A stretch of 64,000 nt of DNA from Photorhabdus thracensis. GTDB lineage: Bacteria > Pseudomonadota > Gammaproteobacteria > Enterobacterales > Enterobacteriaceae. Positions 1 to 64,000 of the stretch are shown here, piece after piece. The stretch covers positions 1 through 64,000 of the forward strand of contig NZ_CP011104.1 in the NCBI RefSeq assembly GCF_001010285.1. The letters run 5' to 3'. Numbering within the stretch: position 1 is the first letter of the stretch; the number at the start of each line of letters is the position of its first letter. The notes beneath the pieces were generated by a model, which was given only the letters and a program-made list of their open reading frames with translations, was not told the DNA's origin and did no database searches. The translations under genes were made by a program, and so were the position numbers.

Positions 1-1190
1 GCCCATTTCATCGCGCAGAGCCTTAAACGCCATCAACTGGGCGTCGGACGCCTCAGGACGGGCTTGCAAATCAGTCACCGCCGCGTTGACTGCCATTATC
101 TGGTCGCGGTTGGTGAAAAAGGAGAGCACACTGCCTGCTCCCCATAATAAGGCCAGGGCCATCAGGCCGTTATAAACGTTGCGCCGCTGGATCCATCCGA
201 CCCGTCTGCCATGCCAGTGCAGACTGTCATCTAATACCCCCTGCCAGGCAGCATCGGGCAACCAGCTTTGCGGTCCTGCATCCGGGGTCGCTTCCAACGG
301 CAGACTGAACATCAGGCCACGCAGCGACACGACCTGAGCGTACTCCGCCAGCCACGGCGTCAATACCTTGCGCCAGTGGTCAATGCCTTTTTTCTCCAGC
401 GTGGAGGCTAGCCGATACAAAAAATCATGGGCATTCCTTGGGCAACAGTTGCTGCATCCCCCGCTTGCGTATCGGGTCAATCAACTGTTGCAGCTGGGTT
501 TCCACAATCTCGGGGGTACAGCGTTCAGGAAAAAGCCCCCCACTGCCTGAGTCACCCGTCCTTCTTGTGACCAGATACTGTGGCACACCTGCCACAAATA
601 GACAGGTGCCTGCCAGCGTAATGTTGGGCCTGTTTCTGCAACATTCGCAGGGCTTTATCCATCCAGACAGGCTGAGCGCTTTGTTGTTCGGTCAGCGCCC
701 AGACGATACCGTTGAGCGGACGGAAACGGCGCAAGCGACGCAGGGCCGCCAGTTGCGCGGCATCGGGCTCAGTTTGCAAACTGCCGCCCCACAGCAGGAG
801 CGTACGATGGCCCTCCTGCCAGTGTTGGGTGGTCAGCCCCGGCGCGATGGCTTCCACCTGTTCAGGTTCGCCCACAACAACAAGATACGGACTTTATACC
901 ACCAGAACATCCCGTAACGACGGTACAGGCGATCGCCTAAATCACCATAATTATACGGTTTGCTGACGGGAAAAAGTGGCCGGGTATCGGCTTCGTGTCA
1001 GTCACTTTGTTTTTGACAAACAACGTAACCGTGATAAAACCCAGCATACTCACCACCACCATGAGCACCCAGGCTATTCCACAAACCCCGTAACAAATGA
1101 TTGAACGTCTCGGTATCCGTGGTTTGGTGTTCTCCCCAAAACCACCATCCCAGGCCAACTAACGAAACCAACAGGTAATGGTTTCCCACC
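1..1190 (-). pseudogene. tssM: TssM (IcmF/VasK) N-terminal part, frameshifted and cut by the window edge
   Basis: TssM is the inner-membrane ring protein of the T6SS membrane complex (TssJLM). Translating the minus strand gives recognisable TssM pieces in changing frames. They are: a membrane segment near 1050-1110; a stretch around 820-960 with YGMFWWYK followed in another frame by VGEPEQVEAIAPGL; a block near 480-600 with PERCTPEIVETQLQQLIDP; and an uninterrupted frame from about 430 to base 1 with DFLYRLASTLEKKGIDHW and GLMFSLPLEA. At least four frame changes are needed. One traceable case is near 885, where an A-run one base longer would restore frame. The start is uncertain: GTG at about 1189, or about 1210 overlapping the upstream stop. 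I see frameshifts rather than substitution-type stops, so it is either a fresh pseudogene or sequence error. The gene continues off the left edge. Confidence 0.7.
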
Positions 1191-1207
1191 AGTAAGATGA
1201 AGTGTAT

Positions 1208-2378
1208 TCACCACTGAAACAGGTTGTAATTTATTCTCTTGCAGTGCCATAAAGATTTCACTATTCCAAACGCTAAAGCATGTTGAGGATCACGGGCTAA
1301 CCACCCACAGGGCTGGCCGGTATTTTCCGCCGAGATAGCCGCCAGTGTTTGCACCACGACCGCTTCCATCCCGCCAATATTGCCCCAATTGAGATCCTGC
1401 ACATGTTGAGTGACATTCCAGCCGGTCTCTTCCAGTGAGGAAACCTCCGGCTGGGAAAACAGAAAACAGGGTTCCGGTGGCTGGGTGATATCCGCCTGCA
1501 TCAGCGCCCGGGCCGCCACATCCATAACCTGTCATCCTCTTGAGTCTGAAAATATTCACCGCGGGTCAACGCCACTTTGCCGGTTTTTTTCAGCAACCAA
1601 ATAAAAAGCCGCTTCACCCGCCGGCAAGGCTGACTCCGCCTCACTGACCACACACTGGCAACCTGCGCACAAAATAGTCGCCTGACTGCCTGTTGTCGCA
1701 TTCAGCAGGTCAATCATCTCATCCAGGGTGTCAATACCGCGCCAGTATTGCGGCTGTTCAGGTAACCACCACATCAGGAAACCGCACCGCCATCTGGGCG
1801 GCAAACCCCTGCCAGACAGCGGCAGAGCCCAGCCAGTAACAGTGCAGCGGCGTACACTTCAAGGATTCCTGATGCTGGCTTCGCCACTGATTCACCGCCA
1901 TTTTCGCCAATTGGATTTCCCGTTGCTCACTATCCGAGACAAAAGAACGCAACAGGCGAACTGCCGGACCGGTTTTTTCCCTGAGGGGCTCCGGGCGACA
2001 ATGGGACTGATTAATCACACTCAGCCACACATCAGGCGTGATCCCCAGCGGCCCCGACCAACACCCAGTCCGCCAGCGCCATCTGCTGACGATGTTTGCG
2101 CCACCAACGTTGCCGCACCCACTCAACCTGTTGCTGATAAATCCAGGCGTTATGCCGGGCAAAACGGTAAAACAGCCAGCGGAATAGCAGACATAACAGC
2201 CATAACGCCGCCAGTCCGGGATCATGGCGTACAAGGCTGAAGCGTCATCGATTTCAGGTCTTATCAGCGCGACGAGGTTACTGACCAGCAATACCCCTCC
2301 GGCGCCTGCTGCCAACCAGCGTTTAAAACGGGGAGGTGAAGCCTGCCGATAAGGTGGAAAAAGGGGACGGGTTTTCAT
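1208..2378 (-). pseudogene. Unrecognised T6SS-linked membrane protein gene, multiply frameshifted
   Basis: The ATG at 2378 overlaps the PAAR stop codon in an ATGA junction, so it belongs to the T6SS operon. The N-terminus has a hydrophobic segment (AGGVLLVSNLVALI). A second membrane segment, LWLLCLLFRWLFYRF, appears only in another frame at about 2165-2225, after which the first frame resumes (ITPDVWLSVINQ). Further recognisably coding pieces follow in shifted frames (LPEQPQYWRGIDTLDEMI near 1740; AGEAAFYLVAEK near 1600; MDVAARALMQADI from 1525 to the stop at 1208). I count at least four frame changes over about 390 codons. I do not recognise the family. A membrane-anchored protein of about this size between a PAAR gene and tssM occurs, as I recall, in other enterobacterial T6SS clusters. 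A Tla-type lipase adaptor is conceivable but unsupported here. Confidence 0.5.
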
Positions 2379-2632
2379 GACGCCACCTGATAATCGGGAA
2401 AAGAGCTGACTAACGTACAACCACATTCACAACGATGACCGTGTAATGCCACTGGCTGACCCTCTATCAGGCAGGATGCACTCCCCTGAGCAATGGTGGT
2501 CATGCCATGCCGGTTACACTTAGCCGGATCACCCTTGCAGGCTATCGGTTGACCAAAACACAGATAGTGGCCCGACAATACTTTGCCGCCGTATTCGCGC
2601 AGGCTATCGCCCTGACGGATAACATTTTTCAT
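2375..2632 (-). CDS. PAAR-motif T6SS spike-tip protein
   Basis: A small (85 aa) protein beginning MKNVIRQGDSL, with the compact Gly-, His- and Cys-rich pattern of PAAR proteins: a GHYLCFGQPIACKGDPAKC region, then HGMTTIAQGSA, then QPVALHGHRCECGC near the C-terminus. PAAR proteins cap the VgrG trimer with a metal-bound cone and can carry effectors. The start at 2632 overlaps the effector stop (2629) by ATGA, and its own stop overlaps the next start at 2378, so it is tightly coupled in the operon. There is no fused toxin domain, so its cargo is presumably the neighbouring Tle1-type lipase. The ORF is intact although both flanking genes are frameshifted. Confidence 0.8.
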   Translation of the reverse strand: MKNVIRQGDSLREYGGKVLSGHYLCFGQPIACKGDPAKCNRHGMTTIAQGSASCLIEGQPVALHGHRCECGCTLVSSFPDYQVAS

Positions 2633-5111
2633 TTCTCCGGCTCCCCTCGCGGAGTCAGTTCCAGCGTCTTTCCTGCCCAACGCGCTTTGAGATTCTCTTT
2701 GCCGATTTGCAATCGCCGCGCTTCGATAAACTGTCTCTGCTGACCGGTCACCTCGCCCACATGATGGGTGAACGCTTTCGTCTGCTCTGCATCCGGTAAC
2801 ATGGGGATCAGTTCCCGGGTGGATAAATCGTGGGCGCTCACGTCCAGCTGAGTAAAATGAACTTCGTCGATGGCATCCGCCACCATGTTGCCGACTTTTT
2901 TCCGTTTGAAGATAAACAAGGCACTGCCAACCGGTGACGCGGCCCCCACCACATTGCCGCCCACCGTCAAAAGCGACAGGGGTTTATTACACATTTTGCC
3001 GAAGTAAATCACCCGGTAACGGAAATAACCGCCCTCCGGCTCGCGCGTATCCAACGTAGAGTACATAAACCAGGCGCGGGAATCATGCACTTGATTGTCA
3101 TACAGGTCGACCAGCAATGACTCCGGTGATTCTGGTTGACCGGTTTTTTCCCGCCGGGACTGACCGAAAAAGCCGTTTGACCAACACCTCTCCCGCCGCT
3201 TTCATTTGCTGATATTCCTTATCCTCATCATCACTGTTCAACAGATAAAGGGCATTGCCCAGAATGTCATCAACAACAAATTGCTTCACACTGTGTATTT
3301 CACGCCGTTCTCCCCGGTAGTCACGGCTAAATTCCGCAGCTGCTTCCCGCAACTGATTCTGCGCAGTTTCCGGGTCAAAATCCGGCACTCCTGGGGCTAA
3401 CACTGGGGGCTCTCCCCGTCCACCGCTAGAAGCGAAAGCCGTCCGCTGGGCTTTCCGTTGCTTTAACACCGCCTGTTGCTTTTCTTCCTGCGCCTGCTGA
3501 CTTTGCTCATAGTGGGCTTTTTCGCATCACGGTTGGGGGCTTCATGGAAAAACGGCGTACTGAGCAGCGTACCGCCGACGTAACGGTTGATACGCCAGGC
3601 TGTCAGCCAGTCCAGCTGGTTTTTCATGGCCTGCTCCAGCGCCACAGCTGACCGTACCGGTTCAAAGCGGGCAGCTTCCTCTTCCGACAAGGGTTGTTTA
3701 GGCATCTCCAGGCCCAGGGTGACTTCACGCCAGGGCGTTGAAACGGTTGACAAGTTCAAGAGCAGCTTCAAATTCTTGCTGAACATCAGTGGGTATTGCC
3801 CGCCACAATTGATGTCGTAAATCATTAGGTAATACCGACTTCGGAACCTTAAGAGGTGCCCCGGACTGAAAGGCTGCGGCATACATTTCATGCAGGGCTA
3901 TCTGAGACAACAGTAATCCGTCTGTTTTATCTATTGATTTACCCTGCTCTCCCGGTGGATAACCGCCCCCTAAATCAGAATGCACACCGGGATAAATCAC
4001 CTCGGTACTGCCTGTCGGGTAAGTGCCATCTGAACGGCAAATGGAGTCCATCGGGAAACTCAACCGCTGTTCATGGGTCGAGACCAGATGCACACAGCGT
4101 TTCACCAACCCGCCGTAAGTCTCCTCCGATGGCAGCTCCTGCGTGCCGTCTGCCCAGGCCATATGGCCTTCAACGACAGGAACCACATGGCTCACCCCGA
4201 CCGACGCCACGGTGTCAAACAGCCCGAGAAATTCCACACTGATGGGCAAGTTACCATCCGGGTCGGTTTCGTTTTTCGCTTGCAGACACTGCAACGGCTT
4301 CGAATTATCCCCTTTAGGTGGCGGCAACAGTTCGGCCAGCCAGTTGACGAAGGCTCGCGCCTCTGCCGCCCCACGGGAGAAACCATACACATACAACTTC
4401 ATTCCCAGCAGTTTGGATTTGCCCCGTCCCGGCTGGCTGCGGGCTATGACTAGCTCACGTTTTAAGCGGAAAAACTGCTTATAAAACTCGCCATAACGGT
4501 TATGCGCCCCCCCCAAGCCCAGCGTGTGCCATGTCGTGGCCATCGCCTCAAGGGATTTTTGACAAGCAGTATCATCAATTTTGTCGTTTGCTAATACGCG
4601 TTTTAATACATCAATCAACCGCAGCAACGCCCAGTTGATCCGGTCCTCACCGCGGTCAGCACCAGCCAGTCCTAATGTGGTGTAATCCAGATCATTAATT
4701 TCCGGGAAGGGGGTGCCCACACCGGGAATATAATACTTAAAGTACTTTCCACCGGTGCTGTCAATATCATCCAACAACGGCTTACCTGACGCGCCACCCG
4801 CATAACCAGCCCCAATCGTCGCCTGGAAAAGGCGGACAATATTGGTTGGGTGATTAGGAACGGCCTGATAAAGGTCGTTATATAAATTATTGCCGGTCCC
4901 GTCAAAAAAACAGGCTGACATGCAGGGTCTTACAGCAGGGCGGCGCCACTCGACGATCCGCAGCCAGACAGAGCTCCTGATGGTAAGCTCTCTCTTGACT
5001 AATTTGTTGGCGGCAATTTTGCCTAATCAGGTAATCCCGAGCGGGCAACCGTCCCTGAGCAGGAAAAGGGGCGGGCAACCAGACAGCATCGTTATGATTT
5101 ATTTCGGACAT
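2629..5111 (-). pseudogene. Tle1-type (DUF2235) T6SS phospholipase effector, four frameshifts
   Basis: The intact protein would be about 827 aa. It starts MSEINHNDAVWLPAP at 5111, overlapping the upstream lipoprotein stop. After a short N-terminal region comes the DUF2235 hydrolase domain: FFDGTGNN (oxyanion/Asp region), YGFSRGAAEARAF with the G-x-S-x-G nucleophile, and GVHSDLGGGY carrying the likely catalytic His. The family attacks phospholipids of rival cells. Frame breaks lie at about 4908-4914 (T7 where T6 gives LFFDGTGNN), about 3733 (CCC where CC restores NAWREV), about 3520 (A5 where A6 is needed) and about 3146 (A6 where A5 is needed). All four are single-base length changes in short runs, and reading continues normally afterwards. 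A neighbouring DUF4123 adaptor, VgrG, PAAR and putative immunity lipoproteins complete the module. As written, the lipase would stop after about 69 residues, before its catalytic serine. Confidence 0.8.
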
Positions 5112-5611
5112 ACTTTGGGCTCCTTCATTTTTAAAGGTTCTTTTATCGGATAATTGGGGCTGTTATAGGTGTTGCAGGAGGTAGTGACTTTAACCTGATC
5201 ACAGGGTAAAAAATGCACCGTAATACCGCAGGTGCGCTGCCCGGTATAATCGGGTACCGGCACTACCTGGCTATGCTGACGTTTCTGGGCATTGACTTTT
5301 TCCCTCCATGCCAAATACTTCCCCCAATTTTCATACCCAGGAAAATCATCAGAGAAAGCGACACCAGTTTCCCAATTTACCTGAACAGTCATCCCTTGTT
5401 GCCACTTCTCTGGGGCTCGATAGCAGCAACCACCCCCACCGCCCTGATACGGTCCGATAATATCGATACCTGGCGAACCATCCACACTGAACCGATTAAT
5501 TGCCCACTTGGTATGGTTAATCGCCTCGATGGTTCCCGCCTGCGCCGGAAACTGGCTACAAGCAGCCAGTAACAGACACAAAACCGCCAGCCTAAGCTGT
5601 TGTTTTTTCAT
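5099..5611 (-). CDS. DUF3304-like lipoprotein, copy 1 (putative Tle1 immunity protein)
   Basis: 170 aa from MKKQQLRLAV, with AAGGAG six bases upstream of the start. The signal peptide ends in the lipobox LLAAC, so the mature protein is probably a lipoprotein. The remainder is a periplasmic domain: GTIEAINHTKWAINRF near the N-terminus, a glycine run followed by CCYR (GPYQGGGGGCCYR), and conserved cysteines toward the C-terminus (RTCGITVHFLPCDQ, TSCNTY). This matches my memory of DUF3304 lipoproteins found beside T6SS lipases. Tle1-family effectors are usually paired with periplasm-facing lipoprotein immunity factors, so immunity is the natural inference. Its stop overlaps the effector start at 5111, supporting co-translation. 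It is a tandem paralogue of the gene at 5663-6175. Confidence 0.75.
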   Translation of the reverse strand: MKKQQLRLAVLCLLLAACSQFPAQAGTIEAINHTKWAINRFSVDGSPGIDIIGPYQGGGGGCCYRAPEKWQQGMTVQVNWETGVAFSDDFPGYENWGKYLAWREKVNAQKRQHSQVVPVPDYTGQRTCGITVHFLPCDQVKVTTSCNTYNSPNYPIKEPLKMKEPKVCPK

Positions 5612-6219
5612 CTTCGACTCCTTCACATGGGGGATAATCTGGACTTGAGATGCCTGTATGCATTACTTCGGACATACTTTGGGCTCCTTCATTTTTAAAG
5701 GTTCTTTAATTGGATAATTGGGACTGTTATAGGTGTTGCAGGAGGTGGTGACTTTGACTTGATCACAGGGTAAAAAATGCACCGTAATACCACAGGTGCG
5801 CTGCCCGGTATAATCGGGTACCGGTACTACTTGGCTATGTTGGCGCTTCTGGGCATCAATTTTGTTTTTCCATGCATAATATTTTTCTCTATCCGCAAAA
5901 CCGGGAAAACCATCCATTTCCCCTACACCTGTCTCCCAATCCACCCGAACAGTCATCCCTGGTTGCCATTTATCTGGGGTCCGATAGCAACACCCCCCCC
6001 CTCCGCCCTGGTACGGTCCGATAATATCGATACCTGGCGAACCATCCACACTGAACCGATTAATTGCCCACTTGGTATGGTTAATCGCCTCAATGGTTCC
6101 CGCCTGTGCCGGAAACTGGCTACAGACAGCCAATAACAGACACAAAACCGTCAGCCTAAGCTGTTGTTTTTTCATCTTCGACTCCTTCACTGGGGGATAA
6201 TCTGGATTTGAGATGCCTG
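5104..6219. repeat. Tandem duplication of a ~560-bp unit carrying the DUF3304 gene
   Basis: Two direct copies with a 564-bp period: about 5104-5655 and 5668-6219. Both share the gene start region (ATCTTCGACTCCTTCAC on the plus strand), the leader piece GGGGATAATCTGGA and GAGATGCCTG, and the 3' end (CGGACATACTTTGGGCTCC). The repeat includes the last codons of the DUF4123 gene, so the duplication breakpoint lies inside that gene's tail. Confidence 0.85.
5663..6175 (-). CDS. DUF3304-like protein, copy 2 (altered lipobox)
   Basis: 170 aa, nearly identical to copy 1 through the signal peptide, the glycine-rich block and the last 60 residues, but divergent in the middle (GEMDGFPGFADREKYYAWKNK here versus AFSDDFPGYENWGKYLAWREK in copy 1). 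The same AAGGAG ribosome site precedes MKKQQLRLTV. The lipobox residue before the cysteine is Val (LLAVC) where lipobox consensus wants Gly, Ala or Ser, so lipidation may fail. An AQA signal peptidase I site follows a few residues later, so this copy could be a soluble periplasmic protein. It overlaps the end of the DUF4123 gene by 20 bases. The concentration of differences in one internal patch suggests selection on a binding face. Confidence 0.75.
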   Translation of the reverse strand: MKKQQLRLTVLCLLLAVCSQFPAQAGTIEAINHTKWAINRFSVDGSPGIDIIGPYQGGGGGCCYRTPDKWQPGMTVRVDWETGVGEMDGFPGFADREKYYAWKNKIDAQKRQHSQVVPVPDYTGQRTCGITVHFLPCDQVKVTTSCNTYNSPNYPIKEPLKMKEPKVCPK

Positions 6220-6968
6220 AGCACGAATGATTCTCTGTCATCATCCAGTAAAACGTGGGTGTTTGATGCCTCTACCATCAGGGCATAGCAGCTATTGAAC
6301 CGTTGTTCACCGGTGACTTCTGGGTATTCATCCGCATTGAGTTGCTGTGCAAGAAGATACGCATCAGAGACGCATAAGAGGTGTTCAAATTGCTCATCCG
6401 TCAGATCGATTTTTTCAATAGTTTCATTTGCTGGCCCTGAGTCGCCCGCCCCTAAAACAAATTGAGGAACACCGTCATGATCAAGCCAGCTCCAGAACAA
6501 CGCGGGCCGGAGTAATTGCTGTTGCTGCTCCTCATCCAACACATGAGAAAACAGCACAGGAAAAATACGCGGATCAAAAAAGCGTAAAATACCCGCCTGT
6601 CCCGCGTATGCGGCATTCGTACATTGAATTAAATACCGAGACAACAGGTCAAATGACCATGACGAACATAAAATCAGCAGCAAGGGTTCTTCCCTTAAGC
6701 GCAGGATAATTTCCTGCATCCATTGCCGCTGGTCGGAGTGTGTTAAATCAATCCGGATCAATACCGGCGCATCCACCACCACCATCTCTTCGGGCAATCC
6801 CTGAAACAGCGAGCACCATTTGATTTCAGGCGAAAAACTCTTCAACGCCGGGATCAGCGAGAACTCGCTCCCGGACTGATCCACGATGATATCGAGGCAA
6901 TGCATACCGACATCCTTTGCTGACGCCTCAAGTGCGGCAATCCAGTCGGCTATTTGATCATCATTCAT
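6156..6968 (-). CDS. DUF4123 T6SS adaptor/chaperone (Tap/TEC-like)
   Basis: 270 aa, acidic, cytoplasmic, with no signal peptide. The N-terminal half is a DUF4123-like domain, whose clearest signature is LRFFDPRIFPVLFSHVLDEEQ near the middle, followed by the FWSWLDHDG stretch. DUF4123 proteins load a specific effector onto the cognate VgrG tip. Its position directly after vgrG (3-bp gap) and before the immunity and lipase genes says its client is the Tle1-type effector. The C-terminus overlaps the second DUF3304 start and is part of the duplicated unit. Confidence 0.75.
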   Translation of the reverse strand: MNDDQIADWIAALEASAKDVGMHCLDIIVDQSGSEFSLIPALKSFSPEIKWCSLFQGLPEEMVVVDAPVLIRIDLTHSDQRQWMQEIILRLREEPLLLILCSSWSFDLLSRYLIQCTNAAYAGQAGILRFFDPRIFPVLFSHVLDEEQQQQLLRPALFWSWLDHDGVPQFVLGAGDSGPANETIEKIDLTDEQFEHLLCVSDAYLLAQQLNADEYPEVTGEQRFNSCYALMVEASNTHVLLDDDRESFVLRHLKSRLSPSEGVEDEKTTA

Positions 6969-6971
6969 CGG

Positions 6972-9374
6972 TTATTTCCTCAAAACAAACCCTTGCGCCA
7001 TCTCCTGCGCTTTTTTCAGACACTCTTTGCACACGGATTCAGGCAGATCAGGTAAGGGAAAATCCTGTTTCGCCGGGGCGTCCATTTTGTGCTGCCCTTT
7101 CAGGCTTAACAGGCCCGGCCCGTGAATTTCAATTTCACCCGCCGGAGACAGACGGATATACGCACCGCCACACGCCAATGTCAGGCCGTTTTTGGCGGTA
7201 ATCTGTACATGGCCCTGGGTTGAATTGACCGTGACATCCTTTAATGCGGTGATACCCAGAACATCACCATGTGACTCCAGAGCAAACGGCCCTTTTCCCG
7301 ACACCATACGCATCCCTTCGCTTTGCGCTAACAGGGAGATAGCTTTTGTCGCATTCACCCCAATTCGGCAGGCACTGGCGATATGTACTTCGCCCGCACT
7401 TTGGGCATAGAGCGCCTGACCACTTTGCACCATTACGGTCTGTGGGCTGACAATCCCTACCCCCTCCGGCGCACTGAGCAGCATGGCCGCCATTTTCAGT
7501 TGATCCACGCCCTGTAAATAGGTTTTCAGGCTCTCGGTATCCGGCTGATAATTCAGGTGGGTTTGAGTTACCGTTCCCCATTCCATTACCTGGTTGACGG
7601 CACCTTTGACCAGACTGATGGCCGAGTTCATCGCCAGTACTTCCCCGTTGGCATTGGCCTGTTTATCCGCACTGATAAACAACCCCTTACCGGCCCGGAT
7701 CGCGCCCCAGTCATCAGTGCGCAATTCAAAACCTTCGCCCCGTTTATCCGGGTGCGGTTTCTGACTGTCCACCAGATACCCCAGGTTAAGCTGGCTCTTA
7801 CCGCCATATTCGGTACTCAGTTTGATGTGCTCCCGACCGCGTTCGTCATCCATCCGCAGTTTGTTATTCGCCGGGGTACGCAGGACATTGCGTTTGTAGT
7901 TGAACAAGGTGACGTGATCGGGGTGTTTTGAGTCGTGCAGCGCATGGGCGATATAGGGCCGATCCGGGTCGCCCCCTTCAAACGCGATCGCCACCTCGGT
8001 ACCATCAAGCAACGGCCAGTGAAAACCGTAGGTGTCGCCCGCATAGGGACGAGCCAGACGTACCCACAGGCTTTCTCCCCCCTTCGGCCATTCCGCCCGG
8101 TCAAAATCAAACGCCACCCGGTACAACCCGTCTTTATCAATATCCCCGTACGGGTCGTTCACGACCGTGCTGCTCACCCTGGCGGGCAAGGTGCCCGCTA
8201 TCCGGGGTTTGGGGATCAATTCAGGTCGAAAACAGATGTTTTCCGCGTAGGGAATAGCGGTGAATGCCATTTCAAAACTGCGATCCCGGCGCGCACTGCT
8301 GCGAATAGCGGTGATCACCGCCCCTTTACGGAAGGCTTCCGGGGCCTCCCCCCTGACTTTCAACTCCTGGCCCGGCAACAGCGTCGCAGATGTCGTCAAT
8401 CCCCGCAGTTGAGTCTGTCGATTCAGGTAACGTTCATGTTGCAGCCGGGAGTAAAACACCCCGCTTTCCACTGCCGGATCCAGGTCGTAACGGTTGCCTA
8501 ACACCCGGTAGTTGTTATCCCGATAATGGTACGCTTCGCCATACAGGGTCTCATCGCCCCGCGTCACATCCACTTCAGCATCCATACCGTATTGCGGCAA
8601 CGCGTCACGGTAGTCATAATCCCGGGTCACCACCTTCCCTTCCACCACCTGATGCGCCGTTTCCATGCCCCACACCACATCTTCCTCCCCGCCGTGCATC
8701 CCTGACGGATTGCGGGCCGGCATATAGACATTTAACTGGTAGTAACGCTGATCGTCGTAAAACTCCACCACCTCAATTTTCAGCCGGTCGTCCGCGGTCA
8801 GTTTGTACCAGATCCCCACTTCCGCCAGCAGGCGTTGCACAAAACGCAAGTCATCTTCGTCGTATTGCATCACCTGCTCCCGCTTCGGGCAGGGGTACGC
8901 CAGGGTGAATAAGAAATCCTGGCCGCGAAAACCGTGACGTTCACGCAGGATTTTTTCCACGATTTCCGGTACCGACATCTTTTGATAAATGGCGGACTGG
9001 CGGCTTCTCGACAACAGGGCCAACCGCGGCTCCAGGATCACTTCATAATGGCTTTCATCCCGCGAGGTGGACAGCAGCTTAAATTCGCTGATCACCCCGT
9101 AGATTGTGCGCAGCGGTGCCGGCGGTATCACCGGCATTCCCCGTATTCCCGGATTAATCGCGGGCGACGTCAGGGTAAACGCGGCGTCCCGCATCAGCAT
9201 CTGCGCCGGTTTGATATCTTTCACCGGGCTGGTGAATTCAATGACGTAACGAAAAGGCCGGCTTAAGGCTTCCTGCCCGCTAAACGCCACCACATCCAGC
9301 GGCGCGGTATTTTTCCACACTTTCAGTTTGTAGCGGCTGTGATCAAAGATGATCGCCGGGGTTGCGTTGTTCAT
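6972..9374 (-). CDS. vgrG: VgrG (TssI) spike protein
   Basis: 800 aa. The N-terminal two thirds is the gp27/gp5-like VgrG core: an early SRPFRYVIEFTSP region, YDEDDLRFVQRLLAEVG near residue 165, DKDGLYRVAFDFD and WVRLARPYAGDTYGFHWP in the OB-fold region, and FEGGDPDRPYIAHALHD just after it. A DUF2345-like beta-helical extension follows (ALKDVTVNSTQGHVQITAKNG). It ends in a short cysteine-bearing tail (SVCKECLKKAQEM) with no obvious enzymatic domain, so it probably acts as a carrier for the downstream adaptor-effector pair. The ATG overlaps the tssH stop by four bases. Confidence 0.93.
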   Translation of the reverse strand: MNNATPAIIFDHSRYKLKVWKNTAPLDVVAFSGQEALSRPFRYVIEFTSPVKDIKPAQMLMRDAAFTLTSPAINPGIRGMPVIPPAPLRTIYGVISEFKLLSTSRDESHYEVILEPRLALLSRSRQSAIYQKMSVPEIVEKILRERHGFRGQDFLFTLAYPCPKREQVMQYDEDDLRFVQRLLAEVGIWYKLTADDRLKIEVVEFYDDQRYYQLNVYMPARNPSGMHGGEEDVVWGMETAHQVVEGKVVTRDYDYRDALPQYGMDAEVDVTRGDETLYGEAYHYRDNNYRVLGNRYDLDPAVESGVFYSRLQHERYLNRQTQLRGLTTSATLLPGQELKVRGEAPEAFRKGAVITAIRSSARRDRSFEMAFTAIPYAENICFRPELIPKPRIAGTLPARVSSTVVNDPYGDIDKDGLYRVAFDFDRAEWPKGGESLWVRLARPYAGDTYGFHWPLLDGTEVAIAFEGGDPDRPYIAHALHDSKHPDHVTLFNYKRNVLRTPANNKLRMDDERGREHIKLSTEYGGKSQLNLGYLVDSQKPHPDKRGEGFELRTDDWGAIRAGKGLFISADKQANANGEVLAMNSAISLVKGAVNQVMEWGTVTQTHLNYQPDTESLKTYLQGVDQLKMAAMLLSAPEGVGIVSPQTVMVQSGQALYAQSAGEVHIASACRIGVNATKAISLLAQSEGMRMVSGKGPFALESHGDVLGITALKDVTVNSTQGHVQITAKNGLTLACGGAYIRLSPAGEIEIHGPGLLSLKGQHKMDAPAKQDFPLPDLPESVCKECLKKAQEMAQGFVLRK

Positions 9375-12040
9375 GACGGGCTCTCCGTTTTTTCTGTTTC
9401 AGTAAATAGCAGGGTGATCTCGCCGGTTTCATCGGCGCCCAATATCACCCCGGCCGGTTTAGGGTGATGGGCCAGACGTTCCAGCAGTGCCTGTGATAAC
9501 ACCGGCAAAATTTGCTGGTTAAGCAGGCTGTCGATATTGCGGGCGCCGCTGTCCGGCAGCAGGCAGGCGCTGACCAGCGTGTCACAGAGGGCGCTTTCAA
9601 CAACACAGGTCAGGCCATAATGGGTATTGAGTCGCCGGGTCACCTGCCCCAGTTTGATGTCGACAATACGTCTGAGTGCTTCAGCCGGTAACGGGCGGTA
9701 AATCACGGTTTGAAAGCGGGCCAATAGGGCGGGCTGGAAGTGATCCCGCAGCACAGGATGTAACAACTCATGCAGCACCGCATTCGGGGCGTCAGGCTGT
9801 TGCGCCAATAGCGCCATCAATTGATCACTGCCCAGATTCGACGTCATGACCATCACGGTATGGCGGAAATCGATCTCACGCCCTTCACCATCACGCATAA
9901 AACCGCGATCAAATACCTGGTAGAACAGATTCAGCACGTCCCGGTGGGCTTTTTCCACTTCATCCAGCAGTACCACGCTGTAAGGACGTTGACGAACCGC
10001 TTCCGTCAGTATTCCGCCCTGACCATATCCGACATAACCCGGTGGTGAACCTTTCAGTTGGGAAACCGTGTGCGGTTCCTGATATTCCGACAGGTTGAGG
10101 GTGATCAGTGAACGCGCCCCGCCAAATAAGCTATCCGCTAAGGCCAGCGCCGTTTCGGTTTTCCCTACCCCACTCGGTCCAACCAGCAGGAAAACCCCCA
10201 GTGGCCCCTGTTCTGGCGTCAGACCGGTTTTGGCCGCACGTAAACGTTGGGCGATTGCCCACAGCGCGGCCTCCTGACCTATCACCCGTTCGCCCAAACG
10301 CTGTTCTAAGTGGAGCAGGCCGGTTTGTTCGTCTTTTAATACGCTGCTTAACGGGACGCCCGTCCAGTCGGCAATCACTGTTGCCACGGTACGCACATCC
10401 ACATCCGGCGATAGCAATGGCTGCCCCTGTTGCAGGGTTTCCAGTCGCTGTTGTAACGCGGCCAGTTCATCCTGCCGGCTGCTGTCCTGTCGGATCGCCA
10501 GTAACTGCTGCGTGAGCTGTTTTTCCTGTTGATACTGCTCATTCCGCTGTTGCTGTTGCCGGCACAGTGCATTGCGCAGCACATCAATCTGCGCCAGACG
10601 GTCAGCGTGATGAGCCTGCCCTAACGTCATATCTTCCCGTATCGCCTGTTGCTCCATCTCAAGTGCGGTCAATTGGGTCTGGAGTTGCGTCAACGCCTCC
10701 GGTACGGTGTCCAAACTCATCCGCACCCGCGCACCGGCGGTATCGAGCAGATCCACCGCTTTATCCGGAAGCTGGCGCCCGGTCAGGTAACGGCGGGATA
10801 AGGTGACAGCGGCTTTGACCGCCGCTTCCTGAATGTGGATGCCATGATGACGGGCATAACGCGTTTTCAGTCCGCGCAGCATCAGGCAAGCCGTCTCATC
10901 GTCCGGTTCATCCACTTTCACCGGCTGGAAACGGCGCGCCAGTGCCGCATCCCGTTCAAAATAGCGTTTGTATTCCGACCAGGTGGTGGCGGCAATGGTG
11001 CGTAATTCGCCCCGTGCCAGAGCCGGTTTTAGCAGGTTAGCCGCATCGGCGCCGCCCGCCTGATTACCCGTTCCAATCAGCGTGTGAGCTTCATCAATAA
11101 ACAACACAATGGGGAGGGGGGACTGTTGTACCGCTTCAATCACGTTTTTCAGTCGTTGCTCAAATTCGCCTTTCACCCCCGCGCCCGCCTGCAATAAGCC
11201 CAGATCCAGCCCCCGGATACTGATGGTTTTCAAGCTGTTGGGGACATGGCCTTCAGCAATGCGCAATGCTAACCCTTCCACCAACGCGGTTTTTCCTACG
11301 CCCGGCTCTCCCACCAGGATCGGGTTGTTTTTACGCCGGCGCGATAAGATGTCGATCATCTGGCGAATTTCATTATCACGGCCAAAGACCGGATCAATGC
11401 CGCCTTCAGCGGCGCGGGCGGTAATATCCAGCGTGAATTTATCCAACACGTTTTGCAAAGCCGATGATAACGCGTGAGGATTGAGTACGGGGTTATTTGC
11501 GGCGGTCTCCGCCCGGTCAACAGCCGATCCTGCCTCAGTCAAACGCGCTGTCACCTGTTTCTCCGGACACTCGTCTGAGTGGCGATCCAACAACGGGCGC
11601 AGACGTTGCAATTGTGTCACGCTCAAGCTCAGTAACGGACAGGCATCATGCGCATACAACCAGTCCGGCTGACCGCGCAGTGCCTGCAAAAGATGCACCG
11701 AGCGAATAAATTCATTGCCCGTGTCCTGAGAAGCCACTTCCCAGGCGACCTGTAATAAACGCCACAGGCGGTCTGACAACAGCGGGCGTTGATGATTGAT
11801 GTTGCGTGGCAGGCGATCCAGCGCAGCCAGGAGTGCCTGCCACAACGTGTTCATATCCCACTGGTAATGCCGGGCAATGACGGTAATATCGCCTTCCCCC
11901 ATTTCAAGCAGCTTGAGCAACCAATGCTCCACGGTAATTTCACTTTGTGCCCGTGTCCGGCAAAGTACAGCCGCGGCATCCAGCGCCTGTACGCAATAGG
12001 GATTTAACCGGCGAAGTAAAATAGCTGACGGATTTTCCAT
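9371..12040 (-). CDS. tssH: TssH/ClpV sheath-disassembly ATPase
   Basis: 889 aa from MENPSAILLRRLNPYC. An in-frame ATG five codons earlier exists, but the GGAG nine bases before this ATG and the family's usual N-terminus favour this one. An N-terminal Clp-N domain (EHWLLKLLEMGEGD) is followed by AAA+ domain 1 with Walker A GEPGVGKT and Walker B LFIDEAHTLIG, a coiled middle region rich in Gln and Leu (residues ~400-530), and AAA+ domain 2 with Walker A GPSGVGKT and Walker B VVLLDEVEKAH. It unfolds contracted TssBC sheath for recycling. A 185-bp gap with a hairpin separates it from hcp, and it is coupled to vgrG by an ATGA overlap. Confidence 0.95.
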   Translation of the reverse strand: MENPSAILLRRLNPYCVQALDAAAVLCRTRAQSEITVEHWLLKLLEMGEGDITVIARHYQWDMNTLWQALLAALDRLPRNINHQRPLLSDRLWRLLQVAWEVASQDTGNEFIRSVHLLQALRGQPDWLYAHDACPLLSLSVTQLQRLRPLLDRHSDECPEKQVTARLTEAGSAVDRAETAANNPVLNPHALSSALQNVLDKFTLDITARAAEGGIDPVFGRDNEIRQMIDILSRRRKNNPILVGEPGVGKTALVEGLALRIAEGHVPNSLKTISIRGLDLGLLQAGAGVKGEFEQRLKNVIEAVQQSPLPIVLFIDEAHTLIGTGNQAGGADAANLLKPALARGELRTIAATTWSEYKRYFERDAALARRFQPVKVDEPDDETACLMLRGLKTRYARHHGIHIQEAAVKAAVTLSRRYLTGRQLPDKAVDLLDTAGARVRMSLDTVPEALTQLQTQLTALEMEQQAIREDMTLGQAHHADRLAQIDVLRNALCRQQQQRNEQYQQEKQLTQQLLAIRQDSSRQDELAALQQRLETLQQGQPLLSPDVDVRTVATVIADWTGVPLSSVLKDEQTGLLHLEQRLGERVIGQEAALWAIAQRLRAAKTGLTPEQGPLGVFLLVGPSGVGKTETALALADSLFGGARSLITLNLSEYQEPHTVSQLKGSPPGYVGYGQGGILTEAVRQRPYSVVLLDEVEKAHRDVLNLFYQVFDRGFMRDGEGREIDFRHTVMVMTSNLGSDQLMALLAQQPDAPNAVLHELLHPVLRDHFQPALLARFQTVIYRPLPAEALRRIVDIKLGQVTRRLNTHYGLTCVVESALCDTLVSACLLPDSGARNIDSLLNQQILPVLSQALLERLAHHPKPAGVILGADETGEITLLFTETEKTESPS

Positions 12041-12146
12041 GACAGTTTTCTCCATCCTGTTCCTCTGTTGCTTCGGCTACGCTACCGCCCATAGCCGTAT
12101 ACCGAGGCCCATAAGGTCATGATTTGTTTTGTTTTTTAGGGTTTTT

Positions 12147-12172
12147 ATAGCGGGGCCTATGGTGCCCGCTAT
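12147..12172. terminator. Hairpin between hcp and tssH
   Basis: Perfect 8-bp inverted repeat ATAGCGGG/CCCGCTAT with a 10-base loop, in the 185-bp gap after hcp. On the minus strand it is followed by ATAAAAACCC, not a U-run, so it is not a textbook terminator. A partial terminator or RNA-stabilising hairpin would fit the higher expression usually needed for Hcp. Confidence 0.45.
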
Positions 12173-12225
12173 CATGTAAAAAAAGGAAAAAATGGCAGAC
12201 GGGTTAACCCCGTCCGCCCTTCACG

Positions 12226-12717
12226 TTACGCGGTCGAACGTTCACTCCAGGCATCGGAGTGAATGATGTTGCCGTCCTGGTAAGTCCAGGTGATTTTTTC
12301 GTAGCGGAACTCAACATGTTCCAGATGGTTGTGCTTCTCTTTGGCCGGATCTTTGATGTCATGCATCAACGGTGCCACTTTCACCACCTTCACGTTGTCC
12401 AGTTTGGTGATGAAATAGACTTTCTCCTGACCGGCGTCATCAATTTGGTACCACTTGATTTCAGCCGATTTTAGAGTCTGACCGGAGGTGACCGCTTTAT
12501 ACAAATACGGGGTTGATGCATCGACTTCTTTGGTGAACACCAGTGGGGCATGCACTCGGGTCCCGGTCAGCTTACCGGTGTTGTTGTCCGTCGGGATATG
12601 CAATGCATGTTCCAACGCCACAATTTCGATACTGCCTTCCCGGCCCTGAACATCGACAGAGCCTTTGATGTCGGCACCGCCGTCATCTTTCAACCATAAA
12701 TAAGCGGGGATCGCCAT
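12226..12717 (-). CDS. hcp: Hcp (TssD) tube protein
   Basis: 163 aa from MAIPAYLWLKDDGGADIKGS, preceded by AGGAGT. The typical Hcp N-terminus, IEIVALEHALHIPTDNNTGKLTGTR, and the C-terminal YEKITWTYQDGNIIHSDAW motif are present. Hexamers stack into the tube driven into target cells. It sits between the OmpA-domain protein and tssH with spacers on both sides, so it may have separate post-transcriptional control. Confidence 0.95.
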   Translation of the reverse strand: MAIPAYLWLKDDGGADIKGSVDVQGREGSIEIVALEHALHIPTDNNTGKLTGTRVHAPLVFTKEVDASTPYLYKAVTSGQTLKSAEIKWYQIDDAGQEKVYFITKLDNVKVVKVAPLMHDIKDPAKEKHNHLEHVEFRYEKITWTYQDGNIIHSDAWSERSTA

Positions 12718-12769
12718 AAGTTTACTCCTATTGTTGTTGATGTAATGTCGCCTGTATTGGCGGCATTGG

Positions 12770-14461
12770 TTAAAAAACGGACACATGTTGCGGTCGTTGG
12801 CACGCGACCGCATGGGGTATCAGATGAATTTCAACCCTGCGGTTGGCAGCACGCCCCGCAGCAGTGGTATTGGCAGCAATCGGCTGTGTTGCTCCTTCGC
12901 CCTGTACGGCGAAGCAAGCCGGTGACGTATCGCTGTTTTGTAATAGCCAATCGCGTACCGCTTCAGCCCGCGCCAGTGATAACGCCTGATTTTTCGCGGC
13001 GTCACCGGTGGAATCGGTATGGCCGGTGATGAGGATCATCCAGCCCGGTTTGGCGCGGATGTTTATCAGCGCATTGACTAACACTTTGGTCGAACCGGCT
13101 TTCAGTTTCGCCTGTCCCACATCAAACAGGGCCAAGCTATTCAAACTAATCGTCTGGGGTACCGAGGGAGTCACCGGCGTTTTCTCCCGATGTTCAGGGT
13201 GGTAACCGGCAATCGCCGCCTGCAACCGCGGGCGTAATCGCGCCCCCTGATATAACCCCAATCCCAGACGCCACGGCACGCCGTCGTGGTCATATTCCTC
13301 AAGCCGGGCAGCATCGTGCTTCAGGACCGTCATCGCTTGCGCCTTGCCGCTCTCATCAGTTATGGCGATAGATTGGTCGTTCAGTAAGTCATCCTCCACC
13401 TGACGCAATAACTGGCGGTTATGCCAGGCAGAACAACCCAACGCGATCATCCCCGCCAACAGGAACAAGCCCAACGCCCTGCCCAATGCCCGTTGTACCG
13501 GTATCTGTACCTTACTCATGGGCAACAGGCGCAATATGTGGTCAGGGAAAGGCAGTACGGGCGTACCGGTATCCGGTGAACTTACCGGGTCACCGGCGCT
13601 GTTGAGCGCCGTTTTGGTCTGCAACCACTGTTGCCAGAGATGACCGGTTAACCTCTGCGGTAATGCCGGGACAAAGGTCAGCGCCATCGCCTGAGGCGGA
13701 CAAGGCGGCAGGCCGTTTTCCGGGGTCAGACAAGCCAGTAATACACACGCTTTCATCCAGTCAGCCCAGCCGGTCAGCTCAACTCCACACTGAAAACGGG
13801 CGGTCTGTTCCGTCACGCTGCCCTCGCCCAACCAGTCCGCCAGCGGTTGACCTGAGACGCCTTTGCGCCAGACCGTGACGGTGTTCTGACCGGCCTGCCA
13901 CGCAAACCACGGTGAATCAGGGCGTTGGATCACCCCGGCTAAGTAACCGATCAGCACTAAAGGTAACGGGATGCCCTGGCGGCGACGCACCTGAGCAAGC
14001 TGCCAGCGCAGTTCCCGTACCCAACCCGCTAGGGCCATCTCATCCCGGTACTGTTGCGGGTTGATGACGGCCATCACGCTCAATTGGCCCCCCCAGGCGG
14101 GTCGGGCAGCCAGCAGGTTTGCCACCCCATCAGACAGGGAAGTGCCTGGCGGTAAGCGCAACCAGTAGCCCTGTGGCGTCTGACGCAGCAGTTCTTCGCC
14201 AAACAGACTGTCCTGAACGTGACTGCACACCAGCACCACTGGGCGACGATCACTGTCCGGTGGCAGCACCGCCGATAAGCTGTCGAGGTATTCCCGCTTG
14301 CGGGAGCGTTCGGTATAAAACAGTCCTGCCAGTGTGAAAAGCAGGATAATGACCACGCCCACCCACTGGCCTGCCCGCGCTAAAGGCAACCAGACCAGAC
14401 AAAGCAGCAGCATCAGCCCGCTTCCCCAGCTCCAGAGCATCCGTTGCAATATGGCACTCAT
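12770..14461 (-). CDS. OmpA-domain T6SS envelope protein
   Basis: 563 aa starting MSAILQRMLWSWG; this ATG overlaps the tssL stop in ATGA. Two hydrophobic segments lie near the N-terminus (SGLMLLLCLVWLPLA, GVVIILLFTLAGLFY). A large region of no recognised fold follows, then a third membrane segment (RALGLFLLAGMIALG) near residue 330. The C-terminus is an OmpA-like peptidoglycan-binding domain (ITGHTDSTGDAAKNQALSLAR, ending NRRVEIHL). TagL/OmpA-type proteins anchor the TssJLM complex to the cell wall. In this cluster type the module is a separate gene rather than fused to TssL, and the adjacent tssL here indeed lacks it. Confidence 0.85.
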   Translation of the reverse strand: MSAILQRMLWSWGSGLMLLLCLVWLPLARAGQWVGVVIILLFTLAGLFYTERSRKREYLDSLSAVLPPDSDRRPVVLVCSHVQDSLFGEELLRQTPQGYWLRLPPGTSLSDGVANLLAARPAWGGQLSVMAVINPQQYRDEMALAGWVRELRWQLAQVRRRQGIPLPLVLIGYLAGVIQRPDSPWFAWQAGQNTVTVWRKGVSGQPLADWLGEGSVTEQTARFQCGVELTGWADWMKACVLLACLTPENGLPPCPPQAMALTFVPALPQRLTGHLWQQWLQTKTALNSAGDPVSSPDTGTPVLPFPDHILRLLPMSKVQIPVQRALGRALGLFLLAGMIALGCSAWHNRQLLRQVEDDLLNDQSIAITDESGKAQAMTVLKHDAARLEEYDHDGVPWRLGLGLYQGARLRPRLQAAIAGYHPEHREKTPVTPSVPQTISLNSLALFDVGQAKLKAGSTKVLVNALINIRAKPGWMILITGHTDSTGDAAKNQALSLARAEAVRDWLLQNSDTSPACFAVQGEGATQPIAANTTAAGRAANRRVEIHLIPHAVACQRPQHVSVF

Positions 14462-15120
14462 TGCCCCCACCCCGGAAACAGCGTTGCCAGATACCGGCCC
14501 AATCCCCACCAGACACCGGTCAGCATGATTATCGTCATGATCAGCGGACCACCAATGGAACGCAGCCAGGCACAGGACGGTAAGGCACCAGCCAGCGCAG
14601 GCGATGATTGAAGCGTGCCGAAAGGGACGGTTTGTTGACTTAAGCGGGTTATCAGTTGTTCACGTATCAATGCGGTATCTTCCTGACACCGCCCCTGAAA
14701 TCCCAACAACAACACCCGGTGAAAACAGGTCAGTACCGCCTGATCGGGAACCGGTTCATCCAGAACTGTACGTATCCGCTCATATAACCGGTTGCCCGCT
14801 TCAGCGGTGCCAAAGAAATGGGCCTGCAACGACGTGGAGCGCCAGGCCGCATAGCCTTCGTCCGGCGCCCGTGTCAGTACGGTTTCATCAAGCAAGGCGC
14901 ACTGGGCATAGCTGATGTGCTCAACGGCGGATCCGTTGACGCCCGCGTCACACAACGCCTGCCGGGTCCGCGCTATTTCACTGGTACAGTGTTGCCATAC
15001 CACATCGCCCTGCTTCACCTGCACACCCCGGCACAGTTCTACCACCAGCAGATAGCTGTTTTGCAACAGGGCATCAATATCCGGTGGCGATTTTTTAGTG
15101 AATAAGTGTGATTGATTCAT
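14458..15120 (-). CDS. tssL: TssL (DotU/IcmH) membrane-complex protein
   Basis: 220 aa. The cytoplasmic DotU helical domain includes ISYAQCALLDETVLTRAPDEG and HFFGTAEAGNRLYERI. One C-terminal membrane helix, GPLIMTIIMLTGVWWGLGRYL, leaves almost no periplasmic tail, as in TssL without a peptidoglycan-binding extension. It binds TssM and the baseplate. The start overlaps the tssK stop (ATGA), and the stop overlaps the OmpA-domain gene. Confidence 0.92.
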   Translation of the reverse strand: MNQSHLFTKKSPPDIDALLQNSYLLVVELCRGVQVKQGDVVWQHCTSEIARTRQALCDAGVNGSAVEHISYAQCALLDETVLTRAPDEGYAAWRSTSLQAHFFGTAEAGNRLYERIRTVLDEPVPDQAVLTCFHRVLLLGFQGRCQEDTALIREQLITRLSQQTVPFGTLQSSPALAGALPSCAWLRSIGGPLIMTIIMLTGVWWGLGRYLATLFPGWGQ

Positions 15121-16463
15121 GTTCTCAAGACCGCAAACAGTTCAAGCTGAATATCGCCCAGGACATCGGACATATAGAAAGCACAGGTTCCCGCCTCCAG
15201 CATGGCTTTCGCCGCCGGATGGGTCAGGTCAAGGGCAAAATACTGATTCTCCAGCCGCAATGGGACGGCCGCTGGGACATGATTCATCGCCACCAGCGGG
15301 ATCCCGGTCAGCGCCCGATTAATCATCTGCTTAACCTCATCCGGCGCCCCGGCTTTACACAACAGTGGAAACTGGGCCTGCAACTGGTGTGCGGGGACTG
15401 AGGAACGGACAGAAAGATAAAAATCCGCCGCTTCACGCAAGCGGGCATCGTGGAGCGTCCCTGTCCATTGCTGTGCCGATTTTTTCAGCTCAATCGCCAC
15501 CATCCGCGACGGCAGGCTGATTTCCAGTAACTTACTGAGCAAGTCAAACAGCGGCGGTAACACCGCCGTCAGGTTATTGTGCTGATAACGCGGGATCCCC
15601 CCCGCGTCATGGTCCAGGGAAAACGTCAGCAAACTGCCCGCCAGCCTGACCGCTTCACGATAAAACAGCGCCGGGTGCACATCTGCGTGCGCCCGAAAAT
15701 CATGCAGTACCGGCTCATAGCTGTTCAGCGCATTCAGTAACCAGAATAGCGACACATCCGCCACAGCAAAATCCGCCATCCGCTCGTTGCTCTCACGACG
15801 CATTCCCATCAACCGGGCCTGTTTGGCCCGCAGCTGTGTCAGTAACCGATCGAGTCGGTCCATCAGCCCGGCATTCGCACTCAACCGCAGTAACGGCGGC
15901 ACAAACTGTTCATCAAAGGCCCAGTTTCCCCGGGTGTCACGCATCAGACGGGCAACGGGACAGGTGAGGTACTGGCTGTTTTCCATCCCATCAACGCGCA
16001 GCGAGACGGCATAACGGGCCACCGCCATGGATTCACAGCGGTCACTGAATTCATCCTGTACCGGCACCCACTCTTGCCGGTAACGCACCGGGCGGTCAGC
16101 CTGTTCATCCGGTTTAAGGCAATTACCGCCATTGGCATACAGGTGCGGCAACGCCAGCAAGACCGTGACCTGTTGTGTCTCTGCCGACAGCACCGTCGCC
16201 AGTTCCAGCACCGGGGGTAAGCGATCCGCCTGATCGGTATCAATCAGCGATCCGTCAGCAAAGCGCACACACAGGTGATCGGCTTTCAACTGCCCCAACG
16301 CCAGCATCGCTTTGTCAAACACGGCGGTCAGCACGCCCCAGGGATGCAGCCCCCCAAGTCGGGCAACGCATTCATGGGTATACGCCTCCCAGCGGGCCTG
16401 TTGCTGAAACTGTTGGGGCGACAAGATGGTCCCCGTCACCCACAGCGGACGATCAATTTTCAT
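15117..16463 (-). CDS. tssK: TssK baseplate protein
   Basis: 448 aa from MKIDRPLWVTGTILSPQQFQ; GGGG lies eight bases upstream and the tssC stop is four bases away. Typical TssK features are the early QQFQQQARWEAYTHECVARLG, the middle DAGGIPRYQHNNLTAVLPPLF region and the C-terminal AFYMSDVLGDIQLELFAVL. TssK trimers link the baseplate to the TssL/TssM membrane complex. Confidence 0.92.
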   Translation of the reverse strand: MKIDRPLWVTGTILSPQQFQQQARWEAYTHECVARLGGLHPWGVLTAVFDKAMLALGQLKADHLCVRFADGSLIDTDQADRLPPVLELATVLSAETQQVTVLLALPHLYANGGNCLKPDEQADRPVRYRQEWVPVQDEFSDRCESMAVARYAVSLRVDGMENSQYLTCPVARLMRDTRGNWAFDEQFVPPLLRLSANAGLMDRLDRLLTQLRAKQARLMGMRRESNERMADFAVADVSLFWLLNALNSYEPVLHDFRAHADVHPALFYREAVRLAGSLLTFSLDHDAGGIPRYQHNNLTAVLPPLFDLLSKLLEISLPSRMVAIELKKSAQQWTGTLHDARLREAADFYLSVRSSVPAHQLQAQFPLLCKAGAPDEVKQMINRALTGIPLVAMNHVPAAVPLRLENQYFALDLTHPAAKAMLEAGTCAFYMSDVLGDIQLELFAVLRT

Positions 16464-16467
16464 GTTG

Positions 16468-18000
16468 TTACCCCTTGGCTTTCGGCATCTGGGAAACCAG
16501 AGACAGATTGACGTCGAGCCCTTCCACCTGAAAATGGGGCACGGCGTACAACCGGACTCGGAAGAAACCGGGGTTGTCGTCAATATCTTCAACAATGACC
16601 TGCGCTTCACGCAGAGGATGAGAGGCCTGCACATCGTCTGACGGATCGGTCATCTCAGTGACCAGGGTGTTGATCCAGTTGTTCAATTCAATTTCGAGCA
16701 GACGCCTGTCCTTGGTGGTGCCGATGTTCTCCCGCTGGATTAGCTTCAAATAGTGGGAAATCCGTGACAGCAGAAAGATATAGGGCAGACGCGCATTGAT
16801 ACGGCTGTTGGCCGTGGCTTCATTCGTGTCGTACAACGCCGGTTTTTGCGCGGAGTTGGCCGAAAAGAAGCAGGCGTAATCGCGGTTTTTGTAGTACGAG
16901 AGCGGAATAAAACCCAGATTAGCAAATTCAAACTCGCGGGTTTCCGGGATCATCACTTCTGACGGAATTTTGACCTGATTACCGGTCCCCAGATCATAGA
17001 GATGGATCGGTAAATCCGTGACAGCGCCCCCTGCCTTCGGCCCGCGGATCTGCACACACCAGCCATTGCTGACAAAGCTCCTGACCATGTTGGCGGCAAA
17101 CGCAAACGCGGCGTTGGTCCACAAATATTTATTGTGATCCGGCCCGGCGACCGTTTCGACATAGTTAAACGTGCGGACCGGCACGGTATCCGGGCCGTAG
17201 GGCAGACGCCCCAACACACGTGGCATCGTCAGACCGATATAGCGGGCATCGTCGCTGTCGCGGAACGCTTGCCACTTGATGTATTCAGCACGGTCAAAGT
17301 AGCTGCCGATGTCTTTAATCGCCGCCACTTCTTCCATGGTTTTTTTACCAAAAAAGGCGGGTCCGACCGCGCCAATGAAAGGCATATGCGCCGCGGCTGA
17401 TACTTTGGCGATATTACGCAACAAGGCAATATCCTGCGAGCCGGCATCAAATTCGTAATTGGCAACCACCGAACCGATAGGTTCCCCGCCTGGCGTGTCA
17501 TATTCCTGAGTGTAAGTGTGGAGATAAAAGCCGCTTTGAACAATTTCCGGCGCATCGTCAAAATCCTGCCGTAAGTCGTCTTTAGTGACGTCCAATACGT
17601 CAATGCTGACGTTTTGACGAAAATCCGTCCGGTCAACCAAAAATTTCAGGCCGCGCCAGGCGGATTCAACTTGCTGGAATGCCGGATGATGCATGACCAC
17701 ATCCAACTGACGGCTGATTTGGTGGTCCAGCTCGCCGATGTGGTTATCCAACAAAGCCTTATCCAGCCGCTCGACTTTTCGTGCTGAGGCTTTCAACAGA
17801 TTGAGAAAAACGCTGACCGCCGCGGTCACCCGTTCATCCGCCGTGACATCCGCCAGCGCATCACTGCACTGAAAGCGTTCGATATCACTCAGTTGTTCGA
17901 CCGGTTGCAAATGGATTTTTTCAAACAATGATTGATAAACACTGCCTTCGGCGTAGGTTGTGGTTGCCGCAGCAGAAGCGGCTTGTTCTTGTACAGTCAT
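16468..18000 (-). CDS. tssC: TssC contractile sheath large subunit
   Basis: 510 aa from ATG at 18000 (a GTG one codon earlier is possible), with GGAG eight bases upstream. Family marks in order: VMHHPAFQQVESAWRGLKFLV, PFIGAVGPAFFGKKTMEEV, MPRVLGRLPYGPDTVPVRTFNY, the C-terminal ISHYLKLIQRENIG and AVPHFQVEGLDVNLSLVSQMP. Together with TssB it forms the sheath. It lies 31 bp after tssB. Confidence 0.95.
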   Translation of the reverse strand: MTVQEQAASAAATTTYAEGSVYQSLFEKIHLQPVEQLSDIERFQCSDALADVTADERVTAAVSVFLNLLKASARKVERLDKALLDNHIGELDHQISRQLDVVMHHPAFQQVESAWRGLKFLVDRTDFRQNVSIDVLDVTKDDLRQDFDDAPEIVQSGFYLHTYTQEYDTPGGEPIGSVVANYEFDAGSQDIALLRNIAKVSAAAHMPFIGAVGPAFFGKKTMEEVAAIKDIGSYFDRAEYIKWQAFRDSDDARYIGLTMPRVLGRLPYGPDTVPVRTFNYVETVAGPDHNKYLWTNAAFAFAANMVRSFVSNGWCVQIRGPKAGGAVTDLPIHLYDLGTGNQVKIPSEVMIPETREFEFANLGFIPLSYYKNRDYACFFSANSAQKPALYDTNEATANSRINARLPYIFLLSRISHYLKLIQRENIGTTKDRRLLEIELNNWINTLVTEMTDPSDDVQASHPLREAQVIVEDIDDNPGFFRVRLYAVPHFQVEGLDVNLSLVSQMPKAKG

Positions 18001-18031
18001 CACATCTCTCCTGACTAAAATACCGCCATCA

Positions 18032-18529
18032 TCAGAGGGCTTTCGGTGCCAGCGCAGCCAGTTCAGCCCGCAATTGATCGTTCAACGTGTCATCCTGGAG
18101 AATGTGCTCCAGCTCCCGGCGAAAGGTAGCGTTGTCAAGCAGGTTGGATCTCAGATCGCGCAATAAATTACGCATAGAAAGTAACGCCCGTAGTTGGGGA
18201 ATTTGGCGGGCCACTTGTTCAGGATCGAAATCCTTTATTTGCTGGAAAGTGAGGGCGATATTTTCTTCGCTGCCATTTTCAGCCAGAGTATTTTGAACCG
18301 TCAGGTTAAGCGCGGGGCTGAATTCAGCCATCACGTTGTCAAAATTGTTTTTGTTAATAGACACTTTTTCTCTTTCCGAGAGTGGGCGCTGTTCCTGCCC
18401 ATGACTGTAATCGCCCATCACCAATAATTTCAGCGGCAACTCAACTTTTTTCTGCGCACCGCCGGTGTGCAAATCTAATTTGATATTAATACGTGCCTTA
18501 GGGATTTCGTTTTGAAAACTCTGGGTCAC
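18032..18529 (-). CDS. tssB: TssB contractile sheath small subunit
   Basis: 165 aa. I choose the GTG at 18529 (TQSFQNEIPKARINIKLDL) because AAGGAG sits six bases before it; the longer frame from 18577 adds a hydrophobic stretch foreign to the family. The TssB core PLKLLVMGDYSHGQEQRPLSERE and the helix LRALLSMRNLLRDLRSNLLDN are clear. It is the first gene of the T6SS operon here, with an AT-rich, gene-free region upstream that presumably holds the promoter. Confidence 0.93.
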   Translation of the reverse strand: MTQSFQNEIPKARINIKLDLHTGGAQKKVELPLKLLVMGDYSHGQEQRPLSEREKVSINKNNFDNVMAEFSPALNLTVQNTLAENGSEENIALTFQQIKDFDPEQVARQIPQLRALLSMRNLLRDLRSNLLDNATFRRELEHILQDDTLNDQLRAELAALAPKAL

Positions 18530-19530
18530 AAGCAACTCCTTAAACAATAAAAACAGGATGAATGACATGAGGGTCATGCCCGATAAATTTCAGGAACAAA
18601 GAACGGATTCAGATATTTCAGAGCAGGCAGTTAACCGGGCAGTAAATAAGAGAACACCGACAAGATCCACCGCAATAAATAAACACATTTACCGAGCAGA
18701 TCATTTCCTAACCAGGGCGATTCTGTAAACAGTTTTATCTAAAATCAAGACATTTTTTATCCTACCGCATTTTTTGCACAAGATTTATTGGTCATAAAAA
18801 CCTCTCTGCAACATAAAAAAAATACAATATATAAACCTAACCTAAACAACATGGAATTTTATTGATAAAAATATTGTATTTATTTTTATGAAGTGATAGC
18901 GACTTGTCTGTTTTGTTATCATTAGGGTCATTCAGCACAATAGAGATCGGTTATATTTCTTTAAATTTATACTATTTTTCAATTAACTAAGTAATAAATA
19001 AATCGTGCCTGATTAGATGGGTGAAAAAGAGAATGGTTATCAATCAGATTATGCGAATGAGAATACATTCAATTAAGTTGCGTCATATCGATTATATTAT
19101 GGGGTAACACGCCGTCTAATTATGGCTTTTATAAGATAATAAGGATGAAATTGAAAAATCCTTATCCTGCGTGATAAAGCTGGCATATTTTTTTGCTCTT
19201 TTTGATGGCATGAAAGTTATTGAAGAGGGTGTTCCTGAAATAGGGAGCCGAAGTACGGGAAAATGCGATTATTGATAATGGATACGATGATTCATTTTCT
19301 GGTATTCCGTTTTATATTTATGTCCCGGAGACGCTGGTCCATTTAAGTCAACGATAGGTGTTATAAAACACCGCTGAATGCCGATAATCAAAATGGCATT
19401 CAGCCAGAGTTGGATACATAATCATAATAACGTTCTCGTGTTTTCCTATCTGGAAATCATTTTGCTGTGTTAAGCTCAACGCGTGTTTACTTGATGCTCT
19501 CTGTATAGCCGTTCAGATAAAGACCTTTGT
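18530..19530. other. AT-rich spacer upstream of the T6SS operon
   Basis: About 1 kb with no convincing gene on either strand. It must contain the tssB promoter, but I cannot place -35/-10 boxes with confidence. A short plus-strand frame near 19180-19278 (containing GMKVIEEGVPEIGSRSTG) looks coding-like but has no start signal or full-length relative that I recognise, so it may be debris of a lost gene. Confidence 0.4.
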
Positions 19531-19737
19531 TCATGAAATGAGGGAGGGGAGGATTACCTTCCCATCATCTTTTCCCTGTAGTGGTATTACTGGCGGTGGA
19601 ACATTGAATCGTTTTTTAAGCTGATAAAAGGGGAGACGAGAAAGCGCACCGGCCATTCTGGCGGGTTTATCACTGTTGTTAAACACGTTATAACTGTTGT
19701 CGAAATACTCGGCAGAGGAACTGACCCAGCTAGCCAC
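19531..19737 (-). pseudogene. Short unrecognised ORF, possible 3' remnant of a larger gene
   Basis: 68 codons (WVSSSAEYFDNSYNVFNNSD, then ARMAGALSRLPFYQLKKRF, ending in a Pro-rich basic tail). The frame can be followed upstream past the start for a few codons (GIYTSPN, a stop, PNTLVA), which suggests the degraded C-terminus of a bigger protein. No ribosome site is evident. I do not recognise the family. Confidence 0.25.
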
Positions 19738-19804
19738 AAGTGTGTTGGGTCAGTTCGGCGATGTGTAGATACCTATGCCCAATAGAGCAAAGAGGTAAAA
19801 GATA

Positions 19805-20524
19805 TCACGGACGATAACCGATAAAGGCTACGCGCGATAGTCTCCGTTCGATCGAGACTAACTGCGTGGTGGACAAGAAGTTTTGCATACGCTCGAACGC
19901 TTCTTCACCCTCCATTGCGATAAATTGCTCCCTGCGCTTTTCGCGCCCGGCACGCCAGCGTTCACTAAGTTCAACGACACTTTGTGTGAGGTCCACCTGC
20001 CTTTCGAGGCAAAGACCCGCCTCGTTGATTAGACGTTCGTTCAATCCAATCGGGGTATAGAGGAAATAACCTGGCATACCACGTAACACTATCTCGTCTT
20101 TACTGAGCATACCCGTTACCAGAGTCGGATCGGTATACAAGAACCGTCCGCCTGGTTTCAGTAACCGACACCATTCTCGCAGCAGCGCCAATCGATCCGG
20201 AATATGAATTACGGAATCGATGCACCATAGCGCGTCAAAGGTGCCGTCAGGAAATGGCAGAGGCTGACGCACATCACTGTCAACAAAGTTGCTTCGGTCT
20301 TTCAATCCGAAATCCGCCGCAAGTTGCCTGGCAGTAAGAAGGCCATCAGGATGAATGTCAACACCCGTCACCCTACAGCCATTGTTCCTCGCCAGGAAGA
20401 GGGCCGGTCCCCCGGATCCACTGCATACATCCAGCACATGCGAGTGGTCGGACAATTGAAGCCATTGTGAGAACTGTCTAAACTCGTCAACAGGGGACCA
20501 GTTGTTCTGTCCCAGGTCTTCCAT
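19805..20524 (-). CDS. Class I SAM-dependent methyltransferase
   Basis: 239 aa. Motif I is VLDVCSGSGGPALFLAR near residue 35, an acidic ribose-binding Asp lies in VTGVDIHPDG, then come FVDSDVRQPLPFPDG, motif IV DALWCIDSVIHIPDR and LLREWCRLLKPGGRFLYTDP. This is a Methyltransf_11 / ubiquinone-sarcosine-type small-molecule or peptide methyltransferase; the substrate cannot be read from sequence. The gene starts 12 bp after the unrecognised gene at 20537 and is surely co-transcribed with it. The pair, and the tiny ORFs in front of it, form a self-contained cassette in an AT-rich accessory stretch. Confidence 0.85.
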   Translation of the reverse strand: MEDLGQNNWSPVDEFRQFSQWLQLSDHSHVLDVCSGSGGPALFLARNNGCRVTGVDIHPDGLLTARQLAADFGLKDRSNFVDSDVRQPLPFPDGTFDALWCIDSVIHIPDRLALLREWCRLLKPGGRFLYTDPTLVTGMLSKDEIVLRGMPGYFLYTPIGLNERLINEAGLCLERQVDLTQSVVELSERWRAGREKRREQFIAMEGEEAFERMQNFLSTTQLVSIERRLSRVAFIGYRP

Positions 20525-20536
20525 AACGACTCCCCA

Positions 20537-21358
20537 TCAGGAAGTGAAGACGGCAACGTTAACAAGCTTCGAATAGATCTCTTGCAGCTGCATTTCTCCG
20601 CTTCCACCTGGATCCGCAACGATCACTTTCATACCCGAAAGCCCATACAGAGAGAGCGCAGTGCTTACCCCTGTTTTGACGGGTTGAAAGCATTCGCCAG
20701 GGGCAAAGATCACCAAAAGGCGATGTTGCGCTTTGTAGACCTCAGAGATCATTTCAGTGATCTCTCCCGCACATCCGGTAACGCCGCAGGTAATGAGAGG
20801 CTTATAGTCGCCGTTTTCGTCCACAAGGGAAATTTCAGTTCCGGCATCAGGGCCATTATCGAGAACGCGACGATTTAGCAGCCCTGCTTTTACTAACTTA
20901 TCGGCGCTTTTCTGGAACCGGTATTTCAGCCAGGTTTCCGGATAGACAAGAGGATGCTTTCGACTGGCGAGCATGTTTTGTTCAGAGAATTGCCCGCTAC
21001 GCTTCAAAACGGCGCTATACGAATCCGGCAGCGCGGAAAATTTCTCATAATAGGCACTTCTTAGTTCGGATGCAGGTCCACTGGAGAGTGAAACATATTG
21101 CCAATCGTTAATGAGCAGCAGAAATTTAATCGCTTCGAATTGGTTATCAAGTTGCTCTGCGATTCGAACACCAAGTTCCCAGGTGTATCCAGGAAAGATT
21201 CCTACGCGTCGTTCAATTTTTTCTCGCATGGGCGAAGTATTTTCTTCAATAACCCCCGGTACGAGGCATCCTTGGGCTTCATCAAGGAAGAGCATGAAAT
21301 GCCCTGCCATAATGACAAGATCCGAATGCGGAATATTAGTCACTTCGGTGAGAATCAA
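20537..21358 (-). CDS. Unrecognised 273-aa protein of a methyltransferase cassette
   Basis: No family recognised. It looks soluble and cytoplasmic: no signal peptide and no clear membrane span. Notable stretches are PHSDLVIMAGHFMLFLDEAQ at the start, ERRVGIFPGYTWELGVRIAE near residue 50, AIKFLLLINDWQYVSLSSG, a middle ITCGVTGCAGEITEMI with two cysteines, then a beta-rich LLVIFAPGECFQPVKTG and MKVIVADPGGSGEMQLQEIY. The repeated short beta strands flanked by Gly suggest an alpha/beta fold. The longest frame starts with TTG at 21358; a GTG at 21343 overlaps the stop of the 28-codon ORF (GTGACTAA), suggesting coupled translation. It sits 12 bp before the methyltransferase. Confidence 0.65.
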   Translation of the reverse strand: MILTEVTNIPHSDLVIMAGHFMLFLDEAQGCLVPGVIEENTSPMREKIERRVGIFPGYTWELGVRIAEQLDNQFEAIKFLLLINDWQYVSLSSGPASELRSAYYEKFSALPDSYSAVLKRSGQFSEQNMLASRKHPLVYPETWLKYRFQKSADKLVKAGLLNRRVLDNGPDAGTEISLVDENGDYKPLITCGVTGCAGEITEMISEVYKAQHRLLVIFAPGECFQPVKTGVSTALSLYGLSGMKVIVADPGGSGEMQLQEIYSKLVNVAVFTS

Positions 21359-21422
21359 AGTCGAATAACTCTGCCTCGGATTGAACCAGACGGTGGCTGT
21401 GTGAAATGCTGATTTGTTGCAT
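21336..21422 (-). CDS. Candidate 28-aa peptide ORF in front of the cassette
   Basis: ATG at 21422 opens MQQISISHSHRLVQSEAELF plus eight residues rich in Asp, Ser and His. Only a weak purine stretch (AGGCGAG) precedes it. The stop overlaps the start region of the 273-aa gene, the arrangement expected of a translationally coupled leader or precursor peptide. It could equally be non-coding leader. Confidence 0.3.
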   Translation of the reverse strand: MQQISISHSHRLVQSEAELFDFDSHRSD

Positions 21423-21451
21423 ATGCGCTCGCCTATTGTTGTTATTGTTAA

Positions 21452-21523
21452 TCAAAAGTCCGTGCCATAGCGTTGAAAACAGGATGACCCGTCTAACGTC
21501 CCCAGTGGATCTCTGAATTTCAC
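21452..21523 (-). CDS. Candidate 23-aa peptide ORF (GTG start)
   Basis: GTG at 21523 opens KFRDPLGTLDGSS, then CFQRYGTDF and a TGA. A strong GGGAGG lies about 12 bases upstream, a little too far for an ideal start. The sequence is composition-balanced with one Cys and a Gly-Thr-Asp-Phe end, reminiscent of a small modified-peptide precursor. This is inference only; no known precursor family is matched. Confidence 0.25.
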   Translation of the reverse strand: MKFRDPLGTLDGSSCFQRYGTDF

Positions 21524-21540
21524 TGACTATGAGCACCTCC

Positions 21541-21849
21541 CTCAGAATAGTTATTAGTGGGCAATTAATAATTAATTATATATTTTAATATATTTAGTTA
21601 GCAATCTATTAATAATTTAACAAAATATTAATAATGCATATGTATATCTATATATTAAATATATAATTTAAACAAATAGTTATAATTAATTACCTTGTAA
21701 TTCACTATAGTAAATCATCAATTATCGACCAAAATAAGTTACATCATTAACATTAACAAGATATAAAAATTACAATAATTAATTAAAACTTACTGAAACA
21801 TAATAGGAACTTATTCATGAAATGGAATAAAGAGAATATCGTTTAAAAC
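21541..21849. other. Very AT-rich spacer
   Basis: About 300 bp of almost pure A/T (for example repeated TTAATAAT and ATATATTA). No gene is visible. It presumably holds the promoter of the peptide/methyltransferase cassette and would suit H-NS binding. Confidence 0.5.
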
Positions 21850-22491
21850 CTATTTGGCTAATACCACATAAGAAATTATAACGTCTATTTTTGCTGGTTT
21901 TTTCAACCACTTATTAAATACACTTCCTATTCCAAGTTTCTTATATTCCGCATCACAACTTGCCGATGTTCCTTGTTTTTCACCCAGTCCATACGACTGT
22001 GTTCCATCTTCCCCTTTAAGCTTACATTTATGTTTAGTTGTAAAATCATTATATAACCAACCAGGTTCTATCGTACTAAACTCAATAACGACCCCTGGTT
22101 TATCATTTGTCAGATAACTCTGTACATAAGTGTAGCTAGGTGCAATTCCACAGTACGTATTTTTTTGTGCAATACAGGGGAGATTTTTATATTTATTCCT
22201 GTCAAATGTTATATATTCATCTAGCTGCATCCCCCGATACCAGAACATCGCGTCTTTTGGCTCATCATCAAGTCTTTTCGCTTTGTTGTTTGTTAATGTA
22301 ACTTTCCTCTCTTGAGGTAACGACGAAACAGTAAGTGCACAACTTCTATACATGGACATCACTTTAGTACCTGCTAACCCGTTTTGGGTTATTATTCTTT
22401 CTATCTGTGGATCAGGCTTACATGCCATACTAACGTGACTAATAGCTAATAAAAAAGGGGAAATAAGGAACGCCTTTTTATTTAAATTCAT
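21850..22491 (-). CDS. Secreted Cys-rich protein, possible ADP-ribosyltransferase-like toxin
   Basis: 213 aa. The signal peptide MNLNKKAFLISPFLLAISHV ends at SMA before a Cys, and six Cys remain in the mature part. A central WYRGMQLDEYITF is followed by GIAPSYTYVQSYL and PGVVIEFSTIEPGW, and the C-terminus ends IDVIISYVVL. The order Arg in a YRG strand, a Ser/Tyr-rich strand-helix and a late beta strand recalls R-S-E type ADP-ribosyltransferase folds, but the diagnostic E-x-E is not evident. The toxin idea is therefore weak; a secreted protein of unknown role is the safe reading. It is monocistronic, far more AT-rich than the T6SS and ast genes, and flanked by AT-rich spacers, which fits horizontal acquisition. 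Confidence 0.55.
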   Translation of the reverse strand: MNLNKKAFLISPFLLAISHVSMACKPDPQIERIITQNGLAGTKVMSMYRSCALTVSSLPQERKVTLTNNKAKRLDDEPKDAMFWYRGMQLDEYITFDRNKYKNLPCIAQKNTYCGIAPSYTYVQSYLTNDKPGVVIEFSTIEPGWLYNDFTTKHKCKLKGEDGTQSYGLGEKQGTSASCDAEYKKLGIGSVFNKWLKKPAKIDVIISYVVLAK

Positions 22492-22971
22492 ACTTTTTTC
22501 CTTGCTTTAATTATGATTTCAGTATCAAATGGAACGAAAATAATCTCATCGTCATCATTCACATACCCGTATATAGTCTTCAAAAAAATAATAACCTAAT
22601 TTACAACTACGCTATAAATAAAAATTTAACAAGAAAATAATCTCATAGTATAAACTATTTAATTAAATTACATTGTTATTTACCAACTTAAGTAAATATA
22701 GGTTATTAAATCAAAAAAGGCAAACTCCGGCATAATTAAATTTTAATGAAAAAATAAAAATAAGATAGTAAAGATATAAAAACGAAATAATTTCAATTAC
22801 CTATATAATTAACAACCTGAGAATTTTACAATATTATATATAATTAAGTAATCTTTTTATATCATAATAATCCAAGGACCATTCTTTCATTATTGCAATA
22901 ACATTTCAAAAATACGTAATAACCTATTAATAATATACTTTCATGGTAAAATTTTTTCGATCTATTACCAA
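22492..22971. other. AT-rich spacer upstream of the secreted-protein gene
   Basis: About 480 bp, strongly A/T rich. No gene is visible on either strand. It should contain the promoter of the gene ending at 21850. Confidence 0.5.
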
Positions 22972-22972
22972 T

Positions 22973-23003
22973 AAAAAAACACCGAAGTTATGAATATTCG
23001 GTG
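22973..23003 (-). terminator. Rho-independent terminator after the ast/permease operon
   Basis: Minus strand: stem CACCGAA/TTCGGTG with a 10-base loop, followed directly by a run of seven T. It lies 95 bp after the permease stop codon (23098), ending that transcript. Confidence 0.85.
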
Positions 23004-23097
23004 CTGAATTAAACTCATGATGTACTTAGTAGCATGGAAAATCTGTTTGAGTGCTCAAAAGAGCTAAATATATTAAAGGTGTAAACCACTTACCTGA

Positions 23098-24552
23098 CTA
23101 TGGACGAAAACCTTCTTTAGCTATCTGATAACCTTGTTCTTCCTGTATCTCATTTTTCTTTTTCACGCGCCATAGAATACTTAACGCGATAAACCACAAA
23201 GGTGTACCACAGAGTGCAACCAGTGTATCCGGATCAAAAACCATGACGACGATGGTCAGAGCGAAAAAAACCAGCGTTATCCAGGTCATTGGCACCCCCA
23301 GAGGCATCTTAAATATTGATCGCTTATGCAAATCAGGATGATGTTTACGATAAGCTAAATAAGCAATTAATATCATACACCAGCTATAAATAACCATAAT
23401 AGAGGCAACGGTTGATACAATAATAAATAATCTCATGACATTCGGCATGATAAATAAAAGTGACGTGCCAACGATCATACAGAAGCAGGAAAATATCAGG
23501 CTATGTACAGGAATCGCGGTATTACGGGAAAGAATTTTAAATTTCCGGTGTGCATTTCTTTCGGTTGACAAACCATAAAGCATGCGGGTACAAGCGTATA
23601 ACCCACTGTTAGCGGAGGACATTGCCGATGTTAATGCAACAAAGTTAACAATAGCGGCGGCGGCAGGCAAACCAGCCAGAGCAAATAAGGTCACAAAAGG
23701 ACTGGTTTCAGATGAAATCCTTCCCCAGGAAGTCACCGCAATGATGCTTAGCATGGAGAAAATATAGAAAATAATGATTCTTATCGGAATATTCTTGATC
23801 GCTTTCGGCAATATCTTTTCCGGATTTTTTGTTTCCGCTGTCATGGTCCCCACCAGCTCAACACCCGTAAAAGAAAAAATCGCTATCTGGAAACCAGCAA
23901 AAAAACCAAAAATACCATTCGGCAGAAATACTGACGGATCAGTCAGATTATTAACCGATGCTGTCATACCATCCGGTGATTGCCAACCTATCATCACCAT
24001 ACCGATACCAACAATAATCAACGCTAAAATCGCAATCACTTTAATAATGGCGAACCAGAATTCAGCTTCGCCAAATAATCGCACAGAAAGAAGATTGCAA
24101 GTGCAAAGTAGACCCAGTGTCAAAAACGCCGGTACCCAAAGAGAGACGCCAGGGAACCAATATTGAATATATCCGCCACAAACCACAACATCAGCAATAC
24201 AGGATACAATCCAACTCATCCAGTAAGTCCAGCCGAGAAAAAAACTCGCTTTCGTCCCTAAATAATCAGATACGAAATCAGCAAAAGAGCGATAATTCAG
24301 TTTAGTGAGAAGTAATTCCCCCATCGCCCGCATCACCATATAGACAAAGAAACCCACAATGGCATAGGTAATAATGATCGATGTACCGGATACGGCAATG
24401 GTTTTTCCTGAACCCATAAATAAGCCGGTGCCAATAGCACCACCAATGGAAATTAATTGAATATGACGTGCACTTAGCCCTCGATGAAGTTCTTGCGAAT
24501 CAGTAGATTTTTCTGCCGAAATGCTTTGTTGATTTTTATTATTTTTTATCAT
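23098..24552 (-). CDS. cycA: CycA-type APC amino-acid permease
   Basis: 484 aa, twelve membrane segments. The N-terminal GLSARHIQLISIGGAIGTGLF with GSGKT, the middle GFFAGFQIAIFSFTGVELVG and AETKNPEKILPKAIKNIPIR, and the C-terminal PLWFIALSILW follow the D-serine/D-alanine/glycine permease CycA closely from memory. Substrate preference within this AAT subfamily is hard to call. It lies 100 bp after astE in the same direction and before the operon's terminator, so uptake of an ast-pathway substrate is an alternative role. Confidence 0.75.
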   Translation of the reverse strand: MIKNNKNQQSISAEKSTDSQELHRGLSARHIQLISIGGAIGTGLFMGSGKTIAVSGTSIIITYAIVGFFVYMVMRAMGELLLTKLNYRSFADFVSDYLGTKASFFLGWTYWMSWIVSCIADVVVCGGYIQYWFPGVSLWVPAFLTLGLLCTCNLLSVRLFGEAEFWFAIIKVIAILALIIVGIGMVMIGWQSPDGMTASVNNLTDPSVFLPNGIFGFFAGFQIAIFSFTGVELVGTMTAETKNPEKILPKAIKNIPIRIIIFYIFSMLSIIAVTSWGRISSETSPFVTLFALAGLPAAAAIVNFVALTSAMSSANSGLYACTRMLYGLSTERNAHRKFKILSRNTAIPVHSLIFSCFCMIVGTSLLFIMPNVMRLFIIVSTVASIMVIYSWCMILIAYLAYRKHHPDLHKRSIFKMPLGVPMTWITLVFFALTIVVMVFDPDTLVALCGTPLWFIALSILWRVKKKNEIQEEQGYQIAKEGFRP

Positions 24553-24652
24553 GATAATACCCGTCCGTCATTAAAGCGAAGAAACAGACCGCTGAATCTT
24601 TCTGAAGAAGAAGTTGCCACTGCTTCAGAAAGAAAATGGAGTTATGTTTTAT

Positions 24653-25645
24653 TTAATTATTTTTTTCATTTAAGGCAAGCAACAATCCCGCCCGTAACCC
24701 ATTAGCAACCTTAGCATTAGGAAATAAAATAAATTTTGCCGGGAATTTAATTTTCCAATGGCGATCATGCTGGCTGGCAATGTCAAATCCCTCTGGCAAT
24801 TCAGTGAAATTCATGATGTCTGCGGGAATATGAAGCTGGAAACTTTCATCGCTCTTAATAATGGAATCAATTACCTGGTAATGTTTCAGCTCAGATTTAA
24901 CTCGTGCAACTATTTGCGATGAAGAGATTAAGCTATAAAGAGAATCAGTAATTCTTTGAAACCTGTTTAAATCATTTCCACCAAAAGGCATTGCCTTACC
25001 CATTTCCATCGTACAGCTATCCGCCCCAAACTTTTCATGCAGAAAATGGCTGAAAGTTCCTCCTTTTGAACGGTGATAAACAAGTGCATCAATATCGCTG
25101 TCATTCAACCATTGCATAAACTCATCAGAAAAGGGGCGGCTTTGAGCAGGTAACAATGCAAATTGTTCATGATGAGAAGCGCGTATAGCGGTATGCAGAT
25201 CAATATGCCAGCGCATATTTGCAGAGGACACAGAAGGTTCAGCAAAAAAACGGCTGACAATATTTTCAAGTTCAGCCGCACGTGATCGCTCATTTCCCAG
25301 AGGAAAATCCAGATAACGGCCACCAAACATACGATTCAAATCGTTATGCAGATAACGTCGATTCGTCCGCATAGCCGGCAAGTTACCAAAAATAATCAGC
25401 AGGTTATTTTTTAGCGGCAACGTGCCATCCGCCAACTGTGCCAGTAACTGAATCAGTATTTCAATGGGCGCGGTTTCATTACCGTGAATACCGGCAGAAA
25501 TAACCAGGGACCAGCTTTTTCCTTCATGGGGAACATGGGGAATAAGTTGCAATACCCCTTCCGCCAGCCAGCTCGCATTAATTGTTTCTGGAAATATCAG
25601 ATGGTCGGCAAGTTTATTTTCAAGCAATAAAGTTAACAGATCCAT
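24653..25645 (-). CDS. astE: Succinylglutamate desuccinylase
   Basis: 330 aa, zinc-dependent AstE/AspA family. Metal-binding motif AGIHGNETAPIE near residue 53 and the second His in WHIDLHTAIR. TMEMGKAMPFG carries the likely catalytic Glu. It releases succinate and glutamate from N-succinylglutamate, the last step of arginine degradation by the AST pathway. The start lies 12 bp after the astB stop, within one operon. Confidence 0.95.
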   Translation of the reverse strand: MDLLTLLLENKLADHLIFPETINASWLAEGVLQLIPHVPHEGKSWSLVISAGIHGNETAPIEILIQLLAQLADGTLPLKNNLLIIFGNLPAMRTNRRYLHNDLNRMFGGRYLDFPLGNERSRAAELENIVSRFFAEPSVSSANMRWHIDLHTAIRASHHEQFALLPAQSRPFSDEFMQWLNDSDIDALVYHRSKGGTFSHFLHEKFGADSCTMEMGKAMPFGGNDLNRFQRITDSLYSLISSSQIVARVKSELKHYQVIDSIIKSDESFQLHIPADIMNFTELPEGFDIASQHDRHWKIKFPAKFILFPNAKVANGLRAGLLLALNEKNN

Positions 25646-25657
25646 ATCCGCTCCAAT

Positions 25658-27001
25658 TTAGCGTTGAAATTCATAGATAGACCCTAAATTCAGGATCTGC
25701 GTAAGCTCATCCAGAGCGGTATAAACTTCACGAAGTAATTGGGGATCAACCAGATCGCCGGCACATAACTCATCACGATAGTGCTGTTCTATCCATTGAG
25801 TCAGGCGATCATAAAGCCGGGGATTCATTATTGTCGCAGGATTGACAGTGCTCAATTCAGCATCATTCAACACCACCCTCAGACGCAAACATGCCGGGCC
25901 GCCACCATTACGCATACTTTCCCGCAGATCAAAAACGCACACTTCATTAATGGGTGATGATGTTTGCGCAGTCAGTGACTGTAAATAGGCCCAGACAGTT
26001 GCGCTCTGGCGGCACTCTTCAGGCACAACAATCATCATTTTTCCATCAGCTTTACTCAGTAATTGGCTATTAAAGAGATAAGAATCCACCGCGTCTTCGA
26101 TACTGACCTGCTCTGAAGAGACTTCAATTGAGACAAAATCATGCCCCAACACCGCCATTTTCTCTTTAATTTCAGCCAGAACCTGATCCTGATCCAGATA
26201 AGCATACTGATGATGAAAAAGGACATTCCGGTTGCTCACCGCAATTACATCATTATGAAAAACACCGCTGTCAATGGCGACCGGGTTTTGCTGCACAAAA
26301 ACAGTTTGTGCCGGATTAAGCTGGTGCAACCGTGCAATGGCTTCACTTGCTTCCAATGTTTGTCGTGCAGGATAGCGCTGGGGCACCGGGCTGCCACGCA
26401 ACGCGCTACGGCCATAGACAAACACCTGTATGCCTGGCGTACCATATTCACCACCGAGGCGATTATGGTTTGCCGCCCCTTCATCACCGAAATTTTCATG
26501 CTGCACAAGCGCCTGATGATGGACAAAATGGTTTTGATCAGCAAAAGTGGCTTTTAACGCGGCTGCCGTGGTTTCTACTTCCAGCGAACGGTGCAGTTTG
26601 TTATTTAAATTTGCCACGGTGAAATGTACCCGTTGGTCAGCACTGTCCGCCGAAGGTGACACTGTTGCCGCGTTTGCTGTCCACATTGATGAAGCAGAGC
26701 TCAGTTTTGATAATAACACTGGAGAATATTTAGCTGCTTTATCAAGTACTTGCTCATCACTGCCCGTAAAACCTAAATTACGTAAGGCGGGAATATTGGG
26801 ACGTTGTTGTGGTGGCAGCACCCCCTGAACAAACCCCGCATCAGCCAGCGCTTTCATTTTCATCAGCCCTTGAAGCGCGGCTTTGCGTGGGTTAGACACC
26901 CGGTCCCGGTTATGTATAGACGCTTTATTATCGACTGAAAGCCCTGCGTAATGATGGGTCAGACCAACCAAACCATCAAAATTTGCTTCAAAACCGGACA
27001 T
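25658..27001 (-). CDS. astB: N-succinylarginine dihydrolase
   Basis: 447 aa, the usual length. The N-terminal [21 protein letters not shown] signature and [13 protein letters not shown], with the catalytic Cys near residue 365, are present. It converts succinylarginine to succinylornithine with release of ammonia and CO2. It is fourth in the astCADBE order, 26 bp after astD. Confidence 0.97.
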
Positions 27002-27027
27002 AAATACCTCTGGAAAAATTGTATAAG

Positions 27028-28503
27028 TTAATCAGGAAAATGGATCCCCGGCGCGAGCGTTTCAGGTAACGCGAGTTTGTCAGTAACCAAAGATGCCATA
27101 GGCCAGGCACAGTAATCAGCAGCATAATAAGCACTAGGGCGGAAGTTTCCCGAAGCGCCAATGCCACCAAAAGGTGCTTTACTGGAAGCCCCTGTCAACG
27201 GTTTATTCCAGTTCACAATTCCGGCTCTCGCATCTTCCGACAGACGTTGGAACAACGACGCATCCGGCGAAATCAAACCCGTAGCCAATCCGAACCGGGT
27301 GTTATTCGCTATTGCCAGCGCTTCATCAAACGTGTCATAACGTATAAGAGTGAGTAGCGGACCAAAGTACTCTTCATCAGGCACATCGGCCACCCGGCTA
27401 ACATCAATAATCCCAGGTGTCAGCAACGTTGATTGAGGATCGCGTTGTTCCAGCGAAACCAGCGAAATCCCACCGAGTTTTTGCAGCCGATATTGCGCTT
27501 CCAACAGATTCTGAACCGCCTGTAGAGAAATGACGCCCCCCATAAAAGGTTGGGGTTGTGCATCCCAATGAGCTGGAACAATCTGTTCAGTCACCGCCAC
27601 CAGCCGCTTAATCACCGCATCCCCGTGCGCACCATTTTTTACCAGTAATCTGCGGGCACAAGTGCAACGTTGACCCGCGGAGATAAATGCTGACTGCACA
27701 ATAGTGTAAACGGCAGCATCAATATCATCGCAAGCATCCACAATCAGTGCGTTGTTCCCTCCCATTTCAAGGGCGAGCATTTTCTCTGGCTGACCACCAA
27801 ACATGCGGTGAAAGTGAAAGCCAGTATTGGCACTCCCGGTAAACAGCACACCATCAATCTGCTTGTCCTCCAGCAGCGCCGTGCCCGTATTACGCGCCCC
27901 TTGAACCAGATTAAGCACACCGGCGGGTAAACCGGCTTTTTCCCATAGTTTTACGGTCTTTTCCGCGGTCATCGGTGTCAGTTCACTCGGTTTAAACACC
28001 AGCGTATTACCGGCAATAAGCGCAGGGATAATATGACCATTCGGTAAGTGACCAGGAAAATTATACGGACCAAAAACCGCCATCACACCATGAGGGCGAT
28101 GACGCAACAAGGCCCGGCCGTCCGGCATAATGATTTCCGACTCTCCGGTGCGCTGTTCCCATGCTTCGATAGAAATCGCCGCTTTACCTATCATGGATTG
28201 TATTTCAGTACGGGCTTCCCATAATGGCTTGCTGGTTTCTTGACTGATAACACGCGCCAAAGACTCTTTCTCGTCATTTAGCAAAACAGCAAACTTCTGG
28301 ACAATCTTAATTCGCTCGCTAACTGACAAATGTGACCACGAATAAAACGCCTCACGGGCAGACTGGCAAGCTGCTCTAACTTGAGAAGGATCAGCGCTGT
28401 TAGCTTGCCACAGAATTTTCTGATCTATTGGGGCGAATTTAGTCATCAACTCACCCTGCCCCTCAACCCATTCGCCCCCAATGTAATGTACTTGATGATT
28501 CAT
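27028..28503 (-). CDS. astD: Succinylglutamate semialdehyde dehydrogenase
   Basis: 491 aa, NAD-dependent aldehyde dehydrogenase. Cofactor-binding [17 protein letters not shown], the general base in [12 protein letters not shown], and the nucleophile Cys in [11 protein letters not shown]. It oxidises succinylglutamate semialdehyde to succinylglutamate. It starts 3 bp after the astA stop, so translation is probably coupled. Confidence 0.96.
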
Positions 28504-28506
28504 ATC

Positions 28507-29538
28507 TTAGTGTTCCCTTGGAAAAAGAGTGACGAGTCGTACCTGATTTCCGTCATTGATTTGGAGTGCATCCATTTCCGCTGATGTTAAAAAAATCTCA
28601 TCACTGTCATACGCAACATTCAGTAACAGCGCACGAAAGTCACTAAAGCGCTGATTAGCAACGATGCAGGGTACCCCATCAGTTCTGGCAACTGACTTAA
28701 CCCGGCTGACAGGAACAAGCCGACTCTCTTTTACTGCACGTATCCGGTCGATCTCGGCCTGTAGTAAAGCGCCTGCATCAAAAATATCAATATGGCCTTC
28801 ATAGGCCAGACCTTCTTTTTCGAGGATCGTTCGGGCCGGTACCGTTTTCTCATGAACCTGCCCTATTACCCGCTGTGCCTCAGCGGGTAATAGGGATACA
28901 TAAACAGGATGAAGGGGCATCAATTCGGCAATGAAGGTTTTCGATCCAATACCGGTTAAGTAATCTGCCTGGGAAAAAGGAATACCAAAAAAGTGCAGTC
29001 CCAAGGCATTCCAAAAAGGTGAATTTCCCTTCTCATCCGCGACACCACGCATTTCAGCGAATATTATTTTAGAAAATAGATCCCTGAATGCCGCAATAAA
29101 AAGGAAACGCGCTTTAGAAAGAAACATGCCGTTTTTCCCTTTATGATATTCCGGATCCAGGAACAAGGTACATAATTCGCTGTTACCGGTCTGATCTTGT
29201 TCCAGCGATAAGGCTTCAATAACTTTATAAATTCCCAACTCACGTGACGAACGAATGGTTCTTTGTACGCGAAAGTTATAAAACGGCTCCTCCAGTCCTA
29301 CCGCCGCTTCTATGCCGCTGACACCCACAACACGATTCTCGCCGGTATCTTCCAGCACAAAAAGGAATCCCTGCTGGGCCCTGGTCAGTTTTCCATCGAA
29401 AGTATCCACGCTACGTGAAATACGTGAACGTAATTGCTCCAGGTTATTTGGCAAAGATGTCAGACCTATACCAGCGCGTTCAGATAAGGACTGAATACCA
29501 TTTAAGTCACTATGCCGGACAGTTCGGAAAAGCATCAT
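28507..29538 (-). CDS. astA: Arginine N-succinyltransferase
   Basis: 343 aa, single-subunit AstA of the GNAT-like family. The N-terminus FRTVRHSDLNGIQSLSERAG, then VVGVSGIEAAVGLEEPFYNF, CTLFLDPEYHKGKNGMFLSK and SPFWNALGLHFFGIPFSQAD are typical. It transfers succinyl from succinyl-CoA to arginine, committing it to degradation. It lies 21 bp after astC. Confidence 0.96.
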   Translation of the reverse strand: MMLFRTVRHSDLNGIQSLSERAGIGLTSLPNNLEQLRSRISRSVDTFDGKLTRAQQGFLFVLEDTGENRVVGVSGIEAAVGLEEPFYNFRVQRTIRSSRELGIYKVIEALSLEQDQTGNSELCTLFLDPEYHKGKNGMFLSKARFLFIAAFRDLFSKIIFAEMRGVADEKGNSPFWNALGLHFFGIPFSQADYLTGIGSKTFIAELMPLHPVYVSLLPAEAQRVIGQVHEKTVPARTILEKEGLAYEGHIDIFDAGALLQAEIDRIRAVKESRLVPVSRVKSVARTDGVPCIVANQRFSDFRALLLNVAYDSDEIFLTSAEMDALQINDGNQVRLVTLFPREH

Positions 29539-29559
29539 AACGTCACCTTCAACTTACCA

Positions 29560-30768
29560 TTAACCCACGAACCGCATGATGGCGCTTTCAAGGCGAACCA
29601 GACCTTCATCAATATCAGCAAATTTGATGTTTAATGCCGGCGCAAAGCGCAACACATCCGGGCCGGCAATCAAGGCAATTAATCCTTCCTCTGCGGCTAT
29701 ATTGGTTAACTGCTTCGCCTTACCCTGCCAAGCTTGATTCAATTCAGCGCCTAAAAGCAGCCCTTTGCCCCGTAAACAACTGAATAATTGATAGCGCTGA
29801 TTCAATTCCGATAACTTATCCATGAAATATTCATGGCGCTGCTGAACTCCGGTGAGGAGCGCGGTCTGATTAACCATTGAAAACACCTTATTGGCAACGG
29901 CTGCTGCCAGCGGATTACCACCAAACGTCGTGCCGTGTGTTCCAGGTTGAAAAACCTCAGCAATAGGTTGTTTTGTCAACATGGCGCCGATAGGGAAGCC
30001 CCCTCCGAGGCCTTTAGCACTGGTAAGAATATCAGGCTCAACGCCATATTCCTGATAAGCATAAAGATATCCGGTACGGCCCATGCCAGTCTGAATTTCA
30101 TCAAAAATGAGCAACGCCTGAAAACGATCACATAACGTACGCAATTCCTGCAAAAATGCAGGGTTGGCGGGAATAACGCCGCCTTCACCGATAATCGGTT
30201 CAACAATAACCGCACAGGTGTTCTCAGAAATGTGTTCTCTGATCGCAGACAAATCGTTATAAGGAAGATGAGTAATTTCTTGAGGAAGAGGAGCATAATC
30301 TTGTGAATATTTTGGTTGTCCTCCTACCGTAACAGTAAATAATGTCCTGCCATGAAAAGAATCTTTAAATGAGATAATCTCGCTCTTATTTTTTCCATAT
30401 TTATCAGCAGCATATTTTCTAGCTAATTTTAATGCCGCCTCGTTAGCTTCTGCTCCTGAATTGCAGAAAAACACCTTATCAGCAAAAGTATTTTCCACGA
30501 GTTTCTTTGCTAATTTCAGCACGGGCTCATTGGTGTAACCATTTCCTATATGCCATATTTTCTCAATCTGAGAAATTAACTCATCTTTTAATTCCGGGTG
30601 AGCGTGTCCTAATGAATTAACCGCAATTCCACCAGCAAGATCAATATATTCCTTGCCATCCTGATCCCATACTCTCGAACCTTTAGCCCGAACAGGTATG
30701 AACTTAGCAGGAGAAAAACAGGGTACCATATAGTGATCAAACCAACTTCTCTGAATATTTTCTGACAT
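29560..30768 (-). CDS. astC: Succinylornithine transaminase
   Basis: 402 aa, class III PLP aminotransferase. [20 protein letters not shown] near residue 100, [12 protein letters not shown], and the PLP lysine in [17 protein letters not shown]. It makes succinylglutamate semialdehyde; enzymes of this group often also act on acetylornithine. First gene of the operon; its upstream region holds an ARG-box-like palindrome at 31173-31190. I searched the upstream region for a sigma-54 promoter, as known for E. coli astC, and found no convincing one. Confidence 0.95.
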
Positions 30769-31534
30769 AGATCATTTCCCCTTAAAATAGAGAGTATTCG
30801 GACGAGATAAAACAATATGCTCCGCATCATTTTTCATCTCATACTTACACAAATGATTAATGAATGCCGAGGTAAAAGGTTGACCAAGTTGAAGCCTAAA
30901 AAGCCTTAAAAATAATAAAATTACAGGATTTCGTTAATATTATTCTTATTAATCCTCATCACTATTTTCGAGAAATAGTTGCTCAACCATTGGACAGATA
31001 CTGTTGCTCACGCCTAACAAAGTCAACACAAGTTATAAACAAAAAAAATACTTTTTGATCTCGTTCAAAATTCCAAGAAGTATTTTTATGCACAATTTAT
31101 GCACTTATCATGAATAAACAAGGAATAAATGGTGAATAAACTAAACCTGCTACATATTAGATGAGAAGAATAAATAAATAATTATTCATTAATAACGCCA
31201 GAAATTTATCCACTTAAATGTAAAATAAAATTTGACGGAATTTAATCTTGTAAAAACCGGGGTAAATCTATCGTCAAAATAACAAAATAAGTGAACAATC
31301 CGACTATAACTTAATACAAAATTAACTGTCCTGCCAAGAAGCTTGGTTGTGTCTGAACTTTGTTAGATTTCAAACAATAACAACATCACTACCTAGTCGG
31401 ATTATTTGTAACAAATTAATCGCATTCAGACTTATCCTGATGATTTACCTGGGTAGACAAACAGATAAGAGACTATCCGAAGACAATTATTTATGGGAAT
31501 GATTCCTTTCCTCATTCTGTTTTAACATAGAAAC
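30769..31534. other. ast operon promoter region / spacer after the NRPS
   Basis: About 770 bp, AT-rich, no gene on either strand. It contains the ARG-box-like site and several TGAATAAA half-sites (31120-31160), as expected of an arginine-responsive control region. Confidence 0.5.
31173..31190. promoter_or_regulatory. ARG-box-like ArgR site upstream of astC
   Basis: AATAAATAATTATTCATT matches the 18-bp ARG-box palindrome (TGAAT-4-ATTCA) with one central-arm mismatch. It lies about 400 bp before astC. ArgR with arginine activates astC in enterics, so the position is reasonable though distant. Confidence 0.5.
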
Positions 31535-31563
31535 AATCCGGTATAAACAATGTATACCGGATT
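31535..31563 (-). terminator. Palindrome downstream of the NRPS gene
   Basis: Perfect 11-bp arms AATCCGGTATA/TATACCGGATT around a 7-base loop, 46 bp after the NRPS stop. On the minus strand a short TTGTTT follows the second arm, a weak U-tract. A second copy with one mismatch lies at 49038-49066 beside the NRPS 3' remnant. Confidence 0.65.
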
Positions 31564-31608
31564 ATCACATCAACGTTAAATTATTCAATATTTCTTAATA
31601 TATCAGTA

Positions 31609-34600
31609 TTACAGCGCCTCCTCATCACAATGCATTGCCAACGCCCTATTCAGAGCCTGAGCTAAAGCGATTCTATGTTCCTTATTCTCCATCAAACTCG
31701 CATGGTTACCTGGAACTGCAATCAACTGAAGTAAAGAGTCAGGCATTATCTGTGCCCAGCCTAACGATGGGTCCATAGTTAAAGATTTCGGTTCTTCATC
31801 CGCAACAAAAGGATTAGGCGGGCAAGGTTCCATCGCATAAAACTGATGCAGCGTTACCGCTAATGCCTGCGGCTCATACTCTTCGACTATTTGTATATAA
31901 TGCTCTCCCTGCTCCCAACGTTTGGCGACTAAATCAGGGCGAAGACTGGCGGGATATAACGCCAATTCCTGTGCCGCTTCAATAAACTGCACCAAATTCA
32001 GCTCATCAATTCGCCGGTACAATGCCGCAATCTCTTCTGTGTGTTCCTCTCCAAACTGCTTTATTAACACAGCAAAGAACAGATGGTTGAGTTGCACAGG
32101 CTCCTCACTGACATCATGAGGAGCCGGCGTATCAATCAATCCCAGGAAGTTAACCTCCTCCCCGGCATGTAAAAGCCACTGGGCAATGGCATAAGCCAAT
32201 ATGCCGCCGGAAGAGTAACCCGCTATCCGGTACGGACCTACCGGTTGAACCGCTTTCATCAAGTTGATCATTCTGGCCGCATGCTCTTCCATCGTCGCCA
32301 TCGGTTCTTCACTGATGGACGGCCAGGGCAGCGTATAAACCGGATAGTCTGACCGGATATGTTGAGCCAGCCCGTACACATAGGAATAGTCTTCCATTCC
32401 ACTGGGCACAAAAAACAATGGCAGCGCCGTTCCGCCCGGTCGCACCGGTATGGCACTGGTCTGCGGCTGAGACAGCAAATCTGAGGTGATTTTTGCTGCC
32501 AGTTCAGACAACACAGGGAATTGGAACAAGGCGTTCAAGGTACAAATCAAACCCTGACCAGCGATAAGATTGACCATTCGAATGGCAAGCAGTGAATGGC
32601 CGCCCAGAGCGAAGAAGTTGTCATGCCGGCTGACCTGTTCAATCCCCAGCAATTCACGCCAAATATCCGCCAATGCGATTTCTGTTTCTCCTCGTGGTAC
32701 AGCGTAAACCTGACGGGCAACCGCTTTTTCGTCCGGTGCAGGTAATGCCCGGCGATCCAATTTACCGTTCCGGGTCAGCGGGAAAGCACCCAGCCGGACA
32801 AACGCCGACGGTATCATATATTCAGGTAATCGGGTTGACAGATGCGAACGCAAATGTTGAGCCAGTCCTTCCTCATCATCCGCGACCACATAAGCGACCA
32901 GACGCTTATCCTCCCCTTTACCATCAGTAACCACCAGTGACTCACGAACGGCAGGGTATTCCATCAGACGCGCTTCTATCTCTCCGGGTTCTATACGGAA
33001 TCCCCGGATTTTCACCTGCTGATCATTGCGCCCCACATAAATCAGGTTACCATCCGACAAATAACGGGCAAGGTCACCTGTCCGATACATACGGGCACCC
33101 GGCATCACTGAGAATGGATCATCCAGGAAACGCTCTGCGGTCAGATCCGACCTGTTCAGATAACCACGGGCGACACCCGTCCCCCCGATATAGAGTTCAC
33201 CTACCGCGCCCCGCGGCACTGGCTGACCCCGCGCATCAAGCAGGTAGATACGTGTATTGTTTATTGGACGGCCGATAGGGATCTCCTCCCCCTGATAATC
33301 GGGTGGACAATGCCATGCCATGACCGCAACGGTGGCTTCGGTTGGGCCATAAATATTAAAGGTGTTATACCTGCCGGCTAACGATTGCAATAATGCAGAA
33401 CCCAGCGCCTCCCCTGCAAATATCAAGGTTAAATGCGTTTGTAACGGGGGCAGTTCGTGAGCATTCTGAAGGACGGCAGGCGGCAAAGTCAGATGAGTAA
33501 TACGCTGTTCATCCAGATAATGCCACAAGGCATTCCTGTCATAACGGACATCGTCTGCCAGAATATGGAGGGCAGCGCCCGCACCATAGGCCATCACAAT
33601 GTCCGCAACGCTGGCGTCAAAACTAATGGAGGCAAATTGCAAAACCCGGCTATCCGGTTTAACACCCAAGCGATCAATATGGTCGATTGCCAAATTTATT
33701 ACGCCACGATGTTCCACCATCACGCCTTTGGGCACACCGGTGGTACCTGAGGTATAAATCACATAGGCCAACTGTCTTGAATGCAGTGATAATCCCTGAG
33801 GGTTGCTGTCCGGTTGTTCCCAATCCGTATCCGGTTCTAATACCTTCAGCCCTTTCAGTACATCCTGACCCAAAGCCGTACGCCCCACCGCATCCGCCAC
33901 CACCATGACCGGAGTGGCATCACTTAAAATCCCCCTCAAACGGTCACCCGAATAGGCGGGATCAAGCGGGACGTAAGCACCTCCGGCCTTCAATATAGCC
34001 AGCAACCCTATCATCATCGACGTAGAACGGGAGACACAAAGCGCAACACGTTGCTCCGGTATCACGCCCTGTGCAATAAGCTCATGAGCCAACCGGTTTG
34101 CCCGCCTGTTCAGTTCGGCATAGCTCAGTGTCTCAGCCCCACACACAAGTGCGGTTGCATTCGGTGTCCTTTGCACCTGCTGTTCAAACAACTGATGAAT
34201 GCACAGCGGATCAGGATACGGGGTTTCCGTCTCATTCCAGTTTTCCAGCAACAACCTGCGCTCTGCCGGTGTCAAAATATCGATTCCCCCAACTGACTGT
34301 TGAGGATCAACTACCATCGCTTGCAGTACCGTGTGCAAATACCCCACATAGCGCTCGATTGTAGGTTGATCAAACAGGGCCGTGGCATAACCCAGAGATC
34401 CCACAATCCTGCCATTCTCTTCAGACAGTTCCAATTCCAGATCAAACTTAACTGTGTCTGTTTCAAGAACAGAATCAACAAGCGAAACAGCCAACTCTGG
34501 CAGTTCCCATTCCGGGCTCTCATTATTCTGCCAGGCAAACATCACCTGGAACAACGGGGTATGCGCCAGTCGGCGCTGTGGCTGCACGATTTCCACCACC

Positions 34601-37600
34601 TGTTCAAACGGCAGGTCCTGATGCGCCTGTGCCGCCAATGCGGTTTGCCGCACACGCGCCAGCAATTCAATGACATTCGGCGCATCCGATAAATCAATAC
34701 GTAAAGCCAGCGTATTGACAAAGAAACCGATCAGGGGTTCCACTTCCTGGTGACTGCGGCCCGCACTCGGTGTGCCGATAACCAGATCGTCCTGACCTGA
34801 CAGGCGCGACAGGACCATCGCCCAGGCTGACAACAGGGTCATGAATAATGTAACGCCCTGCTGTTCGCTCAGGTGCTTAAGAGATGCCGTTAATTCCGCA
34901 TCCAGATCGATGAACATAACCCCCGCGGCAAACGACTGCTGAGGCGGACGAGGCCGATCGGTTGGCAAATCCAGCAACACGGGTGCGTCAGCCAGCATGG
35001 TACGCCAATAGTCCGATTGCGCCTGGATCCGTTCAGCCGACAGCCACTGACGCTGCCAGGCGGCGTAATCAGGATATTGAATCGCCAGCGGTGGCAAAGG
35101 ATCACGTTGCCCGGCCAGAAAAGCCGTATAGAGCGTACTCAATTCACTTATCAGCACACCTACAGACCAGCCGTCTGACACAATGTGATGCTGGGTAAGC
35201 AGGAACCGGTATTCGTCATCTGTGAGCCGGATAAGAGAGGCACGAATAAGCGGGCCATGACTGAGATCAAATGACGTACTGGCTTCCCCGATGCTCAGAT
35301 GTTCAAGCACAGTTTCGGTATCCGATACCCCACGCAGGTCATACTGAGACAACGGCACCCCACGGTCCGCCGCCAACAGTTGCACTTGTGGCTGACCGTC
35401 AACGGAGACGAAGATGGAACGTAACGCTTCATGACGGGCAAACAACGTGTCGAGTGCCTGCTGCCAGGCAACGATATCCAGCTGACCACTCAAGCGCAGT
35501 GTCATCGAGATATGATAAATATCACTGACGCCCTCAAACTGGGCAAGGAACCACAAACGCTGTTGGGCGAATGACAACGGCAACGCCCCTTCACGGGATA
35601 TCGGCAGAATAGTGGGTAATATCTTGCGCTGTTCATCAAACCGGACACGTATTGCCTCAGCAAAGGCCGTTAAAGTGGACATTTCAAACAAGACGCTTAA
35701 TGGCAGTTCGACACCCAGCGCTGCTATCCGGTTCATCATCCGTACAGCCAACAGCGAATGCCCCCCCAACGCAAAGAAGTTATCATGCCGGCTGATCTGT
35801 TCAATCCCCAGGACTTCACACCAAATAGCCGCCAGCGCAATTTCAGCTTCCCCTTGCGGTGCTTCATAGATCTGACGGGCAAAGGCTTCCTCGCCAGGCA
35901 CCGGTAATGCCCGGCGATCCAGCTTACCATTCGGGGTCTGCGGGAAGGAATCCAGGCGTACAAAGGCCGCCGGCACCATATAGTCAGGTAAAATCGCACT
36001 CAGGTGCTCACGCAAACAGGCAACTAACCCGTCATTCGCTTCCGCCACCACATAAGCGACCAGACGTTTATCCTGCCCATCCTCCCGCGCCAGCACCGCC
36101 GCCTCTTGTACCGCCGGGTATTCCAGTAACCGGGTTTCAATTTCCCCCAGTTCAACCCGGAAGCCGCGGATTTTCACCTGCTGGTCGTTACGGCCCAGGA
36201 ATTCCAAGTCACCGTCCGGCAGATAGCGGGCCAAATCCCCAGTCCGGTACATCCGCGCACCAGATACCGGACTAAAGGGATCCGGTATAAAACGCTCCGC
36301 ACTCAATTCTGGCCGGTTCAGATAACCCCGCGCCACCCCGACGCCACCAATATACATTTCGCCAATGCAGCCTAATGGCACCGGTTGACCGTCTTTGTCC
36401 AACAGGTAGATGCGGGTATTTTTAACCGGCCGGCCAATAGAGCTATCATCCACAGGGGATAACACCGCCTTACAGGTCGCGGTCACGGTATTTTCCGTCG
36501 GGCCATACGTATTTAATAGCCGTGGGCGATAAGTTTCCTGGGTAAACCACACCTGAATAGCTCTCTTCTGTACCGCCTCACCCCCAATAATGATTAACCT
36601 GAGACAATCCGGCAACGGTGATGCTTTGTCTCTGGTCACCAATTCAGACCAGAATAAAGTCGGCAGAGATATCACCGTAATACGGTTTTGTCGAATTAAG
36701 GTGATAAATTCCTGCATCGAAGTCAGCCAGCTATCATCCCGAATCACCAGCGTCGCACCATGACATAATGACGAGAAAAGTTCTTCCACTGAAACATCAA
36801 AAGAAAAAGAAGCAAATTGCAGCATCCGGTCTTGCGCCGTGACAGCATAGGTCTCATTAAAACCCAGATAACGTTGATACATCGCCTGATGTTCCACCAT
36901 TACCCCTTTCGGCTGCCCGGTTGAGCCGGAGGTGTAAATCACATAGGCCAGATGCTGTGGCGTCAACGCCGGGACCTGCGGGTTGCTATCCGGCAAGTCT
37001 GGCAGCGTATTCGGGTCCAGTATCGTCAACCCTGCCAGCACCTCTTCGCCCAGCGCAGCCCGTCCAACCGCATCAGCCAGCACCACTGCCGGGGCGGTAT
37101 CATTCAGGATATACGCCAGACGTTCCCCCGGGTAAGCTGAATCCAGCGGCACATAAGCCCCGCCAGCTTTCAGCACCGCCAGCAATCCCACCACCATCGC
37201 CGGGGAACGTGCCACACAAATCGCCACCCGCTGGTCGGGTGTGACACCCAACGCAATCAGTTGATGGGCCAAACGGTTGGCACAGGCATTTAATTCGGCA
37301 TAACTGAACGTCTGCTCCTGATACACCAATGCCGTCGCCTGTGGGGTTTGCTCTGCCTGTTGCTCAAACAACTGATGAATACATAACGCCTCAGGATACG
37401 GCGTTTCTGTTTCATTCCAGGTTTCCAGCAACAGCGTGCGTTCCGTTTCCGGCAGGATGTTCAACGCCCGTATCGGCGTCTCCGGCGCCTGCTCAAGGGC
37501 CTCCACCAGACTCTCCAGCGCCTGCTGCATATAACCGCATATCCTGTCCGGCTCAAACGGCTGCACTGCACTAGCCGTCAGCCCCAAAGTGGCCCCCCCG

Positions 37601-40600
37601 TCCTCCACCGACAACCCAAAGGGATAGTTAGTGCTCTCCTGCCCGCCCAGGAATTCAATACCGTCCATCGTTTCACCCAGCGGATCCTGTTGATCATTAT
37701 GCCGGTAATTCAATAGAGCACTAAAGAGAGGCGTACCGCTGGCAACCCCACTGCACCGCTGGGCCAGCGCCAGTGAGGCGTGCTCATGCGCCAGCAACCC
37801 GGCCAGCCGTAAATGGGCCGCCCGCACGCTGTCCCGTACCGGGGTATCATCAATATCCAGGCGTAACGGCAGAGTATTAATAAACAGCCCCATCCCATTA
37901 TCAGCGCCTTCTCCCGCCGCCATGCGCCCAAACAGCACGGTACCAAACACCACTTTCTCCTGACCACTGGTATGTGATAACACCTGTGCCCAGGCCAGAT
38001 GGCACAGCGCCGCCAGACTGACCCCCAAATGCCGGGCCTGATAGCGAAGACGGTCATTCAACCCAGCAGTCAGCATCCGGTAGGATGTTGTCTCCTGCGA
38101 TCCATCATGATGCACATCCGCCAACCCAAACGGCAGCGTGGGTTCATCCACCGCCGCCAGCATGTTAGTAAAGAAGCGGGTATGTTCCTCCTGACTGATA
38201 CCCAACCGGGCCTGCGCCACCAGATTGCGGAACGGCGCCGGCGCCGGCAGGCTCTCCTCCTGACCGGTAAGATACGCCAGTACTTCGCGATTCATCACGT
38301 CCAGCGTGGTATGGTCACCAATCAGGTGATGCAGCAATTCCAGTAAAAACCAGCGCCCATCAGTCTCCTGCGCCACGACAAAACGCAGCAGCGGTGCCTG
38401 ACCCAAATCAATACGATAATGACGGGGATCAAAACGTTGAACCAGTTGATCACCCACCGGCCCATCAGCCGGGTCCAACGTCAATTCAGTGACCGATAAC
38501 GGTACCTGACGCCAGACCACTTGCGCCGGCACTGACAATCCTTGCCAGATAAAGGCCGTACGCAGAATATCGTGCCGATCAACCATCTGTTGTACCGCGG
38601 CCAAATAACGGTCCAGCAGAGGCCGGTCAGCAAAAGCCATCTGACTGACTAACAAATAGGGATCACCTTCGTTTGCCAGTAAGTGGTGAAACAAAATACC
38701 GTCCTGCAACGGTGACAGGGCATAGATATCCTGAAGATTAGCTATTCCGCCCGGTACCTGTTCAATGATGCTGTCAATCTCAGGCTGAGTCAGATCAATC
38801 AACGGTAACATTGCCGGTATAAGTGTCGTCGTCGCGGGTGTAATCACATTAGCCGGTGCCATCACCGCGCGATGCCGTCCCAACGTTTGGGCCAGTGCCG
38901 ACAATACCGGCGACTGGAACAAATCACGCGCCGTCAGTGTCAACCCCTGGTGACGCAGGCGTTCAATCATGCGTACCGCGAGCAGTGAATGGCCCCCCAA
39001 GGCAAAGAAGCTGTCATGCCGGCTGACCTGTTCAACCCCCAGTAATTCACGCCAAATAACCGACAGGGCGATTTCCGTTTCGCCTTGCGGCGCCTCGTAA
39101 ACCTGACGGGCAACGGCTTCACCATCCGGCGCCGGTAGCGCATGACGATCCAGTTTACCGTTCGGAGTCAACGGAAACGCCTCCAGACGCACAAAAGCCG
39201 ACGGCACCATATAATCAGGCAAAGCGGTACTCAGGTGGGCACGCAGGTTGTTCATCAGCTCCTCATCCGCTGTTGCCGCCACATAGGCCACCAACCGTTT
39301 ATCCGACCCTTCACCCAATGCCAACACAGTAACCTCACGCACCGCCGGGTGTTCTGCCAACCGGGCCTCAATTTCACCCAGTTCAATCCGGAAACCGCGG
39401 ATTTTCACCTGCTGATCGTTGCGGCCCAGAAACTCCAGATTGCCATCCGGCAGATAACGCGCCAAATCCCCGGTGCGGTACATGCGTGCATCCGGGTTAT
39501 CACTGAACGGATCAACCAGGAAACGTTCAGCAGTCAATTCAGGATGATTAAGATAACCACAAGCAACCCCATCTCCGCCGACATAAATCTCCCCAACCGC
39601 CCCCAACGGCACCAGCTGACCATACGTATCCAACAGATAAACCCGCGTGTTGGCTACCGGTCGGCCAATCGGGATGCGGATCGCTCCCTGTGCTAATGCC
39701 GTGATACGATATGTCGTCGTAAAGGTAGTGCCTTCACTCGGCCCATAGCCATTCAATAACTGTTGTGGCGGACTTGTGCTCAGTACCTGCCCGACAACAT
39801 GGGGATCAAGGGCATCTCCCCCGACAATCAGGAGCTTTAATTGCGGCAGAACCGGAGACAGCTCCGCCGCCAGCTGGTTAAACAATCCGACACTCAGCCA
39901 CAGCACCGTCATTCGCTGAACCTGTAGAACTTGTACAAACTCCAGCGGTGTCAGCAAAGTGGCACGATCGACCACCACTAACGCGCCGCCATTAAGCAAC
40001 GGTGCCCAGACTTCAAACGTGCTGGCATCGAAAGCCGGATTAGCGGCAAAGGCCACCCGATCGTCCGGTCCAATTTCGGCATAGCCATTATTGATGACCA
40101 GCCGGACCACCGCACGATGCGGCACCAGAACCCCTTTGGGTGTACCGGTCGAACCGGAGGTATACATAATATACGCTGACCCGGCGCTGGAGCGCAGTAA
40201 GCCGGGGTTGATGTCATCTTCCTCGTTGCCCAGGTCTGTCTCATCCGAGAAACGCAACAGCGGAACAGCCAGATTAGCCGGAATATCCGCCTGTGTATCA
40301 GTGAGCAGCAACCTGGCTGAACAATCGCTTATCAGCCAGTTTTTCCGTTCGTCCGGCACACTGGGATCAATCGGCACGTAAACGCCGCCGGCTTTAAGGA
40401 TAGCTAATTGGGCCACCACCAGCGCCATCGATCGTTCTAACAGGAGCGCAACATGGTCACCGGGGCAAACCTTTTGTTCGATCAATTGACGGGCCAGCCG
40501 GTTAGCACGGGCATTCAGTTCCGTATAGCTCAGCGTCTTCTCTCCCGCTATCAGTGCCGTCGCTTCCGGGGTTTTCTCCACCTGCTGTTCAAACAACTGA

Positions 40601-43600
40601 TGGATACACAACGCCTCAGGATACACGGTTTCCGTGGCGTTCCAGGTTTTTAACAGCAATGTACGTTCCGCTTCCGGCAGGATGTTCAGTGCCCGAACGG
40701 GCATTTCCGGGACTTGCTCAAGCGCCTCCACCAGACTTTCCAGTGCCTGCTGCATATAACCGCATATCCTTTCCGGATCAAACGGTTGCACTACCTGAGC
40801 CGTCAGCCCCAGGGATTCAGCAAAATCCTCCACCGACAGCACAAACGGATAGTTGGTCCGCTCCTGTTCACTCAGGAATTCAATGCCGTCCATTGTTTCA
40901 TCCAGCGGATCCGGTTGAACATTATGTCGATAGTTCAACAGGGCACTGAAGAGGGGCGTACCGCTGGCAATCCCACTGCACTGCTGGGCCAGCGCCAGTG
41001 ACGCATGTTCATGCGCTAATAATCCGGCCAGTCGGGTATGGGCGGCCTGCACGCTGTCCCGTACCGGCGTATCATCGATATCCAGCTGCAACGGCAAGGT
41101 ATTAATAAACAGCCCCATACCATTGTCGGCGCTGTCCCCTGCCTGCATCCGTCCAAACAACACCGTGCCAAATACCACTTTCTCCTGCCCGCTGGTACGC
41201 GACAACACCTGAGCCCAGGCCAGATGACACAGGGCTGCCAAACTGACCCCCAAATGCCGGGCCTGACTGCGCAGACGATCATTCAGCTCAGGCACTAACA
41301 TCCGGTGAAATTCCGTCACCTGTGAGCCGTCGCGGTGCACCTCTGTCAGCCCGAATGGCAACGTGGGTTCATCTACCGCCGCCAGCATCCCGGTAAAGAA
41401 ACGGGTATGCGCTTCCTGACTCACCCCCAACCGGGCCTGCGCCACCAAATTGCGGAAAGGAACCGGTGCAGGCAAGCTATCCGCCTGACCAGTAAGGTAT
41501 GCCTGTACTTCACGGTGCATCACTTCCATTGTTTCATGGTCGCCAATCAGGTGATGCAGCAATTGCAAGACAATCCAACGGCCATCGGTCTCCTGCGCCA
41601 CCACAAAACGTAATAACGGCGCTTCGCTCAGGTCAAGACGATGATAACGCGGATCAAAACGCCGGGTTAACTGGTCACTCACCGGACCGTCAACCGGGTT
41701 CAGCGTCAGCTCAGTCACCGACAATTGGGCCTGACGCCAAACCACCTGCGCCGGCACTGACAATCCTTGCCAGATAAAAGCCGTGCGTAAGATATCGTGC
41801 CGATCAACCGCCCGTTGAACCGCTGCCAGATAACGATCTAACAGAGACCGGTCAGCAAAGGCCATCTGACCCGTCAATAGATACGGATCCCCTTCGTTCG
41901 CCAGCAAGTGGTGGAATAAGATACCGTCCTGCAACGGCGACAGGGCATAGATATCCTGAATATTGGCTATCCCGCCCGGCACCTGTTCAACGATACGGTC
42001 AATCTCAGCCTGAGTCAGATCAATCAGCGGCAACATCGCCGGCGTCAGTGTCGTGGCTGCCGGGGTGATGACGTTAGGCGGCACGGTCACAGCCTGGTGC
42101 TGTCCCAATGACCGGGCCAGTTCAAACAGCACCGGAAACTGGAACAGATCACGCGCCGTCAGTGTCAATCCCAGATGACGCAGGCGTTCAACCATCCGTA
42201 TCGCGAGCAGCGAATGACCACCCAAAGCGAAGAAACTGTCATGCCGGCTAACCTGTTCAATCCCCAGTAATTCACGCCAAATCGCCGCCAGGGCCATTTC
42301 CGTTTCGCCTTGCGGCGCGGCGTAAACTTGATAAGCAAAGGCTTCATTGTCCGGTGCCGGCAATGCCCGGCGATCCAATTTACCGTTAGGAGTCAATGGA
42401 AATGCATCCAGACGCACAAAGGCCGACGGCACCATATAGTCAGGTAAAATAGCACTCAGGTGGGCACGCAGGCTGTTCACCAGCCCATCATCTGCTGGCG
42501 CCACCACATAGGCCACCAGCCGTTTATCCGGCCCTTCCCCCCGAGCCAACACAGCAACTTCATGCACAGCTGGATGTTCTGCCAGATACGCCTCAATTTC
42601 CCCCGGTTCAATGCGGAAGCCGCGGATTTTCACCTGCTGATCGTTGCGGCCCAGAAACTCCAGATTGCCGTCCGGCAGATAACGCGCCAAATCCCCGGTG
42701 CGGTACATGCGTGCATCCGGGTTATCACTGAACGGATCAACCAGGAAACGTTCTGCGGTTAACTCAGGCCGATTGAAATAACCCTGAGCAACGCCATCTC
42801 CGCCGACATAAATCTCACCGATCACCCCTGGCGGTACCGGCTGCTCATAGGCATCCAACAGATAAACACGGGTATTCGCGATTGGCCGGCCAATCGGGAT
42901 ACGGGTCACGCCCTGCGCTAACGCCACGATAGGGTATATCGTGGTAAAGGTGGTTCCCTCACTCGGGCCATAGGCCTGCAACAATTGTTGAGGCGGGCTG
43001 TCACGCAAAACCTGGGCAATCACATGTGGATCCAGCACATCGCCACCAACAATCAGAATTTTGAGCTGAGAAAGAACCGGGGACAACTCTGCCGCCAACC
43101 GGTTAAACAGCCCGATAGTCAGCCACAGCACCGTGATGCGGTGCGTCTGGAAAGCTGGTATTAACTCCTGTGGTGTCAGCAACGTGGCATGGTCGATAAC
43201 CACCAGCGCACCGCCGTTAAGCAACGGAGCCCAAACTTCAAACGTGCTGGCATCGAAAGCCGGGTTAGCGGCAAAGGCCACCCGATCGTCCGGTTCAATT
43301 TCGGCATAGCCATTATTGATGACCAACCGGACCACCGCACGATGCGGCACCACCACGCCTTTAGGCATACCCGTCGAGCCGGAGGTATACATAATATACG
43401 CTGACCCGGCGCTGGAGCGCGGTAAGCCGGGGTTGATATCATCTTCCTCGCTGCCCGGGTCTGTCTCATCCGAGAAACGCAACAGCGGAACAGCCAGATT
43501 AGCCGGAACATCAGCCCGTGTATCGGTGAGCAGCAACCTGGCTGAACAATCGCTTATCAGCCAGTTTTTCCGCTCATCCGGCACACTGGGATCTATCGGT

Positions 43601-46600
43601 ACGTAAACAGCCCCTACTTTGAGAATAGCCAACTGCGCCACCACCAGTTCCATCGATCGCTCTAACAGAATCGCAACAGGGTCATCCGGGCGAATTCCCT
43701 GTTCGATCAGCTGACGGGCCAGCCGGTTAGCACAGGCATTCAGTTCCGTATAGCTCAGAGTCTTCTCTCCCGCTATCAATGCCGTCGCCTGCGGGGTCTT
43801 CTCCACTTGCCGCTCAAATAACTGATGAACACATAACTGGTCAGGATACGCGGTTTCCGTAGCGTTCCAGGTCTCTAACAACAAGGTACGTTCCGCTTCC
43901 GGCAAGATTTCCAATGCCCGAACGGGCATGTCCGGTGCTTGCTCCAGGGCTTCCACCAGACTTTCCAGCGCCTGTTGCATATAACCGCACAGGCTTTCCG
44001 GATCAAACGGTTGCACTACCTGAGCGGTCAGCCCCAGAGTGGTGGCGCCGTCCTCTACCGACAGCACAAACGGATAGTTGGTCCGCTCCTGTTCACCCAG
44101 GAATGCAATCCCGGCCATCGTTTCATCCAGCGGATCCGGTTGAACATTATGTCGATAATTCAACAAGGCGCTAAAGAGGGGCGTACCGCTGGTAACCCCG
44201 CTGCACCGCTGGGCCAGCGCCAGTGACGCATGTTCATGGGCCAACAACCCGGCCAGTCGCAAATGCACCGCCTGCACACTGTCCCGTACCGGGGTATCAT
44301 CCATATCCAGCCGCAACGGCAGCGTATTGATAAACAACCCCATGCCATTGCCGGCACCTTCACCTGCCGCCATACGTCCAAACAGTACGGTGCCGAACAC
44401 CACTTTCTCCTGCCCGCTGGTACGCGACAACACCTGCGCCCAAGCCAGATGGCACAACGCTGCCAGACTGACGCCCAAACGCCGGGCCTGACTGCGCAGA
44501 CGGTCATTCAACCCGGCGGTCAGCATCCGGTAGGATTCCGTCTTCTGAGATCCATCACGATGCACATCCGTCAGCCCGAACGGCAGCGTCGGCTCCTCCA
44601 CCGCCGCCAGCATGTCGGTAAAGAAACGGGTATGCGCGGCCTGACTCACCCCCAACCGGGCTTCCGCCACCAGATTGCGGAAGGGAACCGGCGCAGGCAG
44701 ACTCTCCCCCTGCCCGGCAAAATACGCCTGCACTTCACGGTGCATCACTTCCATTGTTTCATGGTCGCCGATCAAGTGATGCTGCAACTCCAGTAAAAAC
44801 CAGCGGCCATCGGTTTCCTGCGCGATAACAAAATGCAACAGCGGGGCCTGATTCAGCTCAAGACGATAGTGATCCGGATCAAAACGCCGGGTTAACTGGT
44901 CAATGACCGGGCCGTCAGCCGGGTCGAGCGTCAGTTCCGTCACCGGCAAGGTCGCCTGACGCCTGACCACCTGCGCCGGCACAGATAATCCTTGCCAGAT
45001 GAAAGCAGTACGCAGAATGTCATGGCGATCAACCACCTGTTGCACCGCGTCCAGATAACGGTCCAGCAGAGCACGGTTAGCAAAGGCTACCGGATAGAGC
45101 ACCAGGTACGGGTCGCCTTCCTTTTCCAATATGTGGTGGAACAGGATACCGTCCTGCAACGGCGACAACGCATAGATATCCTGAATATTGGCTATCCCAC
45201 CCGGCACTTGGCCGACGATGTGGTCAATATCAGGCTGAGTCAGCTCAATCAGCGGCAACATCGCCGGTGTCAGCGCCGTGGTGGCCGGTGTAATGACATT
45301 GGGTGGGACTATCACGGCCTGATGCCGTCCCAACGTTTGGGCCAGGTCTGACAGCACCGGCGACTGGAACAGATCGCGCGCCGCCAGTGTCAACCCCAGG
45401 TGACGCAAGCGTTCAATCATCTGCACGCCGAGCAGTGAATGACCGCCCAACGCAAAGAAGCTGTCATGCCGGCTTATCTGCTCAATACCCAGTAACTCAC
45501 GCCAAAGAGCAGCAAGGGCGATCTCAGTCTCCCCTTGTGGAGCTTCATAAATCTGCCGGACAAAATCGTCTTCCCCCGGAGCAGGCAACGCCCGGCGATC
45601 CAGCTTGCCATTTGGGGTCTGCGGGAAGGACTCCAAGCGCACAAAGGCTGCCGGAACCATATAATCAGGTAAAATGGCACTCAGGTGGGCACGCAAATCG
45701 GACGTCAATCCCTCATGCGCTGCCGCCGCCACATAAGCAACCAAACGTTTGCCTTGCCCACTCTCCAACGCCAGCACCGCCGCTTCTTGCACCACCGGGT
45801 GTTCCAGCAACCGGGTTTCAATTTCACCCAGCTCAATACGGAAGCCACGGATTTTAACCTGCTCGTCATTACGGCCCAGGAATTCCAGATCACCGCCCGG
45901 CAGATAACGGGCCAAATCCCCGGAGCGATACATCCGCGCCCCGGCTACCGGGCTAAAAGGATCCGGTATAAAACGCTCTGCACTCAATTCCGGCCGGTTA
46001 AGATAACCGCGCGCCACCCCGACGCCACCAATATACATTTCACCCACGCAGCCTAATGGCACCGGTTGACCATATGGGTCCAACAGGTAGATGCGGGCAT
46101 TTTTAGCCGGCCGGCCAATAGAATGCGCATCGGCTGGAGATAACACGTCCTTATAGGTCACCGTCACGACATTTTCCGTCGGGCCATAACCGTTCAACAG
46201 CCGGGGCCGGTGGCCTTCCTGCCTGAACCAGTCCTGAATAGCGTTCTTTTTGACCGCCTCACCGCCAATGATGATGAGCCGGAGATCATCCGGCAGCGGT
46301 AACCCAGTATCTCTGGCCGCCAACTCAGACCAGAACAAGGTCGGCAGTGACACCACCGTAATACGATATTGCCGGGTTAAATCAATAAATTCCGGCATCG
46401 AAGCCAACCAACTGTCATCGCGAAGAACCAGCGTAGCCCCGTTACATAATGACGAGAAGAAATCTTCCACTGAAACATCAAAGGCAAAAGCGGCAAATTG
46501 CAACACCCGGTCTTGTGCCGTGACAGCATAGGTGTCATTAAAACCCAGATACCGTTGATAAATCGCCTGATGCTCTACCATCACCCCTTTCGGTTGCCCG

Positions 46601-47919
46601 GTTGAGCCGGAGGTGTAAATCACATAGGCCAGATGCTGTGGCGTCAACGTCGGGACCAATGGATTGCTGTCCGGCTGGTCTGGCTGGGTATTCGGATCAA
46701 GCACTGTCAGCCCCGCCAGCGCGACTTCACCCAATGCCACCCTCCCGGCCGCATCAGCCAGGACCACTGCCGGGGCGGTATCATTCAGAATATACGCCAG
46801 CCGTTCCCCCGGATAGGTTAAATCCAGCGGCACATAAGCGCCACCGGCTTTCAGTACCGCCAGCAAAGCCACCACCATCGCCGGCGAGCGTTCCACGCAA
46901 ATCGCCACCCGCTGGTCCGGTGTGACCCCCTGCGCAATCAGTTGATGGGCCAGACGGTTGGCCCGGCTATTCAATTCTGCATAACTGAGGATCTGCTCTT
47001 GATATTCTAACGCCGTGGCCTGCGGGGCCAGCTCTGCCTGTTGCTCAAACAGCTGATGGATACATAATGGGTCAGGATAAGGGTTTTCCGTGACGTTCCA
47101 GGTCTCCAGCAACAACGTGCGTTCCGCCTCAGACAACACATTAAGCTGTCCGACGGGGATGTCCTCACCCTGCCTTTTTGACGCAACCAGCACCTGCAAG
47201 TGTTCGCTCATCCGCTGAACCACTTCCCCGCTCAAACGATTTTCATCGTATATCCAGCGAAAACCGCCCTGTGCATTCACCTGGAGCGTCAGCAATTCAC
47301 CGGATACCTTCTGATCACACGGTGTGTCATCTTGTATCATCGAGACGGCGATCTGCCACGGCCAGCGGGTTGTCAGCGCCGGAATAGCCTGCAATGAAGG
47401 AAAGCGAATAAGGAGATCATGACTAAATGCCTGGTGCCGCGCCAACTGGACAAGCTCGTTATCAATCCAGTCAGCTACCGCTCTCCACGGCTTATCAAAC
47501 GCCACCTCAATGGTCATCGGCACCACAGGCGCCAGATCGGCCAGGTTATCGTTTTCCTTCACGCCCCAACCAATTTGGAATTCGGTTTGCTGAGTCAGGC
47601 GCGCAAGGTAAATGACAAATGCCTGCAACAGTGTCCGCAATGGGTCTTCTTCTCTATGTTTTGTCAATGGGGACTGCCAAAGGCTTATTGCCCATCTGGG
47701 CTCCGCTTGCTCCCCGACGGTCTCGAAAGGTAACTGGAGCGGTTGCAAAGCGGCAAGGCGCTCATACCAGAATAATTCACCGGGTGTGAGCGCTTTGAGA
47801 ATATTCTTTGTATTTTTAGTCTGTGATGAAGCGTCATTTGCGCTGATTATGTTTTCTGATGTCTGAGAGAGGAATTCAGCGTTAAGAGCACTTCCTGCTT
47901 GAGCAATGCTATCTTTCAT
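31609..47919 (-). CDS. Five-module nonribosomal peptide synthetase with terminal thioesterase
   Basis: 5436 aa, GGAG six bases before the ATG. Residues 1-265 resemble the C-terminal half of a condensation domain without an HHxxxDG motif. Then A1 (about 280-780), T1 (serine near 826), C2 (HHLIGDH near 1048), A2, T2 (near 1900), C3 (near 2125), A3, T3 (near 2976), C4 (near 3200), A4, T4 (near 4053), C5 (HHIVSDG near 4243), A5, T5 (near 5106) and TE (GYSSGG near 5235, His in PGNHASL). Hand-read ten-residue pocket codes: A1 DVESIGGVTK, A2 DAFWIGATFK, A3 DAFWIGGTFK, A4 DVESIGTVTK, A5 DAATIAIVAK. A3 equals the known Val code and A2 differs by one residue. A1 and A4 are unassigned, with an acidic residue at position 239 hinting at a basic substrate. 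A5 is unassigned. No E, MT or Cy domain is seen. Predicted product: a pentapeptide X-Val-Val-X'-Y, linear or cyclised by the TE. Confidence 0.95.
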   Translation of the reverse strand: MKDSIAQAGSALNAEFLSQTSENIISANDASSQTKNTKNILKALTPGELFWYERLAALQPLQLPFETVGEQAEPRWAISLWQSPLTKHREEDPLRTLLQAFVIYLARLTQQTEFQIGWGVKENDNLADLAPVVPMTIEVAFDKPWRAVADWIDNELVQLARHQAFSHDLLIRFPSLQAIPALTTRWPWQIAVSMIQDDTPCDQKVSGELLTLQVNAQGGFRWIYDENRLSGEVVQRMSEHLQVLVASKRQGEDIPVGQLNVLSEAERTLLLETWNVTENPYPDPLCIHQLFEQQAELAPQATALEYQEQILSYAELNSRANRLAHQLIAQGVTPDQRVAICVERSPAMVVALLAVLKAGGAYVPLDLTYPGERLAYILNDTAPAVVLADAAGRVALGEVALAGLTVLDPNTQPDQPDSNPLVPTLTPQHLAYVIYTSGSTGQPKGVMVEHQAIYQRYLGFNDTYAVTAQDRVLQFAAFAFDVSVEDFFSSLCNGATLVLRDDSWLASMPEFIDLTRQYRITVVSLPTLFWSELAARDTGLPLPDDLRLIIIGGEAVKKNAIQDWFRQEGHRPRLLNGYGPTENVVTVTYKDVLSPADAHSIGRPAKNARIYLLDPYGQPVPLGCVGEMYIGGVGVARGYLNRPELSAERFIPDPFSPVAGARMYRSGDLARYLPGGDLEFLGRNDEQVKIRGFRIELGEIETRLLEHPVVQEAAVLALESGQGKRLVAYVAAAAHEGLTSDLRAHLSAILPDYMVPAAFVRLESFPQTPNGKLDRRALPAPGEDDFVRQIYEAPQGETEIALAALWRELLGIEQISRHDSFFALGGHSLLGVQMIERLRHLGLTLAARDLFQSPVLSDLAQTLGRHQAVIVPPNVITPATTALTPAMLPLIELTQPDIDHIVGQVPGGIANIQDIYALSPLQDGILFHHILEKEGDPYLVLYPVAFANRALLDRYLDAVQQVVDRHDILRTAFIWQGLSVPAQVVRRQATLPVTELTLDPADGPVIDQLTRRFDPDHYRLELNQAPLLHFVIAQETDGRWFLLELQHHLIGDHETMEVMHREVQAYFAGQGESLPAPVPFRNLVAEARLGVSQAAHTRFFTDMLAAVEEPTLPFGLTDVHRDGSQKTESYRMLTAGLNDRLRSQARRLGVSLAALCHLAWAQVLSRTSGQEKVVFGTVLFGRMAAGEGAGNGMGLFINTLPLRLDMDDTPVRDSVQAVHLRLAGLLAHEHASLALAQRCSGVTSGTPLFSALLNYRHNVQPDPLDETMAGIAFLGEQERTNYPFVLSVEDGATTLGLTAQVVQPFDPESLCGYMQQALESLVEALEQAPDMPVRALEILPEAERTLLLETWNATETAYPDQLCVHQLFERQVEKTPQATALIAGEKTLSYTELNACANRLARQLIEQGIRPDDPVAILLERSMELVVAQLAILKVGAVYVPIDPSVPDERKNWLISDCSARLLLTDTRADVPANLAVPLLRFSDETDPGSEEDDINPGLPRSSAGSAYIMYTSGSTGMPKGVVVPHRAVVRLVINNGYAEIEPDDRVAFAANPAFDASTFEVWAPLLNGGALVVIDHATLLTPQELIPAFQTHRITVLWLTIGLFNRLAAELSPVLSQLKILIVGGDVLDPHVIAQVLRDSPPQQLLQAYGPSEGTTFTTIYPIVALAQGVTRIPIGRPIANTRVYLLDAYEQPVPPGVIGEIYVGGDGVAQGYFNRPELTAERFLVDPFSDNPDARMYRTGDLARYLPDGNLEFLGRNDQQVKIRGFRIEPGEIEAYLAEHPAVHEVAVLARGEGPDKRLVAYVVAPADDGLVNSLRAHLSAILPDYMVPSAFVRLDAFPLTPNGKLDRRALPAPDNEAFAYQVYAAPQGETEMALAAIWRELLGIEQVSRHDSFFALGGHSLLAIRMVERLRHLGLTLTARDLFQFPVLFELARSLGQHQAVTVPPNVITPAATTLTPAMLPLIDLTQAEIDRIVEQVPGGIANIQDIYALSPLQDGILFHHLLANEGDPYLLTGQMAFADRSLLDRYLAAVQRAVDRHDILRTAFIWQGLSVPAQVVWRQAQLSVTELTLNPVDGPVSDQLTRRFDPRYHRLDLSEAPLLRFVVAQETDGRWIVLQLLHHLIGDHETMEVMHREVQAYLTGQADSLPAPVPFRNLVAQARLGVSQEAHTRFFTGMLAAVDEPTLPFGLTEVHRDGSQVTEFHRMLVPELNDRLRSQARHLGVSLAALCHLAWAQVLSRTSGQEKVVFGTVLFGRMQAGDSADNGMGLFINTLPLQLDIDDTPVRDSVQAAHTRLAGLLAHEHASLALAQQCSGIASGTPLFSALLNYRHNVQPDPLDETMDGIEFLSEQERTNYPFVLSVEDFAESLGLTAQVVQPFDPERICGYMQQALESLVEALEQVPEMPVRALNILPEAERTLLLKTWNATETVYPEALCIHQLFEQQVEKTPEATALIAGEKTLSYTELNARANRLARQLIEQKVCPGDHVALLLERSMALVVAQLAILKAGGVYVPIDPSVPDERKNWLISDCSARLLLTDTQADIPANLAVPLLRFSDETDLGNEEDDINPGLLRSSAGSAYIMYTSGSTGTPKGVLVPHRAVVRLVINNGYAEIGPDDRVAFAANPAFDASTFEVWAPLLNGGALVVVDRATLLTPLEFVQVLQVQRMTVLWLSVGLFNQLAAELSPVLPQLKLLIVGGDALDPHVVGQVLSTSPPQQLLNGYGPSEGTTFTTTYRITALAQGAIRIPIGRPVANTRVYLLDTYGQLVPLGAVGEIYVGGDGVACGYLNHPELTAERFLVDPFSDNPDARMYRTGDLARYLPDGNLEFLGRNDQQVKIRGFRIELGEIEARLAEHPAVREVTVLALGEGSDKRLVAYVAATADEELMNNLRAHLSTALPDYMVPSAFVRLEAFPLTPNGKLDRHALPAPDGEAVARQVYEAPQGETEIALSVIWRELLGVEQVSRHDSFFALGGHSLLAVRMIERLRHQGLTLTARDLFQSPVLSALAQTLGRHRAVMAPANVITPATTTLIPAMLPLIDLTQPEIDSIIEQVPGGIANLQDIYALSPLQDGILFHHLLANEGDPYLLVSQMAFADRPLLDRYLAAVQQMVDRHDILRTAFIWQGLSVPAQVVWRQVPLSVTELTLDPADGPVGDQLVQRFDPRHYRIDLGQAPLLRFVVAQETDGRWFLLELLHHLIGDHTTLDVMNREVLAYLTGQEESLPAPAPFRNLVAQARLGISQEEHTRFFTNMLAAVDEPTLPFGLADVHHDGSQETTSYRMLTAGLNDRLRYQARHLGVSLAALCHLAWAQVLSHTSGQEKVVFGTVLFGRMAAGEGADNGMGLFINTLPLRLDIDDTPVRDSVRAAHLRLAGLLAHEHASLALAQRCSGVASGTPLFSALLNYRHNDQQDPLGETMDGIEFLGGQESTNYPFGLSVEDGGATLGLTASAVQPFEPDRICGYMQQALESLVEALEQAPETPIRALNILPETERTLLLETWNETETPYPEALCIHQLFEQQAEQTPQATALVYQEQTFSYAELNACANRLAHQLIALGVTPDQRVAICVARSPAMVVGLLAVLKAGGAYVPLDSAYPGERLAYILNDTAPAVVLADAVGRAALGEEVLAGLTILDPNTLPDLPDSNPQVPALTPQHLAYVIYTSGSTGQPKGVMVEHQAMYQRYLGFNETYAVTAQDRMLQFASFSFDVSVEELFSSLCHGATLVIRDDSWLTSMQEFITLIRQNRITVISLPTLFWSELVTRDKASPLPDCLRLIIIGGEAVQKRAIQVWFTQETYRPRLLNTYGPTENTVTATCKAVLSPVDDSSIGRPVKNTRIYLLDKDGQPVPLGCIGEMYIGGVGVARGYLNRPELSAERFIPDPFSPVSGARMYRTGDLARYLPDGDLEFLGRNDQQVKIRGFRVELGEIETRLLEYPAVQEAAVLAREDGQDKRLVAYVVAEANDGLVACLREHLSAILPDYMVPAAFVRLDSFPQTPNGKLDRRALPVPGEEAFARQIYEAPQGEAEIALAAIWCEVLGIEQISRHDNFFALGGHSLLAVRMMNRIAALGVELPLSVLFEMSTLTAFAEAIRVRFDEQRKILPTILPISREGALPLSFAQQRLWFLAQFEGVSDIYHISMTLRLSGQLDIVAWQQALDTLFARHEALRSIFVSVDGQPQVQLLAADRGVPLSQYDLRGVSDTETVLEHLSIGEASTSFDLSHGPLIRASLIRLTDDEYRFLLTQHHIVSDGWSVGVLISELSTLYTAFLAGQRDPLPPLAIQYPDYAAWQRQWLSAERIQAQSDYWRTMLADAPVLLDLPTDRPRPPQQSFAAGVMFIDLDAELTASLKHLSEQQGVTLFMTLLSAWAMVLSRLSGQDDLVIGTPSAGRSHQEVEPLIGFFVNTLALRIDLSDAPNVIELLARVRQTALAAQAHQDLPFEQVVEIVQPQRRLAHTPLFQVMFAWQNNESPEWELPELAVSLVDSVLETDTVKFDLELELSEENGRIVGSLGYATALFDQPTIERYVGYLHTVLQAMVVDPQQSVGGIDILTPAERRLLLENWNETETPYPDPLCIHQLFEQQVQRTPNATALVCGAETLSYAELNRRANRLAHELIAQGVIPEQRVALCVSRSTSMMIGLLAILKAGGAYVPLDPAYSGDRLRGILSDATPVMVVADAVGRTALGQDVLKGLKVLEPDTDWEQPDSNPQGLSLHSRQLAYVIYTSGTTGVPKGVMVEHRGVINLAIDHIDRLGVKPDSRVLQFASISFDASVADIVMAYGAGAALHILADDVRYDRNALWHYLDEQRITHLTLPPAVLQNAHELPPLQTHLTLIFAGEALGSALLQSLAGRYNTFNIYGPTEATVAVMAWHCPPDYQGEEIPIGRPINNTRIYLLDARGQPVPRGAVGELYIGGTGVARGYLNRSDLTAERFLDDPFSVMPGARMYRTGDLARYLSDGNLIYVGRNDQQVKIRGFRIEPGEIEARLMEYPAVRESLVVTDGKGEDKRLVAYVVADDEEGLAQHLRSHLSTRLPEYMIPSAFVRLGAFPLTRNGKLDRRALPAPDEKAVARQVYAVPRGETEIALADIWRELLGIEQVSRHDNFFALGGHSLLAIRMVNLIAGQGLICTLNALFQFPVLSELAAKITSDLLSQPQTSAIPVRPGGTALPLFFVPSGMEDYSYVYGLAQHIRSDYPVYTLPWPSISEEPMATMEEHAARMINLMKAVQPVGPYRIAGYSSGGILAYAIAQWLLHAGEEVNFLGLIDTPAPHDVSEEPVQLNHLFFAVLIKQFGEEHTEEIAALYRRIDELNLVQFIEAAQELALYPASLRPDLVAKRWEQGEHYIQIVEEYEPQALAVTLHQFYAMEPCPPNPFVADEEPKSLTMDPSLGWAQIMPDSLLQLIAVPGNHASLMENKEHRIALAQALNRALAMHCDEEAL
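39395..39528 (-). repeat. 134-bp near-identical block in A3, repeated at 42620-42753 in A2
   Basis: The two blocks are 134 bp each with a single difference (A versus G in TGCCATCC/TGCCGTCC on the plus strand). They encode the end of the adenylation domains (NPDARMYRTGDLARYLPDG, then the NDQQVKIRGFRIE region). The flanking DNA is less similar, which points to gene conversion or recent module duplication. Confidence 0.85.
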
Positions 47920-48452
47920 TTACTACTCCAACGAATTTGCTAGAAATTTGAAAACTGTCATTCCTGACAGCCATCACCAGTATTTTCCTTACTTCTTGCC
48001 CCAAGAAATAAAAACGGACACATCCGACATCTCTTCAAAATACGCAAATACTGGATGCCATAGCCCAGTTAATAGCCATATCATTAACAACACTACGACA
48101 TTAACTCCCCTGACAACGAAATAAATAATTCAATTTATGATCCGGAATAAAATATTCCATTTTCGCTCCTGTTTTTTAGATAAATTAGATTAATTCTCTG
48201 TAATCCCTATTGGCTGATGATAAATTACACAATTAAAGACAAGCCAATTCCCTGCATTTATTATGCATATTTAACAAAAATATAACTTCAGGTTAAAAAC
48301 CATCATATACGACATTATTTTATAACACCAAAATAGTACCACCAGTGTAGATACCATAAACAGACCCACACCAGCTTAAATATATTTCTTTATAACGATT
48401 AGATTCCATTGCAAATAGAAACGTTATTTCACTCAATACCACCAAGAAACAA
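47920..48452. other. NRPS upstream region
   Basis: AT-rich, with no gene apart from the doubtful 83-codon ORF at 48453-48704 just beyond it. It should hold the NRPS promoter; I cannot assign boxes with confidence. Confidence 0.4.
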
Positions 48453-48704
48453 TTATAATTTAGAATTAACTCCACCACATATTATTCCATAATAATAGAA
48501 TAATGTAACAAGTGTAATTATTAACTCTGTATGATATTGATTAAAATGACAAACACTCCAGAGAAATCGTTTTTTGATGCGATTCCTCTGATATCCGGCG
48601 ATATTAGCCATGACGAGGTATAAGCAGGAAAAGAATTTAATGCTATTCAGTTCAAAAACACCGAATAACAGATACATTGAGACTGTCCGCCACTGTTTTT
48701 TCAC
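48453..48704 (-). CDS. Doubtful small two-helix membrane protein
   Basis: 83 codons from GTG at 48704, with AGGA nine bases upstream. Two hydrophobic stretches (MYLLFGVFELNSIKFFSCLY and ELIITLVTLFYYYGIICGG) flank a basic loop (RNRIKKR). It begins exactly where the leader region shared with the oxygenase operon ends, which is the best argument that it is or was a gene. No family recognised. Confidence 0.3.
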   Translation of the reverse strand: MKKQWRTVSMYLLFGVFELNSIKFFSCLYLVMANIAGYQRNRIKKRFLWSVCHFNQYHTELIITLVTLFYYYGIICGGVNSKL

Positions 48705-48990
48705 TTCTTGTTATCCTGAGTTGTTTAAAATAACAACAATATATACCAAGACGAGATCATGAAATTAAAGCTGATTAAACCAGCCTATATCATCACCAGG
48801 AAATACATTGCCATTATCAAATTTTCGATTATTTTTATCAAAATAAATATTTTCAATAATTACTCTACAACTAAATACACCGTCTAGATACCCAGAAAAT
48901 CAAAAAAACAGAATAAAATTAACAATAAAATTAGATTTAGATCACATAATAGAAAATAATAATAATAACTAATAAATACAATCAAATAAT
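48705..48990 (-). repeat. Leader region copy A (homologous to 56340-56610)
   Basis: Shares an ordered series of blocks with copy B upstream of the cupin-HDO gene: CGAGATCATGAA, CCTATATC, CAGGAAATACATT, an AAATA-CG stretch, and TTTAG-TCACATAA. Spacing is conserved with small indels over about 260 bp. Duplicated promoter or leader DNA is the simplest reading. Confidence 0.7.
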
Positions 48991-49037
48991 TTATTGTGAA
49001 AATCATCCTTTTGTTTATGTTACTTCAACATAGAAAT

Positions 49038-49066
49038 AATCCAGTATAAACAATATATACCGGATT
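49038..49066 (-). terminator. Second copy of the NRPS downstream palindrome
   Basis: AATCCAGTATA/TATACCGGATT, one mismatch from the perfect palindrome at 31535-31563, with the same flanking CATAGAAA. It lies at the same distance beyond the remnant TE coding end as its partner does from the NRPS stop. Confidence 0.65.
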
Positions 49067-49106
49067 ATCACACCAATATTCAATTATTTTATATTGATTA
49101 ATATAT

Positions 49107-49405
49107 CCATGTTACAGCACCTCCCCATCACAATGCATTGCCAACGTCCTATTCAGAGCCTGAGCTAAAACCGTTTTATTTTCATTATTTTCCAATAAAC
49201 TAAAATAGTTACCCAGAATAACAATCAATCGAAGTGAAAAATCAAACATTATCTTACTGACTATTTGCGCATAACACGCTATCTGCTCCCAACGTTTTGC
49301 AATTAGATCATGACGGGATATAACGCCAATTCTTGTGCATCTTCAATAAACTGAACAAAATTCAGCTCATCAATTCACCAGTACAAAACTGCAACCTCTT
49401 CTGAG
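49107..49405 (-). pseudogene. Decayed 3' end of a second NRPS gene (thioesterase C-terminus)
   Basis: Strong nucleotide similarity to the NRPS end. TTACAGCACCTCCCCATCAC matches 31609 onward with two changes, followed by CAATGCATTGCCAACG and CTATTCAGAGCCTGAGCTAAA. After an internal deletion of roughly 130 bp, further shared blocks are CTGCTCCCAACGTTT, CGGGATATAACGCCAATTC, CTTCAATAAACTG and AAATTCAGCTCATCAATTC, up to the equivalent of about 32038. Frame is lost. Homology stops about 9 bp before the MFS stop codon at 49414, giving a sharp junction. Confidence 0.85.
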
Positions 49406-49413
49406 AAAACTCT

Positions 49414-50736
49414 CTATTTATTCCTTCTATAACTTACATCTTTAAATATCAATGTCGCAGCAGCTAAAATGACTGGAATGGATAAGATTGCAAAAATAGT
49501 GCTGTGATTTAATCCAAATCTGATAAGTTCTGCCCCAAATAAAGCCCCACAGATCCCGCCTAATCTTCCAAATCCTAACATCCAGGCAACACCAGTTGCT
49601 CTACAATTAGTCGGATAAAATTGTGCTGCAATTGCTCCCATTGATGCCTGTGCGCCATTCATTGTTGTCCCTGCAAGAAATATTAAGATACTCAATAAAA
49701 ATACATTTTCTCCCTGACCAATAGAAAAGACCAAAATACCAGTAAGAACATAATTAGTTGCTACTACCTTGTGAGGATTAACCCGATCCATTAACCAACC
49801 AGAGAAAACAACGCCTATTCCACCACCCAAAGGAAATAATGCCGTAAGCACTGCCGCCATACTCAGGCTAAAACCAGCATCGTTCATTAAAATCGGCATC
49901 CAACTTGTCAAAACATAAAAAACCAATAATCCCATGAAATATGTTATCCATAACATTGTTGTCCCAAGTAGAAATTGACTGGACAAAATAGTTTTGATTG
50001 ACGATTTATGTATAATTTCTTCTTCATCAAATGTAAATTTCTTTACATCATTTAAAAGTCCGTTTGTCATTTTAAACAAAATTCGTCTTATATTTTCTTC
50101 TGAGTTACCTTTTATAATTAGATATTTCAATGATTCAGGCAGTAGGAAAAAGAGAAATACAGATAAAAACAGGGGTAAAAGACCACCTAAAATCAGAACA
50201 CCTTGCCATCCAAAATGTGGGATAATCCATGCAGAAAACATTCCGCCTATCGCCGCACCAAAAGGAAAGCCACAAAAAACGATATTTATTAACAAAGACC
50301 TCCGATGCTCTGGCGCATATTCAGATATCAACGTTATTGCATTTGACATTGCTGCACCAAGACCCAATCCCGTCAAAAAACGCAAAATAGTTAATGTCTG
50401 TATTGAATCAGCGGCGGCGGTAACCAAACTAAACAGACCAAAAACACCCACTGATATTGTAAGTACTGATTTTCGACCAAATCTATCAGCAAGCGGACCA
50501 GAAAAAAGCGCGCCTAATGCTAAGCCAAAAAGTGCAGCGCTCATGGCTGGCCCAAGAACCGTGCTTTCTACGTTAAAATCATTCATCACTGCGGGTGCAA
50601 TATAACCAATTAATGCTGTATCGAAACCATCAATAGTAACGATAGAGAAACACAGAATTAATACTTGCCACTGGACTTTTGAAAGTTTTTGACTATTGAT
50701 AATATTCTGGATATTAACTGTTGTAATACTATTCAT
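49414..50736 (-). CDS. AAHS-family MFS transporter (aromatic acid:H+ symporter type)
   Basis: 440 aa, twelve membrane segments. The helix 1 motif VTIDGFDTALIGYIAPAVM is the hallmark of the aromatic acid:H+ symporter family (PcaK, BenK and relatives), and GPLADRFGRKSVL is the MFS loop 2-3 motif. AAHS carriers usually import aromatic acids, but export of a product cannot be excluded. It is the last gene of the oxygenase operon, 170 bp after the TauD-type gene. The stop codon abuts the NRPS remnant. Confidence 0.85.
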   Translation of the reverse strand: MNSITTVNIQNIINSQKLSKVQWQVLILCFSIVTIDGFDTALIGYIAPAVMNDFNVESTVLGPAMSAALFGLALGALFSGPLADRFGRKSVLTISVGVFGLFSLVTAAADSIQTLTILRFLTGLGLGAAMSNAITLISEYAPEHRRSLLINIVFCGFPFGAAIGGMFSAWIIPHFGWQGVLILGGLLPLFLSVFLFFLLPESLKYLIIKGNSEENIRRILFKMTNGLLNDVKKFTFDEEEIIHKSSIKTILSSQFLLGTTMLWITYFMGLLVFYVLTSWMPILMNDAGFSLSMAAVLTALFPLGGGIGVVFSGWLMDRVNPHKVVATNYVLTGILVFSIGQGENVFLLSILIFLAGTTMNGAQASMGAIAAQFYPTNCRATGVAWMLGFGRLGGICGALFGAELIRFGLNHSTIFAILSIPVILAAATLIFKDVSYRRNK

Positions 50737-50906
50737 GTTGAATCACCGACGTCAAGGAATCCATTATTATTAATTAGGAAGATAAATCATTCAGTTAACT
50801 TCAATTAACCGCAATGTAAAATATGGATGCAAAACAGAAACTAAGATTTTATTGATAAAAGAGAGCTAATTGATTAATCCAGCCCTCTTTTAATTATAAA
50901 AGAAAC

Positions 50907-51875
50907 TCATTCAAGTTCAAATTGACGTAAGGCACGGCGATCATCCGTGTGATCATATTGGGCTACTTTGAATTTACGTAAATCTGATTGTTGAACCATT
51001 GTACTGTCACCAACAGGCCGATCACCTTTTATTGTTACTCGTTCCATCAAACGCGGATTGGGATAATAATCATGAACCGCGGCATGTTGAACAGAACGAT
51101 TATCCCAAAACACGAGCGTATTAGGTTCCCAATGATGCCTGTATTGATACTCTAAAATGGAAGTGGAACGATATAAGCTATTCAATAATTCAAAGCTCTC
51201 TCTATCATCCATGCCTTTGATATATCGAGTGTAGTGAGGATTAACAAATAAAACTTTTTTTCCAGTTACCGGATGTATACGCACTACCGGATGGCTAACG
51301 GGTGGATATTGATCTTCATTTTTACGCAGTTGTTGCCTCCCTTTATCCGTTTCAGGAAAAAGATATTTGTAAGATGCAAAATCGTGTATAGCTTCAAGCC
51401 CAGAAATAAATTGCTGCATCTTATTTGAAAGTGCGTTATAAGCGGCGGTCATACTCGAAAAGCATGTGTCCCCGCCAATTTCGGGAACAATTTTAGAATA
51501 AAGCATCGTTCCTAAAGGTGGACATTCCCGGTATGTCTCATCAGAATGCCAGCGATCAGTCAAGACAGGCGGATTACCCTCTTTATAATCAAAGACAATA
51601 AGTTCCGGAACTTCTGCTGAATTTTCCGCGAAAGGATGAACCGTCAGCTCACCAAAATAACCGCCAATTCGCAATAAGTCTTCCGCTGAAAGATTTTGGC
51701 CCGGAAAAACCAAAACTTCATGAGTAGCCAATGCATCAGATATCGCTTGAATGCATCCATCATCTAACGGTTGACTCAAATCAATGCGGGTTATCTCAGC
51801 ACAGAAATATGGACTTAGTTTACGTAAAGAAAACCTGTCCTTAATATTGCCTGTATTAATTTCATTTATGCTCAT
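50907..51875 (-). CDS. TauD/TfdA-type Fe(II)/2-oxoglutarate dioxygenase
   Basis: 322 aa. Iron ligands: His and Asp in WHSDET near residue 108, and the distal His in NRSVQHAAVHDYYP; the 2-oxoglutarate-binding Arg lies shortly after (LMERVTIKG). The N-terminus LRKLSPYFCAEITRIDLSQP and HEVLVFPGQNLSAEDLL are family-typical. Members hydroxylate taurine, 2,4-D, or amino-acid and peptide substrates; nothing here fixes the substrate. A 331-bp AT-rich gap separates it from the CoA-transferase upstream, so it may have an extra promoter. Confidence 0.85.
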   Translation of the reverse strand: MSINEINTGNIKDRFSLRKLSPYFCAEITRIDLSQPLDDGCIQAISDALATHEVLVFPGQNLSAEDLLRIGGYFGELTVHPFAENSAEVPELIVFDYKEGNPPVLTDRWHSDETYRECPPLGTMLYSKIVPEIGGDTCFSSMTAAYNALSNKMQQFISGLEAIHDFASYKYLFPETDKGRQQLRKNEDQYPPVSHPVVRIHPVTGKKVLFVNPHYTRYIKGMDDRESFELLNSLYRSTSILEYQYRHHWEPNTLVFWDNRSVQHAAVHDYYPNPRLMERVTIKGDRPVGDSTMVQQSDLRKFKVAQYDHTDDRRALRQFELE

Positions 51876-52206
51876 GTTATCACCATAATAAATTTTTAAT
51901 TAACGTTATTATTTCCAAGCCTATTATTATTGTATCTACTGCCCAGGAAATTGATGCCAAAAACATTAAAACCAATGAATATAAATCTCTCAGAATGGAT
52001 GTTGCCACAAAATTATCTGATATATCCCAAGAGGAAATCACAGTATAAAAAATTGACTCGCCCTATTAAAAATATAATCTATTTATCATTATCAAAGAAA
52101 CACGCATTAACACGAAAAAAATGCAATTAAAAATAGAATAATTAACTCTCTGTTACCTGATTTTTATAGATATAGCAGAACAGAAAAATGAGTAAAGAAA
52201 GAAATC
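51876..52206. other. 331-bp gap inside the oxygenase operon
   Basis: AT-rich. No gene or clear terminator is visible. It may contain an internal promoter for the dioxygenase and transporter genes. Confidence 0.4.
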
Positions 52207-53391
52207 TTATATTATTCCATTATTACGCAACTCAACTATTTCATCATCTTGGTAATTTAGCCACTCTTTTAAGATCACTTCAGTATGTTCTCCATGCTCT
52301 GGAGCAGCAGCCCTAACGGTTTGCATGTCACAAAAAAGACTGGAATGAAATGGTTGCCCAACTAATGATAATTGACCAAGATTGGGGTGATTAATTGAAC
52401 ATTTCATTTTCAAATGATTCATTTGCTCATCATTCATGGCTTCCTCTATCGTATACAAAGGTCCGCAAGGAATACCTACAGAATTAAGCTTTTCAATTAG
52501 TTCAGCACTTTTAAAATATTTTATTCTTTCTTTCAATTTATTCAATAATGAAGATCTATTCAAAGACCGCAGTGTAATATTGCTATATTCATGAAAATCA
52601 GCCAACTCTGGGATATCCAAAATTTTACACAAAAGTTTAAATTTCGAATCTTCAGCGGCAGCAATATTAACTTGTCCATCAGCCGTCGGAAATAACCCTG
52701 TAGGCATTAATGTTGGATGATCATTACCCATTTGGGTTGGTACATCGCCATTAGCAAGCCATCTTGCCACCTGAAAATCAAGCATTGAAATTGTAGATTC
52801 AAGTAAAGAAGTATAGACCCACTGACCTAGACCGGTTTTCTCACGATAATAAAGCGCCATTAAAACTGCCTGAGCTAACGTCATTCCCGCACTTATATCA
52901 GTGATTGCCGCACCAACACGTACGGGCCCGCTACCAGGTATACCAGTAACTGACATTAAACCTGACATTCCCTGAATAATCTGGTCTACAGCAGGTCTCG
53001 TACAATAAGGACCTGTTTGCCCAAATCCTGATATACTCCCGCAAATAATACGTTCGTTTATTGATTTCAATGAATCATAATCAAGGCCAAGCCGATATTT
53101 AACTTCAGGTCTGAAATTTTCCAGAACAACATCCGCTTTACTCACCAGTTTTTTAAAAATGCTTTGTCCATCATCTGTTTTCAAATTCAGAGACAAACTC
53201 TGCTTGTTTCTATGCAGGTTTTGGTAATCAAACCCTTCACGTGAGCCACCCATGCTGTCCCCAAGATCGGCAGGCTCTTCAATTTTAATGATTGTTGCCC
53301 CCCAATCTGCCAATAATCGGGAAGTAACAGGGCCCGCTCTATGCCGGGTAAAATCGAGAACAAGCAGATCATACATTGGTAATTGAGACAT
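52207..53391 (-). CDS. Class III CoA-transferase (CaiB/Frc family)
   Basis: 394 aa, cytoplasmic. The N-terminal LVLDFTRHRAGPVTSRLLAD and WGATIIKIEEP, the RNKQSLSLNLKTDDGQ block, and ISGFGQTGPYCTRPAVDQII with the catalytic Asp (the D of AVDQ) are typical. It transfers CoA between carboxylic acids. In this operon it could activate an aromatic or aliphatic acid as a thioester, either for degradation or to hand an acyl group to biosynthesis. It starts 94 bp after the dioxygenase beta gene. Confidence 0.88.
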   Translation of the reverse strand: MSQLPMYDLLVLDFTRHRAGPVTSRLLADWGATIIKIEEPADLGDSMGGSREGFDYQNLHRNKQSLSLNLKTDDGQSIFKKLVSKADVVLENFRPEVKYRLGLDYDSLKSINERIICGSISGFGQTGPYCTRPAVDQIIQGMSGLMSVTGIPGSGPVRVGAAITDISAGMTLAQAVLMALYYREKTGLGQWVYTSLLESTISMLDFQVARWLANGDVPTQMGNDHPTLMPTGLFPTADGQVNIAAAEDSKFKLLCKILDIPELADFHEYSNITLRSLNRSSLLNKLKERIKYFKSAELIEKLNSVGIPCGPLYTIEEAMNDEQMNHLKMKCSINHPNLGQLSLVGQPFHSSLFCDMQTVRAAAPEHGEHTEVILKEWLNYQDDEIVELRNNGII

Positions 53392-53485
53392 ATATTTTTC
53401 CTATAATGAGAATACATAGGTAAAAATTCAAATTTTCTATCTGTAAATAATGAGTAATTAATTTCCAAAAATAAATTAGAATATC

Positions 53486-53989
53486 CTAAATTGGAAATAC
53501 CATCGAATCAGGAATTACATTTGTATCTATAATACACACTCTATCTTTGAATTTTAATATATCGTCATCTTGAACTATTACGTCATGTGAACGCCCACAA
53601 ACAAGTAGTTTACTGGATTCACCATATAAACTTTCATATATCGCAAAAGATGAACATGCTTTAATGCCATAAACATTGACGTCATCTATTGAAATCAATC
53701 GTACACCACTGACGATTCGGCATTGAGATCTTCTTCGATACATAACCGTCTTTTGCAGTGCAATAGCTCTGTCCTTAATCATCTTTTGCCCATCACAGAG
53801 TACAAAACTCAGTGGAAAATTTTGATCAAAATTCTCCCTGGATGTAATTCTATAATGACTATCTTTAACAAAAAAATTTGGCCATTGTTCAATGTTACCT
53901 TCATCCAGAAACTCGTTGTAGAGGGTATAAAGCCATTGAACATCCAATGTGAGTTCACGAAATTCTGGCGTTCTATTCATTGTCTTCAT
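53486..53989 (-). CDS. Aromatic-ring dioxygenase small (beta) subunit
   Basis: About 167 aa from MKTMNRTPEFREL (a second ATG three codons later is possible). The start lies within the last codons of the alpha gene, overlapping by 17 bases. The cystatin-like beta-subunit fold is suggested by LYNEFLDEGNIEQWPNFFVKD, then SHYRITSRENFD and MYRRRSQCRIVSGVRLI. Beta subunits stabilise the alpha trimer of benzoate-, anthranilate- or salicylate-type oxygenases. Confidence 0.85.
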   Translation of the reverse strand: MKTMNRTPEFRELTLDVQWLYTLYNEFLDEGNIEQWPNFFVKDSHYRITSRENFDQNFPLSFVLCDGQKMIKDRAIALQKTVMYRRRSQCRIVSGVRLISIDDVNVYGIKACSSFAIYESLYGESSKLLVCGRSHDVIVQDDDILKFKDRVCIIDTNVIPDSMVFPI

Positions 53990-55244
53990 AACCCATAATT
54001 TTTTTATAGTATTTATAAAACCCACGAATAGCTGACTCAGTCATCATATGATCCGCATCCCCCTCTCCGTTACCCGCTTCCAGAACGGCTACTGAGTTGG
54101 GAGAAGCAGCTGAACCGATCTGAACCATTGCCAATATTTCATTATCGTCAATTGTTACCAATCCAGACGGGCCAAATAAGTTTGCCTGATATAGCCGTTT
54201 TTGAATCAATTCAGGGCTATCCGATTCATATCCGAAAAATGTCCAAGTTTTAATACATGAATCAGGCCCATCTGGTTTCACATGCCTCATCACCAAACAA
54301 TTTAATTGTTGCAAGAATATCAGATTTGGCCAAATGGTCATTACAGCCCCTGTACCATGCTCGTATTCAGATTGATACTCAATTAATCGTTTATCATTAA
54401 GACTGAAACCATTTTGAGAATTCAGCTGTTCTTTAAACTGGTCATTCTGAGCTGGCTTAAATGTTGCGGTTGAAACAAGAACACTGCTGCGTCCGTGTTT
54501 ATCTACTTTAACGTGAGTCTCTTGATCAGAGCGCCAAATACCAAAAGTCAGGAAAAATGAATGCAACAGTGCTGCATGAAATGGATCCTTTACATTTTCT
54601 ACCTGAAGCTTCCAATTTGCGTGCACTCTATGCTGCATTTTTCCAATAACACGCAATGTCTTGCCATTACATACCCGATCAAAATAAGCCAATATGCCAG
54701 GCCCCAAATACTCTTCAAACGATTCAATTTCAAAACTGAAACTTGCAAAAACAACGCCATTCCGCTCTGTTACATTAAGTTGTTCTAATCCATGTTCAGT
54801 TGAATCAAAGCATGGTGACATCCCTCCCTTTCCATCAATACCCCGACGAAAAGGCATACCAACAAGAGTACCATCAAGATTAAAAGACCACTCATGATAA
54901 GGACATGTAAATAATTTCACATTCCCCCGCTCTTGGTGACATATCTGAGCGCCTCTATGTGTACAACGATTCACAAATACTCTCAGTTTATTTCTTCTGT
55001 CCCTCACAAGAATTACTGGAACTTCACCTACGAATGTTTGAATAAAATCACCGATGTCCTTTACTTCAGTGGTTAAACCAACATAATTCCAAGTTCGGCT
55101 TTTGAAAATATAATTTTGTTCCCGATTATAAATTTCACGATCTGTATATACCTCAAACGGCACCCGACGAGGCCCCTCAATCGACCATTTCAACGTCAGC
55201 TCCTTTTCCTGATTCCTCAGTTTGCTTATTTGTTGAATGCTCAT
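53973..55244 (-). CDS. Rieske non-heme iron oxygenase alpha subunit (salicylate/anthranilate-hydroxylase type)
   Basis: 423 aa from the ATG. Rieske cluster: CTHRGAQICH followed by LFTCPYHEW, matching C-x-H-x17-C-x2-H. Mononuclear iron site: KDPFHAALLH. The overall layout (FFGYESDSPELIQKRL near the C-terminus, DADHMMTESAIRGFYKYY at the end) resembles salicylate 5-hydroxylase large subunits as I recall them. It normally needs a ferredoxin and reductase, and none is encoded in this operon. The ATG overlaps the cupin-HDO gene by 68 bp and lacks a ribosome site; an in-frame TTG at 55193 has AAGGAG six bases upstream. Confidence 0.88.
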   Translation of the reverse strand: MSIQQISKLRNQEKELTLKWSIEGPRRVPFEVYTDREIYNREQNYIFKSRTWNYVGLTTEVKDIGDFIQTFVGEVPVILVRDRRNKLRVFVNRCTHRGAQICHQERGNVKLFTCPYHEWSFNLDGTLVGMPFRRGIDGKGGMSPCFDSTEHGLEQLNVTERNGVVFASFSFEIESFEEYLGPGILAYFDRVCNGKTLRVIGKMQHRVHANWKLQVENVKDPFHAALLHSFFLTFGIWRSDQETHVKVDKHGRSSVLVSTATFKPAQNDQFKEQLNSQNGFSLNDKRLIEYQSEYEHGTGAVMTIWPNLIFLQQLNCLVMRHVKPDGPDSCIKTWTFFGYESDSPELIQKRLYQANLFGPSGLVTIDDNEILAMVQIGSAASPNSVAVLEAGNGEGDADHMMTESAIRGFYKYYKKIMGYEDNE

Positions 55245-56331
55245 CTGAATTGTGCACTACCAGATCAGCAATTCGCCCCATAACAGACATCAACATAGAC
55301 CAGCCTTGACGTTGAATTTCAAATAATCGTTCTCCGTCACTCAAAGGTATATTTCGTAAGAATTCATAACCCATTGCCATATGCTCATCATCAGTGATTG
55401 TATGAATATCAAAATGATCTCCAGTGGCAGTGGATGCCATCTCAGGCTGAATATGCTTATAGAAGAAAGTTGCTGAGGCTTCGACAACTAAGTGAACCAA
55501 AACAACTTTTTCAATATCACTAATTGAATTCATTTTCCAGGGAAACCACGCACTTGTGGATTCAAGAACCGGATCAAATACAGTTTGAAGATCTGTTCGA
55601 TTCTTCGCTAAAATACGGTTATGGCCTAACTCTTCAATCAAATGAAGCCAAGCCAATTCTTCGAATTTAGGATCCTGTAACGTTATTACCCGCGCCAGAA
55701 CCATTTTTTGAAAATGGTTCGACCAAACTTGGAAACAATCCAGAAATCTTTTCTTGGCTTCAGGATTTTTAAGCAATCCTTTCCGCACAAGCGCGAATAA
55801 ACGATGTTTGTCAAATCTATCCATATATTTTTCATTGAGCTGGAACAGTTGTTCAGCAATATTTTTATCACCCACCTTCTCTAATTTCATTTCAGGATAA
55901 AAGACTGCCCATGGATCAGTGATATCTTCGTATAAACCGCGAGAATCGAATTGGATTGAAAGACCCCAAAATCCATTAGGTTCCATCCCCTTAAATCCAT
56001 GTAGTTTACCTGGCGGCACTAAAAGAATATCTCCGGCATTCATATCAGCCTTTACCTCACCCGTCGTATGTGCTCCACCTTCACACATTAATATCATTGA
56101 TTCGACTGGATGAGTGTGCTCATTTAATTCTTCACCTGCTTCCAAACGTACCCATGCCATAGAAATACGATTATCGCTAGGAAGAAAACGGACAAGAGAT
56201 TTATTCTTCATAAAATCTTTAACATGCCCTAACCAATGTTCAACACCATCAACTTCAATTGTTCTCATTGATGGAATTTCATCTCGTTTAACCAACGTAA
56301 TATCAGATAATTTATTCATTTTTATTCTCAC
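55177..56331 (-). CDS. Cupin / heme-oxygenase-like diiron oxidase (HDO) fusion
   Basis: 384 aa. Residues ~55-135 form a cupin: EHTHPVESMILMCEGG, then MNAGDILLVPPGKLHGFKG. Residues ~165-350 form an all-helical heme-oxygenase/TenA-like domain: ELAWLHLIEELGHN, then VVEASATFFYKHIQPE, then HTITDDEHM, an HxxxDxxH signature of HDO iron ligands. Diiron HDO enzymes carry out unusual oxidations (N-oxygenation, C-C cleavage, desaturation). The coupling to a cupin in one chain suggests a single enzyme with two metal sites, or a cupin that binds the substrate. It ends in a hydrophilic tail (EHSTNKQTEESGKGADVE). It is the first gene of the operon, directly behind leader copy B. Confidence 0.75.
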   Translation of the reverse strand: MRIKMNKLSDITLVKRDEIPSMRTIEVDGVEHWLGHVKDFMKNKSLVRFLPSDNRISMAWVRLEAGEELNEHTHPVESMILMCEGGAHTTGEVKADMNAGDILLVPPGKLHGFKGMEPNGFWGLSIQFDSRGLYEDITDPWAVFYPEMKLEKVGDKNIAEQLFQLNEKYMDRFDKHRLFALVRKGLLKNPEAKKRFLDCFQVWSNHFQKMVLARVITLQDPKFEELAWLHLIEELGHNRILAKNRTDLQTVFDPVLESTSAWFPWKMNSISDIEKVVLVHLVVEASATFFYKHIQPEMASTATGDHFDIHTITDDEHMAMGYEFLRNIPLSDGERLFEIQRQGWSMLMSVMGRIADLVVHNSDEHSTNKQTEESGKGADVEMVD

Positions 56332-56339
56332 TTGTTATT

Positions 56340-56610
56340 TAAAATACAAATAATTTCACCAAAGCGAGATCATGAAGTACAAAATAACTAAATTAACCTA
56401 TATCGCTATCAGGAAATACATTACTACTCCCATTTCTCCGCTTAGATCTTTTTAGTCATTAGTACGAAAAGATTCACAATTAAATATACGATTAAGATAA
56501 CAAATAATCAACAAACAAAATAAAATAAATAATAAAGTTCGATTTAGCTCACATAACTAAAAATCACAAAATAGATAATAAGTAAAAAAAGTATCAAAAT
56601 AAAAGAACAA
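56340..56610 (-). repeat. Leader region copy B (homologous to 48705-48990)
   Basis: Lies just upstream of the cupin-HDO start. It shares with copy A the blocks GCGAGATCATGAAG, CCTATATC, TCAGGAAATACATT and TTTAGCTCACATAAC in the same order and spacing. It presumably contains the operon promoter. Confidence 0.7.
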
Positions 56611-56613
56611 TAA

Positions 56614-56652
56614 ATTTAAAATTATATATTCCATAGATATATAATTTTAAAT
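56614..56652. repeat. Perfect 16-bp inverted repeat
   Basis: Arms ATTTAAAATTATATAT and its exact complement around a 7-base loop (TCCATAG). It sits in the AT-rich gap between the upstream MFS gene (ending 56853) and leader copy B. No U-run follows on either strand. It could be a protein-binding site or mRNA 3' hairpin. Confidence 0.7.
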
Positions 56653-56852
56653 ATAAATTCCATTATGTATTTAAAAACTTATATGTTTATGGTAGTTATA
56701 GTTATTCTTGCATATAATTACTTAAGCCTTTAAAAATAATTACATAAGATAACTACTTCATTTCAGGTTTATTTCCTCACGCTCCTTTTTAAATAATATG
56801 AATATTAAAATTACAGTCTCGCCATAGCATGAAAATATCAATTATCACTACA

Positions 56853-58085
56853 TCACACATTTTCAGGGATGCGAGCATTTTGAGCGCAAATTGCATACAC
56901 CAGAGCAATCACCGCCAGTAAAGCACCGACAATGCAGACCCCGGACCAACCTGCGTAGGAAAAAATCCATGAAGAAATCAGCGATCCGGCAGCAGCGCCA
57001 ATAAAATTGGACGTCATCATTCCCGCGGTAAGGCGGCTGCGAGCCTCTGGATCTAAACGATAGATAGCGTTCAGGTTAGTAACATGAACACCTTGGATAG
57101 CCAAATCCTGCAACAAAATACCGACCAGCAAGGACAATACCGAGATCTGACCAAATGCAACAGGTAGCCAGGACACTAACAGTAATATCAGACCGATACA
57201 GGTGAATCGGTTACCCTGCCCTCGATCGGCCATGCGTCCGAACCAGTTGGCCGCGTAAGCACCAGCAGCACCGGCCAACCCGAATAACCCGATAATGGTG
57301 TTCGAATAGGAGTAAGGTGGACTAACCAAGAGAAAGGTCAGTGACGTCCATAGCATACCGAACGAAGCAAACAAAAGCCCCCCCAACAGGGCCCGGGCGC
57401 GAAACAGAGGTTGATCAGTGTACAGGTGGATTATAGAAGCAAGCAGACGCAGATAACTCAGCTCTACCGGGCTCTTGTAACGTGGAAGTACGAGCCAGAG
57501 TGCACCAGACATAGCCAGCATTAACACAGCGGCAACCCAGTAAACGGTACGCCAGCTGCCGAGATCGGCCAGCGTACCAGCCACAGTACGGGCCAAAAGG
57601 ATCCCTAATAGCAACCCACTCATGACCGTACCCACAACTTTGCCTCGTTCGCCTGGAGCGGCTAAAGTGGAAGCAAAAGGAATCAGTACTTGCGCGACAA
57701 CCGACAAGCCACCAACAACAACAGTGCCCAAGATGACAAAAGAGAGGCTGGGTGCAAACGCGGTGATCAACAAACCGAAGGCGGACAGAGCAGTCATAAG
57801 AACGATCAGACTGCGCCGCTCAATGATATCACCCAGCGGCACCAGCAAGATAAGCCCGGCGGCATAGCTTAATTGGGCTACAGTGACCACACTTCCAGCC
57901 GCAGCAGTAGACAAATTGAACTGTGAACCAATGCTGTGTAACAAAGGTTGAGCATAGTAATTGCTAGCCACAGAAAGACCGACTGCCACCGACATAAGCA
58001 GCACGATGAACGAAGTCAAACGTGGAGGCGCACTGTCCGGGGAAAACGAGAATTTCACAGGTTTTCCCCAGGAAAAAGCATTCAT
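56853..58085 (-). CDS. MFS exporter (DHA1-type)
   Basis: 410 aa, about twelve membrane segments. SNYYAQPLLHSIGSQFNLS in helix 1, LVPLGDIIERRSLI as the loop 2-3 motif, and PFASTLAAPGERGKVVGTVM near helix 5 mark a drug/metabolite efflux-type MFS protein. It is divergent from the LysR gene at 58245, the usual layout for a regulator controlling its neighbour. Substrate unknown; export of the NRPS product is possible but unproven. Confidence 0.85.
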   Translation of the reverse strand: MNAFSWGKPVKFSFSPDSAPPRLTSFIVLLMSVAVGLSVASNYYAQPLLHSIGSQFNLSTAAAGSVVTVAQLSYAAGLILLVPLGDIIERRSLIVLMTALSAFGLLITAFAPSLSFVILGTVVVGGLSVVAQVLIPFASTLAAPGERGKVVGTVMSGLLLGILLARTVAGTLADLGSWRTVYWVAAVLMLAMSGALWLVLPRYKSPVELSYLRLLASIIHLYTDQPLFRARALLGGLLFASFGMLWTSLTFLLVSPPYSYSNTIIGLFGLAGAAGAYAANWFGRMADRGQGNRFTCIGLILLLVSWLPVAFGQISVLSLLVGILLQDLAIQGVHVTNLNAIYRLDPEARSRLTAGMMTSNFIGAAAGSLISSWIFSYAGWSGVCIVGALLAVIALVYAICAQNARIPENV

Positions 58086-58171
58086 AATAATTTCTCATTT
58101 CTTTGAAATACTACTAACTTATTTTATTAGAGCCATGCTGGCAATTCATAATATTGGATTTTCATTATCTG

Positions 58172-58209
58172 GAAATCCTTATAATGCTGCCTTGAAATCC
58201 TTATAATGC
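58172..58209. promoter_or_regulatory. Two 16-bp direct repeats between the MFS and LysR genes
   Basis: GAAATCCTTATAATGC occurs exactly at 58172-58187 and 58194-58209, a 22-bp period (two helical turns). Each contains a TATAAT. The last copy ends 35 bp before the LysR start codon. Likely regulator sites or tandem promoters. Confidence 0.6.
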
Positions 58210-58244
58210 CTTTTGTTTTTTAGGTAGTTTTATTAGGGGGAAAA

Positions 58245-59156
58245 GTGAAACGACATATTTCTCTTGATCAGCTCGACTTCCGGCTACTCAATGTTTTTAT
58301 CACCATCTTTCGTGAACGACACGTGGGACGTGCCGCTGATACATTGGGGATGTCACAGCCGACTGTTTCAACACTGCTGGCCCGATTACGTCGAATTTCC
58401 GGTGATCCACTGTTTATTCGCAGTGCGCAAGGTATGCAACCTACTGTGCTGGCGCGTAATTGGGCTGAGCCAGTTGCATCAGCGCTGACCATGTTGGAAT
58501 CAGCGCTCAATGCCCCATCAGATTTTGATGCTGCAACATCCCAGCGTACTTTCAGTGTATACATGACAGATGTCGGCCAAATGCTCATGCTTAACCGACT
58601 AATATCCCGGATTGAGACAACAGCTCCCGGTATACGCATCCGGACGATCGGTACCTGGGAAGGTACCCTGGCAGATCAGCTTGATGACAGAAGCATTGAT
58701 ATTGCCTTTGGCTGGATCCCTCAACTTAAGGCACGTAAAACCAGTTCACTGTTATTTAAGGATAGATATGTGGGAGTACATGATGCTGCCACTGCGCCTG
58801 CGCTACACCGTTATGCAGTGGCTTATGTTCCCAATTCAGCTCATCAGATTGTGCCTGAACGTTTTCAATTGCACGGCATCAAACCTGTGATCACCGTGCC
58901 AAACTTCTTTATGTTGCCGGAAGTGCTTACAGGGACGTCTATCACAGCGGTTGTTCCAGAACGGCTGGTTCGTCTTCTATCCCAACAAAGGAGCACAGCA
59001 TTGCGCATTGTCGAACTCCCTTTCAAGTTGCCAATGATTAGCATCCGGGTACATTGGTCTGCTGGAACATGGCGAGATGAAGGTATTGACTGGCTGCGAA
59101 ACCAAATAATAGCAAGCGTCAATGACTATCCTCCTATTAAGGACTTTCCGCCTTGA
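58245..59156 (+). CDS. LysR-family transcriptional regulator
   Basis: 303 aa; GGGGGAAAA precedes the GTG start. The N-terminal winged helix DFRLLNVFITIFRERHVGRA and LGMSQPTVSTLLARLR is classic LysR, followed by a periplasmic-binding-like effector domain. NodD/PcpR-like subfamily features (PLFIRSAQGMQPT, DIAFGWIPQLKARKTSSLLF) suggest an aromatic or small-acid ligand. It is the only confident plus-strand gene here, divergent from the MFS exporter. Confidence 0.92.
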   Translation: MKRHISLDQLDFRLLNVFITIFRERHVGRAADTLGMSQPTVSTLLARLRRISGDPLFIRSAQGMQPTVLARNWAEPVASALTMLESALNAPSDFDAATSQRTFSVYMTDVGQMLMLNRLISRIETTAPGIRIRTIGTWEGTLADQLDDRSIDIAFGWIPQLKARKTSSLLFKDRYVGVHDAATAPALHRYAVAYVPNSAHQIVPERFQLHGIKPVITVPNFFMLPEVLTGTSITAVVPERLVRLLSQQRSTALRIVELPFKLPMISIRVHWSAGTWRDEGIDWLRNQIIASVNDYPPIKDFPP

Positions 59157-59327
59157 TAAAATTATTTCGAAAAGATATTAAATATTTATAAAGATAAATT
59201 AATTTTCAATTATCAAAAAGTTCACTTTGATAATTACCTGTGAAATAAGCTTTCTATTCTAATAATGAAAGGATGTCTCAATCTCAAATGTAACTTCTCA
59301 TATAAAAATCAATGAGAGGAAATGCAT

Positions 59328-59361
59328 TACCTGAAACTTTTATTATGGAAAGCTTCAGGTA
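59328..59361. terminator. Hairpin in the convergent gap
   Basis: TACCTGAAACTTT paired with AAAGCTTCAGGTA (one mismatch) around an 8-base loop, between the converging LysR and aminotransferase genes. Confidence 0.5.
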
Positions 59362-59375
59362 TGATAATAGAATTA

Positions 59376-59400
59376 AAGCAGGGCTATTAACGCCCTACTT
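59376..59400. terminator. Bidirectional terminator, LysR / aminotransferase
   Basis: AAAGCAGGGC paired with GCCCTACTTT (one mismatch) around a 5-base loop. It lies between the two convergent genes and has A/T-rich flanks both ways. The remaining sequence from 59157 to 59460 shows no gene. Confidence 0.6.
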
Positions 59401-59460
59401 TGTTATCGAGTTTTGGCTAAAATATATAATCAGACCAAATTTCGTGGATACTTTTTTATT

Positions 59461-60636
59461 TTATGGCATTAGCTGAACTAAACCATTGATTGCTTTTTCA
59501 AGATATTGACGAGGGCAACCCAGATTTATCCGGATAAATCCTTTTCCCCTGTCGCCAAAACTCCATCCCATTGAAACGACTATTTTGGCTTTTTGTAGTA
59601 AGACCCGTTGCAAGGTGTCATCATCCAAATCTAAATCGCGACAATCCAGCCAGGCCAGGTATGTACCTTCTGCTTTTGTCATTCGGCACCAAGGAACCGC
59701 AGACAAAGCCTGCTCGAACCAGCAACGGTTTTCCGCCAGGTAATGTTGTAGCTCATCAAGCCATACATCTCCGTGTTGATATGCTGCTGTAGCCGCAGTC
59801 ATAGATAGCGCATTGAATACATCCAGCCCATGCGCATTCAACCGATTGATAAAGGCACGTCGAAGTTCAGGATTGGGAATGATAAAATTTGATATACGGA
59901 GTGATGAAAGTCCAAATGCCTTACTTGTTGAGGTGGCGGCAATGACATTGCTATGCCATTCACTCCCCAGATGCAGTATTGAGGTAAATTTCCCCCACGG
60001 TAAAATTAAATCAGCCCAAATTTCATCAGAAATTACGGTCGTACCGTACCCTTTGCAGAGTGTCAATAGTCGGAGTAGTTCGTCACTATTCCAGCACCTA
60101 CCCGTAGGGTTGTGTGGATTACATAACAATAGCAGAGGCGGTTTATGTTGCTCCAACATGTGTTCCAGATGATTATAATCAATCTTATAACCTTCCATAC
60201 TTTCAAGAAGCGGGTTTTCAATCATCACCCTGCCATTCATAGTGATAATTTTGGCGAATGAACCATAATAGGGCCCTTGTACAATGACACCTTCCCCCGG
60301 TTTACTGAGCGTTTGTATCAGTAAAGCTAATCCAGGTATGACACCTTCTATCGACGTAAACCAATCACGGCATAAGGTCAATTTATGACGTCTTGAAAAC
60401 CAGTCTATTGCGGCCTGGTAATAATGATCGTCACGTTCGCTATAACCAAAAATACCGTGGTCAGCCCGGGAGTGGAGTGCTTGAAGGACTTCTTTTGAGC
60501 ATTGAAAATCGAAATCAGACACCCACATTGGAAGCAGGTCAGTCTTATCTAAGCGCAAGGAACGACCTAAAAAGTCCCACTTAATGGAGCTTGTATTGTG
60601 GCGATCGATTATCTGGTTGAAATCAGGCGATTTCAC
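59461..60636 (-). CDS. MalY/PatB-type PLP C-S lyase / aminotransferase
   Basis: 391 aa, fold-type I PLP enzyme. MWVSDFDFQCSKEVLQAL near residue 37 is the MalY/PatB N-terminal signature. LLLCNPHNPTGRCWNSDEL, VISDEIWADLILPWGKFT and the PLP lysine in ATSTSKAFGLSSLRIS are present, and GFIRINLGCPRQYLEKAI closes the domain. Such enzymes cleave cystathionine and other beta-thio amino acids. The start overlaps the NhaC stop by 14 bases, so the two genes are translationally coupled. Confidence 0.88.
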   Translation of the reverse strand: MKSPDFNQIIDRHNTSSIKWDFLGRSLRLDKTDLLPMWVSDFDFQCSKEVLQALHSRADHGIFGYSERDDHYYQAAIDWFSRRHKLTLCRDWFTSIEGVIPGLALLIQTLSKPGEGVIVQGPYYGSFAKIITMNGRVMIENPLLESMEGYKIDYNHLEHMLEQHKPPLLLLCNPHNPTGRCWNSDELLRLLTLCKGYGTTVISDEIWADLILPWGKFTSILHLGSEWHSNVIAATSTSKAFGLSSLRISNFIIPNPELRRAFINRLNAHGLDVFNALSMTAATAAYQHGDVWLDELQHYLAENRCWFEQALSAVPWCRMTKAEGTYLAWLDCRDLDLDDDTLQRVLLQKAKIVVSMGWSFGDRGKGFIRINLGCPRQYLEKAINGLVQLMP

Positions 60637-62078
60637 GTTGGGTTTCCTTTTTATTCAGGGAATTTTCCGGTGTGATCCTTGCAATACCAAAACCGGTAAA
60701 GCCGTAGATAAGAGCCAGGAAGACGGCAGCATAGCACTGGATAGCCCAGGGCAGTAGCTCAAGCGTGCTGACACCTAATGTAGTCGCCATATAAATGCCG
60801 GCAGCAGTCCAAGGGATCAACGGCTCTATGACGGTACAGCCATCTTCTATCGTTCGTGACAGGTTTTTATTATCCAGTCCCATGCGACAATAAGCCCCTT
60901 TGAACAGCTCCGCCGGGATAAGGAGAGCCAACTTTCCGTTGCAGGTGGCGCCCGTTACCAGAATAGTTGTTGCCAAAGTTGCAGCGATAAGTTGCCCGGT
61001 TGTGTGAACAACCTGTAGAAGCCGGTTAATGATGCAGGTCAAGGCGCCAGTGAGTGCTAAAGCGCCGGCGAACGCGAATGCACAAAATGCAAGCAGGATA
61101 GTACTCATCATCGATAACATCCCCCCCCCCGATTGAGCAGACGGGGAACATCGCTAACGGCTCCGACGATGTTATGTCCCTGATCAAAGAACATTGAGAG
61201 ATTGAAGCCGTCTATCAACGCATTAAGGCCCTGTTTAAGGGTGAGCCCCTGGAAACCTATACCAAGTACAATAGCCAATGCACAAGCAGCCAGCATGACC
61301 GGAATCACCGGACGTTTTGTTATTGCTCCCCACAAAACCAGTATCGGTGGCAAAATTAACAATAAATTGAAGTGATACAGGCTTTCAAGTGATTGAATAA
61401 TTTCTGTGACTTTTTCAGGTGTTGCCACGCTACCTGTTAAGCTTGTATGACCCGCAATAAAATAAACAATAGCGGCTAAAACAAAACCCGGAATAGTGGT
61501 ATACATCAAATGTTGCACATGGCTGTAAAGATCAGTATCAGCAACGATGGCAGCGAAGTTAGTCGAGTCAGATAACGGTGAAATTTTATCACCGAAATAT
61601 GCGCCTGAAACCACCGCGCCCGCCGCTGCCGCCAAAGACACATCAAGGCCAGCGGCGACTCCCATCAGAGCAACGCCCGCTGTTCCGGCTGCCCCCATGA
61701 CGTACCGGTACAAACTGAGATAACGCTTGTGATAAAGAAAGCCGCAATCAGTATGTATTGAGGGCTAATCAGTTTTAACCCCCAATACATCATATAAGGT
61801 ATGGTTCCGCTGAACATCCAGGTCCCAATTAACCCACCTACGCAAATCAGTATCATCATCACCGGCATCGCCTTGGCGAGCTTTGCTACAATCGCATCAA
61901 TGATGTCATTCCAACGATAACCTTGCCAATATGCCAAGGCTGCTGTTATTCCTGCTGATATGAGCAATAAAGATTCAATGCGTAAATTCAGTTGACCATA
62001 CCCAATCACCAACAGTAAAAGCATTGCGGCGATTGGCAGTATAGCGAGTCCCAAATTAAGCTTTTTCTTATCATCCAT
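60623..62078 (-). pseudogene. NhaC-family Na+/H+ antiporter, frameshifted at two G-runs
   Basis: The intact protein would be about 485 aa with many membrane helices. Frame 1 covers MDDKKKLNLGLAILPIAAML to CTGTSWG. Frame 2 covers AAGTAGVALMGVAAGLDVSL, ISPLSDSTNFAA and VPRLLNRGG. Frame 3 covers MLSMMSTILLAFCAFAFAG to the stop. The first break is in a coding-strand G5 at about 61693-61697, where G6 would restore TSWGAAGTAG. The second is a G10 run at 61121-61130, where 8 or 11 would restore LNRGGMLSMM. NhaC relatives exchange Na+ for H+ or small organic acids. It is coupled to the PatB-type gene and sits downstream of a LacI-type regulator. Confidence 0.85.
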
Positions 62079-62160
62079 ATAAAAACTCCAGTTTCAGATA
62101 GATTGTTGAAATAGAATAATGAATTTATTTCGAATGAGATGTAACAGAGATTACTTTTTT

Positions 62161-62176
62161 ATGTAACTGGTTTCAT
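62161..62176. promoter_or_regulatory. Candidate LacI-family operator
   Basis: ATGTAACTGGTTTCAT is a 16-bp palindrome with one mismatched pair and a central TG, the form bound by LacI/GalR proteins. It lies 83 bp before the NhaC start, just after the LacI-family gene, and would place nhaC and the PatB-type gene under that regulator. Confidence 0.5.
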
Positions 62177-62203
62177 GAGATGTGAAATATGAAATGCTTT
62201 TTA

Positions 62204-63205
62204 TTACCTTATCGGAAAAACGGAATCTCTGATGACAAGTTCGGCTGAAAACATATTCATTTGTGGCGTTATTTCTTTTTGGGCACTGAGCTGTAACGCC
62301 AGATTAGCCGCCTGCTGAGCCATTCGTTCTATTGGGTTATGTACGGTGGTTAAGGGGGGATAAAGATATCGGGCCGGGACAATATCATCAAACCCAACAA
62401 TCGACAGTTGTTCCGGTAATTTGATTTTCCGTTGATGTAAAGATCGCACCATACCGGCAGCCGTGACATCGTTAAATGTGACTGCCGCAGTAAAGTTGAT
62501 GCCGCTGTCTAAGAGCTTTTCTGCTGCCAATTCCCCACCTTTTTCGTTGAATGGAACACTAATAACCCAATCGCCTGGTACGGTGATACCCGCATGAGTC
62601 ATTGCAGCATGATATCCCTCCAGACGGAGCCTTCTATTATCAATCGGTAGATCTGCTGTTACACAAGCAATTTTTCGATGACCGTTTTGCAGAAGATAGT
62701 GGGTAGCAGCCTGAGAAGCACTGACATTATCTAACCAAATGCACCGGTTGGCGATGGCAGGGAAATATCGATTGATAATCACCAATCCTGGTGTATGCGC
62801 CGCATAACGTAATACGTCTACATCACTCATCGTACTAACATGCGCGACTATGGCTTCACATCCCTGGTTAATTAAAAAATCTAAGGCAGATTTCTCAAGT
62901 TCAGCTTGATATCCTCCACTACAAACCATCAACTTTACTTCTTCCTGCCTGGCAATTTTTTCAACCCCGCGTGCCAAAAGGGAAAAAAAAGGATCCGCCA
63001 GATTGCCAGTGAGTAAACCCAACATATTCCCGCATCGTTTTGCCAGGGCAAGTGCAGCAAAATTACGGCGATAATTGAGTTCACGCATAGCTTTTTCTAC
63101 ACGCTCACGAGTGCCTGGTTCGACATAAGCCGTGTTGTTGATAACGCGGCTGACAGTGGCTACCGATACTCCAGCTTGATACGCTACGTCTTTCATAGTG
63201 GTCAT
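62204..63205 (-). CDS. LacI/GalR-family transcriptional repressor
   Basis: 333 aa. The N-terminal helix-turn-helix MKDVAYQAGVSVATVSRVIN and hinge region ALAKRCGNMLGLL are classic, followed by a periplasmic-binding-protein-like sensor (NGHRKIACVTADLPIDNRRL, then LSIVGFDDIVPARYLYPPLT). It resembles GalR/GalS in layout. By position it should control the antiporter/aminotransferase pair, which has a matching palindrome upstream. Confidence 0.92.
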   Translation of the reverse strand: MTTMKDVAYQAGVSVATVSRVINNTAYVEPGTRERVEKAMRELNYRRNFAALALAKRCGNMLGLLTGNLADPFFSLLARGVEKIARQEEVKLMVCSGGYQAELEKSALDFLINQGCEAIVAHVSTMSDVDVLRYAAHTPGLVIINRYFPAIANRCIWLDNVSASQAATHYLLQNGHRKIACVTADLPIDNRRLRLEGYHAAMTHAGITVPGDWVISVPFNEKGGELAAEKLLDSGINFTAAVTFNDVTAAGMVRSLHQRKIKLPEQLSIVGFDDIVPARYLYPPLTTVHNPIERMAQQAANLALQLSAQKEITPQMNMFSAELVIRDSVFPIR

Positions 63206-63386
63206 GCTCCCTCCTCAGCAGTTATATAAAATAAATCATATCTCAATGAATAGAATAAGAGCAGTTGGGAATACGAATTGGGTTTTCAATATACCCACGA
63301 TAAAACGCTTAACAACCCAATCTACGACCTGGTTTTGAAAACCAGCTATGAAGCTGATTTACGTCACGGATTTATTCAGTGTCATA

Positions 63387-63417
63387 TTCTGTCACCTACC
63401 CTGATTAAGTGACAGAA
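63387..63417. repeat. Perfect 9-bp inverted repeat between luxR- and lacI-type genes
   Basis: TTCTGTCAC and GTGACAGAA separated by 13 bases, in the 235-bp gap upstream of the LacI-type gene and 24 bp beyond the LuxR-type stop. There is no U-run, so an operator or transcript end is equally possible. Confidence 0.5.
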
Positions 63418-63440
63418 CATATGGAACACAAGGATCATTC

Positions 63441-64000
63441 TTAATCCAACAAGAAATGGTTCATAGATTTAAAGTATTTTGGTGGAATATAGAGATCATA
63501 ATTATTTTCTTCGAAAAATAGTTTCAATTCAATAATTGATCTGATTGATAATTTCTCATAGATACTTTCGAAATACTTTTCCACGGTACGGCATGAAATT
63601 TTCATTTCATTAGCAATGCATTGACTACTGATGCCACGGCAGAATAAAAAGATTACTGTCCATTCTTTTTCTGTCAATATATTATTAGGCGGTCTAAGCT
63701 TAACAGATATAATTGTATCATTTTTAATATAATGATGTACTGAAAAATGATTGATTTCTTTAATGTGACAAATTATGCCAATACATTGATTATTTTCATT
63801 CATTAACGGGTATTTTTCACAAAAATAGGGTTTAAGTTGTTGACTATTGCTTTGAAGATGAGCCCCAATAGATGATATTCGTTGCATAGTCTGTAAAACC
63901 TTACGCTCATGTTCTTCAAAAAGGTGAACAAGATGATTAAACGGTATCGGTAATTCTTTGGCCGTATATCCCGTGACATTAACGTGTTCAGGTAACTTAT
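63441..64000 (-). CDS. LuxR-type regulator with PAS-like sensor, 5' end off the window
   Basis: The frame stays open to the right edge. The visible N-terminal part (YTAKELPIPFNHLVHLFEEH, then YFCEKYPLMNENNQCIGIIC) looks like the end of a PAS4-type sensor. The C-terminal domain is a LuxR helix-turn-helix: LTEKEWTVIFLFCRGISSQC, then IANEMKISCRTVEKYFESIY. This matches the PAS4-LuxR solos common in Xenorhabdus and Photorhabdus, which lack a partner synthase and answer host or endogenous signals. It is incomplete; the true start lies beyond 64000. Confidence 0.8.
   Translation of the reverse strand, partial: KLPEHVNVTGYTAKELPIPFNHLVHLFEEHERKVLQTMQRISSIGAHLQSNSQQLKPYFCEKYPLMNENNQCIGIICHIKEINHFSVHHYIKNDTIISVKLRPPNNILTEKEWTVIFLFCRGISSQCIANEMKISCRTVEKYFESIYEKLSIRSIIELKLFFEENNYDLYIPPKYFKSMNHFLLD

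Follow-up and report, generated by a model that had tools for sequence, protein, structure and literature searches.

The window, the first 64,000 nt of contig NZ_CP011104.1 of Photorhabdus thracensis, carries six minus-strand ORFs at 49414..56331, encoding a fusion of a cupin with a heme-oxygenase-like diiron domain (cupin-HDO), a Rieske oxygenase alpha/beta pair, a CaiB-type CoA-transferase, a TauD-family oxygenase and an AAHS-type transporter (Table 1). These are the six frames of the original prediction, and they do place a CoA-transferase and an aromatic-acid-type carrier beside iron oxygenases of three classes. The dN/dS values against P. tasmaniensis are 0.13–0.21 for five of the genes (AAHS was left out of this calculation), and all six have counterparts, 38–69% identical and in the same order, in two other Photorhabdus genomes, G203 and G204. 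Given these low ratios and the shared order, the ORFs are not chance frames; the cluster genes are under purifying selection. They are also AT-rich, with 34–40% GC vs 48% across the window.

Table 1. Features of the cluster and of the adjoining interval (positions in the window)
Feature	Coordinates	Strand	Evidence and remarks
Cupin-HDO fusion	55177..56331	-	N-terminal cupin ~12-127; C-terminal heme-oxygenase-like diiron domain ~155-365
Rieske oxygenase alpha, salicylate-5-hydroxylase-like	53973..55244	-	PF00355 + PF00848
Rieske oxygenase beta	53486..54025	-	PF00866, E 9e-7; start uncertain (longest frame overlaps alpha)
Class III (CaiB/BaiF) CoA-transferase	52207..53391	-	PF02515, E 3.6e-106
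TauD/TfdA-family 2-oxoglutarate oxygenase	50907..51875	-	PF02668, E 5e-69
AAHS-type MFS transporter	49414..50736	-	TIGR00895, 413.6 bits (cut-off 418.55); paralogue of transporter at G000:C1:129893
Homologue of the sequence that immediately precedes the widely kept transporter gene	51823..52026	-	70.5-77% identity over 94-204 nt at 5/5 such loci; overlaps tauD start
Remnant of NRPS 3' end, AAHS-to-NRPS interval	49115..49407	-	tblastn to NRPS residues 5293-5436, E 4.6e-24, two pieces
~260-bp direct repeat, copy upstream of cupin-HDO gene	56334..56587	.	70% to 48720..48981
~260-bp direct repeat, second copy, AAHS-to-NRPS interval	48720..48981	.	70% to 56334..56587
Neighbouring NRPS, five adenylation motifs	31609..47919	-	5436 aa; related NRPS genes at other loci

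Taken as longest frames, cupin-HDO and alpha overlap by 68 nt and alpha and beta by 53 nt; after beta come successive gaps of 94, 331 (before tauD) and 170 nt. The front genes are tightly packed, as originally stated, whereas a single transcript of all six genes is less certain. Since the 331-nt gap carries sequence known from other loci as the immediate upstream region of a transporter gene, tauD and the AAHS gene may form a unit separate from the front genes. A lost CynX-like gene in the same gap was considered and is not supported (best tblastn E 0.12 in the window; blastn match of 27 nt only).

A search of other genomes, as the original prediction had advised, recovered the six-gene order in G203 and G204 and a shorter core more widely. 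The order cupin-HDO, alpha, beta was detected in 4 of 12 Photorhabdus genomes (P. thracensis itself, P. tasmaniensis (G207), G203 and G204) and in all four Pseudoalteromonas loci found, where CaiB, TauD and AAHS had no match. The heart of the cluster is this three-gene module, to which CaiB, TauD and the transporters, two each in G203 and G204, are Photorhabdus additions. The cluster is a real conserved unit.

In the fusion protein, the cupin domain is recognised by Pfam (PF07883, E 5.5e-7), and its three-histidine site (H72, H74 and H111) is invariant in seven relatives. The HDO part has no Pfam match in the window protein, although three stand-alone relatives of it match PF14518 slightly under the cut-off. 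The putative diiron ligands E234, H237, E284, H310, D314 and H317 are invariant in the seven relatives and in 10 HDO domains, and the structure model of the fusion gave a heme-oxygenase-like match at low confidence (mean pLDDT 50.5). Based on these near-matches, ligand positions and model, we place the C-terminal domain, with its predicted heme-oxygenase-like fold, in the HDO superfamily. SznF chains of the PDB were not recovered at E ≤ 1 with the whole protein or at E ≤ 10 with the HDO-domain profile, whose single match (E 0.8) was unrelated; no other HDO was matched either, and sequence searching is therefore blind to SznF at this distance. SznF was likewise absent among the 50 structure matches listed for the low-confidence model, and a search of a viral structure library (TM to the query ≤0.22 among the matches listed) is not interpretable. 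A phylum-wide profile search matched 60 of 398 genomes, with the listed matches outside P. thracensis spanning the cupin part only.

Several relatives of the fusion outside the three-gene module adjoin biosynthesis-type genes. The Embleya relative lies beside KS, FabG, benzoate-CoA-ligase-like and PaaZ-like proteins, that of G199 is near NRPS/PKS genes, and those of G105 and G527 adjoin HisC-like aminotransferases. PaaZ is a degradation-type name. Given this PaaZ-like neighbour and an identity of 26–39%, these contexts may not transfer to the module.

For the Rieske alpha subunit, the best solved relative is NagG (7c8z, E 2.3e-116). The Rieske 2Fe-2S motif is kept, as is the carboxylate-binding arginine, R320, which aligns with NagG R323 and is common to all five plasmid-borne relatives compared; the function of R309 and R323 is taken from an extract of PMC9060491. 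The protein thus looks aryl-carboxylate-directed. At position 256, all six cluster members have Leu and the five plasmid-borne relatives Met. The six module alphas form one branch in a 12-sequence tree (support 0.975), and HcaE joins this branch (0.914), so with so few sequences the rooting is open. The anthranilate models score below their cut-offs, AndAc for alpha at 385.5 bits (cut-off 750) and AndAd for beta at 102.9 bits (cut-off 230); beta is ~39% identical between the window and G203. No ferredoxin or reductase gene is present among the genes of the cluster, while a ferredoxin-like gene follows beta in all four family relatives read. In three of the five plasmid relatives, alpha/beta adjoin genes for a ferredoxin and for a 2Fe-2S reductase-type protein, and in a further one (L115) genes of both types lie around an IS element; the reductase gene is so named only in L113. 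Elsewhere in the P. thracensis genome, HcaC and HcaD score over their cut-offs.

The solved relatives of the CoA-transferase are named formyl-CoA transferase and succinate-hydroxymethylglutarate CoA-transferase, and all four sequences keep an Asp within an ITDISAG/IADISSG stretch, which we take to be the catalytic Asp of class III CoA-transferases. Aligned to TauD (1gqw), the TauD-family protein keeps H80, R275 and R279, whereas A83 and T106 take the place of the taurine amine-binding residues Tyr73 and Asn95. From this pattern, the substrate would be an anion but probably not taurine. Use of taurine is accordingly not favoured, and the taurine dioxygenase equivalog scores 265.9 bits, under its cut-off of 313.

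Catalytic and metal residues look intact. Tentatively, we prefer to read the cluster as an accessory pathway for the oxidation of an aromatic carboxylic acid. The Rieske pair would hold an aromatic monocarboxylate through R320 and hydroxylate its ring, with electrons borrowed from other proteins, plausibly HcaC and HcaD of the 3-phenylpropionate system. The cupin-HDO could then carry out a second O2-dependent oxidation or a rearrangement of the Rieske product. In Photorhabdus, the CoA acceptor of CaiB may be this acid or a diacid derived from it; an anionic intermediate may be hydroxylated by the TauD protein, and transport of the acid across the membrane may fall to the AAHS protein. Because several cupin-HDO relatives adjoin biosynthesis-type genes, we lean towards a small oxidised aromatic metabolite as the output rather than growth on the acid.

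A catabolic route, in which AAHS imports the acid, the Rieske enzyme hydroxylates it, the cupin-HDO opens the ring and CaiB activates the resulting diacid with CoA, is somewhat doubtful. AAHS carriers generally serve catabolic pathways by import, a point in favour of degradation over the making of a metabolite. The best model for the transporter is PcaK (502.6 bits, though below the cut-off of 770), CaiB resembles small-diacid CoA-transferases, and two Rieske relatives lie in naphthalene/salicylate or gentisate operons. Such a route sits poorly with a cluster that has no ferredoxin or reductase gene, unlike four of the five plasmid relatives read, and no recognised ring-cleavage enzyme, no ring-cleaving cupin being named among the cupin-HDO matches either. 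A search of the P. thracensis genome for gentisate dioxygenase (TIGR02272) brought no match at E ≤ 0.01, a test that is not strong, since no control genome exceeded the model cut-off. Given the missing electron-transfer genes and gentisate dioxygenase, a known complete salicylate, gentisate or anthranilate catabolic cluster was rejected. What the original prediction had named as evidence against itself, a complete cluster for salicylate or anthranilate that includes the reductase, was looked for among the cluster genes and through the gentisate dioxygenase search, and was not found.

It is unlikely that the cluster detoxifies or modifies an aromatic acid, whether met in the insect or nematode host or produced by the bacterium itself, and exports the product. 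The patchy distribution among Photorhabdus genomes, the low GC and the presence of transporters would fit such a role, but CaiB and TauD would be unusual in detoxification. A bolder version of oxidative biosynthesis, which we consider quite improbable, casts the cupin-HDO as a two-site oxidase of SznF-like logic with the domains in the opposite order: the HDO would N-oxygenate an amino-aryl carboxylate from the Rieske pair and the cupin would rearrange it by N-O or N-N chemistry, the end product being an aromatic acid in N-oxidised or nitroso form, reached by an undescribed route.

The neighbouring NRPS is not considered part of the pathway. The cluster's AAHS transporter is 78–82% identical to a widely kept transporter (G000:C1:129893) in 10 of 11 genomes. 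In all five genomes read, this widely kept transporter lies ahead of a related NRPS at a different locus that has no module. The cluster thus carries a copy of an NRPS-preceding transporter, followed by an NRPS tail remnant that is present also in P. tasmaniensis, and tauD lies within an old transporter upstream region, all of which are signs of recombination. The AAHS gene was swapped in this lineage, and P. tasmaniensis has a truncated copy; the cluster may thus be able to do without it. The ~260-bp repeat has no third genomic place matching over >84 nt of the query, and the stretch below its 48720 copy gave no cupin-HDO remnant better than E 2.4. A similar NRPS was not found in the 56 kb around the G203 cluster (none within 19 kb) or in the four 21-kb Pseudoalteromonas loci; the G204 contig stops 1.8 kb beyond the final cluster gene, too early for this comparison. 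The adjacency therefore probably arose only through DNA rearrangement. Supply of an oxidised building block to the NRPS, for which adjacency here and in P. tasmaniensis and possible joint regulation through the common repeat would speak, is very improbable given these absences and recombination traces, and NRPS tailoring was dropped as the main reading.

Our searches of the open-licence literature found no paper that brings together cupin, heme oxygenase-like diiron and Rieske enzymes with a gene cluster, nor Photorhabdus cupin, dioxygenase and CoA transferase, and the terms Rieske, TauD and dioxygenase are absent from the main text of PMC9177418. According to an excerpt of PMC13108848, functions are established for no more than about a dozen HDOs, and SznF is unlike the other characterized ones in having a cupin. 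A reversed-order cupin-HDO that two distant genera keep next to a Rieske oxygenase is a clear target for new oxidative chemistry, and the NRPS, whose closeness can come from rearrangement, is a cautionary case for reading gene neighbourhoods.

In line with the original suggestion, we matched the gene set to no known pathway, and its oxygenases depart from their closest described systems. NagGH and its kin (AndAc/AndAd, TphA2A3) share the alpha/beta architecture, the Rieske motif and the carboxylate-binding Arg, and window alpha has Trp 237 and Gln 313 as NagG does; it differs in its separate branch and in Leu for Met at 256, and the cluster in its missing electron-transfer genes and in the cupin-HDO gene placed in front. 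TauD and the phenoxypropionate dioxygenases belong to the same fold family as the window protein, with the same iron and 2-oxoglutarate residues, whereas the amine-binding residues of TauD are replaced and the genomic setting differs. The N-nitrosourea-forming SznF/StzF likewise carry a 3-His cupin on the same polypeptide as a diiron HDO domain, and the HxxxDxxH spacing of SznF H311/D315/H318 equals that of the cupin-HDO, a comparison that concerns the core diiron ligand set; in SznF, however, the cupin is C-terminal, and arginine-type pathway genes are absent from the window cluster. UndA, AetD, BesC and CADD have in common with the fusion the heme-oxygenase-like fold and the E-x2-H, E, HxxxDxxH ligand pattern, which the ligand spacing of UndA presumably matches, but these HDOs stand alone, whereas that of the window is one half of a cupin fusion and is paired with a Rieske oxygenase.

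The six-gene content claimed in the original prediction was borne out by open reading frames and domain or family matches in the 5.15-Mb genome of P. thracensis. The first three genes encode a cupin-HDO protein (N-terminal three-His cupin, C-terminal haem-oxygenase-like diiron domain) and a Rieske alpha/beta pair. The alpha subunit is 96% identical to that of locus L006 of Photorhabdus tasmaniensis T327, and five cluster genes show dN/dS values of 0.13–0.21 against that species, the AAHS gene having been left out because it is truncated there. We conclude that the cluster is a real, conserved oxygenase module with Photorhabdus-specific additions, undescribed within the literature searched.

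Coordinates of the features discussed (window unless a locus is named)
Feature	Position	Strand	Remark
Type VI secretion genes	6972–12055		VgrG-like and ClpV-like, the latter named by AAA/ClpB domains
Arginine-succinyltransferase (ast) gene set, amino acid permease	23098–30768		Just past NRPS end
NRPS	31609–47919	−	5436 aa
Direct repeat (~260 bp), copy 1	48720–48981		Upstream of NRPS; copies 70% identical
NRPS 3'-end remnant	49115–49407		Between AAHS and present NRPS; also in P. tasmaniensis
AAHS-type MFS transporter	49414–50736	−	
TauD-family oxygenase	50907–51875	−	
Transporter-upstream sequence	51823–52026		
CaiB CoA-transferase	52207–53391	−	
Rieske beta	53486–54025	−	
Rieske alpha	53973–55244	−	
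Cupin-HDO	55177–56331	−	
Direct repeat, copy 2	56334–56587		Upstream of cupin-HDO gene
Truncated AAHS, P. tasmaniensis T327	L006 14522–15274		250 of 440 residues
Two NRPS genes related to the window's	L005 14262–19001; L004 1–8818		Own genome, within 130 kb
Cupin-HDO relative, G199	L029 9662–20000; L111		
Cupin-HDO relative, G105	L031 8163–12159		

Protein searches with cupin-HDO gave matches in 6 of 12 Photorhabdus genomes, and four of these (P. thracensis, G207, G203 and G204) share the order cupin-HDO, alpha, beta, CaiB, TauD, AAHS; that of G207 was taken from L006, which is identical to G207 contig 33 over the 20 kb compared. In G203 and G204, CaiB and TauD are separated by an extra CynX/NimT-like MFS gene. 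The remaining two of the six, G199 and G200, carry a cupin-HDO relative of 26–28% identity. In G201, only the CynX-TauD-AAHS end is present, on a contig of 6.3 kb; the protein search of this genome returned no cupin-HDO match. Searching genome contigs with the alpha subunit retrieved L006 and four Pseudoalteromonas loci, in all of which cupin-HDO, alpha and beta are followed by an FMO-like flavoprotein; CaiB, TauD, AAHS and the NRPS had no match there. Outside the Photorhabdus and Pseudoalteromonas loci, full-length cupin-HDO relatives are rare. Four of 198 family genomes match, most of the length being covered only in P. thracensis and G105 (39%); the class yields 7 of 369 (P. thracensis, four with the HDO part alone, one with the cupin alone, and G527 with two pieces) and the phylum 60 of 398, where among the matches listed all but P. 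thracensis cover the cupin part only.

The original prediction also offered, as one of two options, that the cluster could build an oxidised building block for the adjoining NRPS. A stretch of 56 kb around the G203 cluster, reaching from 28 kb ahead of it to 19 kb beyond it, has no match to this NRPS, and neither has the 24-kb G204 contig, which ends 1.8 kb beyond AAHS; the neighbourhood evidence against this option thus comes chiefly from G203 and Pseudoalteromonas. Known Photorhabdus assignments include plu3123 for ririwpeptide and gxpS for GameXPeptide (PMC9177418, excerpt). Of the 11 Photorhabdus genomes searched, 10 have a transporter with 78–82% identity to the window AAHS, whereas the cluster AAHS of G203, G204 and G201 is only 53–54% identical to the latter. 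At each of the five loci read (L004 of the same genome, neighboured by lsrK and lsrR, L106, L107, L108 and L110), this widespread transporter stands ahead of an NRPS akin to that of the window, with 4.5 kb between them in L107. Immediately upstream of the transporter gene, all five carry the transporter-upstream sequence (70.5–77% over 94–204 nt), whereas in the window tauD intervenes between this sequence and AAHS. An NRPS remnant and a repeat copy separate AAHS from the present NRPS, so it would be too simple to regard this NRPS as the former partner of the window AAHS; fragments of two or more events can be made out. Apart from its two copies, the repeat matches no place in the genome for longer than 84 nt. 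The simplest reading is recombination between the cluster and a transporter-NRPS segment, part of which disappeared afterwards; this sequence of steps we infer.

The neighbours of cupin-HDO relatives, distant as these are, lean towards biosynthesis. Methyltransferase, deformylase, NRPS and PKS genes lie near that of G199, and a deformylase gene near that of G200. In G105, the cupin-HDO gene is flanked by those for a HisC-like aminotransferase and a fused PheS/PheT-like protein, and a SnoaL-like gene comes next; in G527, the split cupin and HDO adjoin a HisC-like gene. The Embleya relative is accompanied by a KS (identity read from the frame), FabG, an FAD enzyme, and two proteins that score below cut-off, one benzoate-CoA-ligase-like and one PaaZ-like; PaaZ is, however, a degradation-type name. 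In G455, G237 and G359, the gene for a stand-alone HDO comes immediately after one for a styrene-monooxygenase-like flavoprotein, an order found in five of six HDO-bearing genomes around G237 (itself included; 16 searched). The flavoprotein-HDO loci L034–L036, L122–L125 and L127 belong to genomes of 1.4–2.0 Mb in the same class. SznF-like N-oxygenation by cupin-HDO, with the domain order reversed, seems improbable. No gentisate dioxygenase was found on searching the P. thracensis genome.

The CaiB protein, similar to formyl-CoA and succinate-hydroxymethylglutarate CoA-transferases, retains the active-site Asp stretch. Aligned to 1gqw, the TauD protein retains the iron ligands H110, D112 and H264 as well as R275 and R279, while A83 and T106 occupy the positions that bind taurine's amine in TauD.

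A ferredoxin-like gene comes after beta in four relatives that belong to other genera of this family; the window contains no such gene. HcaE, HcaF, HcaC, HcaB and HcaD of the 3-phenylpropionate system score above NCBIfam cut-offs in the genome, and the Rieske pair may draw its electrons from HcaC and HcaD. In a FastTree phylogeny of 12 alpha sequences, the six module members form a group with 0.975 support, separate from one of four NagG-type sequences with 0.999. Because HcaE falls on the side of the module (0.914), this tree has no fixed root. Position 256 is Leu in the six module alphas and Met in all five plasmid relatives. The nearest solved relatives of alpha are, in order, NagG (7c8z), 7vju and terephthalate dioxygenase. 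An Arg occupies the position of R320 in 11 of the 12 alphas, the exception being HcaE, and R320 aligns to R323 of NagG and R309 of TphA2, the Arg for the substrate carboxylate in those enzymes (PMC9060491, excerpt).
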